Part shown: piece after piece, positions 1 to 64,000 of the stretch
How the letters are laid out: each line of letters opens with the position of its first letter
How positions within the stretch are numbered: position 1 is the first letter of the stretch
From: Pseudoscleropodium purum
Taxonomy: Eukaryota; Streptophyta; Bryopsida; Hypnales; Brachytheciaceae
Assembly (NCBI GenBank): GCA_963969395.1
Contig: OZ017795.1
Coordinates: 42,575,063 to 42,639,062, forward strand
Direction of reading: 5' to 3'
Length of the DNA stretch: 64,000 nucleotides
Notes under the pieces: model-generated
What the model saw: the letters and a program-made list of their open reading frames with translations, nothing else
Told to the model about the DNA's origin: nothing
The model's database searches: none
Translations under genes and position numbers: made by a program

Positions 1-3000
1 GGATGTAGGTTTTGTAAAGCAATATTGTGAAGGAAAGATTAGATTAGTTTTGTTTTGTTTAGTGCGTCTTCTTTTTGTTGCATACAACAAAGGTTTATTG
101 CACATAATTTTCTTGTTCAAGAACTTATGAGGTCTTTGAATAATTACTTATAGATTTGTCATGTTTGGTGCTTTTCATTTGTCCTCGTGTTGATGGGTGG
201 ATCTTAACACATAGACTACAAATTCTACAACTATAGTTTGTTTGTATTCTTGTTTTCTAACATAACTAGAATTTGTTTTAAAGAAGTATTTGTGTTTGCT
301 ACTCTTTAATCCATGCTTAAGATTATGGACTGGATTACATAATTGCATTCTAGTATTTCATTTGTATGTGTAGGTAATTTGATTTCGGTACCACAAAAAA
401 AACCTCCAAATACAAAAGGTTTTTATTAATATTATATATTTTGCCTTTAAAGAACCTACTCCCCTATTAATTAGAGCCTTTTGGAAATTTTTATAAATAT
501 AGAGGGCCTTAAAATCCCATGCCTAAAAGTAATATCCCTCATTAATGGCCCTTTGCATGCATGTGGGTTCAAGAAAAACATCAACAATGCACTCTCTTAA
601 CACTAAACTTGTTTGTTTTAGCCCTTGAGCACTCAAAGGCCAAAATTTGGCTTCTCCATTTTGAAAAACATTCTTGTTTGACTATTATAATCTTTTGAGT
701 AGTATGGTCAAAAGACATGTCCTTTTTTCTATACCTCCAAGTCTCTCTTGACTACCAATTGGTATGGTTGGATTATGTGGATCTCTTCTTAGGGGAAAGC
801 TTAAGTGGATTGAAGTCGAAAAGGTATGGATTTCATTAAATTTGCTCTAAGGGCTTAGGGATTAAGGGGGATCATTGATGGGTTACATTTTACAATTTGC
901 ACCTTCTTTTGACAAAGAAATTTTTGGACTAATAAAAATACAAAACAATGATTCGAGCCAACAAGGATATAAATTGATGAATCTTTATGATTAAACATTA
1001 CCTTCTCTTTGGATCAAGTGGTAATGTTGCTTTTAAGAAAAGACTTTTTCAAACTTGCTTCAATAGATCTTCAAATAATTTTATCAAAGACAAGCTTCAC
1101 ACGCAAGTGGGGGTGCATATTGAATAAAATAATTAGAAAGACTAAATCAACAAGACCAATAAATCAAAAAGTCAAGTTTCATATTGACTATATTAGAAAG
1201 ACTTAATCAATGACACCTATAAAATCAAAAAGCTAAGCTACAACAATTACTAAATTGGCAACTAAGCCTTTCACACCAAAAAAATCAAGAAGCCACAAGC
1301 TACACTAAAGGCTACATCAACAAACCTAACTCTATTGGACAAAAAAAAATCAAGAAGCCTAGATATAAGTAAAAGCTACATATTAAATAAAACTAAACAC
1401 TTTCAAAAAGATAAAAGCACAAGGTCACTAAGCAATACTTCATCAATAAAATTAAGTCTCTTAGATCAATAGGTTAACAAACAATTATAAAGAATTGAAA
1501 TGGACTATGGAAAGCTCACATTTGCATAATGAAAGATCCCAAAACCAAGACAATTATAAAAAATAGATATAAATTTGAAAATACATACATGGTTGACAAA
1601 TATAAATTCCCATTTTTTTGTCACTTGAAGAGTTGAAGCATAAATAGCATAAGCATCTCTACAAGTAGGATGACATTCTTGTCTTTGAATTAAACCTTTC
1701 TGTGTATTTTTTTCTATCAACAAGCCTTTGAAGACAAATCACTTTTTGAAGGAGTTCTGAGCCTAATTTTCCAAATGTAAATTCTTCTTGCAAACCTCCC
1801 AATACAACTTTTGGCATCTCTTTGGTATAGAATTTGTAAAATTAAGCAAAAAAATCAACATTAGTTGGCTCAATTATGTCAATCCTATCCACAAATTCAA
1901 AAAAATCAATAGAAGATGGTGCAAAGGCTTTTAGGATGACATCATCATCAATGATGTCAAAGAAATGAATGCAAGAATCATTGCTACCAATAAATTGAAC
2001 TTGGAAAAAGCATGAGTATGATCTAAAGACCACAAGGTAGTGTCAATAGCACGGGGAACAAGAAAGATCTCACTACACTATTTGAAGCATCAATGGATGC
2101 TCCATGATTAAGGACAATAAGACTTAGAACAATGGAGACAATATTCACATTCCTTGAAATAACATGCCATTGATAGGATTGACACTATAGACAATTGTAG
2201 GATCAAGTTGTAGCTTGAGACCAAATAGGACATCTTGGGCAATCACAATATGATTCACTGTTAACAAAAATAGTAGCATCATCTCCAAAACCATCAAAAG
2301 ACGAAGCTCTTACCTTCTTAGAGGGTGGGAGACAATTGATAGCTCAAAGGAGACATAAAAAGGGATTAAGAAACTAATATAAAGTGAAATATGTCACCAC
2401 AAAATACTACAAAAATCCACATTTTAGGTAAAGAGCACTAATTTTTTTTAAATGGATTTTAAGTGATGTTCAATGCAAAAAATCCATGTTTTTATGTCAA
2501 CATTGATGTTATAATGACCTTTTTGTTGATATAAAAATATAGATTTGTTGCATTGGACATCACCTAAAATTTGTTTAAAAAAATTAAGGCTTGTTATTTT
2601 AAACATAGTTTTTAAAAGTGAAAATAACAATCATGTAGTGGTCATGGCCATAGCAAAATTAGAAACTACAATACCATAGAAATATAATACCAATAAAAAG
2701 AATTATCTAAAGAAGTTTGTAAATTTATGCATGAAAAATAGATTAGAATATTTACTTACTACCTAGATGAAACAAACAAGAGAAAAATCTCTAAGGTAAG
2801 CAAGTAAAATTGAAAATCAAGCAACAAGGAAGATGAACAAAAATTGAGCCATTAAAAATTGAATAGACAAGTAAACAAGAATCAAAGAGCAACTAGCACA
2901 AGAAGAGAAAGAAAATGAGGGTACAATATTACCTATGTATTTTATACCTTTATACATGTAAAAAAGCTTGTCCACACATTCAAAAGTTGTTGCCAACTAG

Positions 3001-6000
3001 GGTCTTCATTCTACAACATAGGTCTCATTGTACTAATTCATTCCATATATAAACAATTCATATAAGAGAATAATGACATGTCAAAATTTTTAAAATAACA
3101 AGCTTTACAATAATGCAATTAGAAAATAGGTGAGGAATCATTTAACAACTAGAATTGAACCTTGATGAACCTCAAACCTTTACAAATGTGCTTAAAAGAA
3201 AAAGAATTTTTGCAACTTTCTTTAGGATGTTACTCCACATGCTTAACGTCAGCTAAAGCCCTAGCCTTTGGGCCTCTTTTTATTTGACAAACCCAAATTT
3301 TTCCTCTAGAATTGAGTCTAACAATCCTCTTTTTGGTCTTAATATAAACCCAAAAGAGATTATAGCAGGTCTTTTTTCATTTTTTATAAAGTGCTAAAGT
3401 GGCAATATTAAATGTTATAGAGGTGCTCCAAATTCAACATTCATCTATATATTGGATAGAAAATATCATAGTAGTACATATTTCATATCCATAATTCTAT
3501 TTTCATTCACAATTTGGCGATTTCATCTAATTTTTTTTAATTTGAATTTTTCTAGCAAAAAACTTTACAATTTGTTGTGGTTTTTTAGCCAAATTATTTT
3601 TTTGGATACAATTTGGCACTAGAAAGCTAAAAAAAAGTCTTGTACTATAGCCATTTCATATCTATTTAATATTCGATTTGATATTTTCAACCACAAGATC
3701 AATTAAATAGACAAAATCTATGGTTCTAGCTCATCATGGTCCCCTAGAAATTTGTTAGGCCTACCTCAAAGAAGTGGTCAAGAAAAAACTTTTAGAAACT
3801 AGCACAATATATGATCTTCTATTTTAACTATGTAGGATTCTAAGTGAACTTTTCATCCATGAAAATGGCATGGGCCTTAGCCATTGATAGTGTAAATCCA
3901 ACTTGGGCCATGCTTATGTCTTCAACAATCACTAATTTGATAATTCAAGAGGGCAAGGGGGCCCTTAGTTCGACCTTGGTGTAAACCAACCCTAAGTTTA
4001 AACCTCCAAAAGATTGGAGGTGACGCAGAGGTGGAGTGAACATAGCTCTTGTTTTTTTGAACTAGCTATTGTAACAAACATTATTCCTCATTTGTATAGA
4101 ATAATTTGATGATTGCCATTGTTGAAATGAAAGAAGACATGTGTAGCTTTTCTACAAAAAAAGATTGACAAAATTGCCCAATTTTTGAGAAAATGCCACC
4201 ATCAACAAAATTGATGAAAGATGTTTGGTTGGGAAGTACTCTATATGTATGTTGCAATTAGAATGCTCGAAAGTGCTCTTAAAACTTTAATTTTTTCCCC
4301 ATGGTATATGTCATCATAATTTTGATGTGTAATTTTCTTCACATCATTTTGAGGTGTAGAAAAAAAATATGAGGATGTTAGTGATGGCCTTGAGCACAAT
4401 CTCCATTTCTAAAAATTCACCAAAGATTGCATAGTCAATCATTTCTTGATCAAATTGCATAAACCCCTAAGGTCCCAAGGCCATTTTTTTTGGGTCAAAA
4501 ACCATTCAAAACTGCCATTTTTGTTGCGTTCACCCAAGAAAACAAAAAAAATCATCTTTTTTAGAATCTAACCATAGGATTTTGTACTTTTCTTGTCTTC
4601 ACTCATGTGGTAAAAATTTCATGAAGTTTAACCATATAGATTGAAAGATATTAGCATTCAAATTTGAAAAAAAAATTTTTTTTGAACATTGGCTTGCAAT
4701 TTCAGGTGACTTTGATTGCCAATTGTGGAATTTTTTTGCACTACAAACTTTGAATTAAAAATTTTTATGCCAAAGAATTGAATGGAAAGTTTAGAAAAAA
4801 AAATTGAAAAAAAACACACTTGATTTTCATTCTTTAAAAAAATGTGAAATAGAAGTAAGTCTAAAATTGAAATAAAAACTAAATCGTTAATAGCTCCAAG
4901 ATGGAATTGAAAGACAATAATCCCAATGGTGAGATTGTTTTGGCAAGCAAAAAAAGAATTCTCAAAAAAAAAATTGTGGAAAATTGTGAAAATTGCATTC
5001 AAAAATGAATTCAACAAGTTATTTTTTCAAGAAGATGCCGAAAATTGTCCCCAAAATAAGATTGTCCTTAATTTTCTCATTATTAGTCCAAATAGAACAA
5101 ATCAAAGCTTCACATGTAGACAAAAATATAAAATTTTAGGGAGAAATAAAATTAGAATTTCTTTTGATTTTTTGCGATTTTTTTTTGTTGCTTGCCAAGT
5201 TCAATTTTAGGCTTTTTGTGGTATAACTTTTGCTATCAGGTACCAATTGAAATAAAAATTATATTCCCACATAGCTAATCAATTTTCCTAATTTACAAGA
5301 AAGTTTCAAAACAATTCACCAAAAATTGAGGTCATAGAAACCTACCAAAAATTTGATTTGTCCCTTGAGGGGACAATGAGACTTTAACCCTAAAATGACC
5401 CTAAGGACATAATGTATCCTCCAACTTTTTTCAAAGTTGAATAATGAAGAATGTGCATTGAATTAGAATTTTTTTTAACTATGCAATTATAGAGGTTCAA
5501 GTACTGAAGAAGTAGAAACTTGTAGGGTCATAAGCTGACGTGTCCTTCATTTTCCATTGCCACATCACCAAGGCAAGGTTCAAAAATTTGGAGGAAAACT
5601 GCCCTACCACTTTGGATGAGCCAACCGGGTGAATGAGGGCAACCCAGTAAAAGACCATAGTACGACAAGAATTTGTCCTTGGGGACATAGTTATTTCCGC
5701 CATAGAAAATCCTATTCTTTTGTACTCTTGACTTGCTCATTAGGAATAGAGAATTTAGAAACAATATAAGTTAATGTAGGATTGGTGAAGACACCCACAC
5801 CGGCCCACACTGCCAATGTCTGTATTCGACAGTTCATCTCTGGCCCACTGTTTTTTTATTTGCCACGTTTGTTCCCGCCAAGTCCACCCTTTATTTCATT
5901 GGGTTGCTTGTAGACTTCCTTGTAGAATGAGCTTGTAGTCGAATGCACCATTGGATTTGATCCAAAATTGGGTTAAAAACTTTCTAAACGCAACCTTTAC

Positions 6001-7140
6001 ATGTACACTACTCGGATCATCTTATTTTACTCCCCATTTTTTTCAATACATGAAAGATTGTTGTATGCATGACATGACACTGCCAGACACCCTCAAGTTT
6101 AGCCTTATTGTGACATGTGGGTCTTGTCTATTCCACACTTTTGGGGGGTTCCTTAGGCTTTCCATCTTGTCAGCTACTTGCTAAAACAAGTGGCATGTCG
6201 ATCCAATAAGTATTCCACCAATAGCACCCATTCAAATTTCCGAAACCTCAACAAAAACTGAACTTTAGCACCTATGCCTTGAGACAATCAAATCAATCTG
6301 ACTCACTTTGATTCATAATTTTGGGCCATCAAAATTTGCAGCATGATCCTTGAAGAGTCAATGAGCATTCGATATGGTTACATATTTACCAAAGTCACAC
6401 AACTAATTAAGAAAATTCAAACTCTGTAGGCTTCTCTTAGAATGCTCAAAAGTTTCGGAAATCCTAGGGTCATTCTAGGGTTAAGGGTTAACGAATGATT
6501 TGGAAAAAATCATTTAGAGTCTCTTTATTATTCATAGATTGCTAGCAAGGTTTGTATTTTGCAATTTCTGCAAAATAATGTAGTTACAGAAAGAAGAAGC
6601 CAGTTGGTGGCCTTATGATCCTTTTCCAAATTTGATGATTCAAGAAAAACTGTTATAAAGTGCTATTTGGAAGAATATTTTGGAATTGATGTACAAATGA
6701 AAGTTGTAGATTTTGAATTGTAGATTCTATCCATATGGTTAGATTCACTAGTGCTATCACCAATATTTTTCTATAAATTTTGAAAGGGGAATTTCAAAAT
6801 TCCTTCTAAATTCAATGACAAGCAAACTATTATCATTTTTTGAGTAAAACTTGTTGGAACAGATTTGAAATGAGGTTATCTTGATATGGTGATTTTTTGA
6901 AATTTTTGTGTTCATTACATCTAAGACCTCATTTTTGCTAATCTGGTTTTGAACTGAGTCAATGCAATTTGACTACTTGACATACTTCTGCATTTGTAAT
7001 TTAAGAAAAATTAGTATTCTAATAACACCAAATCCAACCATTAGATAAGACAAGAACTTAATAGAGTATCACCAAAAATTAGGATGACTTTCATCCAAGC
7101 AGGAATGAGACAGAAACAAGAACTTCAATCTGTTCATCGT
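1..7140. other. AT-rich intergenic region, no gene recognised
   Basis: Long AT-rich stretch with many homopolymer runs and few CpG. The open frames are all short (under about 120 codons), low in complexity and match no family I recognise. The only structured feature I see is the long inverted repeat at 2438-2588, listed separately. Around 1080-1420 there are loose repetitions of an A-rich phrase ending in a 'tcaagaagc'-like motif, too diverged to define a unit. At 5500-5770 the minus strand has two overlapping short frames with somewhat higher complexity that may be a decayed transposon fragment, but I could not assign them. Confidence 0.6.
2438..2588. repeat. Long imperfect inverted repeat (MITE or hairpin-RNA-like)
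   Basis: The left arm (about 2438-2502) and the reverse complement of the right arm (about 2525-2588) match at roughly 85% over about 65 bp, separated by a loop of about 22 bp. Shared blocks include 'gtgatgt-ccaatgcaa' and 'tttttat-tcaaca'. The arms are too long and too interrupted to be a terminator-type stem. The structure fits a fold-back MITE or a young hairpin-RNA locus. No clear target-site duplication is visible. Confidence 0.6.
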
Positions 7141-7530
7141 CCAAAAAATGGGCGTCGGAGCGCTCCAGGGTTAAGAGCGAGGGGCTGCTCAGATTAAGCT
7201 TGATCTTAAATTCTTAATCTCCCCTCCTCCGTCTGTTCCGTTCCAAGTTCCGAAGTTCCAGGCTTCCTGCGCAGTGCCCGCCCGCCCATTCTCGGACAAG
7301 CTGAAGCAAGCTGCCCCTCGCGAACTGAGCGAGGCTCGACGACGATGGCAGGGCTTGTGCAGTCTCGCCCAGCGATGGAGCGTTGCTGTTGCGCTTCAGC
7401 TTCCATCGGAGGCCACTAACTCAGGAATGGTGCTCCCGGCTTTCGTAGGGAAGGGTCCGTCCCCGACGAAGAAGGTGGTAACAAGGTCCGACGCACGAGC
7501 AGTTGCACGGGAAGGGGGTCGAGGCTGGAG
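7141..7530 (+). other. GC-rich 5' leader / promoter-proximal region of PDV2
   Basis: Composition changes sharply from AT-rich spacer to GC- and CpG-rich sequence about 390 bp before the PDV2 start codon and stays so through exon 1. This is typical of a transcribed 5' leader of a housekeeping gene. I see no convincing TATA box at a sensible distance, so the transcription start is not placed. Open frames on both strands here (for example 7274-7558 + and 7206-7406 -) are by-products of high GC. Confidence 0.45.
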
Positions 7531-10056
7531 ATGGAGCCCGATGACATCGGCGTCGTGATGACCCGCGCCAGTGAGCTGCACGCCAGCATTTGCGATGCCA
7601 TTGATCGAGTGGCGCAGTCGCGAGTTGTAGGGAACGGCTCGTCGTCGCTGCACAGCTTCGGCGAGGAGGAGGAGCAGCAGCAGCAGCACGAGCACGAGGA
7701 GGAGGAGACCCTCGAGGACGCCGCCAGGGGGAGGACCAGCAGCTCCACGGAGGAGGAGGTGCGCAGCTTGGAGGGCATCCGGGAGGCGCTGGAGGTGCTG
7801 GAGACGCAGCTGGAGTCGCTTCAGGTGCTTGCCATCGGCCCTTGAGATTGGGGTGGGGAGTTTTAGGGTTTCGTCATGGTAGACTTCATTTTGATTCGGG
7901 GCATTGGGTTGGCAACGTTGTTGCGATTTCAGAGTGCAGAGGAGGTCGACATTTCGAGGGGTCAATAGGCTTCGGATTTGTATCTCACGACCAATTGGAA
8001 GGAGTAGGCATCAATGGAAACGTTGGTCCGTTGCTCCCTCTGGATCCTGGAACCTCTGAAGGGCTTAGGATTGTCAGCTCTGTTATTCTCACTTTCTGTG
8101 CCTGTCTCGTTTCTTACCCGTGACATTACAGTCTCCGCAGTCTTGGTGGTCACGCTCTGTCTTGACTGGAGGATCTCGGAAGAATAGAAGGAATTAGATA
8201 CTTCAGTGCGAGTCGGTGCAAATTTGAGCCTGCGGTTGGCTAAGATATTGCAAAAGTCGAAGTTAGTTTAGGTTGAAATTCCTAAACCGCTTCCATTAGG
8301 TTCCGCATTTGGATCTCGCATCCAATTGTAGGAGGAGCCATCGATTTAGACGTCTGTTGTTTTCTCCGAATTCTGGAATCTCGGAAGATCAATTGTTTGC
8401 TTTGTGAATCTCCCTATTTGTGCCATGCTGTGGTGTAGCGTCGCAGTCTTGTTACATTGCATTATCCGCATTCTTGGTAGTCACGCTCTATCTTGACTTT
8501 AGGTTTGCAATTTGGGAAGGAATTGTATAATCAAATATCTTTATTATGAACTCCTCTGAAATGACATTCTAGATGAGAGTTTTTCTACAAGTCATGAATT
8601 TCGCCCTTCATTTTGCTCTTTTCTGGAATGACATCGCATGCACTGTAGTCACATTGAGTTGTGTTCTTCCTGAATATCTCCCTATGTTGCACTCTTGTCA
8701 CATGGAGTTGTCTTTTTTCTATATTGAGGCTTGATCCCACCCATTCAACTTTGAGTTGTCGTGATTGCATGTGCACAAACCACATCGAGTTCTCTTCTCT
8801 AAATTGAGGGTTTGGTTCCACCGCAAGCACTTAGAGCTGGAAAATGGGTTCTCTTTATGGCTTGGGGATGCATAGATGGGACCAAAACCTCAATTTAGGG
8901 AGAGGACAATTCAAGTTTTGCTTGTTGTCAGTTCAAAAATAAGAAACATAACAAACTGCAATCTAGGATAAGAATTGAAATTGGGGCTAAATGAAAGACG
9001 TTGTCTCATGACTTATTGGATAACTCTAGTATCCTGCGCAGTTACCCCTCTATCACTTGGCAAGTGTGCCACATGTGTGCTTGTCACACATTCAATCTAT
9101 TTCACAGTGAAAAAGTGAAATAATTTGAACCTCAGTTGGTAAGATTGAAGGGGTTTCGAGTGTAGTTGGAATTGGCTTGTATGGCGCCTCCTTGCCCTCA
9201 ATGTCACACTGATTAGGTTTTGAGCTGTTACCATTTGAGTAGCGTCTAATGCGAGGATGAGGTGTTCATGCTCTCGCATGCATGGTGTGGAAACATCAAG
9301 GAGTCGCATAGATTTGCTTCTAGATATCTTACCGTGTGTTCTTGCCGCTTGCAGTCTGTGCAACAGCAACAGCGGTTTCGGAAGGACGCAGCACTAGCCG
9401 AGCTCGAAGAAAGCAGGAGGGTGCTGCTGCTACGGTTGAAAGAGCACGATGGCCGGGAAATGCAGGTGGTGGAGGAAGCCATGACGTTTGCAGGAGAGCC
9501 CGTCAAGAAGACGGACGACCTGCCCTTGCCGCCCTACCTCCACCCGGTCTCGCCCTCCCTTTACTGCGAGTCGCCGGTCTTCCGATCTGTCAAGCCAAGC
9601 CTGGCCAAGCAGCTGGATGACCGATGCGCCTTCAACAGCAGCCTCTTCCTTGTGGACGAAACAGCCTCTGAAACCGAAATTGCCAATTCCACGGTGAACC
9701 CCGTGGCCACCGAGCAAGCAACCAGTCCACCTTCTGGCGGATTCTCCAGGGCGTTCACCGGCATGCTCAGCTTCACAGGGAAGACTTTGTTAGTGGTAGT
9801 GTCTGTCGTAGCCTACTTGGCAGTTTCTGAATTCAACCTGAATGGTCGAAAGTCTCCGAAGCCCAAGCCTTCACCAACACCAGTGGAGGCAAAGCCACCA
9901 GAGCCCAAGCCGAAGGCAATGCCAGTTCTGGAGTGTCCAGCAGGTTACAAGCGGATAGAAGACGAAGGGATAGTGAAATGCATAGTCAAGGAGCGCGTGG
10001 AGCTTCCTTTTCCTCGGGGACTCAGGACTCCGGATGTTTTGCACGGTCGTGGGTAA
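7531..10056 (+). CDS. PDV2: Plastid division protein PDV2
   Basis: Two exons, 7531-7824 and 9355-10056, give a 331-residue protein; Arabidopsis PDV2 is a little over 300. The family sits in the chloroplast outer envelope, recruits the dynamin-like protein ARC5/DRP5B from the cytosol and binds ARC6 in the intermembrane space. Exon 1 has the family's opening (Met, acidic residues, then a short helix), a Glu/Gln-rich low-complexity stretch (about residues 45-65) and the start of a coiled coil that continues across the junction into a Gln-rich run. Exon 2 carries the FAGE-type motif, a single membrane segment at about residues 241-259, a Pro/Lys-rich spacer, and the C-terminal 'ECPAG...CIVKERVELPF' block. 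It ends in Gly, the residue known to matter for ARC6 binding in Arabidopsis. The donor GTGCTT is weak, but reading frame and homology fix it; reading on without splicing gives a stop within eight codons. Confidence 0.93.
7968..8504. repeat. Diverged tandem duplication inside the PDV2 intron
   Basis: A block of about 205 bp (about 7968-8172) recurs at about 8300-8504, offset by about 332 bp. Matching landmarks are the 'atctc-c--ccaattg-aggag' phrase (near 7981 and 8313), 'ctggaa-ctc-gaag' (near 8047 and 8375) and 'cttggt-gtcacgctct-tcttgact' (near 8140 and 8474). Spacing between landmarks is preserved, so this is one duplicated unit and not chance. It lies wholly in the intron and does not affect the protein. 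Confidence 0.6.
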
Positions 10057-11841
10057 CACACAGCACTGGCATGTACGTCCATTTGTCGATCTTGGGAGCA
10101 TCCACTGTAGTATACCAATCTGTACCTCTGACTGACAACCATTCTTGAAGATGTAGCACAGATGTGGGTATCTGTTCTTTCTTTCATCCGTTGGAGGCTT
10201 GTGACCTGCTCACCCCAGCCAGCCTTATATAGAGTGAGTTATTGTTTGATGCGGCTTTACTGTTGTAGTAGCTCTAGGGGGTGGATTTTCCCACATTTGG
10301 CAAGGAGCAGGAATGTTGTATTTATGCGTAACTTGCGATTGCATGAACACTTTTAGTTTGGGTTTTGCTACAGACGTTTGAAAGTCAGCTTCTTTCTGCT
10401 TCCATGCATCACAGCTAGGCTGCAGTAGTCACGTTATTCATTCCTCTGTCTTTGAGTGGTTTCCATTACTAGATTGGTTTTGTGGGGTCGTTTTGGTTCT
10501 GTTTTTGAGAGGATTCCAATGCAGCAAAAATATGTATGATCTGGGTATCATTTGAATTATTAATGAATTTTTGAAATCTGTAGTAAGTTCCCATTTATGA
10601 GCCTCAAGTGTCCTCGGGGAGCTATGAATAAGCTTATTACATCTATGTTGTACAGTATCTCATGAGACTGATGAAAGCACTGGAAGTAATTACTGGGCCT
10701 ATTGCCTCGGGGTCCAAAATTGACCTTAGCTGTAGTAATGGCATTCATTGTAAAAATGTACAACTTGAAGATTTCTGAAATGTGATCATTATAAGATTTT
10801 GAAATCTGAATTAATAGAAAACTTTGGAATGTATGAAAGCAAGTTGAATTTTGTATTCATAGTAGATTTTGCTGATTGATTGATCATTTTTTGATGAAAT
10901 ATCATTTCATCATTTTTTACATCAATTTTTTGATGAAATATCATAGATATCTTCGAAACCTCTGAATTCATTAAAAAAATTGGTTCTAAAATTTCCTAAA
11001 TCTATAAAAATCCCTAGAGTTCATTATATAATTCTAAATCTATAGAAATTGTTTCTAAGTCTAGTAAACACTTTTGAATCTATGAAATTAGTTCGAATTT
11101 ATGTAAGAAACCTTATTGTGTATACAAATATATCTACTTTCAAATATAATTACATTTATCACACAATATCTGAATCTAGAGTAAAATCTAAAAAGTCAAT
11201 TACACTTGAAATTGCATCCAACAATGTCATGTTTAGTTAGTACATGCAAATAACTTTCAAAAAATAAAATTGACTTATCAATAATGTCAAGGTGTTCTAT
11301 GAAATAATGTTTTACAAGAAGTTGACAAGAATCCACATAAGCCCATGACAACAAGTAAATGAATAACACCAATGTTTACTTGAAAATGGTCAAATTGTGA
11401 AGTTCAACACACTTGCAGAATCTTGTATAGAATGAAGCTAGAACCACAATTTTGGCCTTGCTCTATTAGATTCATATAGAAATTCCAAGTGGATTTTTTT
11501 TAATTTAGTAGTGAATTCATTTAAGACATGCAAGACAACAAAATGTTGCCAAATCAAATCTACATTGTAATCCTATGAAAACATTATTACCTAGACTTCT
11601 AGGAGATTGAAGAACAAAATCAAGCAGAAGTGTATTGGCAATTAAACTGCAAATTAAAAAAATATGCCTACATTTGTAAAATACTAAACCATACCAATAT
11701 TCTCAACTACAATTACAAAATAAGATTTCTAATAATCATACATACAAGCAAAAACCTTAAAAATGTACTATTATAGAGTAAATTGTAAGTGTAATAACAT
11801 TAATCAAGGAATGAACATAGAGAAACAAAGTTGAAAGATAA

Positions 11842-12077
11842 GCAAACATTCTAACCTTTAAGAGACCATATGAGGTCTTCAAAGAGAGCAAACATTCTAA
11901 TCTTCAAGTGAAAACATGGAGTCTTCACTAATAACAAGCCTTTAAAGCTTCAAGAAAACATAGAATCATCAAATAGAGCAAGGTTAGTATTCCAGCCTTT
12001 AAGATTAAATATGGAGTCTTCACTAAGAACAAGCATTCTAACCTTTTAGAGAACATATGGAGTCTTTAGAGAAAGCA
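11842..12077. repeat. Diverged 45-50 bp tandem repeat, about five units
   Basis: Five consecutive units share the pattern 'acattctaacctttaagag...catatggagtcttcaaagag'. Units start near 11842, 11888, 11935, 11980 and 12028. Unit length varies from 45 to 50 bp and identity is moderate, so this is an old minisatellite-like array. Confidence 0.6.
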
Positions 12078-15000
12078 ACAACATGCGCATGCATATAGAA
12101 AGTTGGCATGTAGAAATCAAATGAATGCCTCTCCTACAAAAAGAAACTTTATAGAACGTCCTAGAATGTATAGCAAGATTGCCATTTTTTTGCTATTGAT
12201 TTTTATAGATTTTAGAGTTATAATGTGCAAATGATGATTGAAGTCAAAAATGCCTTCGTTGATTGTATCATTCATTAATTATACTTACAACTTTTGTTCA
12301 CTACAAATATAGTCATTTGACTATATGCAATCTTCTTCTTTAAAGAATTGGCTATGTATTATATATGAAATTTAAAACCTATGTTTTAGATCTCTAGGTG
12401 TAAAATCCATGTATGAGATATAGAGAGTAGGAAGATTGCTAGAAATACTTTTGTTATTTGTTGCATTTATTTTCTAATAAATAAACATTTCTCAAATAAA
12501 TAAACAAATATGACAATGTAAAGACTTTTTAGAAATTTCTACCCAAGGAAGACCAAGCTAAGAATAACTTTCAAAGTGAAAAAACAAAGAAATTCAAAAT
12601 CATAAAGAAATAGGTAAATTGAAGTTTTAACATGTGTAAGTAGAAAATCATTCAAAAATTAATTATAAATTTTTTATTTATCATAATTAAAACTCTATGA
12701 AGATAGTCATATACCAAAAGAGCCACCATATTCTTTTTTCTATACTTCAAAATGCATGCAAAAAGATAGCTCATTTTGCAAACTTCTATGCAACTTAGAA
12801 TTTCTTATTTTCAAATTTTTTGCATACTATAAGTGCTAGCATACTAAAAGACTATCTCCTTCTAATTTCTAAATCAAGATTCTTGTACATGTTCTTTAAC
12901 TATTTTTTTCATTTCACTCCTTTGGATTTATTTTTAGAAGGTGGGCAATTAATTGATCCTTCAAGCTTCTATGTGCCTAAACAAGAAGGTACAATTATTG
13001 TGGCAAATTATGATGAATGAAATCTAATAATATTTATTAGATGTCATTTAGATTTTCAATATAATATTTCATCTCAATTTTGCAAGTATCAAAGTATAGA
13101 AACTATTACATATTGGCATACTGTCAAAATGGACAAAAAATTTGTTATACTTTTAGAAACACTTGCTAAGATCCAAAGCATATTATCCTTCTATTACTTT
13201 GAAAGACTTCAACATAGAACATTAAATAAAGAAGCTCAAATAATTTTTCTTGATTAAGATGAAGGTTTAGTTTTTAACAAATGAATTTTTAGTATTTATT
13301 TGTACAAATTTATATATAATTATATTGTAAAAATACAACATTTGCTTTCATATTGTCAAATTGGATGTAAAGGAGTGATATTTTCTTAATATTCAAGCAT
13401 TAATTTAGACAAATATTTGATGTCTTATTTGGATATAGCTTGTCTTCAATAAATGCAAGGTGAGCAACAAGTAGAAGGCAATGATGAATTGCCCCTAAAT
13501 AGATGAGTACAAAATAGACCTTCATTCTCTCCATCATTCTCTACTTGCTTATTGTTCTTGTTGAGTGCTCAAAATCACTAGTCTTTTATTAAGTGTGGGA
13601 TCACCATCCCTTTTTGCTCTTCTCCTAGTCTCTTTTAGTTCCCTTATTTTTGCAACAACCAACTTTGCAATTTACCTTCACTTCATCTATTTTAGTCAGC
13701 AACATGTTTTCTCTTTCTTTGTTCATGTCCTTAATTTATTTTTAGAATTGAAAGCACAATACTATTGGAAAATATGGCTAGAGGATCAATCAAGGCTATT
13801 TAATATGAATACATATTGTTTTGAGAAGTTCATTAATTGGATCACTGTCATAATTATTATAAAAATATCTCATACCAATATTCATGCATGATAGCATGTT
13901 ATTGCATTTGTGTAATGTTATTGCATTTCATCAATCTTTGATTTGCAATTCACAATTGATACATTATTTGATGTATGATCCATGTATATGAATCAAGGGA
14001 TTTCTAGTCACATTATTTTTATAATTCTTTTGTTTAATTGCTTTTTTGAGGGGACAAATGACTATGATTTTTTTGGTGCAAATTGAGTTTGAGAGAAACT
14101 ATGACTCAAGTAAATCTTCAATTGATAGAATTAATTGTCATTTGTTGAAAAGAACTTCAAAATCTCTTGGAATAAAATACATGATATATGCTAATTCAAA
14201 AGAAGAATTAGGGTGATCAAGATGCTTAGATAATTTTTCAAGTTGCTAAATTGTGATATCAATGGTGTGCATAATCAAATTAATATCAGAATATTAGTCA
14301 AAATAAAATATTGACATCAAAATTTGAATTTTTTAAAAAGATGCTTTGATCATTTTTCAAGTTGCATTAAAATCAAATGCTTGTTGTTACATCTATTGAC
14401 CATTAGAACATATTATAAGATTTATCACAACCATTAAAAAAAATTTGAGGGCACTGGAAGCTCGATTTTGGCCTATTCCTTGCAATGAGGGGAACGGCCC
14501 GTTGTCAAATTTTTAAATGGCTTTTTTTTGGTACATCTTGAGCTTATAAGGTGCTTATCTAATTTTTCCACTAATTTGTTTGTATTCTAAATCATCCTCA
14601 AATATTCATCTTATCACTATCAATCAAGAGTTTGTATCACTACTCAGCAAGTGTAACTTCCAATAACTTACTACCCAGGATCATTTGAGTTAACTTAACC
14701 AACATATGTATTAATGAACCTACTTACTCCATCATTAAGCTGTGTGACATTTCCACCACTATTAGTTAAGCATCTTAAGAGTAGTCTATGCGAATTGAAC
14801 TATTTGGTAGTATCAAACATAGACTAGCAAATATATGTTGAAGACACAAGTCAAAAACTCAACTAAGTTGTAATATAGAATGTAACCATGTATTAGAGTT
14901 TTTTCAAACAACACCATTGTATAATAGAAAACATCTAATCTATAGATCATCATCAAAACATGAGGAATATGATGAAATTTGCATTTGTCTTGAGTCTAAG

Positions 15001-18000
15001 ATTCTTCCAAGAGATTTGGGGCCTCACTTGTGCCCATCCCAAAAACCAGACAAAATGCAAGTTAGTGAGGATACACTAAGTGTCTTAAGCCCACAAACGC
15101 ATGTTATAGCCTTCACTTGGAAAAAACATAAACAATCAACAAATATGCAAGAAGTTCAACACAATTAGACATAAGAACCTATGAAGCATTGGGTTGGGAA
15201 GAAGCCATGAAGTCTGCTAAAGCAATGTAAGATGCAAATATGTAGTAACTTGACTGAAAATAAACAAAGTGTGAGACTCTACTAAGTCACAATGTAACGT
15301 TGTTCCACTAGTCTTAGTGCTAGCAATGATCTGTATACAATTTGTAACTGTAGTTGAAGAGCTTAAAGAACCTATCAAATGGGGCTGAAATTTACTTTCT
15401 CTCGAGTATACAAGTGTCAGTATTTCAAATTTTGAACTCTGTAGGTATGAATATGTTTCCTTCATGTCTTTTGTTCATATTTCCTAGATCCACATTTGAG
15501 ATTGGGTATACCTACCCTCCCTTCATAGCCATCAGAGTTGTATATCCAATTTTAAGTAATTAGCATCAAGGATTTGATTACTTGTTACTGAAGTGGGTCA
15601 GTAATTGCATAGCTTATTAGCTAAGTAATCTTGGCCATTTACTAAGGTACTTCTCTAAGTTGATATTGATTAAAGGTTTTAATTAACCATAAGTATTACT
15701 AGTTGTCACTTAGTGACAATAGGTCAAGGACTACAGATACTAATTGTGTCAAATTTCATATCAGCTTGAGTTTGTAAGTATTTTGTCTGTCACTTTCCGT
15801 AATTTCAAGAAATTACGAAACTTATCAAGTGCTTGCTCTTAATTGAATAAAACTAGGGTTCTCCTCAAAATGTGTCAATTGTCAAGTATGCCTTTCATTT
15901 ATAGAACTAGAAAGGTCACTGTGGTTCTTATCGAATCTGTGTAAGATTCAAAAACTATAACAATGAGTATATTATATGGCTTCAATCTTCCACAGGTAAC
16001 ATTAGGGATGTAATATCTTCAACATGAATGGTCTCAATGCTACTACCACATCCTAATATCAATTTAAGCATATTTCATGAAGTTGATGCTTAAAAAGGAA
16101 ATCTGGAAAAAAAGAAAAAATTGGGGGGAAAGGGACAAATGACGTGGCAGGATCTTAGCCACATTAGTAGTCTAGTTTTGACGCTACACCAATCTTGTTC
16201 CGAGCTTGATAACTCACAGGCTTTTGGAACCCTCAAACTTCTTCTAATGCTTATTAGAAAGAGTGGAAGGAACAAGTAGAAAGAACCAAAATTGAAAACT
16301 ACTATTGAGAACATGTTGAGGGAAACTCCATTCATCCCCCATCCATCCAACTATGGGGCAATGAGGGTGGTACTTTATCCTAGCAATGGCTAACTATGTT
16401 GATGGAATTTGGTTAGTGTAGTCTCATTTACACCATCTTTAGTCATATTGTTTAAGGTGACTAATAGAACATAGTCATAACTAGTTGAACATGTTCTTCA
16501 TGCAGTTTCCATCAAGGTTCCGCCATGTAGGATGAACATATGACTAGCATTTGATTAGACCACTTAGTAAAGACAAATATGTCTATGTCAGAGCCAATAT
16601 GACCACCTACTCTTATGATCTTAGTCACATTTGTTTAGTTTCCTTATAGTGGTTGGTATGTGGGGAGGTAGGAGAAAGAAAGTAGAAGAAAGGGGTCCAG
16701 AAGGAGGTGGTGATGGGCTATGAGGTTTGGAAGTGTGTGACTAGAGGGTTGGGACACATGTTGGAGAGGGTACCACTCAAGAAGTCTATGAAGGCCTTAG
16801 ATAGTGGTGGGAGCAAAGAATGGAATTGAAGAGCATGAAATCCCTCCTAACACACTTAATTTATTCAAGGACATATGAAAAAACAATATTCAATTATTTC
16901 TAAGATGAAAATCGAGGAAATGGAACATGGAAATTTGTGACCTATAAGTTTAAGCCATGAGTCGTGTAATCCTCTCATTGAGAGCTAACTAGATGAAGAC
17001 AACAAATCTTGCATACTCTCTAGGAATGCTAGAGAGTCAAGTCAAATTGGATCCAATTTGATTTTTTTCTCTTGAAGCCATCAAGAGAGACAAAAATTCC
17101 TTCTCTTGAGAACTTCAATACTAGGCAATATTTACATTTTTATGAGTACTTAGAGAAGGTGTGGCAAAAAACTTGCCTAGCTTGGGTTAATGCTATTTGA
17201 GTGAATTGATCTTGACGTAGTGAATCCATATAGCAACCACAAATGAATCTAAAAGTTTTAGTTACCTTACAATACTCTCGAAGATTAAAAGATGGATAAG
17301 TTGGGGTTGGAGGGACATTATAAATTCTAACACCTATAGCTTGGAAGGGAAGATTAATTGCAAGAAAAAAAGTGTGTAGAAACAAATAGTCAACTATACC
17401 AATTGTCAAGTGTGCATCTAGGCAATAGGCTCGGGTACTATTGTAGCAATGTAGAAAATGTGTTAAGGACTAGTATCATTGAAGTTAATTTTCCCTATCC
17501 AACCTTAAAAGAAGACTTTGGTTGTATTGCCCAAAAGACAACTAGGATGATGAGGGCAAACTCTTTGGGGATGAATTTGAATTGGATGAATTTAGACACT
17601 TGTAGAAAAAAGGTCCAAGAATTCTTTTGTACATCTTAAATATTTGTTAAGACATGAAATTTGCATTAGCTTTGTAAAAGAAATTTGATTGAGCATTCTA
17701 TGGCCAAAATGTGATAATCATCTTTTTAGAGATGTGAAGAGTTAAGGAGAAGTTGTCTAAACACATTTTTTCTTGAAGAGGTAGTTAGTTATAGATGTTT
17801 TTCCAAGAAGAAAGCTATTAGAAAGATCAATTCTACTATTAACCTCCAAAGGACCACAAGGCTACTAGGTGGCTTTTGCAAGTACATTTGCAAAAAATTC
17901 AAAATGTGCACCTCACTAATAGTTTGTGAACAAAAAAAAGATTTTGGAAAGTTTTTTCCATTGAATCCGTTAGTGTAATCCAATCAAGAAATGAGCAACT

Positions 18001-19094
18001 AGGAAATTTTAAGTAAACTTTTAGAGAATGAAAAAATTTCTTCAGGATAAAAGGACATGAAGATTTGGAGTTGTTTGGAGGTTATATCATTAATTTTAGA
18101 ACATAATGAATTAGGATTGATAAAGATTGCAAACGAAACAAATATCTTTGAGTTTGTGATATAGTGTACTTTTGTTATAATATTTAAAGTAAAAATACTA
18201 AAAAGTGCCATACACCAAATAAATATTAAACTTAAGCATTTCAAATGAATTTTTTTAGATAGGAAACTTTATATTGTACTCAAAATCATATTGATCTTGA
18301 TGGAGAAAAGAAGAAGCAATTGACAAAACTACATGTGCAATACATTGGAGTAAAATATTTTTACAAATTGTCTATTATGCCATTCACAAAATTTTGCATA
18401 AAGTAAATTAAAATTGTCTTTTTTTGTGAAATACAATTGACATTGCATTCTTACACAATTTCAACCAAACATACCCAAACTCCATTTTAATGAATTATTT
18501 ATTTAATTTTCATGGTTACACATGATAATTGATTGAAAAACATTGGTGATGAATTTTTATAATTTCATTTGCATAGATATGTTGAAAACATTTTTCATGA
18601 TGGAAAAATGACATTAAGTAGCAAAAATTTACCATGTATAGAATTTAATGTTAAAGGTTGCATGCCAAATTTCACAAATACTATTGGTCACTCTATTTTG
18701 ATTTAAGAAAATTATATTCATTTGTTTTTTTTCATCTTTTTGCTACAAAAATTATGACAATCATTACTTTTCAATGGAACAAATTGAGAGTTTTTACATT
18801 GATAGAGACCACATATTCTCTTCAATTGTAAAAAAGATACTAAATTGAAACTTGTATGTAACTAAAAAAGCCAAATTGAATTTTGAAATGCTATTTTATA
18901 ATTTGCCCATGGTGTTGGTCTATATGGGCTAAACCTATTAAGGACTAGTAAATTACTTTTTGGTTGAAATTGACACTTTTTCATTGGTAAGCTTAGCTAG
19001 AGTTTTAGAATGAATTTGGATTCAAATGAAAGGCAATAGGTGGGGAGAATTAGGAATTGCATGAATTGGGACAAGAATCAAGACAATCTGTATG

Positions 19095-19508
19095 TAAGGT
19101 AGGAGGCTCGAAATCCGTTCGGACATTTACAACCGCCCCTATAAATGGCACTGGAATGGACTAGAAATGGTTCTTCAATTGGCTTCCATAGTCTTGAAAA
19201 AATCAAGAAAAAATATTATTCATTATTGTAAGAGCCAAATAGTCTCCTTGCTTTTTCCATTTCTCTTTAGAAGTTGCAGTGAACACTTTATGAAAGACCT
19301 AGGATCATAAATAGGGACCTATGACACTTCTCGTTTGAAAATTCATAACTAAATAAAAAATAATACAAAAAATACAAAACAACTTGGATTAGATGCCAAT
19401 TCCTCTTGTCTTTCAAGGAAAATTTACTGAAAAACATTTTGAGAAGTTTCACTTGCCCAAAATTCAGTTCCAGTGCTTAAGTGGTTGACTTATGAGCCTC
19501 CTACCTTA
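19095..19508. mobile_element. Putative 414-bp MITE with 15-bp terminal inverted repeats
   Basis: 'TAAGGTAGGAGGCTC' at 19095-19109 is the exact reverse complement of 19494-19508. The interior is non-coding and somewhat less AT-rich than its surroundings. A perfect 15-bp inverted pair 414 bp apart fits a small non-autonomous DNA element. I could not identify a clean target-site duplication, so the ends may extend or the pair may be coincidental. Confidence 0.4.
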
Positions 19509-20210
19509 TCATGTGTTTTGGGGGTTGAAAAAATAATCCAAATATTGACTAAAAATACAGAAATTAGTACAGAAATCAATGCAGAATTTGTCATGCATTT
19601 ATTGCAGAGCCCCAAGCATTCGAACCAATTCCATCAGTATGGTTAGATCTCCAAATGCATCATGGTTTGGTGTTTTTTTCCATGTTCAACTTAGGACCAG
19701 AAAACGTACTGCCTGCATCCAAAATCAACCACTGTCCTTAATGGGTTGAAGTCAAATGTTCTTCTGGGCATGTAGTACGTAGATGCACTGATGTCCTTGT
19801 ATCGAATTTTTCTGCGAGAACTAAATTTATTTCAATGATGTCAGGGCAAAGAAGATACTCCCTCTTCTCCCTGTACGAGTAGTGAAAAAAATGTAATTAT
19901 TTGTAATAGAAGAATGCAATATGAAACAATTACGGTGTCTTTCACTATTTGAATTAGGGTGTCTTCCTCTTTTCAAACCAATCTGCTCTCTACACATAAA
20001 ATGGTCATCTGAAATCTCCACCCAAGTAAAAATATAGAAAGGAAACATTAAGTTTTCCCCACAAGTTTACCTTGCCCTCGGAGTCATCTCTTCCACAATA
20101 GATTCAACATGTGGGAAATACCCAAACCAAACTATCAGTGTCAGATTCTGAGCACAAATTCCATGTACAATATGCTTCGTCGAAAGATCAGGTCAGCGCC
20201 AACTTTGCCC

Positions 20211-23200
20211 TCACTTGCCAAGGTGTGTGAGTATTCGACTGATAAGGATGTCCTTTTTGCCCGTCACAGGAAGTTTGCTTGCTCTCAAGTAAATTTTGAG
20301 CTGATCTGAGGTGAGGTCCTTCAGCTGCAAATACAAACCACCAGCGATCCATGAGCAAAAGAAACGGTGGAGATGCCGGGGACACACAATGAAACCTGAT
20401 ACCTGTCAAAGTCAGCGAGCTCTGATTCCTAAAAATTGTACAAGAACCGGAGGATTCGAAGGGAGGGCACCTTTCCAGTGTCTGCTAGCTGGCCCCAGTT
20501 ATACTCTTGAGCTTCTGTGGCAGCCAGATCAGCGGCTGCTTTGCGCTTCTGGCTAGCCGCACTGCCCCTCTCTTTTGCAGCAGCAGCTTCTGCTTCCTCC
20601 GCCTCATAATTTTCCCCAAAAACACCGTTCTTGAAAATCTTGGCGAAAAATTCGGCACTGCGATTTCAATGAAATGTCCATCAGAGGTTACAGGCTAGAA
20701 ATAAATATGGCTATGAAAAAATTAGAGAACAGTTCTTATCAAAAATTAAAGACGCAATCATGTCGTACTTGTGTTCACAAGACTTTGCTGACTGTGCAGC
20801 AACTGGATTAAGAAAAAGCAACTGCAATGAACCAAATGCAATCAAGGATACTCTCTAAGTGGCAGAATACATACCGCTCTAAAACATCAGGATTCGGTAA
20901 AGTTTTATCTTCAATTTCTGGTAAATTATCTTCATCTTGATCAAGTGCCACTGCTTCAAGAGTTGTGTAATGTCTCTGCAAAGCTGCAATACGCAGTAAA
21001 AACACCATGTTTATCAATGAATTTCTACCATCATCTATGCCCACAAATTGTTTAAAAAAAACTCCAAAACGCTGTCAATATCCAGTTCAGCTTCCTTTCC
21101 TAGGTCTCATGTTAAGTCACATCAATCACAACTGATCAAAATCAAATTCTTTTATTGCAATTGAGACGATACTGTCCTACAAAGTTGAAAATACAGAAGC
21201 GTTAAATCTCGGTTATTGCACAACAAGAAATTTAAAAATTTACCTTATCCGCTTCTGTGACTCTGGCCAACGAGTCATACGAATGCAATTTGACAGAAAA
21301 GATCGTCATACCTGGATCTGGAATCTCAGTAACTGAATCACCTTTCCAGCGGAGCTTTTTTAATAAATCTGTGGCCATCTCTACTTGCTCCCTTGATGCC
21401 CTGGGAACTGGAGAGATGCTTGCATGGTACTGCACCAACAACGACAGTATCAAAATCAGATAACACGACAATCTCTTCGAGCAACAGATGGCAAGTAAGT
21501 AACTCCTCTCACCGCACCATTGAAACCTCCACGAGCATCGAACCACCGTGAATATCATTTTTAGAAGCAAAGATGTTCAAATACAAACATATGAATTCCA
21601 ACATAGATACAACTGACATAATCGGGACCACTCAGTCAAACTGACAAGCTCTTCATGCACAACGGGAAAATCTAACAACTAAAAATTGAAGACGCAAGTA
21701 TTGGTCACTGCATCTGCTCAAGCTGGGTCAACCTAAACTACATCTCATGTACCAAGCGTCAAGCGGGACCACATGTTTCAATAAAAGCTTACTCACGTTA
21801 CCTTTCCGCAATCCATATATAAAAAGTTTCGATAGCACTTACTTCCAAGGGAAAATAGTTTCTCAGAAAACATATTAACTCAGAATACGAATTTATTCTG
21901 CTTAGTCAGTGGCAGTGCTAGACAGCTTGAAAAAAGACCCACAGTTCATAATGCCAGACCTTCTCAGCAGGGCGAATATCATCCGAATAAGGCAAATATA
22001 TCAAGTTCATGCCGTTTGGAGAACCTGGAATATCACTCTCTTCCTACACCAAAGAAACAATCCAATCATTTCAAACATACTGGCTGAAATGATTGCATCA
22101 ATAATATTACATCACTAGTATTACATCACTGCATTCTACCGCTGACAGGTATTAGATCTCACCGCTGCAACGAATTTATGGATGCAAATTTAAACTGCAA
22201 AGAAAAACTCGATGTAATAGTAGAAAGACAAAGAATAAAACGCAAGAAATTCTCCATCTACCTGTGCGACAAGTGCGACCAATTGAGATGATCCTCGTGA
22301 CGACAGGAAAGCAACGGCATACCTGTATATCACAGAATTGCAGAAATTATCAACGATTCTAAACAAAGCAAAAATAGCTCAGGCTATCCCAAGCTCTCTC
22401 ATTCTCAAAAAAATATTAAGACTATTCGTAGGATAGCGAAGGAGAATGGGAAAAACTCACTTCTTCAGGCGTAACATAGCTCTGTGTAAGGCAATAAAGG
22501 CGCACATACTTCCCTTTACGGCCTGCAACATTGAACGAAAATGGAGTTTGAATTTGAGTGAATAATTTGAACTAAAGTGGAATTGAATGGATGGCTTGAT
22601 TTGTGGTTGTTTGATCCTCCAACACAGACTGGTCATTTTTTGTAACAATGCAATTGACCATCATGTCATATGTTCATCAAGACTATCCAGATGAACAAAT
22701 AAAATCAAGAATAATACCTCTTCATCAGGATATATGAACGTTGGAGGGCGCAAGTTGTGGTATGGTTTTAAACATGCCAAAGACTTGAATCCCAAGAGTC
22801 GAAGTTGAAAACTTGCTACGCTTTTAATATCAGATACCTCACCCACAGAGAACACGACCTTCTTCCTGCAATAGAAAAATTGCAAGACTGATTTAGACTG
22901 TCAATACGTTAATGATTTTAACCCTCATTTACATTCAAGTTTGCAGAAAGCAATGACAGTACCGACAGAAATATGCAGATTTCTCCTCACCCTTGATATT
23001 CTTCAAATCTCTTCTGCGGCTCATCCAGTAATGAGCCGGTATCAGAACAGATGTAGGTTCTCTCGGTCTGCAAAATATCAGATATTTCACACGCTTCATA
23101 CCAGAGTCTTAAACGAGAAGCTCCGGGTAAAGAACAGATGTAGGAACTCCTACAATAATAATCAAGTTTAAGCACAACGATAACGATAGAAAACAGACCT

Positions 23201-26200
23201 TCAGGGGCTGGTTGGTACGCGCATCCACAAAAATGTGGGAAGCTGCAGAAAAGAAAACTCAGTCCTTCATATCATTAGTCCTTGTCGAACTTACAATGAC
23301 AAACTCACATGTCTATCAATTAGAACTCACAAATAATAAACTCACAACTATCAACTAAACACTGTAAATGGCATGGCCAAAATTTGAAAGCAGACGCAGG
23401 AAGCTAGACTCAAGATACTTGAGCATAAACCACGGTGTTAGACTTAAAGCAAATGGGGCCTCTCTTTGTGAATTTGGAACACCCCCTAAACTGGAGAAAT
23501 CTTCATAATTATGAGGTGGTCAGGATTGTTACGTGGCACTGCGGGACGTATCATAGCATACGTTCTTAGTGCAATCTCTGTACCACTTGCCACTGTCAAG
23601 AGCATCTTGCGTACAACTCGTTTCTTATACATCCTTCGCTTCAAGGTTTTCTTGAGATCGTCAAGTCTACGCAAACATGAATATATTCAGCATTCATATT
23701 CTGAACTGGAGATCTCGTCAATAATCCATCAGCCAGGAAGTTCTGAGTTACATGATGGATTATGTAACTCAGAACTTCCTGGTTTATTTCAACTGCAACT
23801 TACTTGGAAGCTGCATTTGAGTCTTGCGATGCATACTCATCGTCGTCTTCATCATCCACAATTTGCTGTCAACTCAATCCAACAGAAGAAACGACCGCAT
23901 CAGTATATCTTGCAAAAGACTCATTAAGCATAGGTAATAGATCACATAAGGATCCTAGCACACAAACCGAATCTAGTTTCTCATACTCTGACCAATTGCG
24001 CCTACGTCAGCATAAAAATAACCGAGGAGTTGCCCTCACACTATAGAAGATCTGTTGGTCGAATAATTTATCAGGCGTATTCAAGGGCAACAAGTCGAAA
24101 CCTACGCCCAAATCTCGAGCATCCTGTGAGTGAACACAACAATGAGGAATCAGATCATCCATGTCAGAGCACCAATCAACACAAGCAACTAATTCTAAAT
24201 AAAAAATGTTGTTCTGTCCAGATTCTAACAGAGGGAAAAACATTTGTACCATCCATGGGGTCAAACCTACAATAGGGAAATCACATTAAAAAGACTCTTC
24301 GGTTTCACTCCAATTTCACACTTCAAGGATACAGCGGGAAGAAATCGTCCTCTAATCAAAGTTTGCACACTGAAGTACCAAAATTTATCAAAAAACACCC
24401 ATGCGGCCATTGCATTCAAATTCAAGTAATTTGATACCGGAGGAGATGAACTCACTTCTGATACCACCACTTGCCTTAAAATACCAGATTGACAAGCCCA
24501 AGATAGGGTCATCCAAAGTTCAAGACCATGAAGGTTAACTGGAAAACCTAGATCACAGAAAGTACCAATCGGTCCTAAAGAAAATTGGTTAATTAAAAAT
24601 GAGATAGGAAGACTAGAGGATTTACTTGAGCTCGTTGGATGGTTGTGCGCTTCAGATCCTTTTCTAAGAAATCATCATTAACTTCAGCAAATGGATCGTC
24701 ATTATTCGTGATGATCAGCACAGACTTTGCCACATTCTTCGCACTGTTGTTCACACGATTTCTTGTCAGTAAACATGCCAAGAAGTCTTTCTATACACAA
24801 AATGGTGCAGATCATATAGTAAGAAACGAGGCCTGCTGTTGGCATTGCTCAGAAATTGACTTAAGCGCAATGGAATCCTACTTCGCAGTTGTTGGCACTA
24901 ATTCATGCACTAATCACGTTTAAACTGAATTGGCAAATGCCAAGAAAGCATACCCTGAGCGGAGCATAGCCTGCACTACCCACAGTGCATCATACAAAGG
25001 ATGTTCCCTTCCATTTGCTGTCGCTGTCACTTGACTGCCGATATCCTTCTGGAAACTATCTGCAAAATAACCTCAATTATATTCAATTTGCATGAGACTA
25101 GATAAGCTGCAGTACTTGTGCTAAACCTGTAAGGACTAGTGTCCTCGTGCAGAGTTCGAAACTTCGCTCTATATAGAACAAACTCTCAGACCCTTGAACA
25201 CATGTCTCGCTTTGTTAATAAAGAAATCATAGCTTTAAGCTCCGATTAAGATATTAATTTCCTTAATATCAAAATTGCATGTAGCATTAAGTTAGCATGT
25301 CGAATGCTTTCAAGAGACTAGGCAAGGTTGGCATATCCAAGTACAAACAGTGAGTACCATGTAGTGAACGAAAATTTCTGATTAGCTCCGCCGACAAGTC
25401 ATCGAGCTCCGACCACACGTACACACCGTTTGCCTCTTGGATGTTCTTCTTTTTTAACTGTTGACGACAAACGAAACAATGCTTCAGTCAGACGGGTTAT
25501 GATGGAGAACTTGCTCGTAACACAACCATATCTAACAGACACTGAAAGGTTCTACATGCTTCGTTCTAATTTTGTGTACATGCCCAGCTACTTCTCCAGC
25601 GTCGGAAGGGTAGATGGCTGTGAATAAAGTGACAAAAGCTTACCGTATTGAAGAAACAGATTCCCACTTTGTCATCTCGTGCAACGATTCTTGTTTTCAA
25701 ATTCTCCTCGACAGCCTTCATCACCGATTTTAAGCACGAGTCCTGAGAAACATACACAACCATTCAGCATTCATAGGTCAAAAAAACTAGAAGATGATTT
25801 TGAAAGGCATGATCCAGACAGGAGGTTTATTGCTAACCCCATTCTCAAACGGCAGCATCATGTCACAGCCGGCATCGATGAGGTACACCACATACTCCTT
25901 GTTCGCCAAGACATCCTGCACGTATGAGAGGATCTTCAATCGACTTGCATTTTGAGACATCGTTTTCCTCTGACAGGACTTTATCATTATTGCACTTAGA
26001 ATTTAAACAATTTAAACAATTTAAAGTCAGAAGGGTCCTAACAGCAAGACTGTAAAAATCAGTCTACAAAATAGCCTAAAAAGCGCACAGAGCATGCTCC
26101 GGAAAATGCAGAGTGAATGTGCGAGGTGCTAATCACATATTTCGGCAACCACCGCTATCTTTCGACGTGTCTCTATGTAACGCAATTACAGCGTGAAATC

Positions 26201-26499
26201 ATAATTGTGTGAAACCCTAGTAGTGTCTAGAAGAAATTAATATGATTGCTGAAACAACCCGCTTCATGAGCACTGAAGTTTGTCATAGTTTTAGTCTAAG
26301 CATGATGGAGGCCAAGAAGCGGAAAAGCAGAGAGGCTCTTAAGCTGAATAAAAATAGGGTAGTATTGCGCATAAAGAGGCAAAAACTCGCTCATAGCTCA
26401 TTTCTATAGTTTGAATGAGAGGCGAAGTACCATATCATAGCGGAGTTCTTGCTCTTCGTCATCGTCCTCGAACAATCGACTTCGGCTCCCAAAATCCAT
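20211..26499 (-). CDS. KU70: Ku70 DNA end-binding protein
   Basis: Ku70 pairs with Ku80 to bind DNA ends in nuclear non-homologous end joining and at telomeres. Nineteen exons, in coding order: 26431-26499, 25838-25915, 25644-25742, 25358-25457, 24954-25059, 24626-24761, 24040-24123, 23804-23865, 23533-23666, 23199-23242, 22991-23067, 22718-22865, 22461-22522, 22262-22322, 21960-22043, 21312-21429, 20875-20983, 20471-20657, 20211-20324. Lengths keep frame and give 623 residues; Arabidopsis KU70 is about the same size. The N terminus is acidic. The vWA-like domain starts at about residue 30 (EYVVYLIDAG) and includes LIITNNDDPF near 168-177. The DNA-encircling barrel spans about 250-440 (ICSDTG, FIALHRAM). 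The C-terminal arm holds ALQRHY at about 488. A Lys/Ala-rich linker with a KRK cluster leads to a SAP domain at 587-623 (LTSDQLKIYLRA...GKKDILISRIL). All junctions are GT-AG; the last donor, GTGCCC, is weak. The gene appears intact. Confidence 0.95.
23733..23782. repeat. Perfect 21-bp inverted repeat in a 137-nt KU70 intron
   Basis: Arm 23733-23753 is the exact reverse complement of 23762-23782, with an 8-nt loop. Both arms lie inside the intron 23667-23803 between KU70 exons 8 and 9. The loop sequence (23754-23761) is also the reverse complement of 23723-23730, so an alternative fold exists. A stem this perfect and this length in so short an intron is unusual. Confidence 0.8.
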
Positions 26500-27599
26500 G
26501 AGGAATGCCAAAAATTTAAAAGGTGATATTCGATCACGCAGCACTGCTCTAAGATTCGAAACCTGTCCACTGGGAAGTCAAAGTACGAGAGAGCTACTGC
26601 ACAGAGCAACACCAGAATTTGTATTGGAAGAGCAAATCGAGCAGGCTCACTCAGGAGAGAAAGTCTGACCGTCCAGTATGTCAACCAATATGCTCAGAAG
26701 CGGACATCATTTCTCAAGTTCAACCCTACATTAGCTTAGCTCGAGACAGTAATTTATACGTCCTTTGCGACTTGCCATAGATTTCAGTCTCTAATACATC
26801 CAAGAACAACATGTAGAAAACTGACCAGACTACCTACACAAATCCCTGGCAACCCAGTGGAAATTCAGAGGAAGCGGCAAACAATGAACAAATCATTGCA
26901 TCATAACGGAAGCGCTACTAATAAATTTTTCTTTTTAAATTCAGCTACACTGACAGCGGAAAATTGAAGAGATCGAGCTACGCATTTTCTGAAGGACGAA
27001 ATGCATCCAGTACTTGCAAAGTTGCAAGTTCCACACCAACTCCAGCGATGCACAAGTGACAGTTCTCAAACCTTTTCCATTAAGCAATAAAAAATCTCGC
27101 ACACATTCGCAATAAAGATTTCAATGCCGATTGATGTCCTTCGATGTCAATCGCCAATTTCGCGAAAAATGTTGAGTGCAGTTGATTGCAGCCTCTTCCA
27201 ATATATCCTGGAAAAAGTCCCACAAATTTGCCACAGACGCTCCAAACAAGTCAAATTCGTCCGGTCTGGACTTAAGAAATACGGGAGAAAACGAGAAGGG
27301 CTTTAATATCACGTACTGCTGGAGATCGTTCTCCGTTCTTCCGAAGTTCTTAGCAAATGCAAACCCGTCGGAAGAGGAGCTTGAGGTCGAAGCTTTGAAA
27401 TTCAAAGGCGAGAAAGCTTCGTTCGAAACGGCGACTCAGGAAACCTTCTTTCGCAATGGGTATCATCCGGGTATGAAACGGTGTGCATCCTGCAATGTTT
27501 ACCTGCAAAGAAGAAGAAATTTGAATGAAGAGTCTATTGGGGATAGTTGTACTATCTAAGCTATAACGTAGAGGTTCACGTAAAGTAAGAGGTTTAAGA
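26500..27599. other. KU70 upstream region with a GC-richer island
   Basis: This probably contains the KU70 promoter and 5' leader. From about 27.1 to 27.56 kb the base composition resembles coding sequence, and open frames exist on both strands (plus 27176-27559, 127 codons, with a CASC motif near its end; minus 27121-27405, 94 codons, Ser- and Phe-rich). I recognise neither product and cannot choose between them. One may be an exon of an unidentified gene, an upstream exon, or a relic. Confidence 0.35.
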
Positions 27600-29996
27600 A
27601 TGGATCATCTAAGGAGAAACATAGATATGTAGTTGAGGCTTCCCACCCAAACATTTGATTTTTTTTGGTAGATACTGTAAAGAAAAACAATTGAATGTCA
27701 ATTTTTTTGGTAAATTTATGACTCTAAATGAATAAAATATGATTTTTTGAAGGCAAAGATATGTGGGTTGCTATACATGCACATAGACAACAATATTCAT
27801 CACTTGGGTATAGCTAGAGAGTCCAAAAATTGATTAAGAAGATGTTGTGAGTATTCATCAAAGTGCATTCATGTACCAAGAGAATGTCAAAAACACAACA
27901 AGACACATGGCTCCTATCCCTATTCTCCAAAGTTTGACAACTCAAAACTATAATGCTACAACACTTTTATAATTGAATTTCTATTTAGTCCATTCAAGCT
28001 TGTATTAATGAGCCATAAACTACACATAATGGTAGTCCCTATTGATTGCTCATTATCAAGAAACAATATGCAATTGGAATAAGATTTTCTCACTTCACAA
28101 AAATTTATTCATTTTCTAAACCATTTACATTGTTTCAAGCACTTTTGTAGGGGTGATTCTACATGCATGCTTGATTTAAGAGCTTGTTACTATATTAGGT
28201 GCTATCTTTAGTGCATTTTTTTGGTAATAGATTATATAACATGAACTCATAACTAACAAAGAGCAACATGTACATTTTGATATATGTATTTATGAAGCAA
28301 TCACTCATCCTCTTTAGTTAGGATATGCTTGTGAGGAGTGGTACAAGGGACTAGTAACCATATGTATGCTAGTTTGAATTCAATCCTTGTGCACTTGTAC
28401 CTTGCTGAGTTACTAAGTCGTGGATGTTTTCTAATATCAAGCTAGAATTGTAGTTTCTACTTACATACAATTTTTTTTTTTAAATTATTATTTTTCTTAT
28501 TTCTTATTTATTTTATGAATATGTATATATATTCATGTATGTATGTATAATTTGTTTATGAATTTTATGTTTCTATTTTCTGCTAGTTTTTTATTTTTGT
28601 TTTTGTTTATGGTTATATTTATTTGAATATTATATATATGTACATGTAGATTTTATGAGATTTTACAAGGAATTAGCTAGTAGGATTTGGTGGTGTTCAA
28701 TTTTGCATTTGGTGAAGAAAATATGCGTAAGGTATTTTATTGCATTTTGGTGAATTTTTTAGAATGTTTATTTATAGATTTGATTTTGATTCTTAAATTT
28801 TGGTCTTTATATAGTAAATTTTTGTATATTGAATGTATAATTCCTATAACATCATATTGTATTTTGTTTTTTTATGTGTAATAATATTTAGTGAAAATCT
28901 ATCATAGCAATATGTGAATTCAATAAATTGTATGACTATATTAGGTTGTGGTTGGGTTGAGAAGGAGCTATTATGAAGGTGATTTTGTATTAGTAATGTA
29001 TTTGGTTTTTGTCTTATTACACAATGACAGTTGTATATTGGATTTGTACAATGATAAATTAGTAGCTAGAAGATATTGTATTTTTTGTAGTTTATCTATT
29101 ATTTTCCTATATTAATGAAATTAAAGCATTTTGAGATTTTGTCACTCATGATCATTTTGTATATTGTCCAAACATTGTTTTGTTTGTTGTTTTAATCTAA
29201 TTTTTTCATATTAGTTTCTAAGCTTGCTAGTAGGAATGTGGCCATGTATTTATATTTTTTGTATTACAAATTCTACAAATTATATGAGTATGTTCATTGG
29301 GCTAAATATATGTTTGTAGGTGTTGTCTATATATTGCCCAAATTTAAATTTAAGAAGTTGGATTATTTCTTTGTTTCTAATGTCAAGAGTATTTTAAAAG
29401 TTATTGGATGCATCAAGATCAAATTTTTTTGTTATGTATCTATTTCTCTATGTATTGATATTTTATAGCATTAGCTATTTGTTGAATTTACTTTTCTTCT
29501 TCTAGATATTTTTTAAAGTTGGATATAAGATCTTTTGAAGGTTTGTTTGGATTTTTTTTGTTTAGCTATATGTAGCCAATATAGACTTGTGTGCACATTT
29601 GTGTATGTTGTGATTTCTTTTAAGGGCTTTTGGCTCCTACTTTTGCTGATTTGTTTATTTCTTCTTTACCATTTACATGGGCTTTGATTTTATTTAGGTA
29701 GACTAGGTTGTTTTTTCATTTTAGAATATTAGAAGTTTCTTCTATTATTAATTTGTTTGGGTAATTTTATAGTATGGAGTATTTTAGTTACGCATTTAAT
29801 TATAATGTATAGTAAGTTGAAGATTGTCTTGAAGCTATCTATAAAAATATATGTCTCTTCTATGTTATTTTGGATTATTTATAGTATTTCTAGAATGTCT
29901 ATTAGGTATTCTCTTAGTATGTTTTGGAATCTAGAGAGTCTTTTTGATATGTTGTTTTTTGTTTCATTGTATATTTTGTACTCTAATGTGCCTCTC

Positions 29997-30046
29997 ATTA
30001 TAATAATAATAATAATAATTATTATTATTATTATTTTTATTATTCC
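29997..30046. repeat. Trinucleotide microsatellite (TAA)n/(ATT)n
   Basis: A run of TAA repeats passes directly into a run of ATT repeats, so the locus is self-complementary and can fold back on itself. Confidence 0.9.
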
Positions 30047-31024
30047 ATCTTTTTCTTGAGGTAGGTTTGAGTTGAGTTCTTGTAATTTGTTTTGGATTGT
30101 ATTATATTAATTACAACGCATGTATAATATCTATCCACCTACCTATCTATCTATGCTTTGGGATCTTTATTGGTCTTTAAATATTTATTTGGTGTAATGA
30201 TTGTCATAGTAATTAAATTTTCTTTTTTGGTAACTAGTCTAATTCAAACAATAACTTGTTGTAGGGTTTCATAGGTGGGTCCATGGATTATGCCTATTTG
30301 GATCCATTTTTAGATGAATATAGATCTTTGAAATACAAAAATAGTTATACTCTTGAGGATGCGGTGAGTTGTATGTTTTTGTTTGTATTAGATATGTTAT
30401 TGGTGATAAAAACTAATATAAACGTTCTATATGAAATTTTTCAATTATATTTTAGAGTAAGTTTTTGTCTATATGATGTTAATTTTGGATGCTTTTATTG
30501 TAAGTTGTATCTTTTGCAAGGTATTTAAGATATAGTTGTTCAATTTCCATTTCAAAATTTTGCAATGGTAAATCTATTAGTTCTTTCAGAAAGAAGATTT
30601 GATGTTGGTTCTACAACCTTTGTATCTGGGTATTAGGTATTATATGTATATATTGGCTAGAATTGTCATATAATTATGTGATTTCTTATATTACATAGAT
30701 TGTGTATTTGGTTATTTAATTTGATATCTTTGTTAAGATTACATTCTTAAGTAGAAATGTATATATGAGGCAAATGGGTGCCTAGGTGGGTTTCTATACC
30801 TTATATTTTGGTATTGTGATTGATAAAAATATAGAAAGATGATATTGGCAAAGTGTATTTTTTTCTTTTGTATATAATGTATTTTTAATAATTTAATGTT
30901 GTATTGTGTAATTTTTTGTTCACTGTATGGAAAGAAATGTTATTCAAGTGTCCATTTGCATATGTAACATTATTTGGTAGTGTTCATTTATATGGATATT
31001 GGGTTGTGATTTGTTGAATATCAT

Positions 31025-31070
31025 ATACATACATATATACATACGTACGTACATACATACATACATACAT
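31025..31070. repeat. Tetranucleotide microsatellite (ATAC/GTAC)n
   Basis: Repeats of 'atac' with two interspersed 'gtac' units, followed by a T-rich tract. Confidence 0.9.
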
Positions 31071-32462
31071 TTTTATATTTTATATATTTTTTTTCTTAAT
31101 TTTTTTTTTCTTGTATATGGTTTTAGATCTAACATAATGTCTATTAAATGATTTCAATGTTGTTTTAAATAGATTTTTTAGGTATAGGAGGGAACCATGT
31201 GTGTAGGTTATTTATTTTGTTTATAGTAGTGGAATTTCTATGGTGGTAGTGTTTATTTGGAAATTGTTTTTTATTCATTGGTGCATTTGGAGGCTATAGA
31301 AGGATGTAGGTAGTTTAGTTGGCATTGGTATGAGTGGCAAAACATAATTTGAATGTAGTATATTGCACCTAATATTATGGGTGTAAATGTGCCATTTTGT
31401 TGGTTAAATTGTGTAAGGTCTATTAGGATTTTGTTATTTTTTAGCTACGATAAGGTGGCCAAGGGCCATTTCATGTAAATATTTTGTTTAATATATTTTT
31501 TTGTGTTTTTCATTGTATGATTGAGTTTGTTGGTGTTTACCCACGTAACTAATCTTCTTTAACCTTTTCACACTAAAAAGATGCTTAGTCCAAAAAATAG
31601 TAGATGAATGATTTTCAAAACTACTATAGAAATGAAGAATGTAATTATTAGTCAAAAAATTAGATCTGTTTTTTTGCAAAATAGCTTGATGATAGGTTTC
31701 ACTCTTTTAGAATTAATGTCATTAATTGACTTTAAAATGCTTGAAAGGACAATTTGTGTCCTTGAATTTTTGAATTTTTTTCAAAGTTTTGAAATGAAAT
31801 AAGAAGACAACTTATTAGGGTTCAATTTCTGTATTTAGATCTAAACCATATTAAATGGATTTTTAAATAGTTACAATTTAGGTTTGACTAAGGTCCATTT
31901 ACTTTTGGGATGTGAGGACCTTATAGATTAGACATGTACAACGAAGTCCAAAAAACATGTAAATTTTACAAAACCATGAGGACAACTCCTTCAAACCTCA
32001 CAAAAATACTTTACCTAATCAAACAATCGTAATGTTAGATGCACTTCTTAATATGCAAAACTACACCTCATACACCATGAAGTGAAATATAGTTTGAAAC
32101 TTAGAGGATAAAGAAGTATTTGGGGTTGTATGAGTTAGGAAATAAAGATGGTGAAGAGCCTTATTCATATTTGTCAAACTCCTTGTTATCACATTTGTGT
32201 GTAATGTCTAATATCATAACAAAAATGTAAATGATTGTGGCATATGATTGAGTTCAACAATTTTGAAGAAAATGATAGTTCAAAAATTTTGAGATTTCTA
32301 AAAATTTTAAATAATTTTCATATAGATGTAGGAGTTTTTACTACATTTGAAAATATAAATTTTCAAAAATCTTAGCATCCTCTAACTATTATTATCCTAT
32401 TTATCTCATTTATAGTTATAAATTACCCTAATAATGAAGGGGCAAAATTAGTGTCACTTCAA

Positions 32463-32722
32463 GTATTAGTGAGACCCATACAATGCCATGGTCAAAATGA
32501 AAGTAAAAGTAATTTTTAAAACTTTAAATTCATAAAAACTTTTAAATTCAATAACTTTTACACCATAGGTCCCAACGCTATGAAACCAAGCCTGTGCACC
32601 CCTCCTCACCAAGAGCTTTTCAATGGTACCAAGATCTTGACCAGGGGACACACGATATAGGAGATGTCAATGTAACAAACCAAACAAACCAAACAGCCTA
32701 GCTGAAGGATTTGTGGGAAAAT
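32463..32722 (+). repeat. Dispersed repeat, copy A (upstream of the pseudouridine synthase)
   Basis: About 260 bp clearly related to 60955-61195 in the same orientation. Shared blocks in order include 'gccatggtcaaaa', 'aattcataaaaactt', 'aataactttt/c', 'aaaccaagc', 'tttttcaatg-taccaa', 'gggagatg' and 'caaacagccta--- -gaaggattt'. Homology ends just after 'gaaggattt' in both copies. The type of element is unknown; there is no coding potential. Confidence 0.65.
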
Positions 32723-33170
32723 TAGTACCCTGTGATAATATTTCAGCATATTTAAAATAGTGTATGTGAACGCGAGGAAACGAGCTTTTTTGTGTCCACT
32801 TCGGTTCCGAGTTCCGAGCCCTTCTCCATTCGGCGACGCCCTAATCCTCTCGGCCTGCAGTTTTTGTAGTGCCAGAAACAGATACAGAGATAGGAACAGA
32901 ATCTATGTTGCCTTCCTTGGTCGATCTGGCTTGATAGAGTTGGCTAATCTGAAGATTGGACAAGTGTTCGGTGGGTTTTAATTATCGATCGCCCGTGGAA
33001 TGGCAGTCTTCACTTTGGGTACCAAATTGCGACGCGATTTCGATGAATGCAACGAAGCTACGATTATTGCTCAGCAGTTTCTCAGACCATGAATTTCATG
33101 TGTTCTAATAGATTAATTCCCTCTCTAGAATTTGGTGTTCCCGAACGTGATACACAAATAAATCTCTCTC
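32723..33170 (+). other. Promoter-proximal and 5' leader region of the pseudouridine synthase gene
   Basis: Base composition becomes gene-like from about 32.77 kb. I cannot locate a TATA box or transcription start with confidence. Small upstream frames (for example 33047-33241 in another frame) could act as upstream ORFs in the leader, but nothing shows that they are used. Confidence 0.35.
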
Positions 33171-35155
33171 ATGTATCGTGCGGCATGGCTGGCGCGATCC
33201 ATCACGTTTTCATCATCCCAATCGAAGCGGCGAATTCATGAAGCGCTGGGATTGGCCTTTACACCGTTGCTGACTAGAATGAATTCTTCCATGGTGGCGC
33301 AAGCGATGGTTGCTGCAGACGGCGAAAACGAACTGGAAGTGGATTACCCGGTGCCCATGTCACCGTTTGCAGGCGAGCTGTCGAAGGACGTGGAACTTCA
33401 ACGGGCTTTAGTGGCGGAGGCTGCAATGAAATCGGGACCGGCAATCGGGAGGGAAAATGTGCTATTTGAGGATGACTGGCTGATGATTGTGAACAAGCCT
33501 CGGGGACTATATTGCGAGCATGTATTTGCAACCGTGCCATCCCTGTCCAGCTCAAGCGGTATGTTCCTTAAGCTTACCGTCCATTATACGTTGTGCTTTC
33601 TGAACACTCGGTGCACATGCAAGTGTCTTTAAAGATCGCACTTTTTTCTTCCAGGCTGGTAATCTACCTCTGTCCTTGTTGAAAGTTTTGGGGTTTAGGG
33701 TTCAGGCCTTAAAACCCTGAACCCATGACCGTGCTTCTATTTGCGTCACGATCAGGCATTCCTGTAGTTCATGACCTCTAGTTCAGAATGGACATGAAAG
33801 ATTCTGGATCGTGAGTAGTTCCCCGTATCAGAACAAGTTAATGTGTTTAGCAGGTTTGAGTAGATTTGAGTAGGTCATCTGGGGCCTTTTTTTCAATTCA
33901 ATTGTATTTGTTTACTGATGGTCATGTGCAACGTTTTTCTCTGATTTCTGGTGGTATGAAAGTTGACCCATTGGAATTATCTTTTCGCAAGATTGATCAT
34001 ATTGTGAAAATTATAATTTTGGACTGGTTTCACATTTGAATGTATGACAAAGAATTCTTGGTCTTCTCAATAGTGATGTCTATTCACGTAACTTATGCTA
34101 TTGTTGTTATGAGGCAGTGATTGTGAAAGTGAGATGAATAGCCATTGTTTATGAAATAAGGGAGGATCGTTTCAAGCATACTTTTCCTCAATTGCCAGCA
34201 TCAAGTATCATTCACTCCCGGGCTTTGTGAAACGTTAGAATAGCTTTGTATGTTGGTGAAAACCGCTATTGAGTGGAAAGTGACGGATTTGAGCAGAAGA
34301 GTGGCACTCATGATAGAGATAGTGAGCAGAATAAAGTCATTGTTCATGAAACAATGGGAACTTCTCGGCGTAGGAGTTAGGGGTTGGCCCTTCAAGCGCA
34401 TTTCTCTTCTCATTTCAGATTTCCAGGGCTTCAATGCTCTTACGCAAGTGGTGCTCTGAATTTATGCAGGTGAAACCCAGCCACATTTCCACATGGCGAA
34501 TCGCCTGGATCGTGACACAAGTGGAATCATGGTCATCACCAAATGCAGAGAAGCCGCTGCGAAGCTCACTCGCGCTTTCACAAACCGGGAGGTTCAGAAG
34601 ACGTATCTGGCTCAATGTGCCAGAGCTGGACAGCCCATGTGGAGAAAGATAAGGATTGAATCTGGCCATGGCAGGTCCAGGTACGGAGCGTGGCGTGTCT
34701 ATGCCAAACACGACATCGGCAGGCGTCTTCCTGGAGGGTCGGCCGTTCGAGACATGGTGACCACAGTACAAATTCTTGCAGACGCAGCTTTGGTAAAGCA
34801 AGCGCCCGGTGAACCTGAATTTCTAGAGGTGGTTGCCGGATGCGAATTTGAGGTTCGACCTGTTGCAGAAGAGAGCGATGGGGAGGAAGTGACCGTGGTG
34901 CGTGCGTTTCCAGAAACTGGAAGAACACATCAGATCCGGTTGCACTGTCAATATTTAGGCCTGCCTCTGTGCGGGGATGTCAAGTATGGAGGCCCTCTAA
35001 TCTGGCAGGGTCTTGCCTATGACTCCCACGCCTTGCACGCCGAGAGTCTCACCTTCACGCATCCCATCACCAATGAGCCTCTCAATGTAGTCGCTCCTTG
35101 TCCTAATTGGGCAGCGCAATTGGGAGTGAAGCCCTTTGAGTTCAGAAGCTCATAA
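33171..35155 (+). CDS. RluA-family RNA pseudouridine synthase (plant RNA pseudouridine synthase 1 type)
   Basis: The family isomerises specific uridines in structured RNA to pseudouridine. Two exons, 33171-33558 and 34470-35155, join in frame (phase 1, GTATGT donor, TTTATGCAG acceptor) to give 357 residues. About residues 102-112 hold the VNKPRG motif. The catalytic motif is at about 139-148, with NRLDRDTSG in place of the usual HRLDxxTSG; the active-site Asp of RLD (about residue 143) is present. The C-terminal half has the ETGRTHQIRLH motif and LCGDVKYGG. The first 35 residues are rich in Arg, Ser and Ala with almost no acidic residues, suggesting organelle import, but this is a guess and later in-frame Met codons exist near residues 36 and 41. 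The YPVPMSPF block and a following acidic/helical leader are shared with the plant RNA pseudouridine synthase 1 group. The target RNA cannot be told from sequence. Confidence 0.9.
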
Positions 35156-35620
35156 GAACCTTCTCATTATCACTTGATTCTGCCTTCTTGATCAAGTACC
35201 TGCTGCCGAGTTGGTTTCACGGTGATATTAAGGTCGTGACTGGAAAGGCAAGAGTGCCTGCAGTCAGTTAGTGTGGACTTGGTGTTAGTGAAGGAGTGCT
35301 CAATCAATGAGCTCCAACAATTTTGCACTTTTAGAAAGTGTTAACGTTATGAAATTGCTCTTGGAAGTAAATGTAGGTTAGCGGCTACTTTGACTCAGAA
35401 GGCAGGAAACTGATCAAGATTGTTGTTGCAATTCATTCACTTGATTGCTATTATCAATCTATTGGAATAAGATTAGGTTGTGGAGATGCTAACTTCACAA
35501 CGCGATAAAGTCCCAAGGTTTGATTGCCAAGCAAACCGTGATCACTTCTGACTTACAGTGCAATTCTGAAATCAAGGATCTCAGCTCATGAAAATAATAC
35601 AGTAGAGAAGTCGGAGAAAC
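35156..35620. other. Convergent spacer between two gene ends
   Basis: This 465-bp gap separates the stop codons of two tail-to-tail genes and must contain both 3' UTRs and polyadenylation sites, possibly overlapping. I see no clear AATAAA hexamer at an expected distance for either gene, as is common in plants. No other feature is seen. Confidence 0.5.
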
Positions 35621-38600
35621 TTAGAGTTCAAGCATCTGCTCACCGTCTCCCTCTTGTGACCCCTCTGGCAGGTCACTGCCCAAATAAAATCCTAACCTAA
35701 ACGCCGTGAGCATAGCCTGTCCAGCCTCTGGAAAACTTGGATGCTTCGCTATAACTTCCTCCACGGATTCTGGACTCACATCTCTGGCAAACCTGCTTGA
35801 TTGCGAATCTCCATAGCAGTGTCTGGAAGCCTGATAGAGAAGCGAATCCTGAATCACTTGCATAATATGATCATCTGTCCATCCCTCCTCGTCCGCTGTC
35901 CGCTTCATGCCCAACCAGTCATCTTGGTCAACTGCTCGGAGCCACGCTTCCTCCAGCAAGCTGTGATTTCCACTACAAAATTTGGAACCGGCACTTGTGA
36001 AGACCTGAAACGCACACAATACCAGCTCCCTGGAGACGCTGTTCAAACAAGCCTCCACTAATTGAACTGGTGATACAACGTCCTCCCCAAGCACCCCTAA
36101 TTTTGTCGCCACTTCCTGCAATCCCACAGATGACGTAGACCATGGATTTACCACATTATGAGATATTGTTACTTCATTTTGACAATAAAGACTAAACATT
36201 CACGTGAGGACAAAGAACCAGATATTAAGTGATACTGCTGAAAAGACAAGAATCACCAATATTGAGTAGGAAAATAAGATCAAATTGCTGAAGTGATCAG
36301 GCTCACCTGTACTGCAAGGATGTCCACATCTGCTTCCAAACGACGCACTTCTTCCTCAAATCCCACTGCCCTTCCTGCACGAGAACCACAAATCATAGCA
36401 GAGGATCAACTCTACAACACTAACCCTTATCCCTACTAGAGTATCACTACAAAATGTAGTACCGGGAAAAGAAATGCTAACATTAAATTCACCATAAAAG
36501 TGATATTCAAATACTCTCGACTAACTGGACTGACGTTATTTTGAGAGTACAAAAATAAGTAAGAAACAGCACGTCTCTACAAAACCAATCGTGTTTATCA
36601 TCTGTAAATACATGACAGGCCAAAAAACTCAGTCAATCATTACCTGCTAGTGCCGACATCTTTGCAAGATGCAAGAGCCTCCGTCGGTGGTTAATATTAG
36701 GAGGTGCAGACTTTTGGGAGAAGGCCAAGGTATGTAAAGTGCCAGCTGCTCTAGAGAATCTGTGCAGGAATAGCTGATGCAACCACAAAAGCAGAGGGTG
36801 TTGCTCGAGGTACGCTGCAACCTCCTCGCCAAATTCTTCCCCAAAGCGAAGGAGGCGAGCATACTGGCCTTGTTGATAGCAGTGATCAAACACAAAACGA
36901 CTAAAGCGACCCTCTTTAAGCCCCATGCTTTCTTTCTGTTCAACACAAACTGAAATAATTAGTAGGAGCACAGCTCTCTGAACTTGACACGCGTATAAAT
37001 CTTTGAAGCTACCTAATAGAAGAGGTAATAAAAAACTAGAACAAAACAGCACCAACACCAACACAAATTTGGACAGGCAGATGCACATTCAGGTGAATGG
37101 AGCAAGCTAGGATACTAACACACCATGAGGGTACGCAAGCGTTTATGGTCATCAAGGTCGATGCACATTTGAAGGAGGCTGGCAAAAGCCGCATGGCGTC
37201 GAGCCAGAGCTATAAGTGGTGTATACAACTTCTGCAAGATACTTAATCTTTGTTGCTCAGCATTTTCGCCTCTTCCAGCTTTCTACAAGTGGCGGCAAAC
37301 CACGATAACGGTCAGTAAAACTGAATAGCTTTCATTCCAAACGAGATACAATGATAAGCCACAGAAGGCCCAACCTGAAAGAGCACAATAATTTTGATTA
37401 ATTTGTGGGCATGTCACAACCTGCGTTGCAACTTGGAAAGCATGTTGTTGAAGCGTACTAAGGAGGAGGTCCCTCCGAGTCCAATACTCCATCTGCAATC
37501 CCCTATACTCTTCTTCCCGCTCGACTTTGGCAGTGATAGCACCAGCGTAGCCTTCCAATAGAAAATCTGCCGTCTCTTCTACCTGTCGCATCACCTCTGC
37601 AGTCAACGTTGGTTCACTCATGTCTCCTTCCACCTTGAGCTCCAGGAGCATGGTCGCTATCTTCCACAACCCAGAACGAATATTCTGTTTGCAGTACCAA
37701 GGGGTGATGCCCTCTGGTGAAGGATACCATGCATGATGTGCATGCCGATACGCTATAGCAACTTGTAGTATAGAGCTACAGGCATGAGCAAGCTCGCATG
37801 CACGCTCAATCTGGACTCTAACAGCCTGGTCACGTTGCACTAGGAAAGCAGCATGCTGTTGAATGCACACAAAAAAATCTTCTAGCCCAGACACTCTGGT
37901 GTAGAAGACCTCCACTTTGTCACGGTCCATAAGAACCACATTATTCCTTCGCGCCTTGTCTCCTACAAGTTGCACCAAGTCCCATAAGGCTCCACTCATG
38001 TCTCCAGCATTATTATACTGCGAGAGCATTGTAGGAGATGTAGCCTTTGGCTGTGCACGAGTATTGTTCAACTCTCTTAGGGCTACCATGCTTGCCAGCT
38101 TCTCCCCATGCTCCAGGATTTCATTAATGGACATTCCTGAAGAGCAACAATCATCAGTCTTAATATTGGCGCAAAAAGGGTTATTATGAAAGTGAAACTG
38201 AAAATTCTATCAAAGCCAGTGAAGTTTGCGCCAACTCGACTAGTAGAAACCAGTCCCAGCTAAAAGAAGTAACCATTCCATGATTTGTACACTAGGTTCA
38301 GTCACTCAGGTCCCTCCATTGAAGGTGACAATCAATAACAGCAACAACGGTATGCAACTAGAACGTACTCTGATTGTTCTGAAGCTCTTCGTGGCACTTC
38401 GAGACTGCAAGAAAATTCAGATACTGCTGGTGTCTTTTCTGTTTCTCAGCAAGTTGCGAAGACACAGTCGCAATAATAGCCAACCCAGATCCACCTCCAG
38501 AGGCCCAATGCTTTGCAAATGTATCAACTAGAGCACGACTGGTCCGTGCAAAGGCATTCTTATCACCGTCCCTTTCAAAGACTCCCGCACGCTGCAGTTT

Positions 38601-40988
38601 CTCAAATGCTTCATGCGCTTGTCCAGAGCTCAGGAACTGCTGAAATAATCGTCCCACTATAGCTTCTGTTTCTTCATCCTGCGAAGACCGTGAGACTACA
38701 GCACGGTCCATGTTTTTGGCTTCAGATGGGCATCCAACATAATCAAAAAATATATTAGCAATGACATTCTTGAATGACATGTTGACAAATATTCATGTTC
38801 GTGTCATGGCTAAGCCAACAGCTAGAGTTTCGAATAGCAGACTTAGAGTGGAAGTGTTATTGTCTTAAAATAAAACATTGAACGGACAAGCTTTAGTGCA
38901 ATGCAGATAGCAGATAGTAGTACCAAAGATCACGGAAAAATGTAGAACACGGCATCATACCAGCCTCTGAGTTTGATCGCTGCAACGACAAGGCTTCACC
39001 AGCTACATCTTGGGAACGTTCCTCATTCTCAATCTCGTGCTTCCCACTTTCATGATGTGAAAGAGTCCTCTCGGAGGGCTCCACCTTTCCAGTCAAAACC
39101 ACAGAAGCTGGAATGGCCCAAACACCAGCCTTCTCAGTAAGAACTGACCAAGCGCCTCCATCATCAGCAGGAACTACAGACGCATCCAAGACTTTCCCGG
39201 CTCCACAAGCTATTTCAAACTTGTACAACTGGACGGTACCACTTTGACCTACATGAGCGACCGTGGCTGTCCCGTCTTCAGCAAGAATGACAACAGATCT
39301 TGCTGGCTTCCCTCCTGTCCGCAAACGCATTGAGTATAAGAACGATTCATCTTCTACTTGAGCCTTGGGTAGAATGACTACTGGAGGGGCTTTGCGTCTC
39401 ACCTCCCCCTTACCCGAATAACTAAAATAATGTAAAGCATACTGCAAATAAGTCGAGCTGGTTGCACTGCCATTGCTAAAACACGCCACCAACATAATGA
39501 GTTCGTTCCCTGAATCATCGACCTGTAAGTCGAGCAGCCACACTTGTTTCTGTCCCGAAAAATCCGCCATAACATCCTCGTTATTTGAAATTTCAAAAGT
39601 CCAAGACTTGGATACCTTCCCTCGTGGGATGAGCTCGACTTCCCAGCATTCAATACTTTGAGCTGTCAACAGCAACATCTCACGAGACGCTCTCTGAGGC
39701 GGTGACCGCCAAACAATTCTCCTCACACTACTGGTATCTGCCACGAAGATGCTGCACCCAACTTCGGCTACGCTCACATCACGAAGTATCTTCTCACGCA
39801 ATATACCCCCAGCACTACAATCGAATCTCCAGAGCTCTCCATCAGATCGGCTCACTATGGTAACACATATGCCTATCACGTCTGTTGCTGATGCTTGGAT
39901 AGAAGTCACTCCTGCGGTACCTGGACTCGTCGCTGTCCAGCTGCCAGACACCCTGCGGCTGCTTCGCCTATCATCATGAAAAGAAGACACCATTGCCGTG
40001 TCGTCGGATTCTACGCTGGTAATTGCTGCTTTATTCCCATTGGTGAATGCATCAGGCCAGAAAAGCAGCACTAGAGATCTGCTGGAGCACATAATCACAC
40101 TCACCGCATTACAACCTTGGAAGTGGGCTCCTAAGTTCTCATCCGTCCAATGTGGCACTAGACTAACAAGCCACGTCTCTTCGGTGCCCAGCATTCCCAA
40201 GACATGCTGTGGCATGTTCAAGGCACAGCTCTGGCTACTGCGAAGGTGATTCCAAACATATAGCTGGTTTCCTTGCAGAACCCAGGACAGACCACTTCTT
40301 CCATCCATGCCACCTTGTAATGCAGCTGCTTCTGTAGGAGAGATCACCAATTGGACCATAAGCAAGACATACAAAGGCCTGCATAAACTCGACACTTAAC
40401 AGAGCCTTTCAGCAATATGAAAATGAAAATGTTGTAAGTAAACACTAGATTTTTGTACCACCTGTAGCGAGCGTCGCATCGCTATGAGAAACGCGCAGCT
40501 GCTGAGGTAAGTCAGAAACAAACACTGGCTGATTGCCATTAGCAGCAGCGCCTTTCTCGGTATTTCGAACAGCAACACTTGCCCTGCAAGCATGCAAAAA
40601 TACCTATAAAGATCATTTCCTCCAGAAAACACTGCACGACCTGATTGAAATAAATCTCTTGTCACGATAGGCATTGAACACTATCTGGATCGCCCCCGAT
40701 CCGATGGATTCAATTAGTTCCTACACCGGCAGAAAACTCGAACACGAAGCCATCCAAATGCACGCGCAGCAAAACAGTGTGACCCATCCCTGCAATCCAA
40801 TACCTGGCGACATTGGGAGCAGGGGCAGGCCACGGCGACAACGAGGACCGCGACGGAGCAACCGAGGACGGCACCAGCGAAGTAGGCGTCCCGCCCACCT
40901 CGGCTCCGCCATAGCCTTCCCGCTCCCTCTCCCTTTCCCTCTCGCGCACTCGACTGGCCAGCTTCCTGGGACGCCCCGGAGTGAACAT
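35621..40988 (-). CDS. NUP133: Nucleoporin NUP133
   Basis: A scaffold nucleoporin of the Y-shaped NUP107-160 complex, acting at the nuclear pore. Nine exons in coding order: 40804-40988, 40462-40583, 38961-40331, 38369-38719, 37421-38136, 37124-37282, 36644-36935, 36307-36374, 35621-36115. Lengths keep frame and give 1252 residues; Arabidopsis NUP133 is slightly longer. The start is supported by an MFxPG opening shared with the plant family, followed by an Arg/Glu low-complexity stretch. Residues about 62-560 form the beta-propeller part (GGMDGRSGLSWV, AGQKQVWLLDLQVD, MRLRTGGKPA, AWSVLTEKAGVWAIP). The remainder is the helical stack, with QDEETEA, FAKHW, HEELQ, HGEKLASM, ALWDLVQ, YWTRRDLL, LLRFGEEF and DQDDWLGMKRTADEEGW. 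Exon 4 could also begin 26 codons or fewer downstream at a second in-phase AG, so that boundary is uncertain. No breaks were found. Confidence 0.95.
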
Positions 40989-42017
40989 TGTGTCAATTTC
41001 TCGCAAAACCAAGACCGAGAGCTCTATCGCCACACAATCAATCCAAAACTGCAACGGCCGCCTGCCAGGTCCACGCCTAGTCCACCATCTCCGTCGTCGT
41101 CGTCGTCACCACGACGCAAGGAGGACGCATTGCCCACGGAGAACGCAAATCGCAATAAACCCTAACAAGAGGCAGGGAAGGATTTGAATAGGACGGACTG
41201 ATCAGACGACGCGGCCTGGATTTTACAAAGGCCCAGGCAAACATAAACTGGTTTACGGAGTGGGAAAAACAGAAATAACTCATAGTATGAGAGGAATTGG
41301 AAGGGACGGAGGTAGGGAATGGAGGTCCCCATTTTTTATAATAGAAAATGAATTGGAGCAATCTGATCTGGAAAACTCAATTACATGCAACGAGCATGTG
41401 CATTTATACCAACATGGTTGTATTTGCGAATCTCTATATAATATGGAATTACATGGAAAGAATTGCAAAAGATGGGTCCCTTATGCATCTTGAATAACAT
41501 TGATAGTGTTTGAGGGGAAAATAAACACAAAAATGGCACAAGTAGATAGGCAATTTTTAGAAAGAAGGTCATTGTAAAAGAATATGGCATATAGTACTAT
41601 ATATAGACAAGCAATATTTTCAATACTTTCAAGTATATTGGTTAACAATGTGCTTTTTCTTAGTCTTTTTCCAAATTCTATTGTAGATATTCACTTCAAC
41701 TACCCTTACTTAAGTGTCAATTAGGCATGAAAGAAGCACAACTAAACTTGTGTTAATTTTGAGTAAAAGATTTTATATATGCCTATGTTGAGTGTTTCTC
41801 ATACTAAGCATGTATTTTCATACAAAAAAAATTACTGAGTGTGATTGCTCTATATGAATCATGAAAGCAATATCTACCAAATTCAAAGGTCTTTGGAGTG
41901 AATCTTTTATAAATTTTCTAAAGGCTTGTATTTGCAAATTTTTGATACATCAATGTCAACAACATTGTATACAATTATTGTCAAGAAACTCTAAATTCTT
42001 GCAATTGAATCCCAATA
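40989..42017. other. NUP133 upstream region and AT-rich spacer
   Basis: The first 250 bp or so (to about 41.24 kb) are GC- and CpG-rich and probably hold the NUP133 5' leader and promoter. The rest is ordinary AT-rich spacer. The plus-strand frame 40674-41165 is antisense to NUP133 exon 1 and its low-complexity stretch. No other gene is seen. Confidence 0.5.
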
Positions 42018-43060
42018 TGACTAGAAGAAAAACATGTCTGCCACAATCGACTACAATGCAACTATGTGTCCTATACAATTGTCTGGCAATTGTAGCTTTC
42101 TATATTTTCACCAAATTTGACGTGAACAAAGTTATACATTATTGTAGTTAGAAAGTAGTTGCAAAGTGAAGTTTAGGATTACAGGGATGTATGAGAAGAA
42201 TTGATGTGAAATATTATACATCCAATATTCATTACAATTGTCGATGTGGACAACTTTTTGTTCTGTAGAATCTAGTGAGTCAAACTATAGTTGCATAGAA
42301 TCTAAATTCAACTCAAAAGCAACTAGAATGCAACTAGAAAGAAACTAGACTGCAATTCAAAAACAACTCAAAAGCAACTAGACTACAACTAGAGTTAAAC
42401 TAGAAAACAATTAAAATTGTCCCACATCAATTGTCAAGAATACCATTAGGTTAAACATATAAGAACTGTAAGTTATAGTATTCTATCATAATGGATTCTA
42501 ATTATGGAATTCTAATATTTCTACCTTTCGTAGACTTCTGTAATTTGTAGATTTCTACAATTTGTAGATTTTTGCAGTCTATAGAAATCATTGAATTTTT
42601 AAAGTCTAGGAAATTTTAGAACTTGTGGAAATTGTAAAGTTTTGTAAATTGATGAAATCTATTTAATATCAATATTCAGATTCCATAATCTAAAAAAGAA
42701 GCTAGATTTGAAATTTTAATATCTACAAATCCTTGAGATTAAAACTTTAAAATCTACAAATCATAGACAAGTTGTAAATGAGTTGCAAACAAGTTGCAAA
42801 TCAATTGTAGACAAGTTGCACATGAGTTGCAAATAAGTTGCACTTGAGTAAGTTCCACATCCGCAACCACGTTAGAAGAATTCATCGATGAACTTCCACA
42901 TAGAATATTGAATGCCATAAAACTTGCAACTACTTTGCAACTAGTGTGACTTGTCCAATGCAACTACAATCTCCAAATTATCACCTAGTTGTAAACGCCT
43001 CTTGCAACTACAAAACTAGTTGCAAATTGTAGTTACAAAAACCCTTGTTTTCTTGTAGTG
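42018..43060. mobile_element. Non-autonomous CACTA-like DNA transposon
   Basis: The right end reads '...GTTTTCTTGTAGTG' (43047-43060), the reverse complement of the CACTACAAGAAAAC terminus typical of CACTA (En/Spm) elements. A decayed matching left end, 'GACTAGAAGAAAAACA', starts at 42019. Inside are two oppositely oriented arrays with an 11-bp period. About 42311-42411 has nine units around 'aGCAACTAga', and 42766-42853 has eight units around 'aaGTTGCAaat'. Further scattered TGCAACT/AGTTGCA motifs lie towards the right end. Subterminal arrays like this are the transposase-binding sites of CACTA elements. There is no transposase coding sequence, so it would need help to move. A 3-bp target duplication is not clear. 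Confidence 0.6.
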
Positions 43061-46000
43061 CATGAGATTGTTGTAATTTTTTGCACATCCATTGTCTAAT
43101 TTTCTCCAATTTAATATAGTTTTATTTTTTTTACCTCATCTTGAGTCTATCCTCAACAATCCCACATCTACTAAAGATTCTATTTATATTTTTTGCCCTT
43201 ACCAAAATACACACGGTTTTAAAAATTAAAGTGAAAGGCACATAAATTGACTATAGACTTCTAAAAAAATAATAAGATGATGGTCACTTTGGCCTTTTGA
43301 AAATTTAAACATACTCTAAATTCATGATTTTTTTGAACTTTTAATCATTATTCTCTTCATGCAAAACTTTATTTGATGTAATTCTAGTAAGTATTACCAA
43401 ACATAAAGCATCTTAATTTTATTTCAATCTCAAAGTAGTAAGTGCAAAATTGAATTCTTAAAACTTGATTAAATAGATCCATTTGATTTGTATTGTCTAC
43501 AAAAAAAAATTTGATTAATCATATTTTTTAAATGAGGTTAGAAAGGATAATTATTGTTTTGGAGAAATGAGAGAAAAAATAATATGAAGAGTTAATTTTA
43601 GAAATTAAATTTTCAATAATATAAAACTTTCAATATTTCTTGTTTACTCAAATACTATAGATATTAGAATTGGTGATTCTCAATTTTGTATCAACCTTAT
43701 TAATTATTAGGTGTTTATTTCATCATAGACAACTTTTTTTTTTATATATAAAAGTGGTATGCATTATAAATTAATATGAAAAGATGTTAATTTTTTATGC
43801 ATTTTCAATTGATTTTCTAATATTTATTTAACAAGTATATTTTGTAGGATAAGTTAAAAAATCTTTATAAAAAAAACTCTACTTTTAATAAGATTTGAAA
43901 AAAATGGTTTTAAAGTTTAAACATTATGAATTATGATCATACAATTAGTCCAAATTAATTATCTCCAAATACGTACACTCAAAGCTCACATGCTTGCATT
44001 TTCATACTCACATGTACTAGCATTGTTGTAGAGTCTTCTAGTACTTATTATTGAGCCTCTTTAACATTTCATGGTCCTTCTCCAAGTTTTTATATTTAGA
44101 CAATGTAAATAATGGATGCTTATAACTAATTGTATATTAATCCATAAACAACACCAAGGATGTATTCTGGCCAATGAATAACAAAAAATTTCTTCATGGA
44201 GGATAGAAGTACAACTATTTATCCTCCAAATTTTGTGTGGAAAAGGAAGGTCTTTTACAATAGTTTGATTTCTAATGAGTGCCTTTGCATTTTTTTAGGC
44301 CAACAATTCAAATAATACCAAAACAAATGGTTTCCAAAGTGACCAATGATCTCATCCTTTAATGGTTAAGGAAGTTAGCCAAAAATGATCAAATTTCTAG
44401 ATGAATTGGTGTACTCTTTGTTTTGGTACTTTCTTTAAAAGTCTATTAGAACCAAAAAAAAAGGAACCTTCGGGTAGGTCATTAAGCTTTGAAAAGCCAA
44501 TCTATTAATAATGGGAGCTTAGAAAATGTGTCAAATTCTTGTTGTTAGCCTATATGAATTTCCTAAAATGAAGTCAAATTTTGTTACTACAATTATATTC
44601 AAAACATGGATGTAGAATATACTAATCCCATTTATAAAAAAATTTCACAAAAATCTCAAATAAACTATATAAAGTTGCAAGTACCAGAATATTTTTTCTC
44701 CAATGATATTATTCCATATTCTAGCATATCAACTAAGTGAGAGTAGGGGAATAAAATCCCTACTTCCTTTAAGGTACAAATTAATTCTATTCGCCCCCCC
44801 TTGCCTACTATAAAATGGTCCTTTGGTATCTTGACATTTTCTCTAATGCATTCATTGGACAATTGTTAATCTTCAACATCTTTACCAAATTATGCACAAT
44901 GACTTTGGAATGTTAGTTCATAATATAATAACTCTTTCAACTCCAAACATATTAGAGAGGACTGGAGATGAAAGTATTACAAGAATCTTTTGAACATGGT
45001 GGAATTATGAAGTTTGTTGAATGCCAATTGTCATGTTATTTGATGATGGATAACTGGTAGGCTCTATAGGGCTTCGTAAGAATTGGTTAAAGACATGGTA
45101 CAATCAAAATAGCCATGTATTGACTATTTGGGGCTAAACTAGTGTTTTGAGATTGTTTGAGGTGTGAGCAGAGCTGTTTTGGGGCGCCTTTGGGGTGGTT
45201 CTAACCCTAGGCCGCCCCTTTGCTCATTCATTCTCTTCAAGTCTTGTATGTGTTGTTGTTTTTGAGTTGAAAGGAGTTGGAGCACATAATGTAATGAAGG
45301 TTGGTTATTAAACCAATCTTTACTAGCGTTATTCCTTAATTTGTGTGATTTTGTAAGACTAATCCAATTGAGACAAAGTAGAAGCAACCTTGAGTGCTTA
45401 GGAAGCTTATTACTTGAAGAAAATAGTGTATGTGCTGATGTTAGAGAACTAGAATATTTGAAGAGGTTTGATTTGTTGTATTTGTGTTGGAGACATTGAT
45501 AGTGACGTGTGGAAGTGTTGACAAATTCAAATTTTGGAGTTGAAGGTGTTGATTTGGAGTTGGAGGGTCTTCGAGAGCATGGAGGGTTGTTGAAAAGAAC
45601 TTGGAGGCAGTCCTTGACTGTAAGATTTATGTCCAACTCATTTCGTGCAATTCTGATAAAAAATGAGAAAGATACGGGAATTTGAGTGAAATAGTCAAAA
45701 CCTATATATGTGCTATTCCAAATATGCAAAAGTGCTGATTTGGTGTTTGGAGGACATTTGGGTGATTATTTCGTGTTAGAAAGATGATTTATAGTTCAAC
45801 CTATTCTAAAATTCCAAAATTGTTAAAAATTGCCAAAAATTGAGAAAGTTATGGCATTTTGAAATTTTGTGTTGGGGTTTATTTTTGGCCGTGTTTTTGG
45901 TGGTTGTTGTTGATGTTTTGCAAGCTTTGATAGCTTAGCAAAACAGGAGAGACAAAGCTATATGGAACTCAATCTAAGTCTAAGTCTTGAAAATATAGCT

Positions 46001-46450
46001 ATATTTTGATAGTCTACATATAGTTCATTACTCATTATATGAGGGGCTGATTTTTAGTTTGGAGAGTATAGAAAGAGGCCATTTAGAAAGGTTTTGAAGG
46101 ATTCTAGTCAATTTCAAGTTCATTGCTTGAACTTGGGATGCCCTAGCCTATTTTGAATGCTTTAATTTCTACTTTGCGAACTACTCTTGTTGCGGATGAT
46201 GTAGGTCAAACCATTGCTTAGTCCCATTTCTTGTTGTGGTGATGAAATGGGAGTAATGACCCACATGGTCAAGATTTGCTATGTTTTTGCGGTGAAGTTG
46301 GATGTATGACCAACAGATTGTGAGTTTGAAATTTAAAAACTATTTTCACCAACAATATCTTGTGGTATTTTGTTGATTCTACCCATCTTGTATTCTGTGG
46401 CTTTTTATCTCTACCTTGCATCTTAAACTAATTTATAGCCGCAACAGAAT
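43061..46450. other. AT-rich spacer leading into the retroelement
   Basis: From 43.06 to about 45.1 kb this is AT-rich sequence without recognisable content. From about 45.1 kb the composition is less AT-rich and may be a remnant of the retroelement's 5' LTR and leader, including a GC-rich patch at 45175-45225. I found no matching copy downstream of the element, so no LTR can be claimed. The 196-codon minus-strand frame at 45139-45729 looks like a by-product. Confidence 0.4.
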
Positions 46451-46523
46451 AGGCCAAGAAGGAGCAGTTTGATAGTAGAGTAGAAGATTCAACAATTGAA
46501 GATTATTTATGATATAGACATAT

Positions 46524-48720
46524 ATGTGTGATTACAACATATTGGAGGAAGTTGATATTCCTAAGGCAGAGGGTGAAAAAGAGCTAATTTTGAAATTTGT
46601 AAGCATTGATCCATTCAAAAGTTGTGGGATCAGTGCCTTTGGCATCATAGAGGACAATGGAGTTGGATCTATGGTTTGTGACCACTATTTAGGGAAAGTT
46701 GAAGGTGTGGCCTTCAACAATTGGAAGACTAGATTTTGATCATAGCAACGGACTCAGACAATGCAACACTTTGTTTAATGATTGTTGGGCCTTTGAGAAA
46801 TTGCCCTTCTATCTTGAATTTGAGACATTGCAAGCTTATGATTCTTAATTTGAGGATCATACATTTGAGCTTGAAGAAATATAAGACTATTGGGCTCGAA
46901 GGGTAAAGTTAGTCACTGCATTGAAAGATAGAGCTACATTTCCGGTAGTTCAAGCTTCAAAAATTGGTGACAAAGATGAAGATAAAGGTGAGGAAGCTAC
47001 ATCAACCCCCTCATTCCCTAATGCAATATGAGTTGTAAGGCTGAAATCCAAATCCACTACTAGTAGCACCAATGGAACTACATCTACATTCATTTCTCGA
47101 TTGTCTCAAGCATCAACTGAGGCAATAGCTACAATCAACCCTCCTTCTCAGTTTGACCTTCTCTAGTTATTTTTCAAGTATTTAGAAATGGAGTTTGGTG
47201 GCATTCGTTGAGATTGCATGTGCCACATCCAAAATTTCAAGAAAGAAACTAGAGACACTCCTTGCATCATGTATGCAAGGCTTTCTAAGTTTGCTCGTGA
47301 AAGTGAAGATGCCTTTACAAAGCGCTAGTTGGTAGAGTTTTACATAAGACAAGAAGATTCATGATATAGTACATTCTCACATGTTGCTAGTATATAAAGA
47401 TCAAGCTACTTTAGCTTAAGCTTTTGCTATTGTGGAACAATTGGATTGGGGGCTATGTGTAGAAGAGGTTGAAAGATTGTCATCTATTATGACTTCTATA
47501 ATAAATCAATCCATAGCTATTGTTAGTGGTTCTAGCAAGAATTAAGGGACACCTAAAGCCTTTAAACAAGTTGTTATGGTAGTTGAAGTGGAAAGGACAA
47601 TTAATTCTCGTAAGCGATATTGGAACTGAAGATTGTTAGGCCACAAAAAGAAAGATTGTTCCATAGATACATCATTTGAAGGCAAGAGTGGTGTATGAGC
47701 ATCTACCAACAAAAATTATACTACCACAACAAACAAAGGACAACAAAAGAAGATACAAAGTGAAGCCACACCTCCAAAGTGCACTTATGCACTTAGTAGC
47801 CAAGTTGGTCATACATAGGACAAGTGTTAGGTGAAGAACCCATAGCTAAGGCTTCAATAATTTATTCTACAAGCTACTCAAGGAAGAAGTTCAAATTCTA
47901 AAGACAACAATTTTGAAGCACGTATGGGAAAGTTGCAAAATACTCTAGCATTGCTTGTTGCAGCAACAATAAAAATCACACAAACATCTTCTAGTTCAAA
48001 GCCTGGATTAGATAGGTTTGAGTATGATGCTCTTGGTGAAGTGGTTGCAATAGTGGCTATTAGGTTACAAACTAATTTTTTACTTGTTGCATTTGTGGTA
48101 GAAGAGAACTCAACGTCTCAACCACTCAATGTGGGCCTCATGTACGCTACCAAGGGTCTTTTAATAGCATTGGATAGTCAAGATCGCCTGTAACATTTGG
48201 CTTGGCGGATGTGGTGACTAGTCCAATACTTACAACAATTTTTAATAAAAAAGATTCATCTAAAAAAGGAGATATGGTAAAGAGTTTAGCTTTCAAGCTC
48301 TTAGAGATTTCATTGTTCTCGGGGGTCTAGTTACAAAGTGGAAACTTTGATGCGCTATCACATATCATATGGTAGGGAAGATAATGCAAGGTACGGTTTC
48401 AATGCCTGCCAATGTAACCATGAAGGAAATGAAAGAATATTTTTTGGGTGATGGTGAAGAAGGCACAAAGAAAGATGTTGCTAAGGTAACAACAGATGCC
48501 TTGCGATGTTGGAAAGGATGGCCAAAGGAGTCTCCTTCACAAGCAAAGTTTGATAGAAGCTTAAATTCAAGTGGAGAAGCTATTGGGAGTGATGTTGAGA
48601 TTTCAATGAGTTATTTGGCAATGGTACTAGCTCGGGCAACTTATGAGCGCTTGCAAATCAAGCCTGGAGTAGTGCGTTTGATCAATTTTGGTCATGTCTT
48701 TTCTATGGCTTGAGGTGATA
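46524..48720 (+). pseudogene. Retroelement gag and gag-protease linker, broken
   Basis: Around 47190-47340 the translation resembles gag-capsid sequence of this element type (MYARLSKFARES...). A CCHC zinc knuckle, C-x2-C-x4-H-x4-C, is recognisable at 47618-47659, but the first Cys codon is now TAT and the second is TGA. The His and final Cys remain. Open stretches survive at 46524-46739, 47924-48193 and 48369-48713 (114 codons, probably the gag-protease linker). Several frameshifts separate them. The N-terminal 71 codons match nothing I know. Confidence 0.6.
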
Positions 48721-48734
48721 CATCTCAAGTGTTT

Positions 48735-49045
48735 CTACAAAAGGTACTACTTGATATTGGTACTCAATTAGTAATGCTAAGAAAACTTCTAGCTCAAAGC
48801 TTGGGACTTTTTTCTAATGATTTGGACCCATGTCTTTTCACTATAGCAACACCACTTGGGGGCATAGAGCAACCTACATCCTACGGGATTGAATAAAGAG
48901 CCGCTACAACTTCAATTCAAGGTGGGTGTTGATGCATACATTCATATCTCTATAAGGTGTGTAGTTACAAGTGCTATTAGCTATGAAATTATATTGGAGC
49001 AACCAACTTTGTACCTGATTAGTTTTGGTCATGATTCTTGAACTG
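48735..49045 (+). pseudogene. Retroelement aspartic protease, broken
   Basis: The active-site region at 48744-48770 reads VLLDIGTQLVML. The catalytic Asp and Gly of the D-[ST]-G triad are kept, but the middle residue is Ile (48756-48758). The downstream part (near 48985-49015) has the 'YEIILEQPTLY' strand typical of retroelement proteases. Frameshifts split the two halves. It precedes the methyltransferase, with about 400 bp of linker between. Confidence 0.65.
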
Positions 49046-49389
49046 AGGAAGCATGGTTACAACTAGGGTGGTCGCAAGAAGATGGACAGAAGGAGGTGAT
49101 TCCAGTCATCTTTGGTATTTTTGCTGGTGTAGTTGAAGGTTTGGCAACAATGTATAGATGTGGTGTAGAATGGTTTGCAACTAGAGATTTGCTACTTGAG
49201 GGCAACATGTCTGCTATAGACTCACCTCCAAAGTTGGATTTGCAAACACAAAGCAAATTCAAACCGTTTGTAAGGCATTCCAAGGACCCCATACCACTAT
49301 ATATTTCACCAAAGGATTTGGTTGAAAAATGAAATAAGTTGGTAGAGAAAATAGAATAGCATCTTTGGCAGCCACAATCCACATTAACA

Positions 49390-50400
49390 CCTCTACAAAA
49401 ACTTGAGGATCTTCATAATGATCTTGAGGGCATAGTTCTTATAGAATAATTTGTTGGACTTGGTATTGGTTTAGCTACAATTTTAGAAGCAGGGTTGTCT
49501 ATTCGGAATTATATGTATGTAGACAACAACATTATTGGGCGCAAAGCTACAAAACATCATTTAGAGTAGCTAAGGATGCGATATCCAAAGCAATTGCCTA
49601 CAAGCGCTATTCAAGGTTGTATGTCTCAAGTTCCTTTAGACATTACCTTGATTGGAGAAAAGGATCTTCTAAAGTTGGACAAAATGGACCTTGTGATGGT
49701 TGGATGGTCTTGCCAAGGGAATTCTTGAGCTGGTTATCGCCAAGAACTCCAAGACCTACACTCAAATTTATTTTGGGAGCTCTTGCAGTTGTTGCATTGG
49801 TGGCAACATAGACAAGCTACAAGTGTTGTTTGTATCTTTGAAAATGTGCCTCTATTAGGAGATGCTGAAGCTTGGGTTCACAACAATGCAAAAGAAGTGT
49901 GTCAACATCTTGGAGAGCCAATTGTAGTAAATGTTGTAGCTCTTCGTTCTTATGCCCATCATTTCTGGTAGAAATGAACCAATTTGGCTCACATGCGAAG
50001 GATTTCAACAACATTATATTCTATCAACTGCCAAGAGAGAAGACATTTTGATGACATTTTAGAGGATTGGCAATTTGCCCAAGCAGTGGTGTAAGACGAT
50101 CAACTACCATTGGCTATATAGTCAACCGTATAGAATTGCCTCAAATGGCATTTCCTACTTTGATGAGCTATCCTCAGTCTTTTGTTTTTCACAATGGTGG
50201 ACCGGGTTTAGTGTTTGACAATACTTCTATGAGATTGGAAAAGATATGTGCTACTAAATAAGAGCATGCTATGGATTTTTCTACCAATACCACTTGTGGG
50301 CTTGGATTGACAGAGTCGTAGTGACGTCATTGCATTGGACAAGCCATAGACCTCATATCTATGGTTTGGTTCTTAGGGGTATGTTTGGCAGTTCAAAGGC
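49390..50400 (+). pseudogene. DNMT3-like cytosine-C5 DNA methyltransferase inside the retroelement, broken
   Basis: C5 methyltransferases move a methyl group from S-adenosylmethionine to cytosine. Motif I (FVGLGIG) is at 49450-49470, followed by a VDN acidic turn near 49525. Motif IV is at 49699-49725 and reads GWSCQGNS; the catalytic Cys (49711-49713) is kept and the usual Pro before it is Ser. Motif VI (FENV) is at 49837-49848. These three share one frame for about 590 bp, broken only by stops at 49447, 49567 and 49726. A motif VIII-like segment with an FW-x-N-L pattern lies around 49948-50000. After a shift near 50.12 kb the frame contains an NGGPG block (about 50191-50205) and a motif IX/X region, IGQAIDL at 50334-50354. 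The FWELLQLL segment before motif VI resembles the FFEF-HLL of DNMT3, favouring that subfamily. About 340 residues matches a bare catalytic domain. Confidence 0.82.
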
Positions 50401-50849
50401 ACAAGAAACTTGGCCTTGAAGGCCATCTAGAGGCAGATGCTTCAAGCTAGGGGGTAGACAATATTGTACGTCTAGTGTTGGAGAAGAAAGCTACTTCAGG
50501 TACCAAGGCATGGCATGATGGTCAAGAATTTTGGAGCCAAACACTAGAGAAAAGAAGAATCCAAAATAGTATTGAGTAGCTTGTAGAAGATGATTTACGA
50601 GGACAACGTATATTGGTACCATTGGCTCAAGAAATGGGAATGGAAGATGCCAAAGAAAAGTTCAAGAGGGTGTTTTTTACAAAAGAAAATCTATATCTTC
50701 TTGCATCACCTCATTCTATAGATGGTACTAATGTTGATATTAGTAGAAGTAATTTTGTTGAAATTGTAGAGGGTGATGATGCATCTATTGTCTTGAACAA
50801 GGACAATGGTGTAAGCTCTTCCAACTAGCAATCAAAAGATGTGCAAATA

Positions 50850-51830
50850 CCATCAAAGGGGACCCTAAAAGAGGAAGTGATCTTGCCAATTAACAAAGAT
50901 TGGAAGATGGACATAGGCATGGGACTCACTAGTGTAGAGGCACGAAAGGTACGAGCATTTATACGCTCATATAGAACTTGCTTTGCTTTTAAACTCATTG
51001 ACTTGGAAGGTTATAAGGGCAAGCTTGTGAGAATTCAACTAAAGGATGATCATCCAATGTTTAGATGCTTGTTTAGGCTCAGCCTTTTAGAAAGAGACTA
51101 GGTGAAATTGAGGTGCAAAGAACTTTTGAACGCTAGACTAGTAGAGCTTTCAAATGGAGAGTATGCATGTGCTACAGTGATACCAGTAAAGAAAGATGTT
51201 CTTGGAAACTGGACAAAGAAATGAATGTGTGGAGATTATTGTCATGTTAACAAGAAAACAAAGTCTGATCAATATCCTATGCCAATACCTGAAGAGTTAT
51301 TTGATGCAATTAAAAGGGCAAGAGTCTTTAGTACCATCAACTACCATTGGGACTAGAAGATAGGATAAAGACAACATTTTGGAGAGTAGATGATGATAGA
51401 AGAGGTATGCTTTTCTATTGGAAGTTCTTACCTTTCGGCTTGAAGAATGCTCCGTCAAAGTTTCAACTTGATTGTTATTGATCAAGTCTTGAAGGGGTTG
51501 CCATTTGCTTGATGTTACATAGATGATGTGATTATCTTTAGTGATACACTAGAGGAGCATGTTTAACACTTGCAACAAGTTTTTGAGAGGTTGCAAACTT
51601 GGGGTCTTTGTCTACATCATAGAAAGTGTAAATTCTTCTATGATCAATTGTCCTACTTGGAACATATGATTACACTAGGAGGTTTGGAAGTACAAAAGGC
51701 AAAGGTGGAAGCTTTCAGAAGGATTCCAATTCTTAAAGATGTATCAAGGTTGAGAGCTTTTATAGAACTAGCAAACTACTATCAACAATTTGTTTGTGGA
51801 TTTAGTCTCTTGGCCAAACCTTTGACTTGA
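50850..51830 (+). pseudogene. Retroelement reverse transcriptase, broken
   Basis: The catalytic box YIDD is intact at 51516-51527, just after a stop at 51510. The conserved KKTKSDQYPMP segment lies near 51255-51290. The first catalytic Asp, expected after 'FSTI', is replaced by Asn (51339-51341). Downstream, GLCLHHRKCKFF and FIELANYYQQFV (to about 51830) are the usual thumb/connection motifs of Ty3/gypsy RT. Stops and shifts at several points make it inactive. Confidence 0.88.
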
Positions 51831-51849
51831 TTAACTCAAATTGATCAAG

Positions 51850-52330
51850 AATGGATGTGGAGTCCTAATCAAGAAAAGGCATTTGAGGCTTTGAAAGGAG
51901 CACTTTGTTCAGTACCAGTGTTGAGGAGGCTCAATGCTCGACGACCTTTCCAACTCCACACAGATTGGAGTATGTTGGAGATTGGAGTTGAGCTGACTCA
52001 AAAAGATGATGATGGCAAGGAATATGTCATTGCATATGCTTTATGAAGCGATAATGATGCAAAGGCAAAGTTTTCATCTTACAAGGGGGAGTGTTTAGTA
52101 ATAGTATAGGTAGTTGCTCATTTTTGTCCATGTCTTTATGGCCAGAGCTTTACATTTGTGACCGATCATCAACCTTTAAAATGATTGATGGAGTCTTATA
52201 AACTCATTAGAAAACTTATTAGATGGACTTTACTACTACAGGAGTAAGATTTTGAAGTAGTCCACAAGACAGGGTTGCAAAATTTGGATGCTAATGGCTT
52301 AAGCATTAAAACAAGTCCTTTAGAGGAGGA
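51850..52330 (+). pseudogene. Retroelement RNase H domain, broken
   Basis: The start is marked by WSPNQEKAFEALKGAL at about 51858. FQLHTDWS (about 51947-51970) supplies the first acidic residue, a YKGECL segment (near 52080) the Glu, and VTDHQPLK (near 52158) the next Asp. The last acidic position, in 'LQNLDANGLS' near 52280, is Asn in place of the usual Asp. In-frame stops occur after 'IAYAL' and elsewhere. Confidence 0.8.
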
Positions 52331-52639
52331 TTTGATTGGTGCCCGATGACATGGCACATGTGATTAAGAAGCAGTGCCAAGGTGGCATGCTTTATCTTAT
52401 TTGGATAGAAGGAAGATCCAGTCAAGAGTTAGAGGAAACTCTATTGGATGTTGTTGATGAGGACTTGAATGAAAGAAGGTCTAAAAATACCACTAACATG
52501 TGGAAAAACCAAGGAATTCTACATCGTCTTCAGCATGGGGAGTTTTTGTCTAATACCACATCTCAAGATAGAGATTTGATAGTCCATTGATTGGCTAGAT
52601 TTCATTGGGAAGGTGGCTTTATATTTCGTAGGTGGATGG

Positions 52640-53775
52640 ACAAAATACAGAGGGTTGATCCTAGGTCCAACCAACATCTTCAATTGATATGTCAAGTTCA
52701 TGAAGAGTTGGGTCATTTTGGAGTACGCCGTATATATTCTATGTTATGTAGTTTATATTGGTAGATGGGCATGAGACAAGAGATATCAACCTATGTGGGG
52801 AGGTGTGAAGTTTGCGATTGGGTTAGATCAAGCTTCAATACTCTAATTCCTCAAATACGGCCTTTACCAATCACGGGCTTGGACTATAGGTGGAATCTTG
52901 ACTTCGCTGGGTCATTGACAACTACATCACGAGGTGAAAAATACATACTTGTGATGGTAGAGCATTTTGGCAAGTGGATTGAGTTGGTGGCACTACCACA
53001 AAATTCCTCGAAGTTAGCAACAACAACATTCCTTGATTGTATGTTGGCTAGATTTGGAGCTCCAACTAAATTGTTGACAAACCAAAGAAAAGAGTTTCTT
53101 GAGGCATTTGAGGAGCTTTGCACTAAAGCTCTAATTGATCACTGTACAACATCAAGGAACCACCTAGAGGCTGATGGATTAGTAGAGAGGGTGGTTCAAA
53201 TAGTTAAGCATGGTATGTACAAGTGTAGATTGTTGGCAAGTAATCATCAAGATTAGGATTTAAAATTTTCATGGATAGCAATGGACTATCACTTCAGTCG
53301 ACAAACATCTCTTGCATTTTATAGCTCTTATTAATCATTGTATAGTAGAAAGTCAATGCTACTATTGGCATTGAGAGAGAAATTAGATCATGTTGTAGAC
53401 TTGGATGACCCAAGAGTTTGAATAGAGGTGTTACAAGATCATGTTGAGTATTTTCAAAGGGCCATGCCAATGGCTATGGAGAATTTGGCGATAGTGCAAC
53501 ATAGAGATATGCTTAGGTATGTGCGCATTAGAAATGGGGCTTATAGGCCTCAACTTCAATGATTCGAGGTTGGAAATTACGTGTATTTGCAACGTGAGGC
53601 ACTAATAACCTTGGATGTTCGAGCAAGGTGGACTATTTTGAGGGTGAAGGTCATTTTGCCTAATGGAGTTCTTCTTTTGGAAGGAAAAGATGGACAAGAG
53701 TGCAAAGACAACACAAAAAGTTGTACTCCTCGTCATTTGCCAATTAAAAGAATTGTGGATCCAGAGTTAGCAGTA
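52640..53775 (+). pseudogene. Retroelement integrase, broken
   Basis: The zinc-binding HHCC module is complete and in frame: His at 52699 and 52714, Cys at 52804 and 52813. The catalytic core has Asp (LDF, 52900-52902) and Glu (LVER, 53185-53187), but the second Asp is Asn (53080-53082) with about 34 residues before the Glu. An SH3-like GPY/F-type region, EVGNYVYLQRE onward, runs from about 53567 to 53730 and leads straight into the PHD finger. A stop at 52762 interrupts the zinc module and more follow after 53256. Confidence 0.85.
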
Positions 53776-53784
53776 GTTCCACTT

Positions 53785-53937
53785 AAATATAAATGCTTTG
53801 TGTGTGGAGAGAACAAGGGTGTTGCAACTATGTTATTGTGTAATTTGTGTCAATGAGGTTGGCACATGGCATGTCTTTGACCGCCATTGATTGCTCTTTC
53901 TACTAGAGGGTGGACTTGTCTTCATTGTAGAAAATGA
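53785..53937 (+). pseudogene. PHD finger downstream of integrase
   Basis: All eight zinc ligands of a C4-H-C3 PHD finger are present in one frame: Cys at 53794, 53803, 53839, 53848, His at 53863, Cys at 53872, 53917, 53926, spaced x2-x11-x2-x4-x2-x14-x2. The Trp two residues before the penultimate Cys and the GWH around the His are also typical. Two TGA stops (53854, 53878) interrupt it. PHD fingers read the histone H3 tail, often by K4 methylation state. Many Ty3/gypsy elements carry a chromodomain at this position, so a targeting role is a reasonable inference. Confidence 0.82.
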
Positions 53938-54019
53938 TTAGCTGGTACTACTTCATTAGGTGATTGTAGATGATTTTTCTTATTGACAGGAGATATAGTC
54001 ATTTATAACATTTTATGTT

Positions 54020-54345
54020 AGAGTATAGGCAGTGGTTCTTGATATTGAAGCTTGGATGAAGATTTTGTCAAATCCAACTATAACAGTAGAAGTAATTTAG
54101 GACAGGGTTCGATTGCACCTAGCTTATCCCTTCATTTATGATTGATTTAAGACTACAAATGGATGGAGGCCTATCAACTATCTTCTTCAACATGTTGATT
54201 GTGTAGTGAGTATAGTAGAGGTTATTCATTGAACTTTTATTGCTAGCTGAATTGTGAGGGTGCTTTATTCATCTAGGGAGGTAATTAGATGGTTGGTCAT
54301 TCATGCCTTGTTGTAGTGTGGATTTGTTTTGAAGCATGGGTAAGT
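54020..54345 (+). pseudogene. Unrecognised C-terminal segment of the retroelement polyprotein
   Basis: After the PHD finger a single frame continues to look protein-like for about 320 bp despite several stops. It contains IEAWMKILSNPT near 54044, DRVRLHLAYPFIYD near 54103-54144, and SSREVIRWLVIHALL near 54270-54315. The mix of charged and aliphatic residues, with Trp, suggests a helical domain. I do not recognise the family. Confidence 0.4.
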
Positions 54346-56111
54346 GTTTTAGTGCTTGTAGTTTATGAAATCTCCTATAAACGATATAGAGTGACACGAC
54401 ACAATGAAGAATGTAATCACATAGAATGGATCTTCATGTACATTGCTAACTCCTAACAAAAGAAAGGCACAAGCCACCATTGAAATTGGGAAAAAATAGA
54501 CAAGTAAGTTAGTGAATAATGGAGTGTACACATGAAAGAACAAGAAATGTCAACATACATAGCTATAGCTACTACCAATGGCAATGACAATGAAATAAAT
54601 AAATTTTGGATTCATAAAAGTTGCACTTGACACTATTAGTGTCTTGAGAATAATATGGACATACAAGGATTGATAATTGTAATATAAACTATATGTAAGA
54701 CACACTATTGCTTTGTGAATACAAAATCTTTTCTTTCTATTATACAAAGAATTGCAAGTGCTTCACACTGATTGGTGCACAGAAGAAGCATTACTTACAA
54801 AAGTGTATCTAATGAAAGTTTGCTACAACTTGGATCATCCTTCCAAAGTCTTGAAAATTGATCTAACTATTACACTTGAAACTACCATTAGAATAAATTT
54901 GAACCTTACAAAAGGCCATTAAGGATGCATTTTTTTGACAGCTCGCAATGCAAGTACAGAAAAAGAAAAAGAAATTTTTTTGAAAAAAAAACATTTAAAA
55001 ATATTAAAATCTGATGTGGCACAAGTAGTGCCACATCAACTACTTTCATTAAAAAATTAAAAAATAATAATAAATGATTTACATTCTTCTCTAATTGCAC
55101 CTAGGGGGGGTTTAAGAAGGTTTCAAACTTGCAACCTTCTAGAGGGCTGAAATTTTTTGTAATGAGTATACAATTGGAAATACAATATTGTTTGTAGCAC
55201 TCTTCTTTCTGAAAGATTGTATACCACAACAACCGTCATTTCACCCTAATTATCCCTCTTAAAGTAGCACCAAATGCTAAAGAACCTTTATGCAATAGAA
55301 CACAATGGCACTTACTCAAACAATCTTATTTACTTCTTTCCAAATATTCTACAATGACAATCTATCATAGCTCTAAATAAACTTCCTTACCTTCTAGAAA
55401 AAAGTGTATTTTTCAAATCTAACTTTGCCAAATAATTTCTCCTCCCCAAACAAAAATTAGTGACCTCACTATCCAATTCATGACATATCAAATTGCTAAG
55501 TTCTTTGTAGTTTAAAAAACTTGACACCATCCTCATTATCCAATACGGTAGGACTATAGAAAGTTTGTAAGCAAGCGAGGTTTTAAACAGTGCAATCCTT
55601 ATTTAGGAGTGACACATTCCTCAAAATGTCTATTACTCTCATAACTCTCATTGATGTCATTGATGAAGTAGGTAGGCTTAAAGGGACAGTTCTTCATGGA
55701 CCTCCTACATTCCCCATGTTTCAGTCATTCACACCTGTCACGCAACTAATGTCAAAGTCATCTTTCTAGGACTCCAGAGCAGACAGACTAACGAGCTCAA
55801 AATATTCAAGAGTGCACAGATAGAACATATCGAGATAAAATTTACTCATCCAATATCACAATCTGTAGGAAACGTCCATTCCAAATTCTGAATAGAACCT
55901 CGTCTACTCAGAGGACTTCTATTTGCTCTGAAGTCTTCCAATGAACACCACAAGCAATTCTGTTGAGCGTATTTACTTCCAAAAATTTGCCTATCAAACA
56001 GATTGAGTGCCCTCAAAGGTCCTGGCCTGGCTGGTTGCTTTTCAGTCTTGGCACTTCGTTCAACAGAATGTTCGAGGTTGACCACTTCAATAGCAACAGT
56101 TTCTTGATTCA
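54346..56111. other. Spacer downstream of the retroelement
   Basis: AT-rich sequence in which a 3' LTR would be expected, but I see no segment repeated from the 45-46.5 kb region. The last 300 bp before the FHA gene stop (from about 55.8 kb) have a gene-like composition and probably hold that gene's 3' UTR. The minus-strand frame 55846-56112 lies there and ends at the gene's stop codon region. Confidence 0.45.
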
Positions 56112-59100
56112 CTAGGAGGCAGCACCAGAGTTTTCATGTAGTAACACATACTCACGGCTGCAAATTGAAAACCAAAGGATCAGTGTGTTCACCAAGTGTT
56201 ATAGAATACAACCACCAATACCACATCACCATGAAACGATTTTAGACAAGGTAAGCCGTATTATTCAACACAGAAATTTAGACACAAAGATAACGTATCG
56301 AGTAATTCAGTAATACTATATTACAATTGGATTATGTACGAGCTTCACCAACCTGCTGTTTCCAAATTTTAAGGTATCCTTTTCTCTGAGTTCATAATAT
56401 CGCTGAGCTTCAATGCGAGTACTCTGTAGAAAATCCACACCATCGCAAAATTGTAATGCATACTCCATTTACCTTGATAGACATGAATTCATACCAAGGG
56501 CTCCAAATTCATGGAGATATATCCAACGAGCATCCATTAGACGGAAAAAATCCATATCACAAGCCGACCAGCGAGTATACTTACGTTCAGGAAGGTTCCA
56601 TTCGTGCTTCCTAGATCCATAATATAAGGCCTGTCAGCACACGAGAAGAATTCATCAGCTTTCACGAAGAATATCTGAGCTGCAGGCAGTTCACTCAGCA
56701 ACATGTATTAGGCGATGGGAAAAAGTTCCAGGACAGACACCCAATAAAATATGAAAAATAATTTTATCCATCAATATTACGAATCCAGTAAGTCAAGATT
56801 CTACTACGTGTTTTCGACTGACACCGTGATCTAGTTGTAACACTTAATATTCAGTAGATACAAAAGTAAATTAAGAGAGGAAGGGTATTGGGGGACTAGA
56901 AACAATATAACATAAGTACAAAAAAGAGATATAGCATGCACTATCACTCATTAAAGAACCACGCTGTATAAGCCCAGTATGCTTAATACTGGAATGATGA
57001 ACGAAAACTACTGAAATTTAGAATCCACAACTTCTGTAGAAAACGCGTTTTGCTGTGCCTTAACCCGTAAGCTCTCCGACGTCCATATTCTGGATGACGA
57101 ACAGAGTGCTTCTGTCGAATGATTTGCCCAAAATATCTTCGCTCTTTTAAAGCAATACTTGAAATTTTATAGAAACCCTTCCCTTTCGACCAATTTGATG
57201 AAACTCAGCTAAGAAGTATACTTGTATAAAGATACAGGCAAAAATGTCCAATTTTTTTTCAATCAGGCGATACGGGTTAAATAACCAAGACCATAGAGGA
57301 ATTGTAAAGTGTGAACCTGGGCTAACCATTTGGATGACCAACCGAAGCATAGAACAAGCATAAGATTGAAATCTATTTACTTTAAACGTAAGCAGAGAAA
57401 CATCTATGACTAGTACGTTCGAGGAAACAAGTTAACCAAGAACCAGACTCCACAGGGTCTTTAATTTACCAAACGAAAAAATCCACACAATTTTATTCTA
57501 ATTCCCATGGCCAAGAAAACAACACAACATCCCTTACCTCACTTTATTCTGCATCATACCGTCGGTGCCCTCTATCTCAGTCAACCTATATCAAAGTCCA
57601 AGAAACCAAATCATCAGGGATACCTTCAACTCTGAAATTCACAAACGATACAGGTTCAGCACTTACTACAATACATTTAGAGAGGTAATCTAATGCATAA
57701 ACGTAGAGAGAAATTGCACTGGGACATCAATTCAGTTATTAAACCTCCCAACAATAACAAGGGCTTGTTGCCTACGCCTTTTAAGCTAGCATACGGAAGA
57801 AACGGTACACCGGTACGGTAGTACACTGTTTACCAAGAAAATAAGTAACCAATTACGAGCTAGCACACAGTTAACTGTTCTCAAGTGATTTATAGAGAGA
57901 AGGCCATAAAAGTGTCTGGCTGCGAATGCTACTACCGAAGGAAAACGAAGTATCTTTGAAAATAATGATGTCATGACAAATCCAAGCGAAACACGTATAC
58001 TACTGCTCAATAACAACATGATGCATGTAGCTTGTAGGTAACAAGCTCTAGGTGAGGGTACATATAAATTGAAATCAAAGATTCACAAGACTACACTATT
58101 CAAATACGCATAAAAAGGCAAATAACAAAGAACCACGTAGAGGAGTACTGAATACCGGTACTGAATTACGGCATGTTGCTTGCTGCAGGACGGGTGGTCA
58201 GTAGGTACATCTGCCACTCTGCGCTCTCGTCCAAACAAATAGCAGGTTTGACGATGGATGTACAGCGGCTCTGCAAGCGATTCAAACTTCTAATTCCTTA
58301 AAGTGCTCCCGCTCAATGGAGCTTCGTAGTATACGTTTGAAAACAGAAGACAGAAGGAGGAAAAAATCTAATCAATACAATTACATTAGAAATGCGTGCA
58401 GCGTAGTAAATGCCTGTCAAAGAAGAATTAAAAGCACACCATTCAAAGGCTCTCCATCCTTGAACACATACAAACGCCACCTTGTCGTCGGCTTACGAGC
58501 CTCTGGAGGCTCCACGAATGCAAGCGTTACACCTAAAAAGCCCATAAGTATGCCACAATCAATATAAAATAAACGTACGAGAAATAAGCCCAGAAACTTT
58601 TACACTAATAATCAAGCAGAAGTGGAAAACTACCTACAAGCCCTTGAGGCAAAATGAGTTGGGACTTTCTTAAAATCCAAGTGGGATCTCACCTCGCACT
58701 TTGTTTGTCTCCGCAGCAAGCTTTCCTGAGTACTCAAAAGTAGGTTGAGCCTAGACCAGACAGCAAATCAAACTCATTGAGGAACCATAATATAATACTC
58801 CAAGCACCCTTAGAAATTCCAAAAGATCCTCAGCAACCATACATCATCTCTTACGGCATTTGGCCCTCCCCGGAAGAAGAAGACCTAGCACGACTTCTTC
58901 ACGATATCTTCCTCTCCTTTTCTACGAGATAAAATAGAGATTCACATAGGAACTGCCCTACAGTATCCAGGCAGTTGTGCGCAATGCACAAGCAAAATGT
59001 CACTCATGAACACACATGATGCTTCAACACTTTGAAGCACTGGACACCGATTTATAATTACCTTTTCTTTTTGTTTCGCTTCCAAGGCAGCCTCTGCAGC

Positions 59101-60185
59101 TTCCATTTTGCCCACAGCGTCGTCATCACTGTCAACATGTCGAGTTCATGTCGTCACTCAGTCCACTTTGTCCGCATTCTCCCAATAAGCCGAGATCATT
59201 GGTTGCAAACTAAAAGACAAAGAGCAAAATTTGACAGAGGGACAGACCTTTGATTTCTTGCAACCTCCGCAACGTTCTACATGCGCGCCAACAACAAACT
59301 ATCAGAAAATGGCCAATGCCACTCAATATAGAAAGGCAAAAACAAACCTCGCGTCTCAAAATCTGTCTAGGTCAAAATCGCGTCTTCTTTTTAAACTATT
59401 CAAATATCTAACACATTTGAAAATTTGAAAATGAAAGAGTGCATTATAACATCCTATGATCATTACGACATTGGAATTGATGATGCATATCACCACATTT
59501 CGACTGCGATAATGTCACAGGACGTATAGAACAAAATTAATGCTAAATAATGGAACAGATCTCTCTTTGACGCACTGCTACACGAACCAAAGCAGCTTGA
59601 GTAAGATTCTTGCGGGCAAATATAAAACTGTGCCCTAATTGAAAAAACGAAGGTCAGATTCTAGGATAAAATTTCAGAAATCTCTTTTACAAAGAAGGGC
59701 AAGAATAATAAGGAGTGGATTTCACCAGACACCTCATTCGCAGCAGCGTCAGCTACTTGGTGTGGGCTCATCGTCACATCTCGACCAGAATCCGCACGCT
59801 TCGTAGGTCGACTTCCTCTTTCCCTTTCCGGCTCCGCTCTTGGCGATCTCGACCTGGAACGTTTCCCAGGTCTTGTCTCCGCATCACCATGTCGATCTCT
59901 TTTGTGATGCCGCCCATTCCCATCCCGTTCCCTGCTCCCTCCTCGCTCATGTTTGTCTCTGCTCACTCCCCGAAGCTTCTCCTTCTCTCTCTCCGCATCC
60001 CAGCTCCTTCCTCTCTCTCTCCCTCTTTCTCTCTCCCTGTCACGGCTCCGTTCTCTACCGCGGTCTCGATCACGAGACTTATACCTATCCCTGTCTTTCT
60101 CCCTCTCTCTGTCCCTATCGACCTCATAATCTCTCCCTCTCCCTCTCCCTCTCTCAAAGTCCCTCTCGTGTCGGCTTCGAGACAT
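56112..60185 (-). CDS. DDL: FHA-domain protein of the DAWDLE/SNIP1 family
   Basis: DAWDLE in Arabidopsis binds RNA and DCL1 and supports small-RNA biogenesis; the human counterpart is SNIP1. Ten exons in coding order: 59733-60185, 59248-59276, 59062-59128, 58693-58750, 58440-58532, 58156-58270, 57538-57585, 56585-56630, 56353-56423, 56112-56157. Lengths keep frame and give 341 residues, near the Arabidopsis size. Exon 1 is almost entirely an Arg/Asp/Glu/Ser-rich low-complexity region (about residues 1-135) followed by a short helical link. A conserved DDDAVGKMEAAEAALEAK helix and SGKLAAETNKVRGVTL precede the FHA domain (about 221-333). The phosphothreonine-binding residues are visible: GRE at 247-249, SxxH in SKQHA (263-267) and GSTNGT at 295-300. 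The tail REYVLLHENS is family-typical. The ATG at 60183 begins MSRSRH; an upstream in-frame TTG is not used. The gene appears intact. Confidence 0.94.
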
Positions 60186-60835
60186 ATAGAACCCCAAACC
60201 CTAAGACTTCAATGGGACGCACGGAAAACAATCTAACCCGAAATACGAACGCGAATTCCAACCAAGAATTTGAACGGATAACAGATCAGTGAAGCAATTT
60301 CAAACGACAATGCCGGACATCAGCGAAGTGTAGATGAAATTAGGTTTCGGAGCACATAGAATGCTCAACAGTCCGCACCAGACTCAAGCAAACTGTCGGG
60401 CGAGAGAGCCAAAAAGCTCGTTATGCGCGTTCACACGGCGGGAAACGACCTATGTTGCCGGGTATCTGCATTCTTCTCTACCCGGCGGATATTCCCTGCG
60501 GAAAGTGCCTGCATTTGATTTTCACCACAGTATTCACCAGCCTTTTTTCTGGCGAAATGAGTGCGGCGCACCACAGAGAAATTCTTGGTGAAAAAAGCCA
60601 TAAAGAAATTTTTAAAAAAGGGGAAAAAAAAAAAAAAAAAACACGCCAGAACTCAACCTAGGTTTTAACCCAAAAAACCCAGGACGTGCATCCTTCGTCG
60701 CCCGTTGCCTTTCTTGAGCAGCCCCTTCGTCGCCTCCGGAGCTTTATCTTCCTATGCATTCGTCACCTGTCCTGCATACTGACTGTAACCTTGTGTGCAA
60801 TTCTGTTCGTCGCTAGCATTCTTCAAAGCATTCAA
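60186..60835. other. Upstream region of the FHA gene
   Basis: Gene-like, CpG-containing sequence for about 350 bp, probably the promoter and leader of the minus-strand FHA gene. It includes an 18-bp A run at 60624-60641. Short frames in 60334-60661 are unrecognised. No core promoter element could be fixed. Confidence 0.4.
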
Positions 60836-60953
60836 AACCCCAATCGCCAGAATCTGGACACGTCATTTCACTACGTCACTACTTTCATTTTCACTCCTCC
60901 TGCGTTAATTGCCACATTGTTGCACTTTAGTACGTTGTGACTTTAGTAGTTTG
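60836..60953. repeat. Direct repeat, left copy
   Basis: About 118 bp ('aaccccaatcgccagaatct...gtacgttgtgact-tag') repeated at 61205-61320 in the same orientation at high identity. Together the two copies flank dispersed repeat copy B. Confidence 0.75.
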
Positions 60954-60954
60954 A

Positions 60955-61195
60955 CTAGTGTGCCCCATGCCATTGCCATGGTCAAAACAAAAGAAAAATT
61001 AATTTTTTAATTTTTTTAATTCATAAAAACTTCAAAATTTAATAACTTTCATGCCTTAAGTTGGAATGTCACAAAACCAAGCTCATGCATCCCTCTTTGT
61101 CAAGGATTTTTCAATGATACCAAACACACAAATGGGAGATGCACCATCTGGGAGATCTAAACGTGACAAACAAACAGCCTAACCTTAATAGAAGG
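60955..61195 (+). repeat. Dispersed repeat, copy B (upstream of the FHA gene)
   Basis: About 240 bp related to copy A at 32463-32722 in the same orientation, with colinear blocks such as 'gccatggtcaaaa', 'aattcataaaaactt', 'aaaccaagc', 'tttttcaatg-tacca' and 'caaacagccta'. It sits between two direct repeats of about 118 bp. There is no coding potential. Confidence 0.65.
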
Positions 61196-61204
61196 ATTTC
61201 GCAA

Positions 61205-61320
61205 GAACCCCAATTGCCAAAATCTAGAAAGGTCATTCCACTATGTCACTACTTTCATTTTCACTCCTCCCACATTAATTGCTACATTGTTGCATTTTGG
61301 TACGTTGTGACTTCAGTTTG
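61205..61320. repeat. Direct repeat, right copy
   Basis: Partner of 60836-60953. Differences are mostly transitions, many of them C/T or G/A, consistent with age and methylation-driven decay. Confidence 0.75.
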
Positions 61321-61864
61321 ATTTCCAGATATACTTCAGCAATGGGACAGTTGCTTTGGAGGGGGTACATTTCTTCCCACTCCCCTTGGTTCTTATTGTG
61401 ATGGAGATTGCAAACATTGGGAGGTGATTTTTGCTTGCTCATTTTTGGATTGTAAACATTGGGAGGTGGTTACTACTTAGTCAATTGCTTCCAATACATT
61501 CATATCATTCTATATGGTGATGGTGAGCCTAAACCTCTTATTAATGAGAGTTTTACTACTCAGATTGAAGACTTATGAGTGCATTCTTTCTAAGTGGAAT
61601 TGCATAAGTAGTGTCCTAATCTGCGTCCACTATATGTGATGTATTTGAAATCATGTACCGACTATGAATAGAATTGTGAGATATGATTGTAGCTATTTTT
61701 AAAGAAAACTTAGAGAATATGATTAGGTTCCTAGACATTTGTGCAGAAATAAATACTTATGCCTTGCTAAATTGCAACTCATTTTACATTGGTGATGAAA
61801 TTTTGGATTTGGACCTCATGCAAATCATGGAGTCAGTTTTGAGGTTTGTGTTCATTGAACATAC

Positions 61865-62835
61865 ACTACAAAAAAAATAGTGAATAAATGACTGCGATAA
61901 ATGACTGTACAACAGTCATTTAGGACATTTTCGACTACATCGTGACTTCCGGACCTGCAATCATTGTGAATGAGTGTGTGACTACAGTGACTGGCAATGT
62001 ATTATCACCATCTTGGATGAAAAAGGGATGACAGGGTCTACGTGGCACTTGTGATTTTTGGGCAATTGGTTCAGAAAGTGTGGGCAATTGTCCATTCCAC
62101 TCCAAAATTTTAGAGGAGTGGCATGACATCAACAATTTTGGAGTCACTCTGGAATCACCATGGAGTCATTGGCAAGTGGATATGGATTGACATGTCAACA
62201 CCCTTTGTAGTTATTTCAAAGTCATTCTGGAATCACAAAAAGTGCTCCAGATGGTTTGCATGGTAATTTCCTGAAGTCATTTTTAAGTTTAGGGTGAGTT
62301 GTTTTAGAGTCATTCTACGAGTATGGAAAATTTCTTGGTTGCTGACACGTGGCAATGTGATGATTTATTTGTGAGTCATTGTGGGGTTATTTTGCAGTCG
62401 GTTTAGGGGGATGACAAATATCCTTATTCACACGTAGTTGATTAATGAGTCATTTGTGAGTCACAGTAGAGTTATTTGTAGGTTGTCATTTGCATACGCC
62501 AGATGCAATGTTGGCTGACATGTGGTGACGATATGAGTCATTCTATAGTTCTTATAGAGTTATTTATACTCTGCTCACTTCCAGTCACTTGAGAGTCATT
62601 TTGAAGTTAGCTAATTCTGTTAAAGCATCCACGTGATCTCAAAAGTAGTCATTTCCTAGTAATTTCCATGTCATTTTTTCTCTCCTCTATTCTTGACAAG
62701 GCTCCTGTTAGTCATTACTCACTTATATATGTGATGCAATTATGTTTTCAATGGAGGGCTACCTCTACTTTCTAATCTAATTTTGCCCTTAACACGTCTA
62801 CGTAGCCCTTAACACTCTAGCACTCTCTTGTGGTG
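61865..62835. mobile_element. Possible CACTA-like element with GAGTCATT repeats
   Basis: 'CACTACAAAAAAAATAG' starts at 61865 and resembles a CACTA terminus. Within the next 850 bp the motif AGTCATT (often GAGTCATT) recurs more than a dozen times, first twice in the opposite orientation (AATGACT, near 61886 and 61900) and then mainly forward, to about 62720. A weak matching right end, 'tctcttgtggtg', ends at 62835. The right boundary is uncertain and there is no coding sequence. Confidence 0.4.
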
Positions 62836-64000
62836 AATGCAAAGAAAGCCATGACTGGTGAAATGATGGGTTTAAGAGACTAGACCTCATGCATTCTACA
62901 ATCCTTTTCCAATGCAATAGGGAAGAGACCCAATATAAAAGAAAGGCCTTCAGTGTAAAAAAAAGGTGCATTCAGAGTACTCCGTTCATCACGGAAGACT
63001 GTACAGAAAAATAGAAGCCTACATGTATACAATGTCAAACAACAAAGTGTGAAAAGCCACCTCATATTGTCATCTTTAGGTACCTCTAGCTCCATATGGT
63101 ACATGACCCTTTCACATCTTTGATAACTTCCTGGTCAGCTTGGGCATTAGGAAATATGAGTGCCACCTCACCCTGCAAAATATCATAGACTCCACCTTGA
63201 ACCACGTTTTGGGAATGTCGTTTCAGTGGTATTTATGTTTCTCCAGTAATCCACTAATCTTACCCACCGCCACTTTTTGCTTGTGCAATCATGGATTCAG
63301 AAGAAATACTTCGTCTCCGCAGCAATACTACAAGTAGGCCACCGATTAGAAAACATACATCAAAGCACAGTGCAAATAATACATCAAAGTCATTCCACAT
63401 ATAGTCCTACTATAGGATGATTTGCATCTGTCTTGGACATGACTGCGATGTGACTCAAAAATGAGTTCTCATTTACTTGTCGCTAAAAAGGACTTCTTCA
63501 TTACTTCCTTGTGACTATAAGTCCATAGAGCATACTAGATAGAGCCACTTCGAGTAGGCAGGTGAAAATGCCATGGGTACCCTTCACGGACTAGAAGTAA
63601 TATGAAGCTCCTCGAACCAACTATAGCAAAATGACCCACTCTCACATTCAATTGAACTTCATGAAATGGTACCCCAACAATTCCATTCTACCACCATGGA
63701 CATAGAGCAAATTTGTCAACTGCTTGTAAATCATGACAGAAGAGCTAACATCTACAATACATCGTAGTCTACCATGGAACTACAATTAGAAGGCTAAACT
63801 TACTCATTTCGAGGCCGGAAAGGAAACTTTTTTGGCTACCACTGATGCAGTCCTTAGTCGAGCCTTCGCTTTTGTCCCTTTACTTGCACACGTACGAATT
63901 GGTCATCAAAAAAGAAAATCAAAGGAAGGTGAGGGGGCGCTTTCACATGTGCAAGCCCGTGGGTAGCTAATCCCCTCACCTTCCACAATGTCCAAAAACT
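62836..64000. other. Right end of the window, nothing recognised
   Basis: Somewhat less AT-rich than typical spacer but with only short frames (for example minus 62880-63104 and plus 63140-63337) that match no family I know. It could hold part of a gene or transposon continuing beyond the window. Confidence 0.4.

What the first reader, a model, noticed from the sequence alone, without database searches (positions are those of the whole stretch)
49390..50400. A DNMT3-like DNA methyltransferase is built into the pol region of a plant Ty3/gypsy element
Seen: C5-methyltransferase motifs I (49450), IV (49699-49725), VI (49837) and a IX/X-like block (50334) lie between the protease and the reverse transcriptase, on the same strand, with motifs I, IV and VI in one frame. 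Known: retrotransposon-encoded cytosine methyltransferases have been described in charophyte algae and dinoflagellates. Inferred: the ancestor of this copy carried its own methylation writer. If the host is a land plant, this widens that association and raises the question of why an element would methylate itself or its host.
Basis: partly seen in the sequence, partly recalled or inferred. Interest (0 to 1): 0.95.

Follow-up and report, generated by a model that had tools for sequence, protein, structure and literature searches.

The report
DNA methyltransferase inside land-plant retrotransposons
A decayed retrotransposon in this genome, likely that of a moss, carries a DNMT3-type DNA methyltransferase built into its polyprotein; it is one of at least 61 related loci here, with relatives in liverworts, so some jumping genes of land plants likely bring their own enzyme for methylating DNA.

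Summary
Confirmed and extended. The window holds one 9,373-bp Ty3/gypsy-type insertion (45029-54401) between CAAT target-site duplications. Order: gag, protease, DNMT3-like methyltransferase, in-frame UAG, RT, RNase H, integrase, PHD finger. The copy is dead (stops, frameshifts, C-to-T decay at CG and CHG). It is no chance nesting: at least 61 loci of this genome match a protease-methyltransferase query, and 40 of the 44 best-scored RT loci have the methyltransferase upstream. Relatives with open frames occur in metagenomes, in a biocrust contig (L001) and on chromosomes of the liverworts Marchantia polymorpha and Calypogeia fissa. By profile and predicted fold the domain is nearest DNMT3A/B; dN/dS is about 0.10 between L001 and 13 own-genome copies. 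A stop before RT is kept in 19 of 19 copies read (18 UAG, 1 UAA), each followed by CAAYCA, the plant-virus type I readthrough signal; some distant relatives lack it. The kind is known from Klebsormidium (KnitGypsy-Dnmt3, which has the same DIRS-like repeats). New, as far as my searches show: land plants, the PHD finger, the conserved stop, and a second position (between RNase H and integrase) in algal relatives. Enzyme activity, readthrough and use to the element are inferred.

The parts
45025..45028 (.). left target-site duplication CAAT
45029..45418 (+). 5' terminal segment R (starts TGTC)
   Evidence: 78.6% identical to segment R of own-genome copy L034
46509..48366 (+). gag remains, several frames
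   Evidence: tblastn with P0018 residues 1-619, 58.9-68.2% identity
48714..49030 (+). protease remains (LLDIGTQ at the place of LLDTGAQ near 48750)
   Evidence: tblastn with P0018; P0006; no Pfam match of the window pieces
49432..50400 (+). DNMT3-like C5-methyltransferase, motifs I, IV, VI, VIII in one frame, X after a frameshift near 50118
   Evidence: PF00145 29.7 bits, 29.0 bits; relatives
50826..50834 (+). boundary stop TAG CAATCA between methyltransferase and RT parts
50841..52403 (+). reverse transcriptase and RNase H remains
   Evidence: tblastn with P0057 residues 6-527, 69%
52393..53790 (+). integrase; uninterrupted piece 52765-53253
   Evidence: rve E 5e-11; P0057
53790..53934 (+). 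PHD finger remains at the C-terminal end of the integrase part
   Evidence: tblastn with P0057 to residue 1039; PF00628 in L001; no Pfam match of the window piece
54289..54401 (+). 3' terminal segment A' (ends GACA)
   Evidence: 76.1% identical to segment A' of L034
54402..54405 (.). right target-site duplication CAAT

Best explanation
The window holds a dead 9.4-kb Ty3/gypsy-type retrotransposon whose polyprotein has a DNMT3-like C5-methyltransferase between protease and reverse transcriptase, an enzyme that likely methylated the element's own new DNA copies around integration. Shown: the domain order, the single insertion, the many copies, the selective constraint on the domain and the conserved stop before RT. 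Inferred: ribosomes mostly end at that UAG, giving much Gag-protease-methyltransferase, and read through now and then, giving the RT-RNase H-integrase-PHD extension. The methyltransferase would be packed with Gag, would meet the cDNA in the particle or the pre-integration complex and would methylate it de novo, so that the new copy arrives with the host's silent mark. The PHD finger on integrase would read a histone H3 tail and bias where the copy lands.
Against: No activity, readthrough, RNA or methylation data. The KnitGypsy-Dnmt3 enzyme showed no activity in yeast, which its authors call inconclusive. The window and P0003 have SCQ where most relatives have PCQ, and 7 of the 23 motif IV rows printed have ECQ or ECN. 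Some relatives with the same order lack the boundary stop (P0042, P0065, P0151, P0159), and Marchantia models P0032 and P0037 run on into RT, perhaps through predicted splicing. Within-family dN/dS is 0.38-1.19.
Confidence: 0.55

Rival explanations
1. The methyltransferase works as a brake: it marks the element's chromosomal copies so that host maintenance enzymes keep them quiet, which limits harm to the host.
For: The window copy shows C-to-T excess at CG and CHG (0.39-0.41 and 0.36-0.38 against 0.19 at CHH), so copies do get methylated. de Mendoza et al. raise host benefit as an option.
Against: Host enzymes methylate transposons in CG and CHG anyway, so decay does not show who wrote the mark. 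A pure brake would be expected to be lost by competing copies, yet constraint equals that of RT.
Confidence: 0.2
2. The methyl mark protects the cDNA from a host system that attacks unmethylated foreign DNA, rather than setting its chromatin state.
For: Gag-side position would place the enzyme in the particle (inferred); proposed for Symbiodinium elements.
Against: No such plant system is known to me (recalled), and other elements of the same genomes manage without a methyltransferase (argument).
Confidence: 0.12
3. The domain acts on RNA or only binds nucleic acid, as an assembly or targeting module, without DNA methylation.
For: An RNA role is discussed for SymbioLINE-Dnmt; motif IV varies in algal relatives.
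Against: Catalytic motifs are kept in the rows aligned and the profile is nearest DNMT3A/B, not DNMT2 (0.014).
Confidence: 0.1
4. A methyltransferase gene was inserted by chance into one element copy.
For: The window copy alone could not exclude it.
Against: 61 loci, 40 of 44 RT loci with it upstream, open frames in relatives, one target-site duplication around the whole element.
Confidence: 0.01

Closest known systems
KnitGypsy-Dnmt3 of the charophyte Klebsormidium nitens (de Mendoza et al. 2018, PMC5890265; abstract, passages, section 9 and discussion read)
   Same: Dnmt3-type domain in the Pol ORF of a Gypsy element; DIRS-like repeat structure with Gypsy domains; constraint on the domain (Ka/Ks under 0.2 there)
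   Different: Here in land plants, with a PHD finger (no mention of PHD in that text) and a conserved UAG-CAAYCA before RT; sequences could not be compared, as none of theirs was at hand
SymbioDIRS-Dnmt3 and SymbioLINE-Dnmt of Symbiodinium (PMC5890265, passages)
   Same: Retrotransposon with a DNMT
   Different: DIRS with tyrosine recombinase, or LINE; here DDE integrase and gypsy RT
DAM- and DCM-encoding Ty3/Gypsy and DIRS elements of algae and others, as cited in PMC6338049 (passages)
   Same: Methylase in a retrotransposon, green algae and charophytes named there
   Different: That paper states absence from land plants such as tracheophytes
DNMT3A/DNMT3B
   Same: Motif order, nearest profile and fold
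   Different: Motif IV is mostly PCQGHS, not PCNDLS (alignment); no PWWP or ADD domain seen in the Pfam scans of L001
Type I stop-codon readthrough of tobamoviruses and others (PMC5382211, passages)
   Same: UAG followed by CARYYA between two coding parts in one frame
   Different: Here it parts Gag-protease-methyltransferase from RT-integrase; not measured

Membership tests
Ty3/gypsy retrotransposon | Order protease, RT, RNase H, DDE integrase | tested here: met
   L001, window by relatives
Ty3/gypsy retrotransposon | A plain pair of identical LTRs | tested here: not met
   Split repeats R ... A'-R-A' in three copies with both flanks read; window has R ... A' only. So I call it gypsy-type, not a standard LTR element
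KnitGypsy-Dnmt3 | Dnmt3 domain in the Pol of a Gypsy-type element | tested here: met
KnitGypsy-Dnmt3 | DIRS-like repeat structure with Gypsy domains | tested here: met
   A'-R-A' at the 3' end in 8 of 13 family 2 and 2 of 6 family 1 copies; 5' R seen in three copies and the window
KnitGypsy-Dnmt3 | Common descent with the Klebsormidium sequences | not testable with these tools
   No Klebsormidium sequence was named among the hits
DNMT3 catalytic family | Nearest by profile and fold | tested here: met
DNMT3 catalytic family | Place inside the DNMT3 branch of a tree with host enzymes | tested here: inconclusive
   Only one DNMT3A fragment; it joined a long branch
DRM (rearranged plant DNMT3) | Rearranged motif order | tested here: not met
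   Motifs run I, IV, VI, VIII, X
DIRS retrotransposon | Tyrosine recombinase | tested here: not met
   DDE integrase (PF00665) in the window and L001
Chromovirus | Chromodomain at the integrase C-terminus | tested here: not met
   PHD (PF00628) and no chromodomain match in L001 ORF2 at E 0.01
Type I programmed readthrough | UAG followed by CARYYA, frame kept | tested here: met
   18 of 19 copies UAG, 1 UAA, all CAAYCA; L001 same frame
Type I programmed readthrough | Measured readthrough product | not testable with these tools
   needs a reporter assay

The most novel reading that the evidence does not exclude
Bryophytes host a retrotransposon lineage that carries both a writer (DNMT3-like) and a reader (PHD finger) of chromatin, with their dose set by a leaky UAG: abundant Gag-methyltransferase particles pre-methylate the cDNA and scarce PHD-integrase puts it into matching chromatin, so each new copy is born silent. 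In the green lineage the domain has sat in two positions, before RT in the bryophyte branch and between RNase H and integrase in the algal branch.
Probability: 0.3. Interest if true: 0.9.

Novelty: new variant of a known kind. Interest (0 to 1): 0.76.

Why it matters
[quoted passage not shown] Here relatives lie on chromosomes of Marchantia, a genetic model, and at least 61 loci lie in the genome at hand. The open question of why an element carries a DNA methyltransferase can thus be tested with existing land-plant genetics and methylomes, and bryophytes may have a source of de novo methylation that is not in such counts.

Tried and rejected
Chance nesting was rejected. A plain LTR pair was sought in the window and not found; the ends came from own-genome copies. 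Alignment A1 had no stretch conserved enough for a scan. IMG/VR scans with P0003, P0001 and A5 gave no relative; A4 gave six loci with ordinary methyltransferases, used only as outgroup. Rfam found nothing in the window. NCBIfam dcm matched below its cut-off (26.7 against 100.65 bits). A single-sequence PDB search was not significant (best E 0.24). DNMT1, MET1 and CMT were not among the best 60 shown of 98 PDB sequences. The origin of the capture is unresolved: in the methyltransferase tree neither arrangement forms one side of a branch (3 changes each), and DNMT3A joins a long branch. Within-family dN/dS (0.66-1.19 in family 1, 0.38-0.77 in family 2) looks like dying copies; only the L001 comparison speaks for constraint, and its 13 pairs share one lineage. 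Whether all copies of the genome keep the UAG was to be tested by pattern searches that did not complete.

Full report
What is in the window. The finding's motifs are real. Read in one frame with X at each stop, the stretch matches Pfam DNA_methylase above its cut-off (29.7 bits against 22, E 5.6e-7); the own-genome search finds the same place at 29.0 bits. Relatives place motif I near 49438, IV near 49702, VIII near 49948 and X near 50337, with a frameshift near 50118. Gag and protease remains precede it; RT, RNase H, integrase (rve E 5e-11) and a PHD finger follow on the same strand. Of the window pieces scanned only PF00145 and rve pass their cut-offs; the other parts are assigned through relatives.

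Limits of the element. The window alone shows no repeat pair. With own-genome copies as guides the left end is TGTC at 45029 and the right end GACA at 54401, flanked by CAAT on both sides: one insertion of 9,373 bp. It is old: 9 stops in the aligned stretch 48877-50118, 5 in 50118-50825, 15 in RT-RNase H and 8 in integrase-PHD. Against three copies of its nearest family, C is T in the window at 0.39-0.41 of CG, 0.36-0.38 of CHG and 0.19 of CHH sites; the reverse rates are 0.18-0.19, 0.18-0.26 and 0.10. This fits long methylation at CG and CHG.

Same order elsewhere in this genome. The genome has 313,191,705 bases in 52 contigs and 72 PF00145 matches, host genes included. A protease-methyltransferase query (P0021) gives 67 matches (62 of 237 candidates scored, so a lower bound), which merge to 61 loci on 11 contigs; an RT-to-PHD query gives 46 matches (44 of 1,581 candidates scored), 44 loci, of which 40 have a methyltransferase match on the same strand within 6 kb upstream and 4 do not. 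I read 20 stretches of 10 kb, 20 of the best 23 rows, so stronger and likely younger copies. One (L028) holds no element; 19 do. They form family 1 (6 copies, near P0020/P0057 and the window) and family 2 (13 copies, near L001).

Relatives elsewhere. Searches of about 5.8 billion proteins gave 7 relatives of the window stretch, 48 of L001's protease-methyltransferase region and 330 of L001's integrase-PHD region, 120 listed. Eleven of the 48 bear liverwort names: ten Marchantia polymorpha, one Calypogeia fissa, several on multi-megabase contigs. L001 is a 9,285-nt contig binned with a cyanobacterial genome, probably a stray eukaryotic contig; its ends share 127 identical bases, as in a circular assembly. 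It has two long ORFs in one frame parted by one stop: Gag-protease-methyltransferase (1,162 codons, open at the contig's edge) and RT-RNase H-integrase-PHD (1,047). Its protease match is just under the Pfam cut-off (20.5 against 24.3 bits).

Constraint. Between L001 and 13 family 2 copies dN/dS of the methyltransferase is 0.10, against RT 0.08, RNase H 0.06, integrase 0.05, PHD 0.08 (11 copies), protease 0.08 and gag 0.12 (12 copies). The domain has been kept about as well as the core enzymes. The pairs share one lineage and the copies are decayed. Family 1 against the window gives 0.42 for the methyltransferase, 0.46 RT, 0.34 integrase, as for a dying copy.

The conserved stop. Between methyltransferase and RT all 19 copies have a stop at the same place, 18 TAG and 1 TAA (L032), each followed by CAAYCA; L001 and the window have TAG CAATCA. 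Other stops in these ORFs are scattered; the most shared is in 6 of 12 copies. Of 2,537 TAG triplets in the 19 stretches 21 are followed by CARYYA, 18 of them here. UAG-CARYYA is the type I readthrough signal (PMC5382211, passages). Several metagenome proteins end at the corresponding place (P0007; P0018-P0023). Against universality: P0042, P0065, P0151 and P0159 have the methyltransferase before RT in one ORF without a stop; Marchantia models P0032, P0033 and P0037 run on into RT while P0029, P0036 and others end after the methyltransferase, and these are gene models that may be spliced. I infer that Gag-protease-methyltransferase is the main product where the stop is kept.

Ends of the element. 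In three family 2 copies whose upstream flank I fetched, the 5' end is a segment R (361-364 nt) and the 3' end is A'-R-A' (A' about 107 nt); R pairs are 96.4-97.3% identical, A' pairs 95.3-99.1%. The letters printed there give target-site duplications CAAC (L031), GATA (L023) and GTAC/GTGC (L029). At the 3' end A'-R-A' is seen in 8 of 13 of family 2 and 2 of 6 of family 1; one A' alone in 4 of 6 of family 1 and 1 of 13 of family 2; A'-R in 1 of 13; none found in 3 of 13. The window also ends after one A'. A'-R-A' is the DIRS-like arrangement reported for KnitGypsy-Dnmt3 (PMC5890265, figure legend), here with a DDE integrase. The short form is unexplained.

The PHD finger. PF00628 matches L001 at E 4.3e-10; the nearest solved chains by sequence are PHD fingers of CHD4, PHF12, KMT2D, UHRF1 and KDM5. 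Several of these read histone H3 tails (recalled). That it aims integration is inference.

A second position. In other relatives the methyltransferase lies between RNase H and integrase (P0045: RT 232-370, RNase H 460-564, methylase 813-896, integrase 1263-1354, PHD 1570-1614). A tree of 45 RT-to-PHD rows (4 of 49 dropped as too short: P0033, P0090, P0126, P0171) parts the 24 rows that I gave this label from the 21 others at 100/99. The label was the default for rows not otherwise labelled; a motif IV was printed for 21 of the 24, not for P0058, P0099 and P0133. Fifteen of the 21 others start near RT, so their upstream part is unseen. The methyltransferase tree does not split the two arrangements cleanly, so moving once and being taken twice are both open. 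Named hosts in the list are Haematococcus, Volvox and Tetrabaena. That methylase-bearing gypsy elements exist in green algae was already stated (PMC6338049); the position is what I add.

What is known. de Mendoza et al. 2018 described DNMT-carrying retrotransposons in dinoflagellates and in Klebsormidium (PMC5890265; abstract, passages, section 9 and discussion). A 2025 paper repeats this for streptophytes and dinoflagellates, naming LTR Copia and DIRS elements (PMC12344493, passages). A 2019 paper says that transposons encoding methylases are absent from land plants such as tracheophytes (PMC6338049, passages). My searches listed no report of a land-plant case or of a PHD finger in such elements; the library holds open-licence papers only, and of most listed papers I saw only the listing.

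How it likely works. Shown: architecture, copies, constraint, the stop. Inferred: high-level Gag-protease-methyltransferase, low-level RT-integrase-PHD, methylation of the element's own cDNA before or at integration, chromatin-guided insertion. Untested: catalytic activity, readthrough, histone preference.

Noticed in passing
P0045, P0046, P0050, P0051: After the PHD finger these proteins go on with a further conserved region (LDPWAGNPAVS ... NDPW) that looks to me like another SAM-dependent methyltransferase; the Pfam scan of P0045 named nothing there.
   Followed up: no
P0094, P0100, P0111, P0113, P0125, P0131, P0163: Motif IV reads ECQ or ECN instead of PCQ in 7 of the 23 rows printed; the catalytic Cys is kept but the Pro is not.
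   Followed up: no
L019, L020, L022, L033, L035 and window 54289-54401: These copies end after one A' segment, without the R-A' that follows in other copies; the window copy thus has no terminal direct repeat at all.
   Followed up: partly
L001: A contig that seems to hold a whole plant or algal element is binned in a cyanobacterial genome in the species collection, with 127 identical bases at both ends.
   Followed up: partly
G000:C47:8952933-8955077 and 9090851-9092995: Two loci 138 kb apart with the same scores; probably a segmental duplication.
   Followed up: no
window 33162-35152 (+) and 36636-40395 (-): Long ORFs, the first with RLDRDTSGIM as in RluD-type pseudouridine synthases (recalled), the second a run of open frames; likely host genes.
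   Followed up: no
window 42288-42419 and 42748-42842: Two nearby arrays with an 11-nt period.
   Followed up: no
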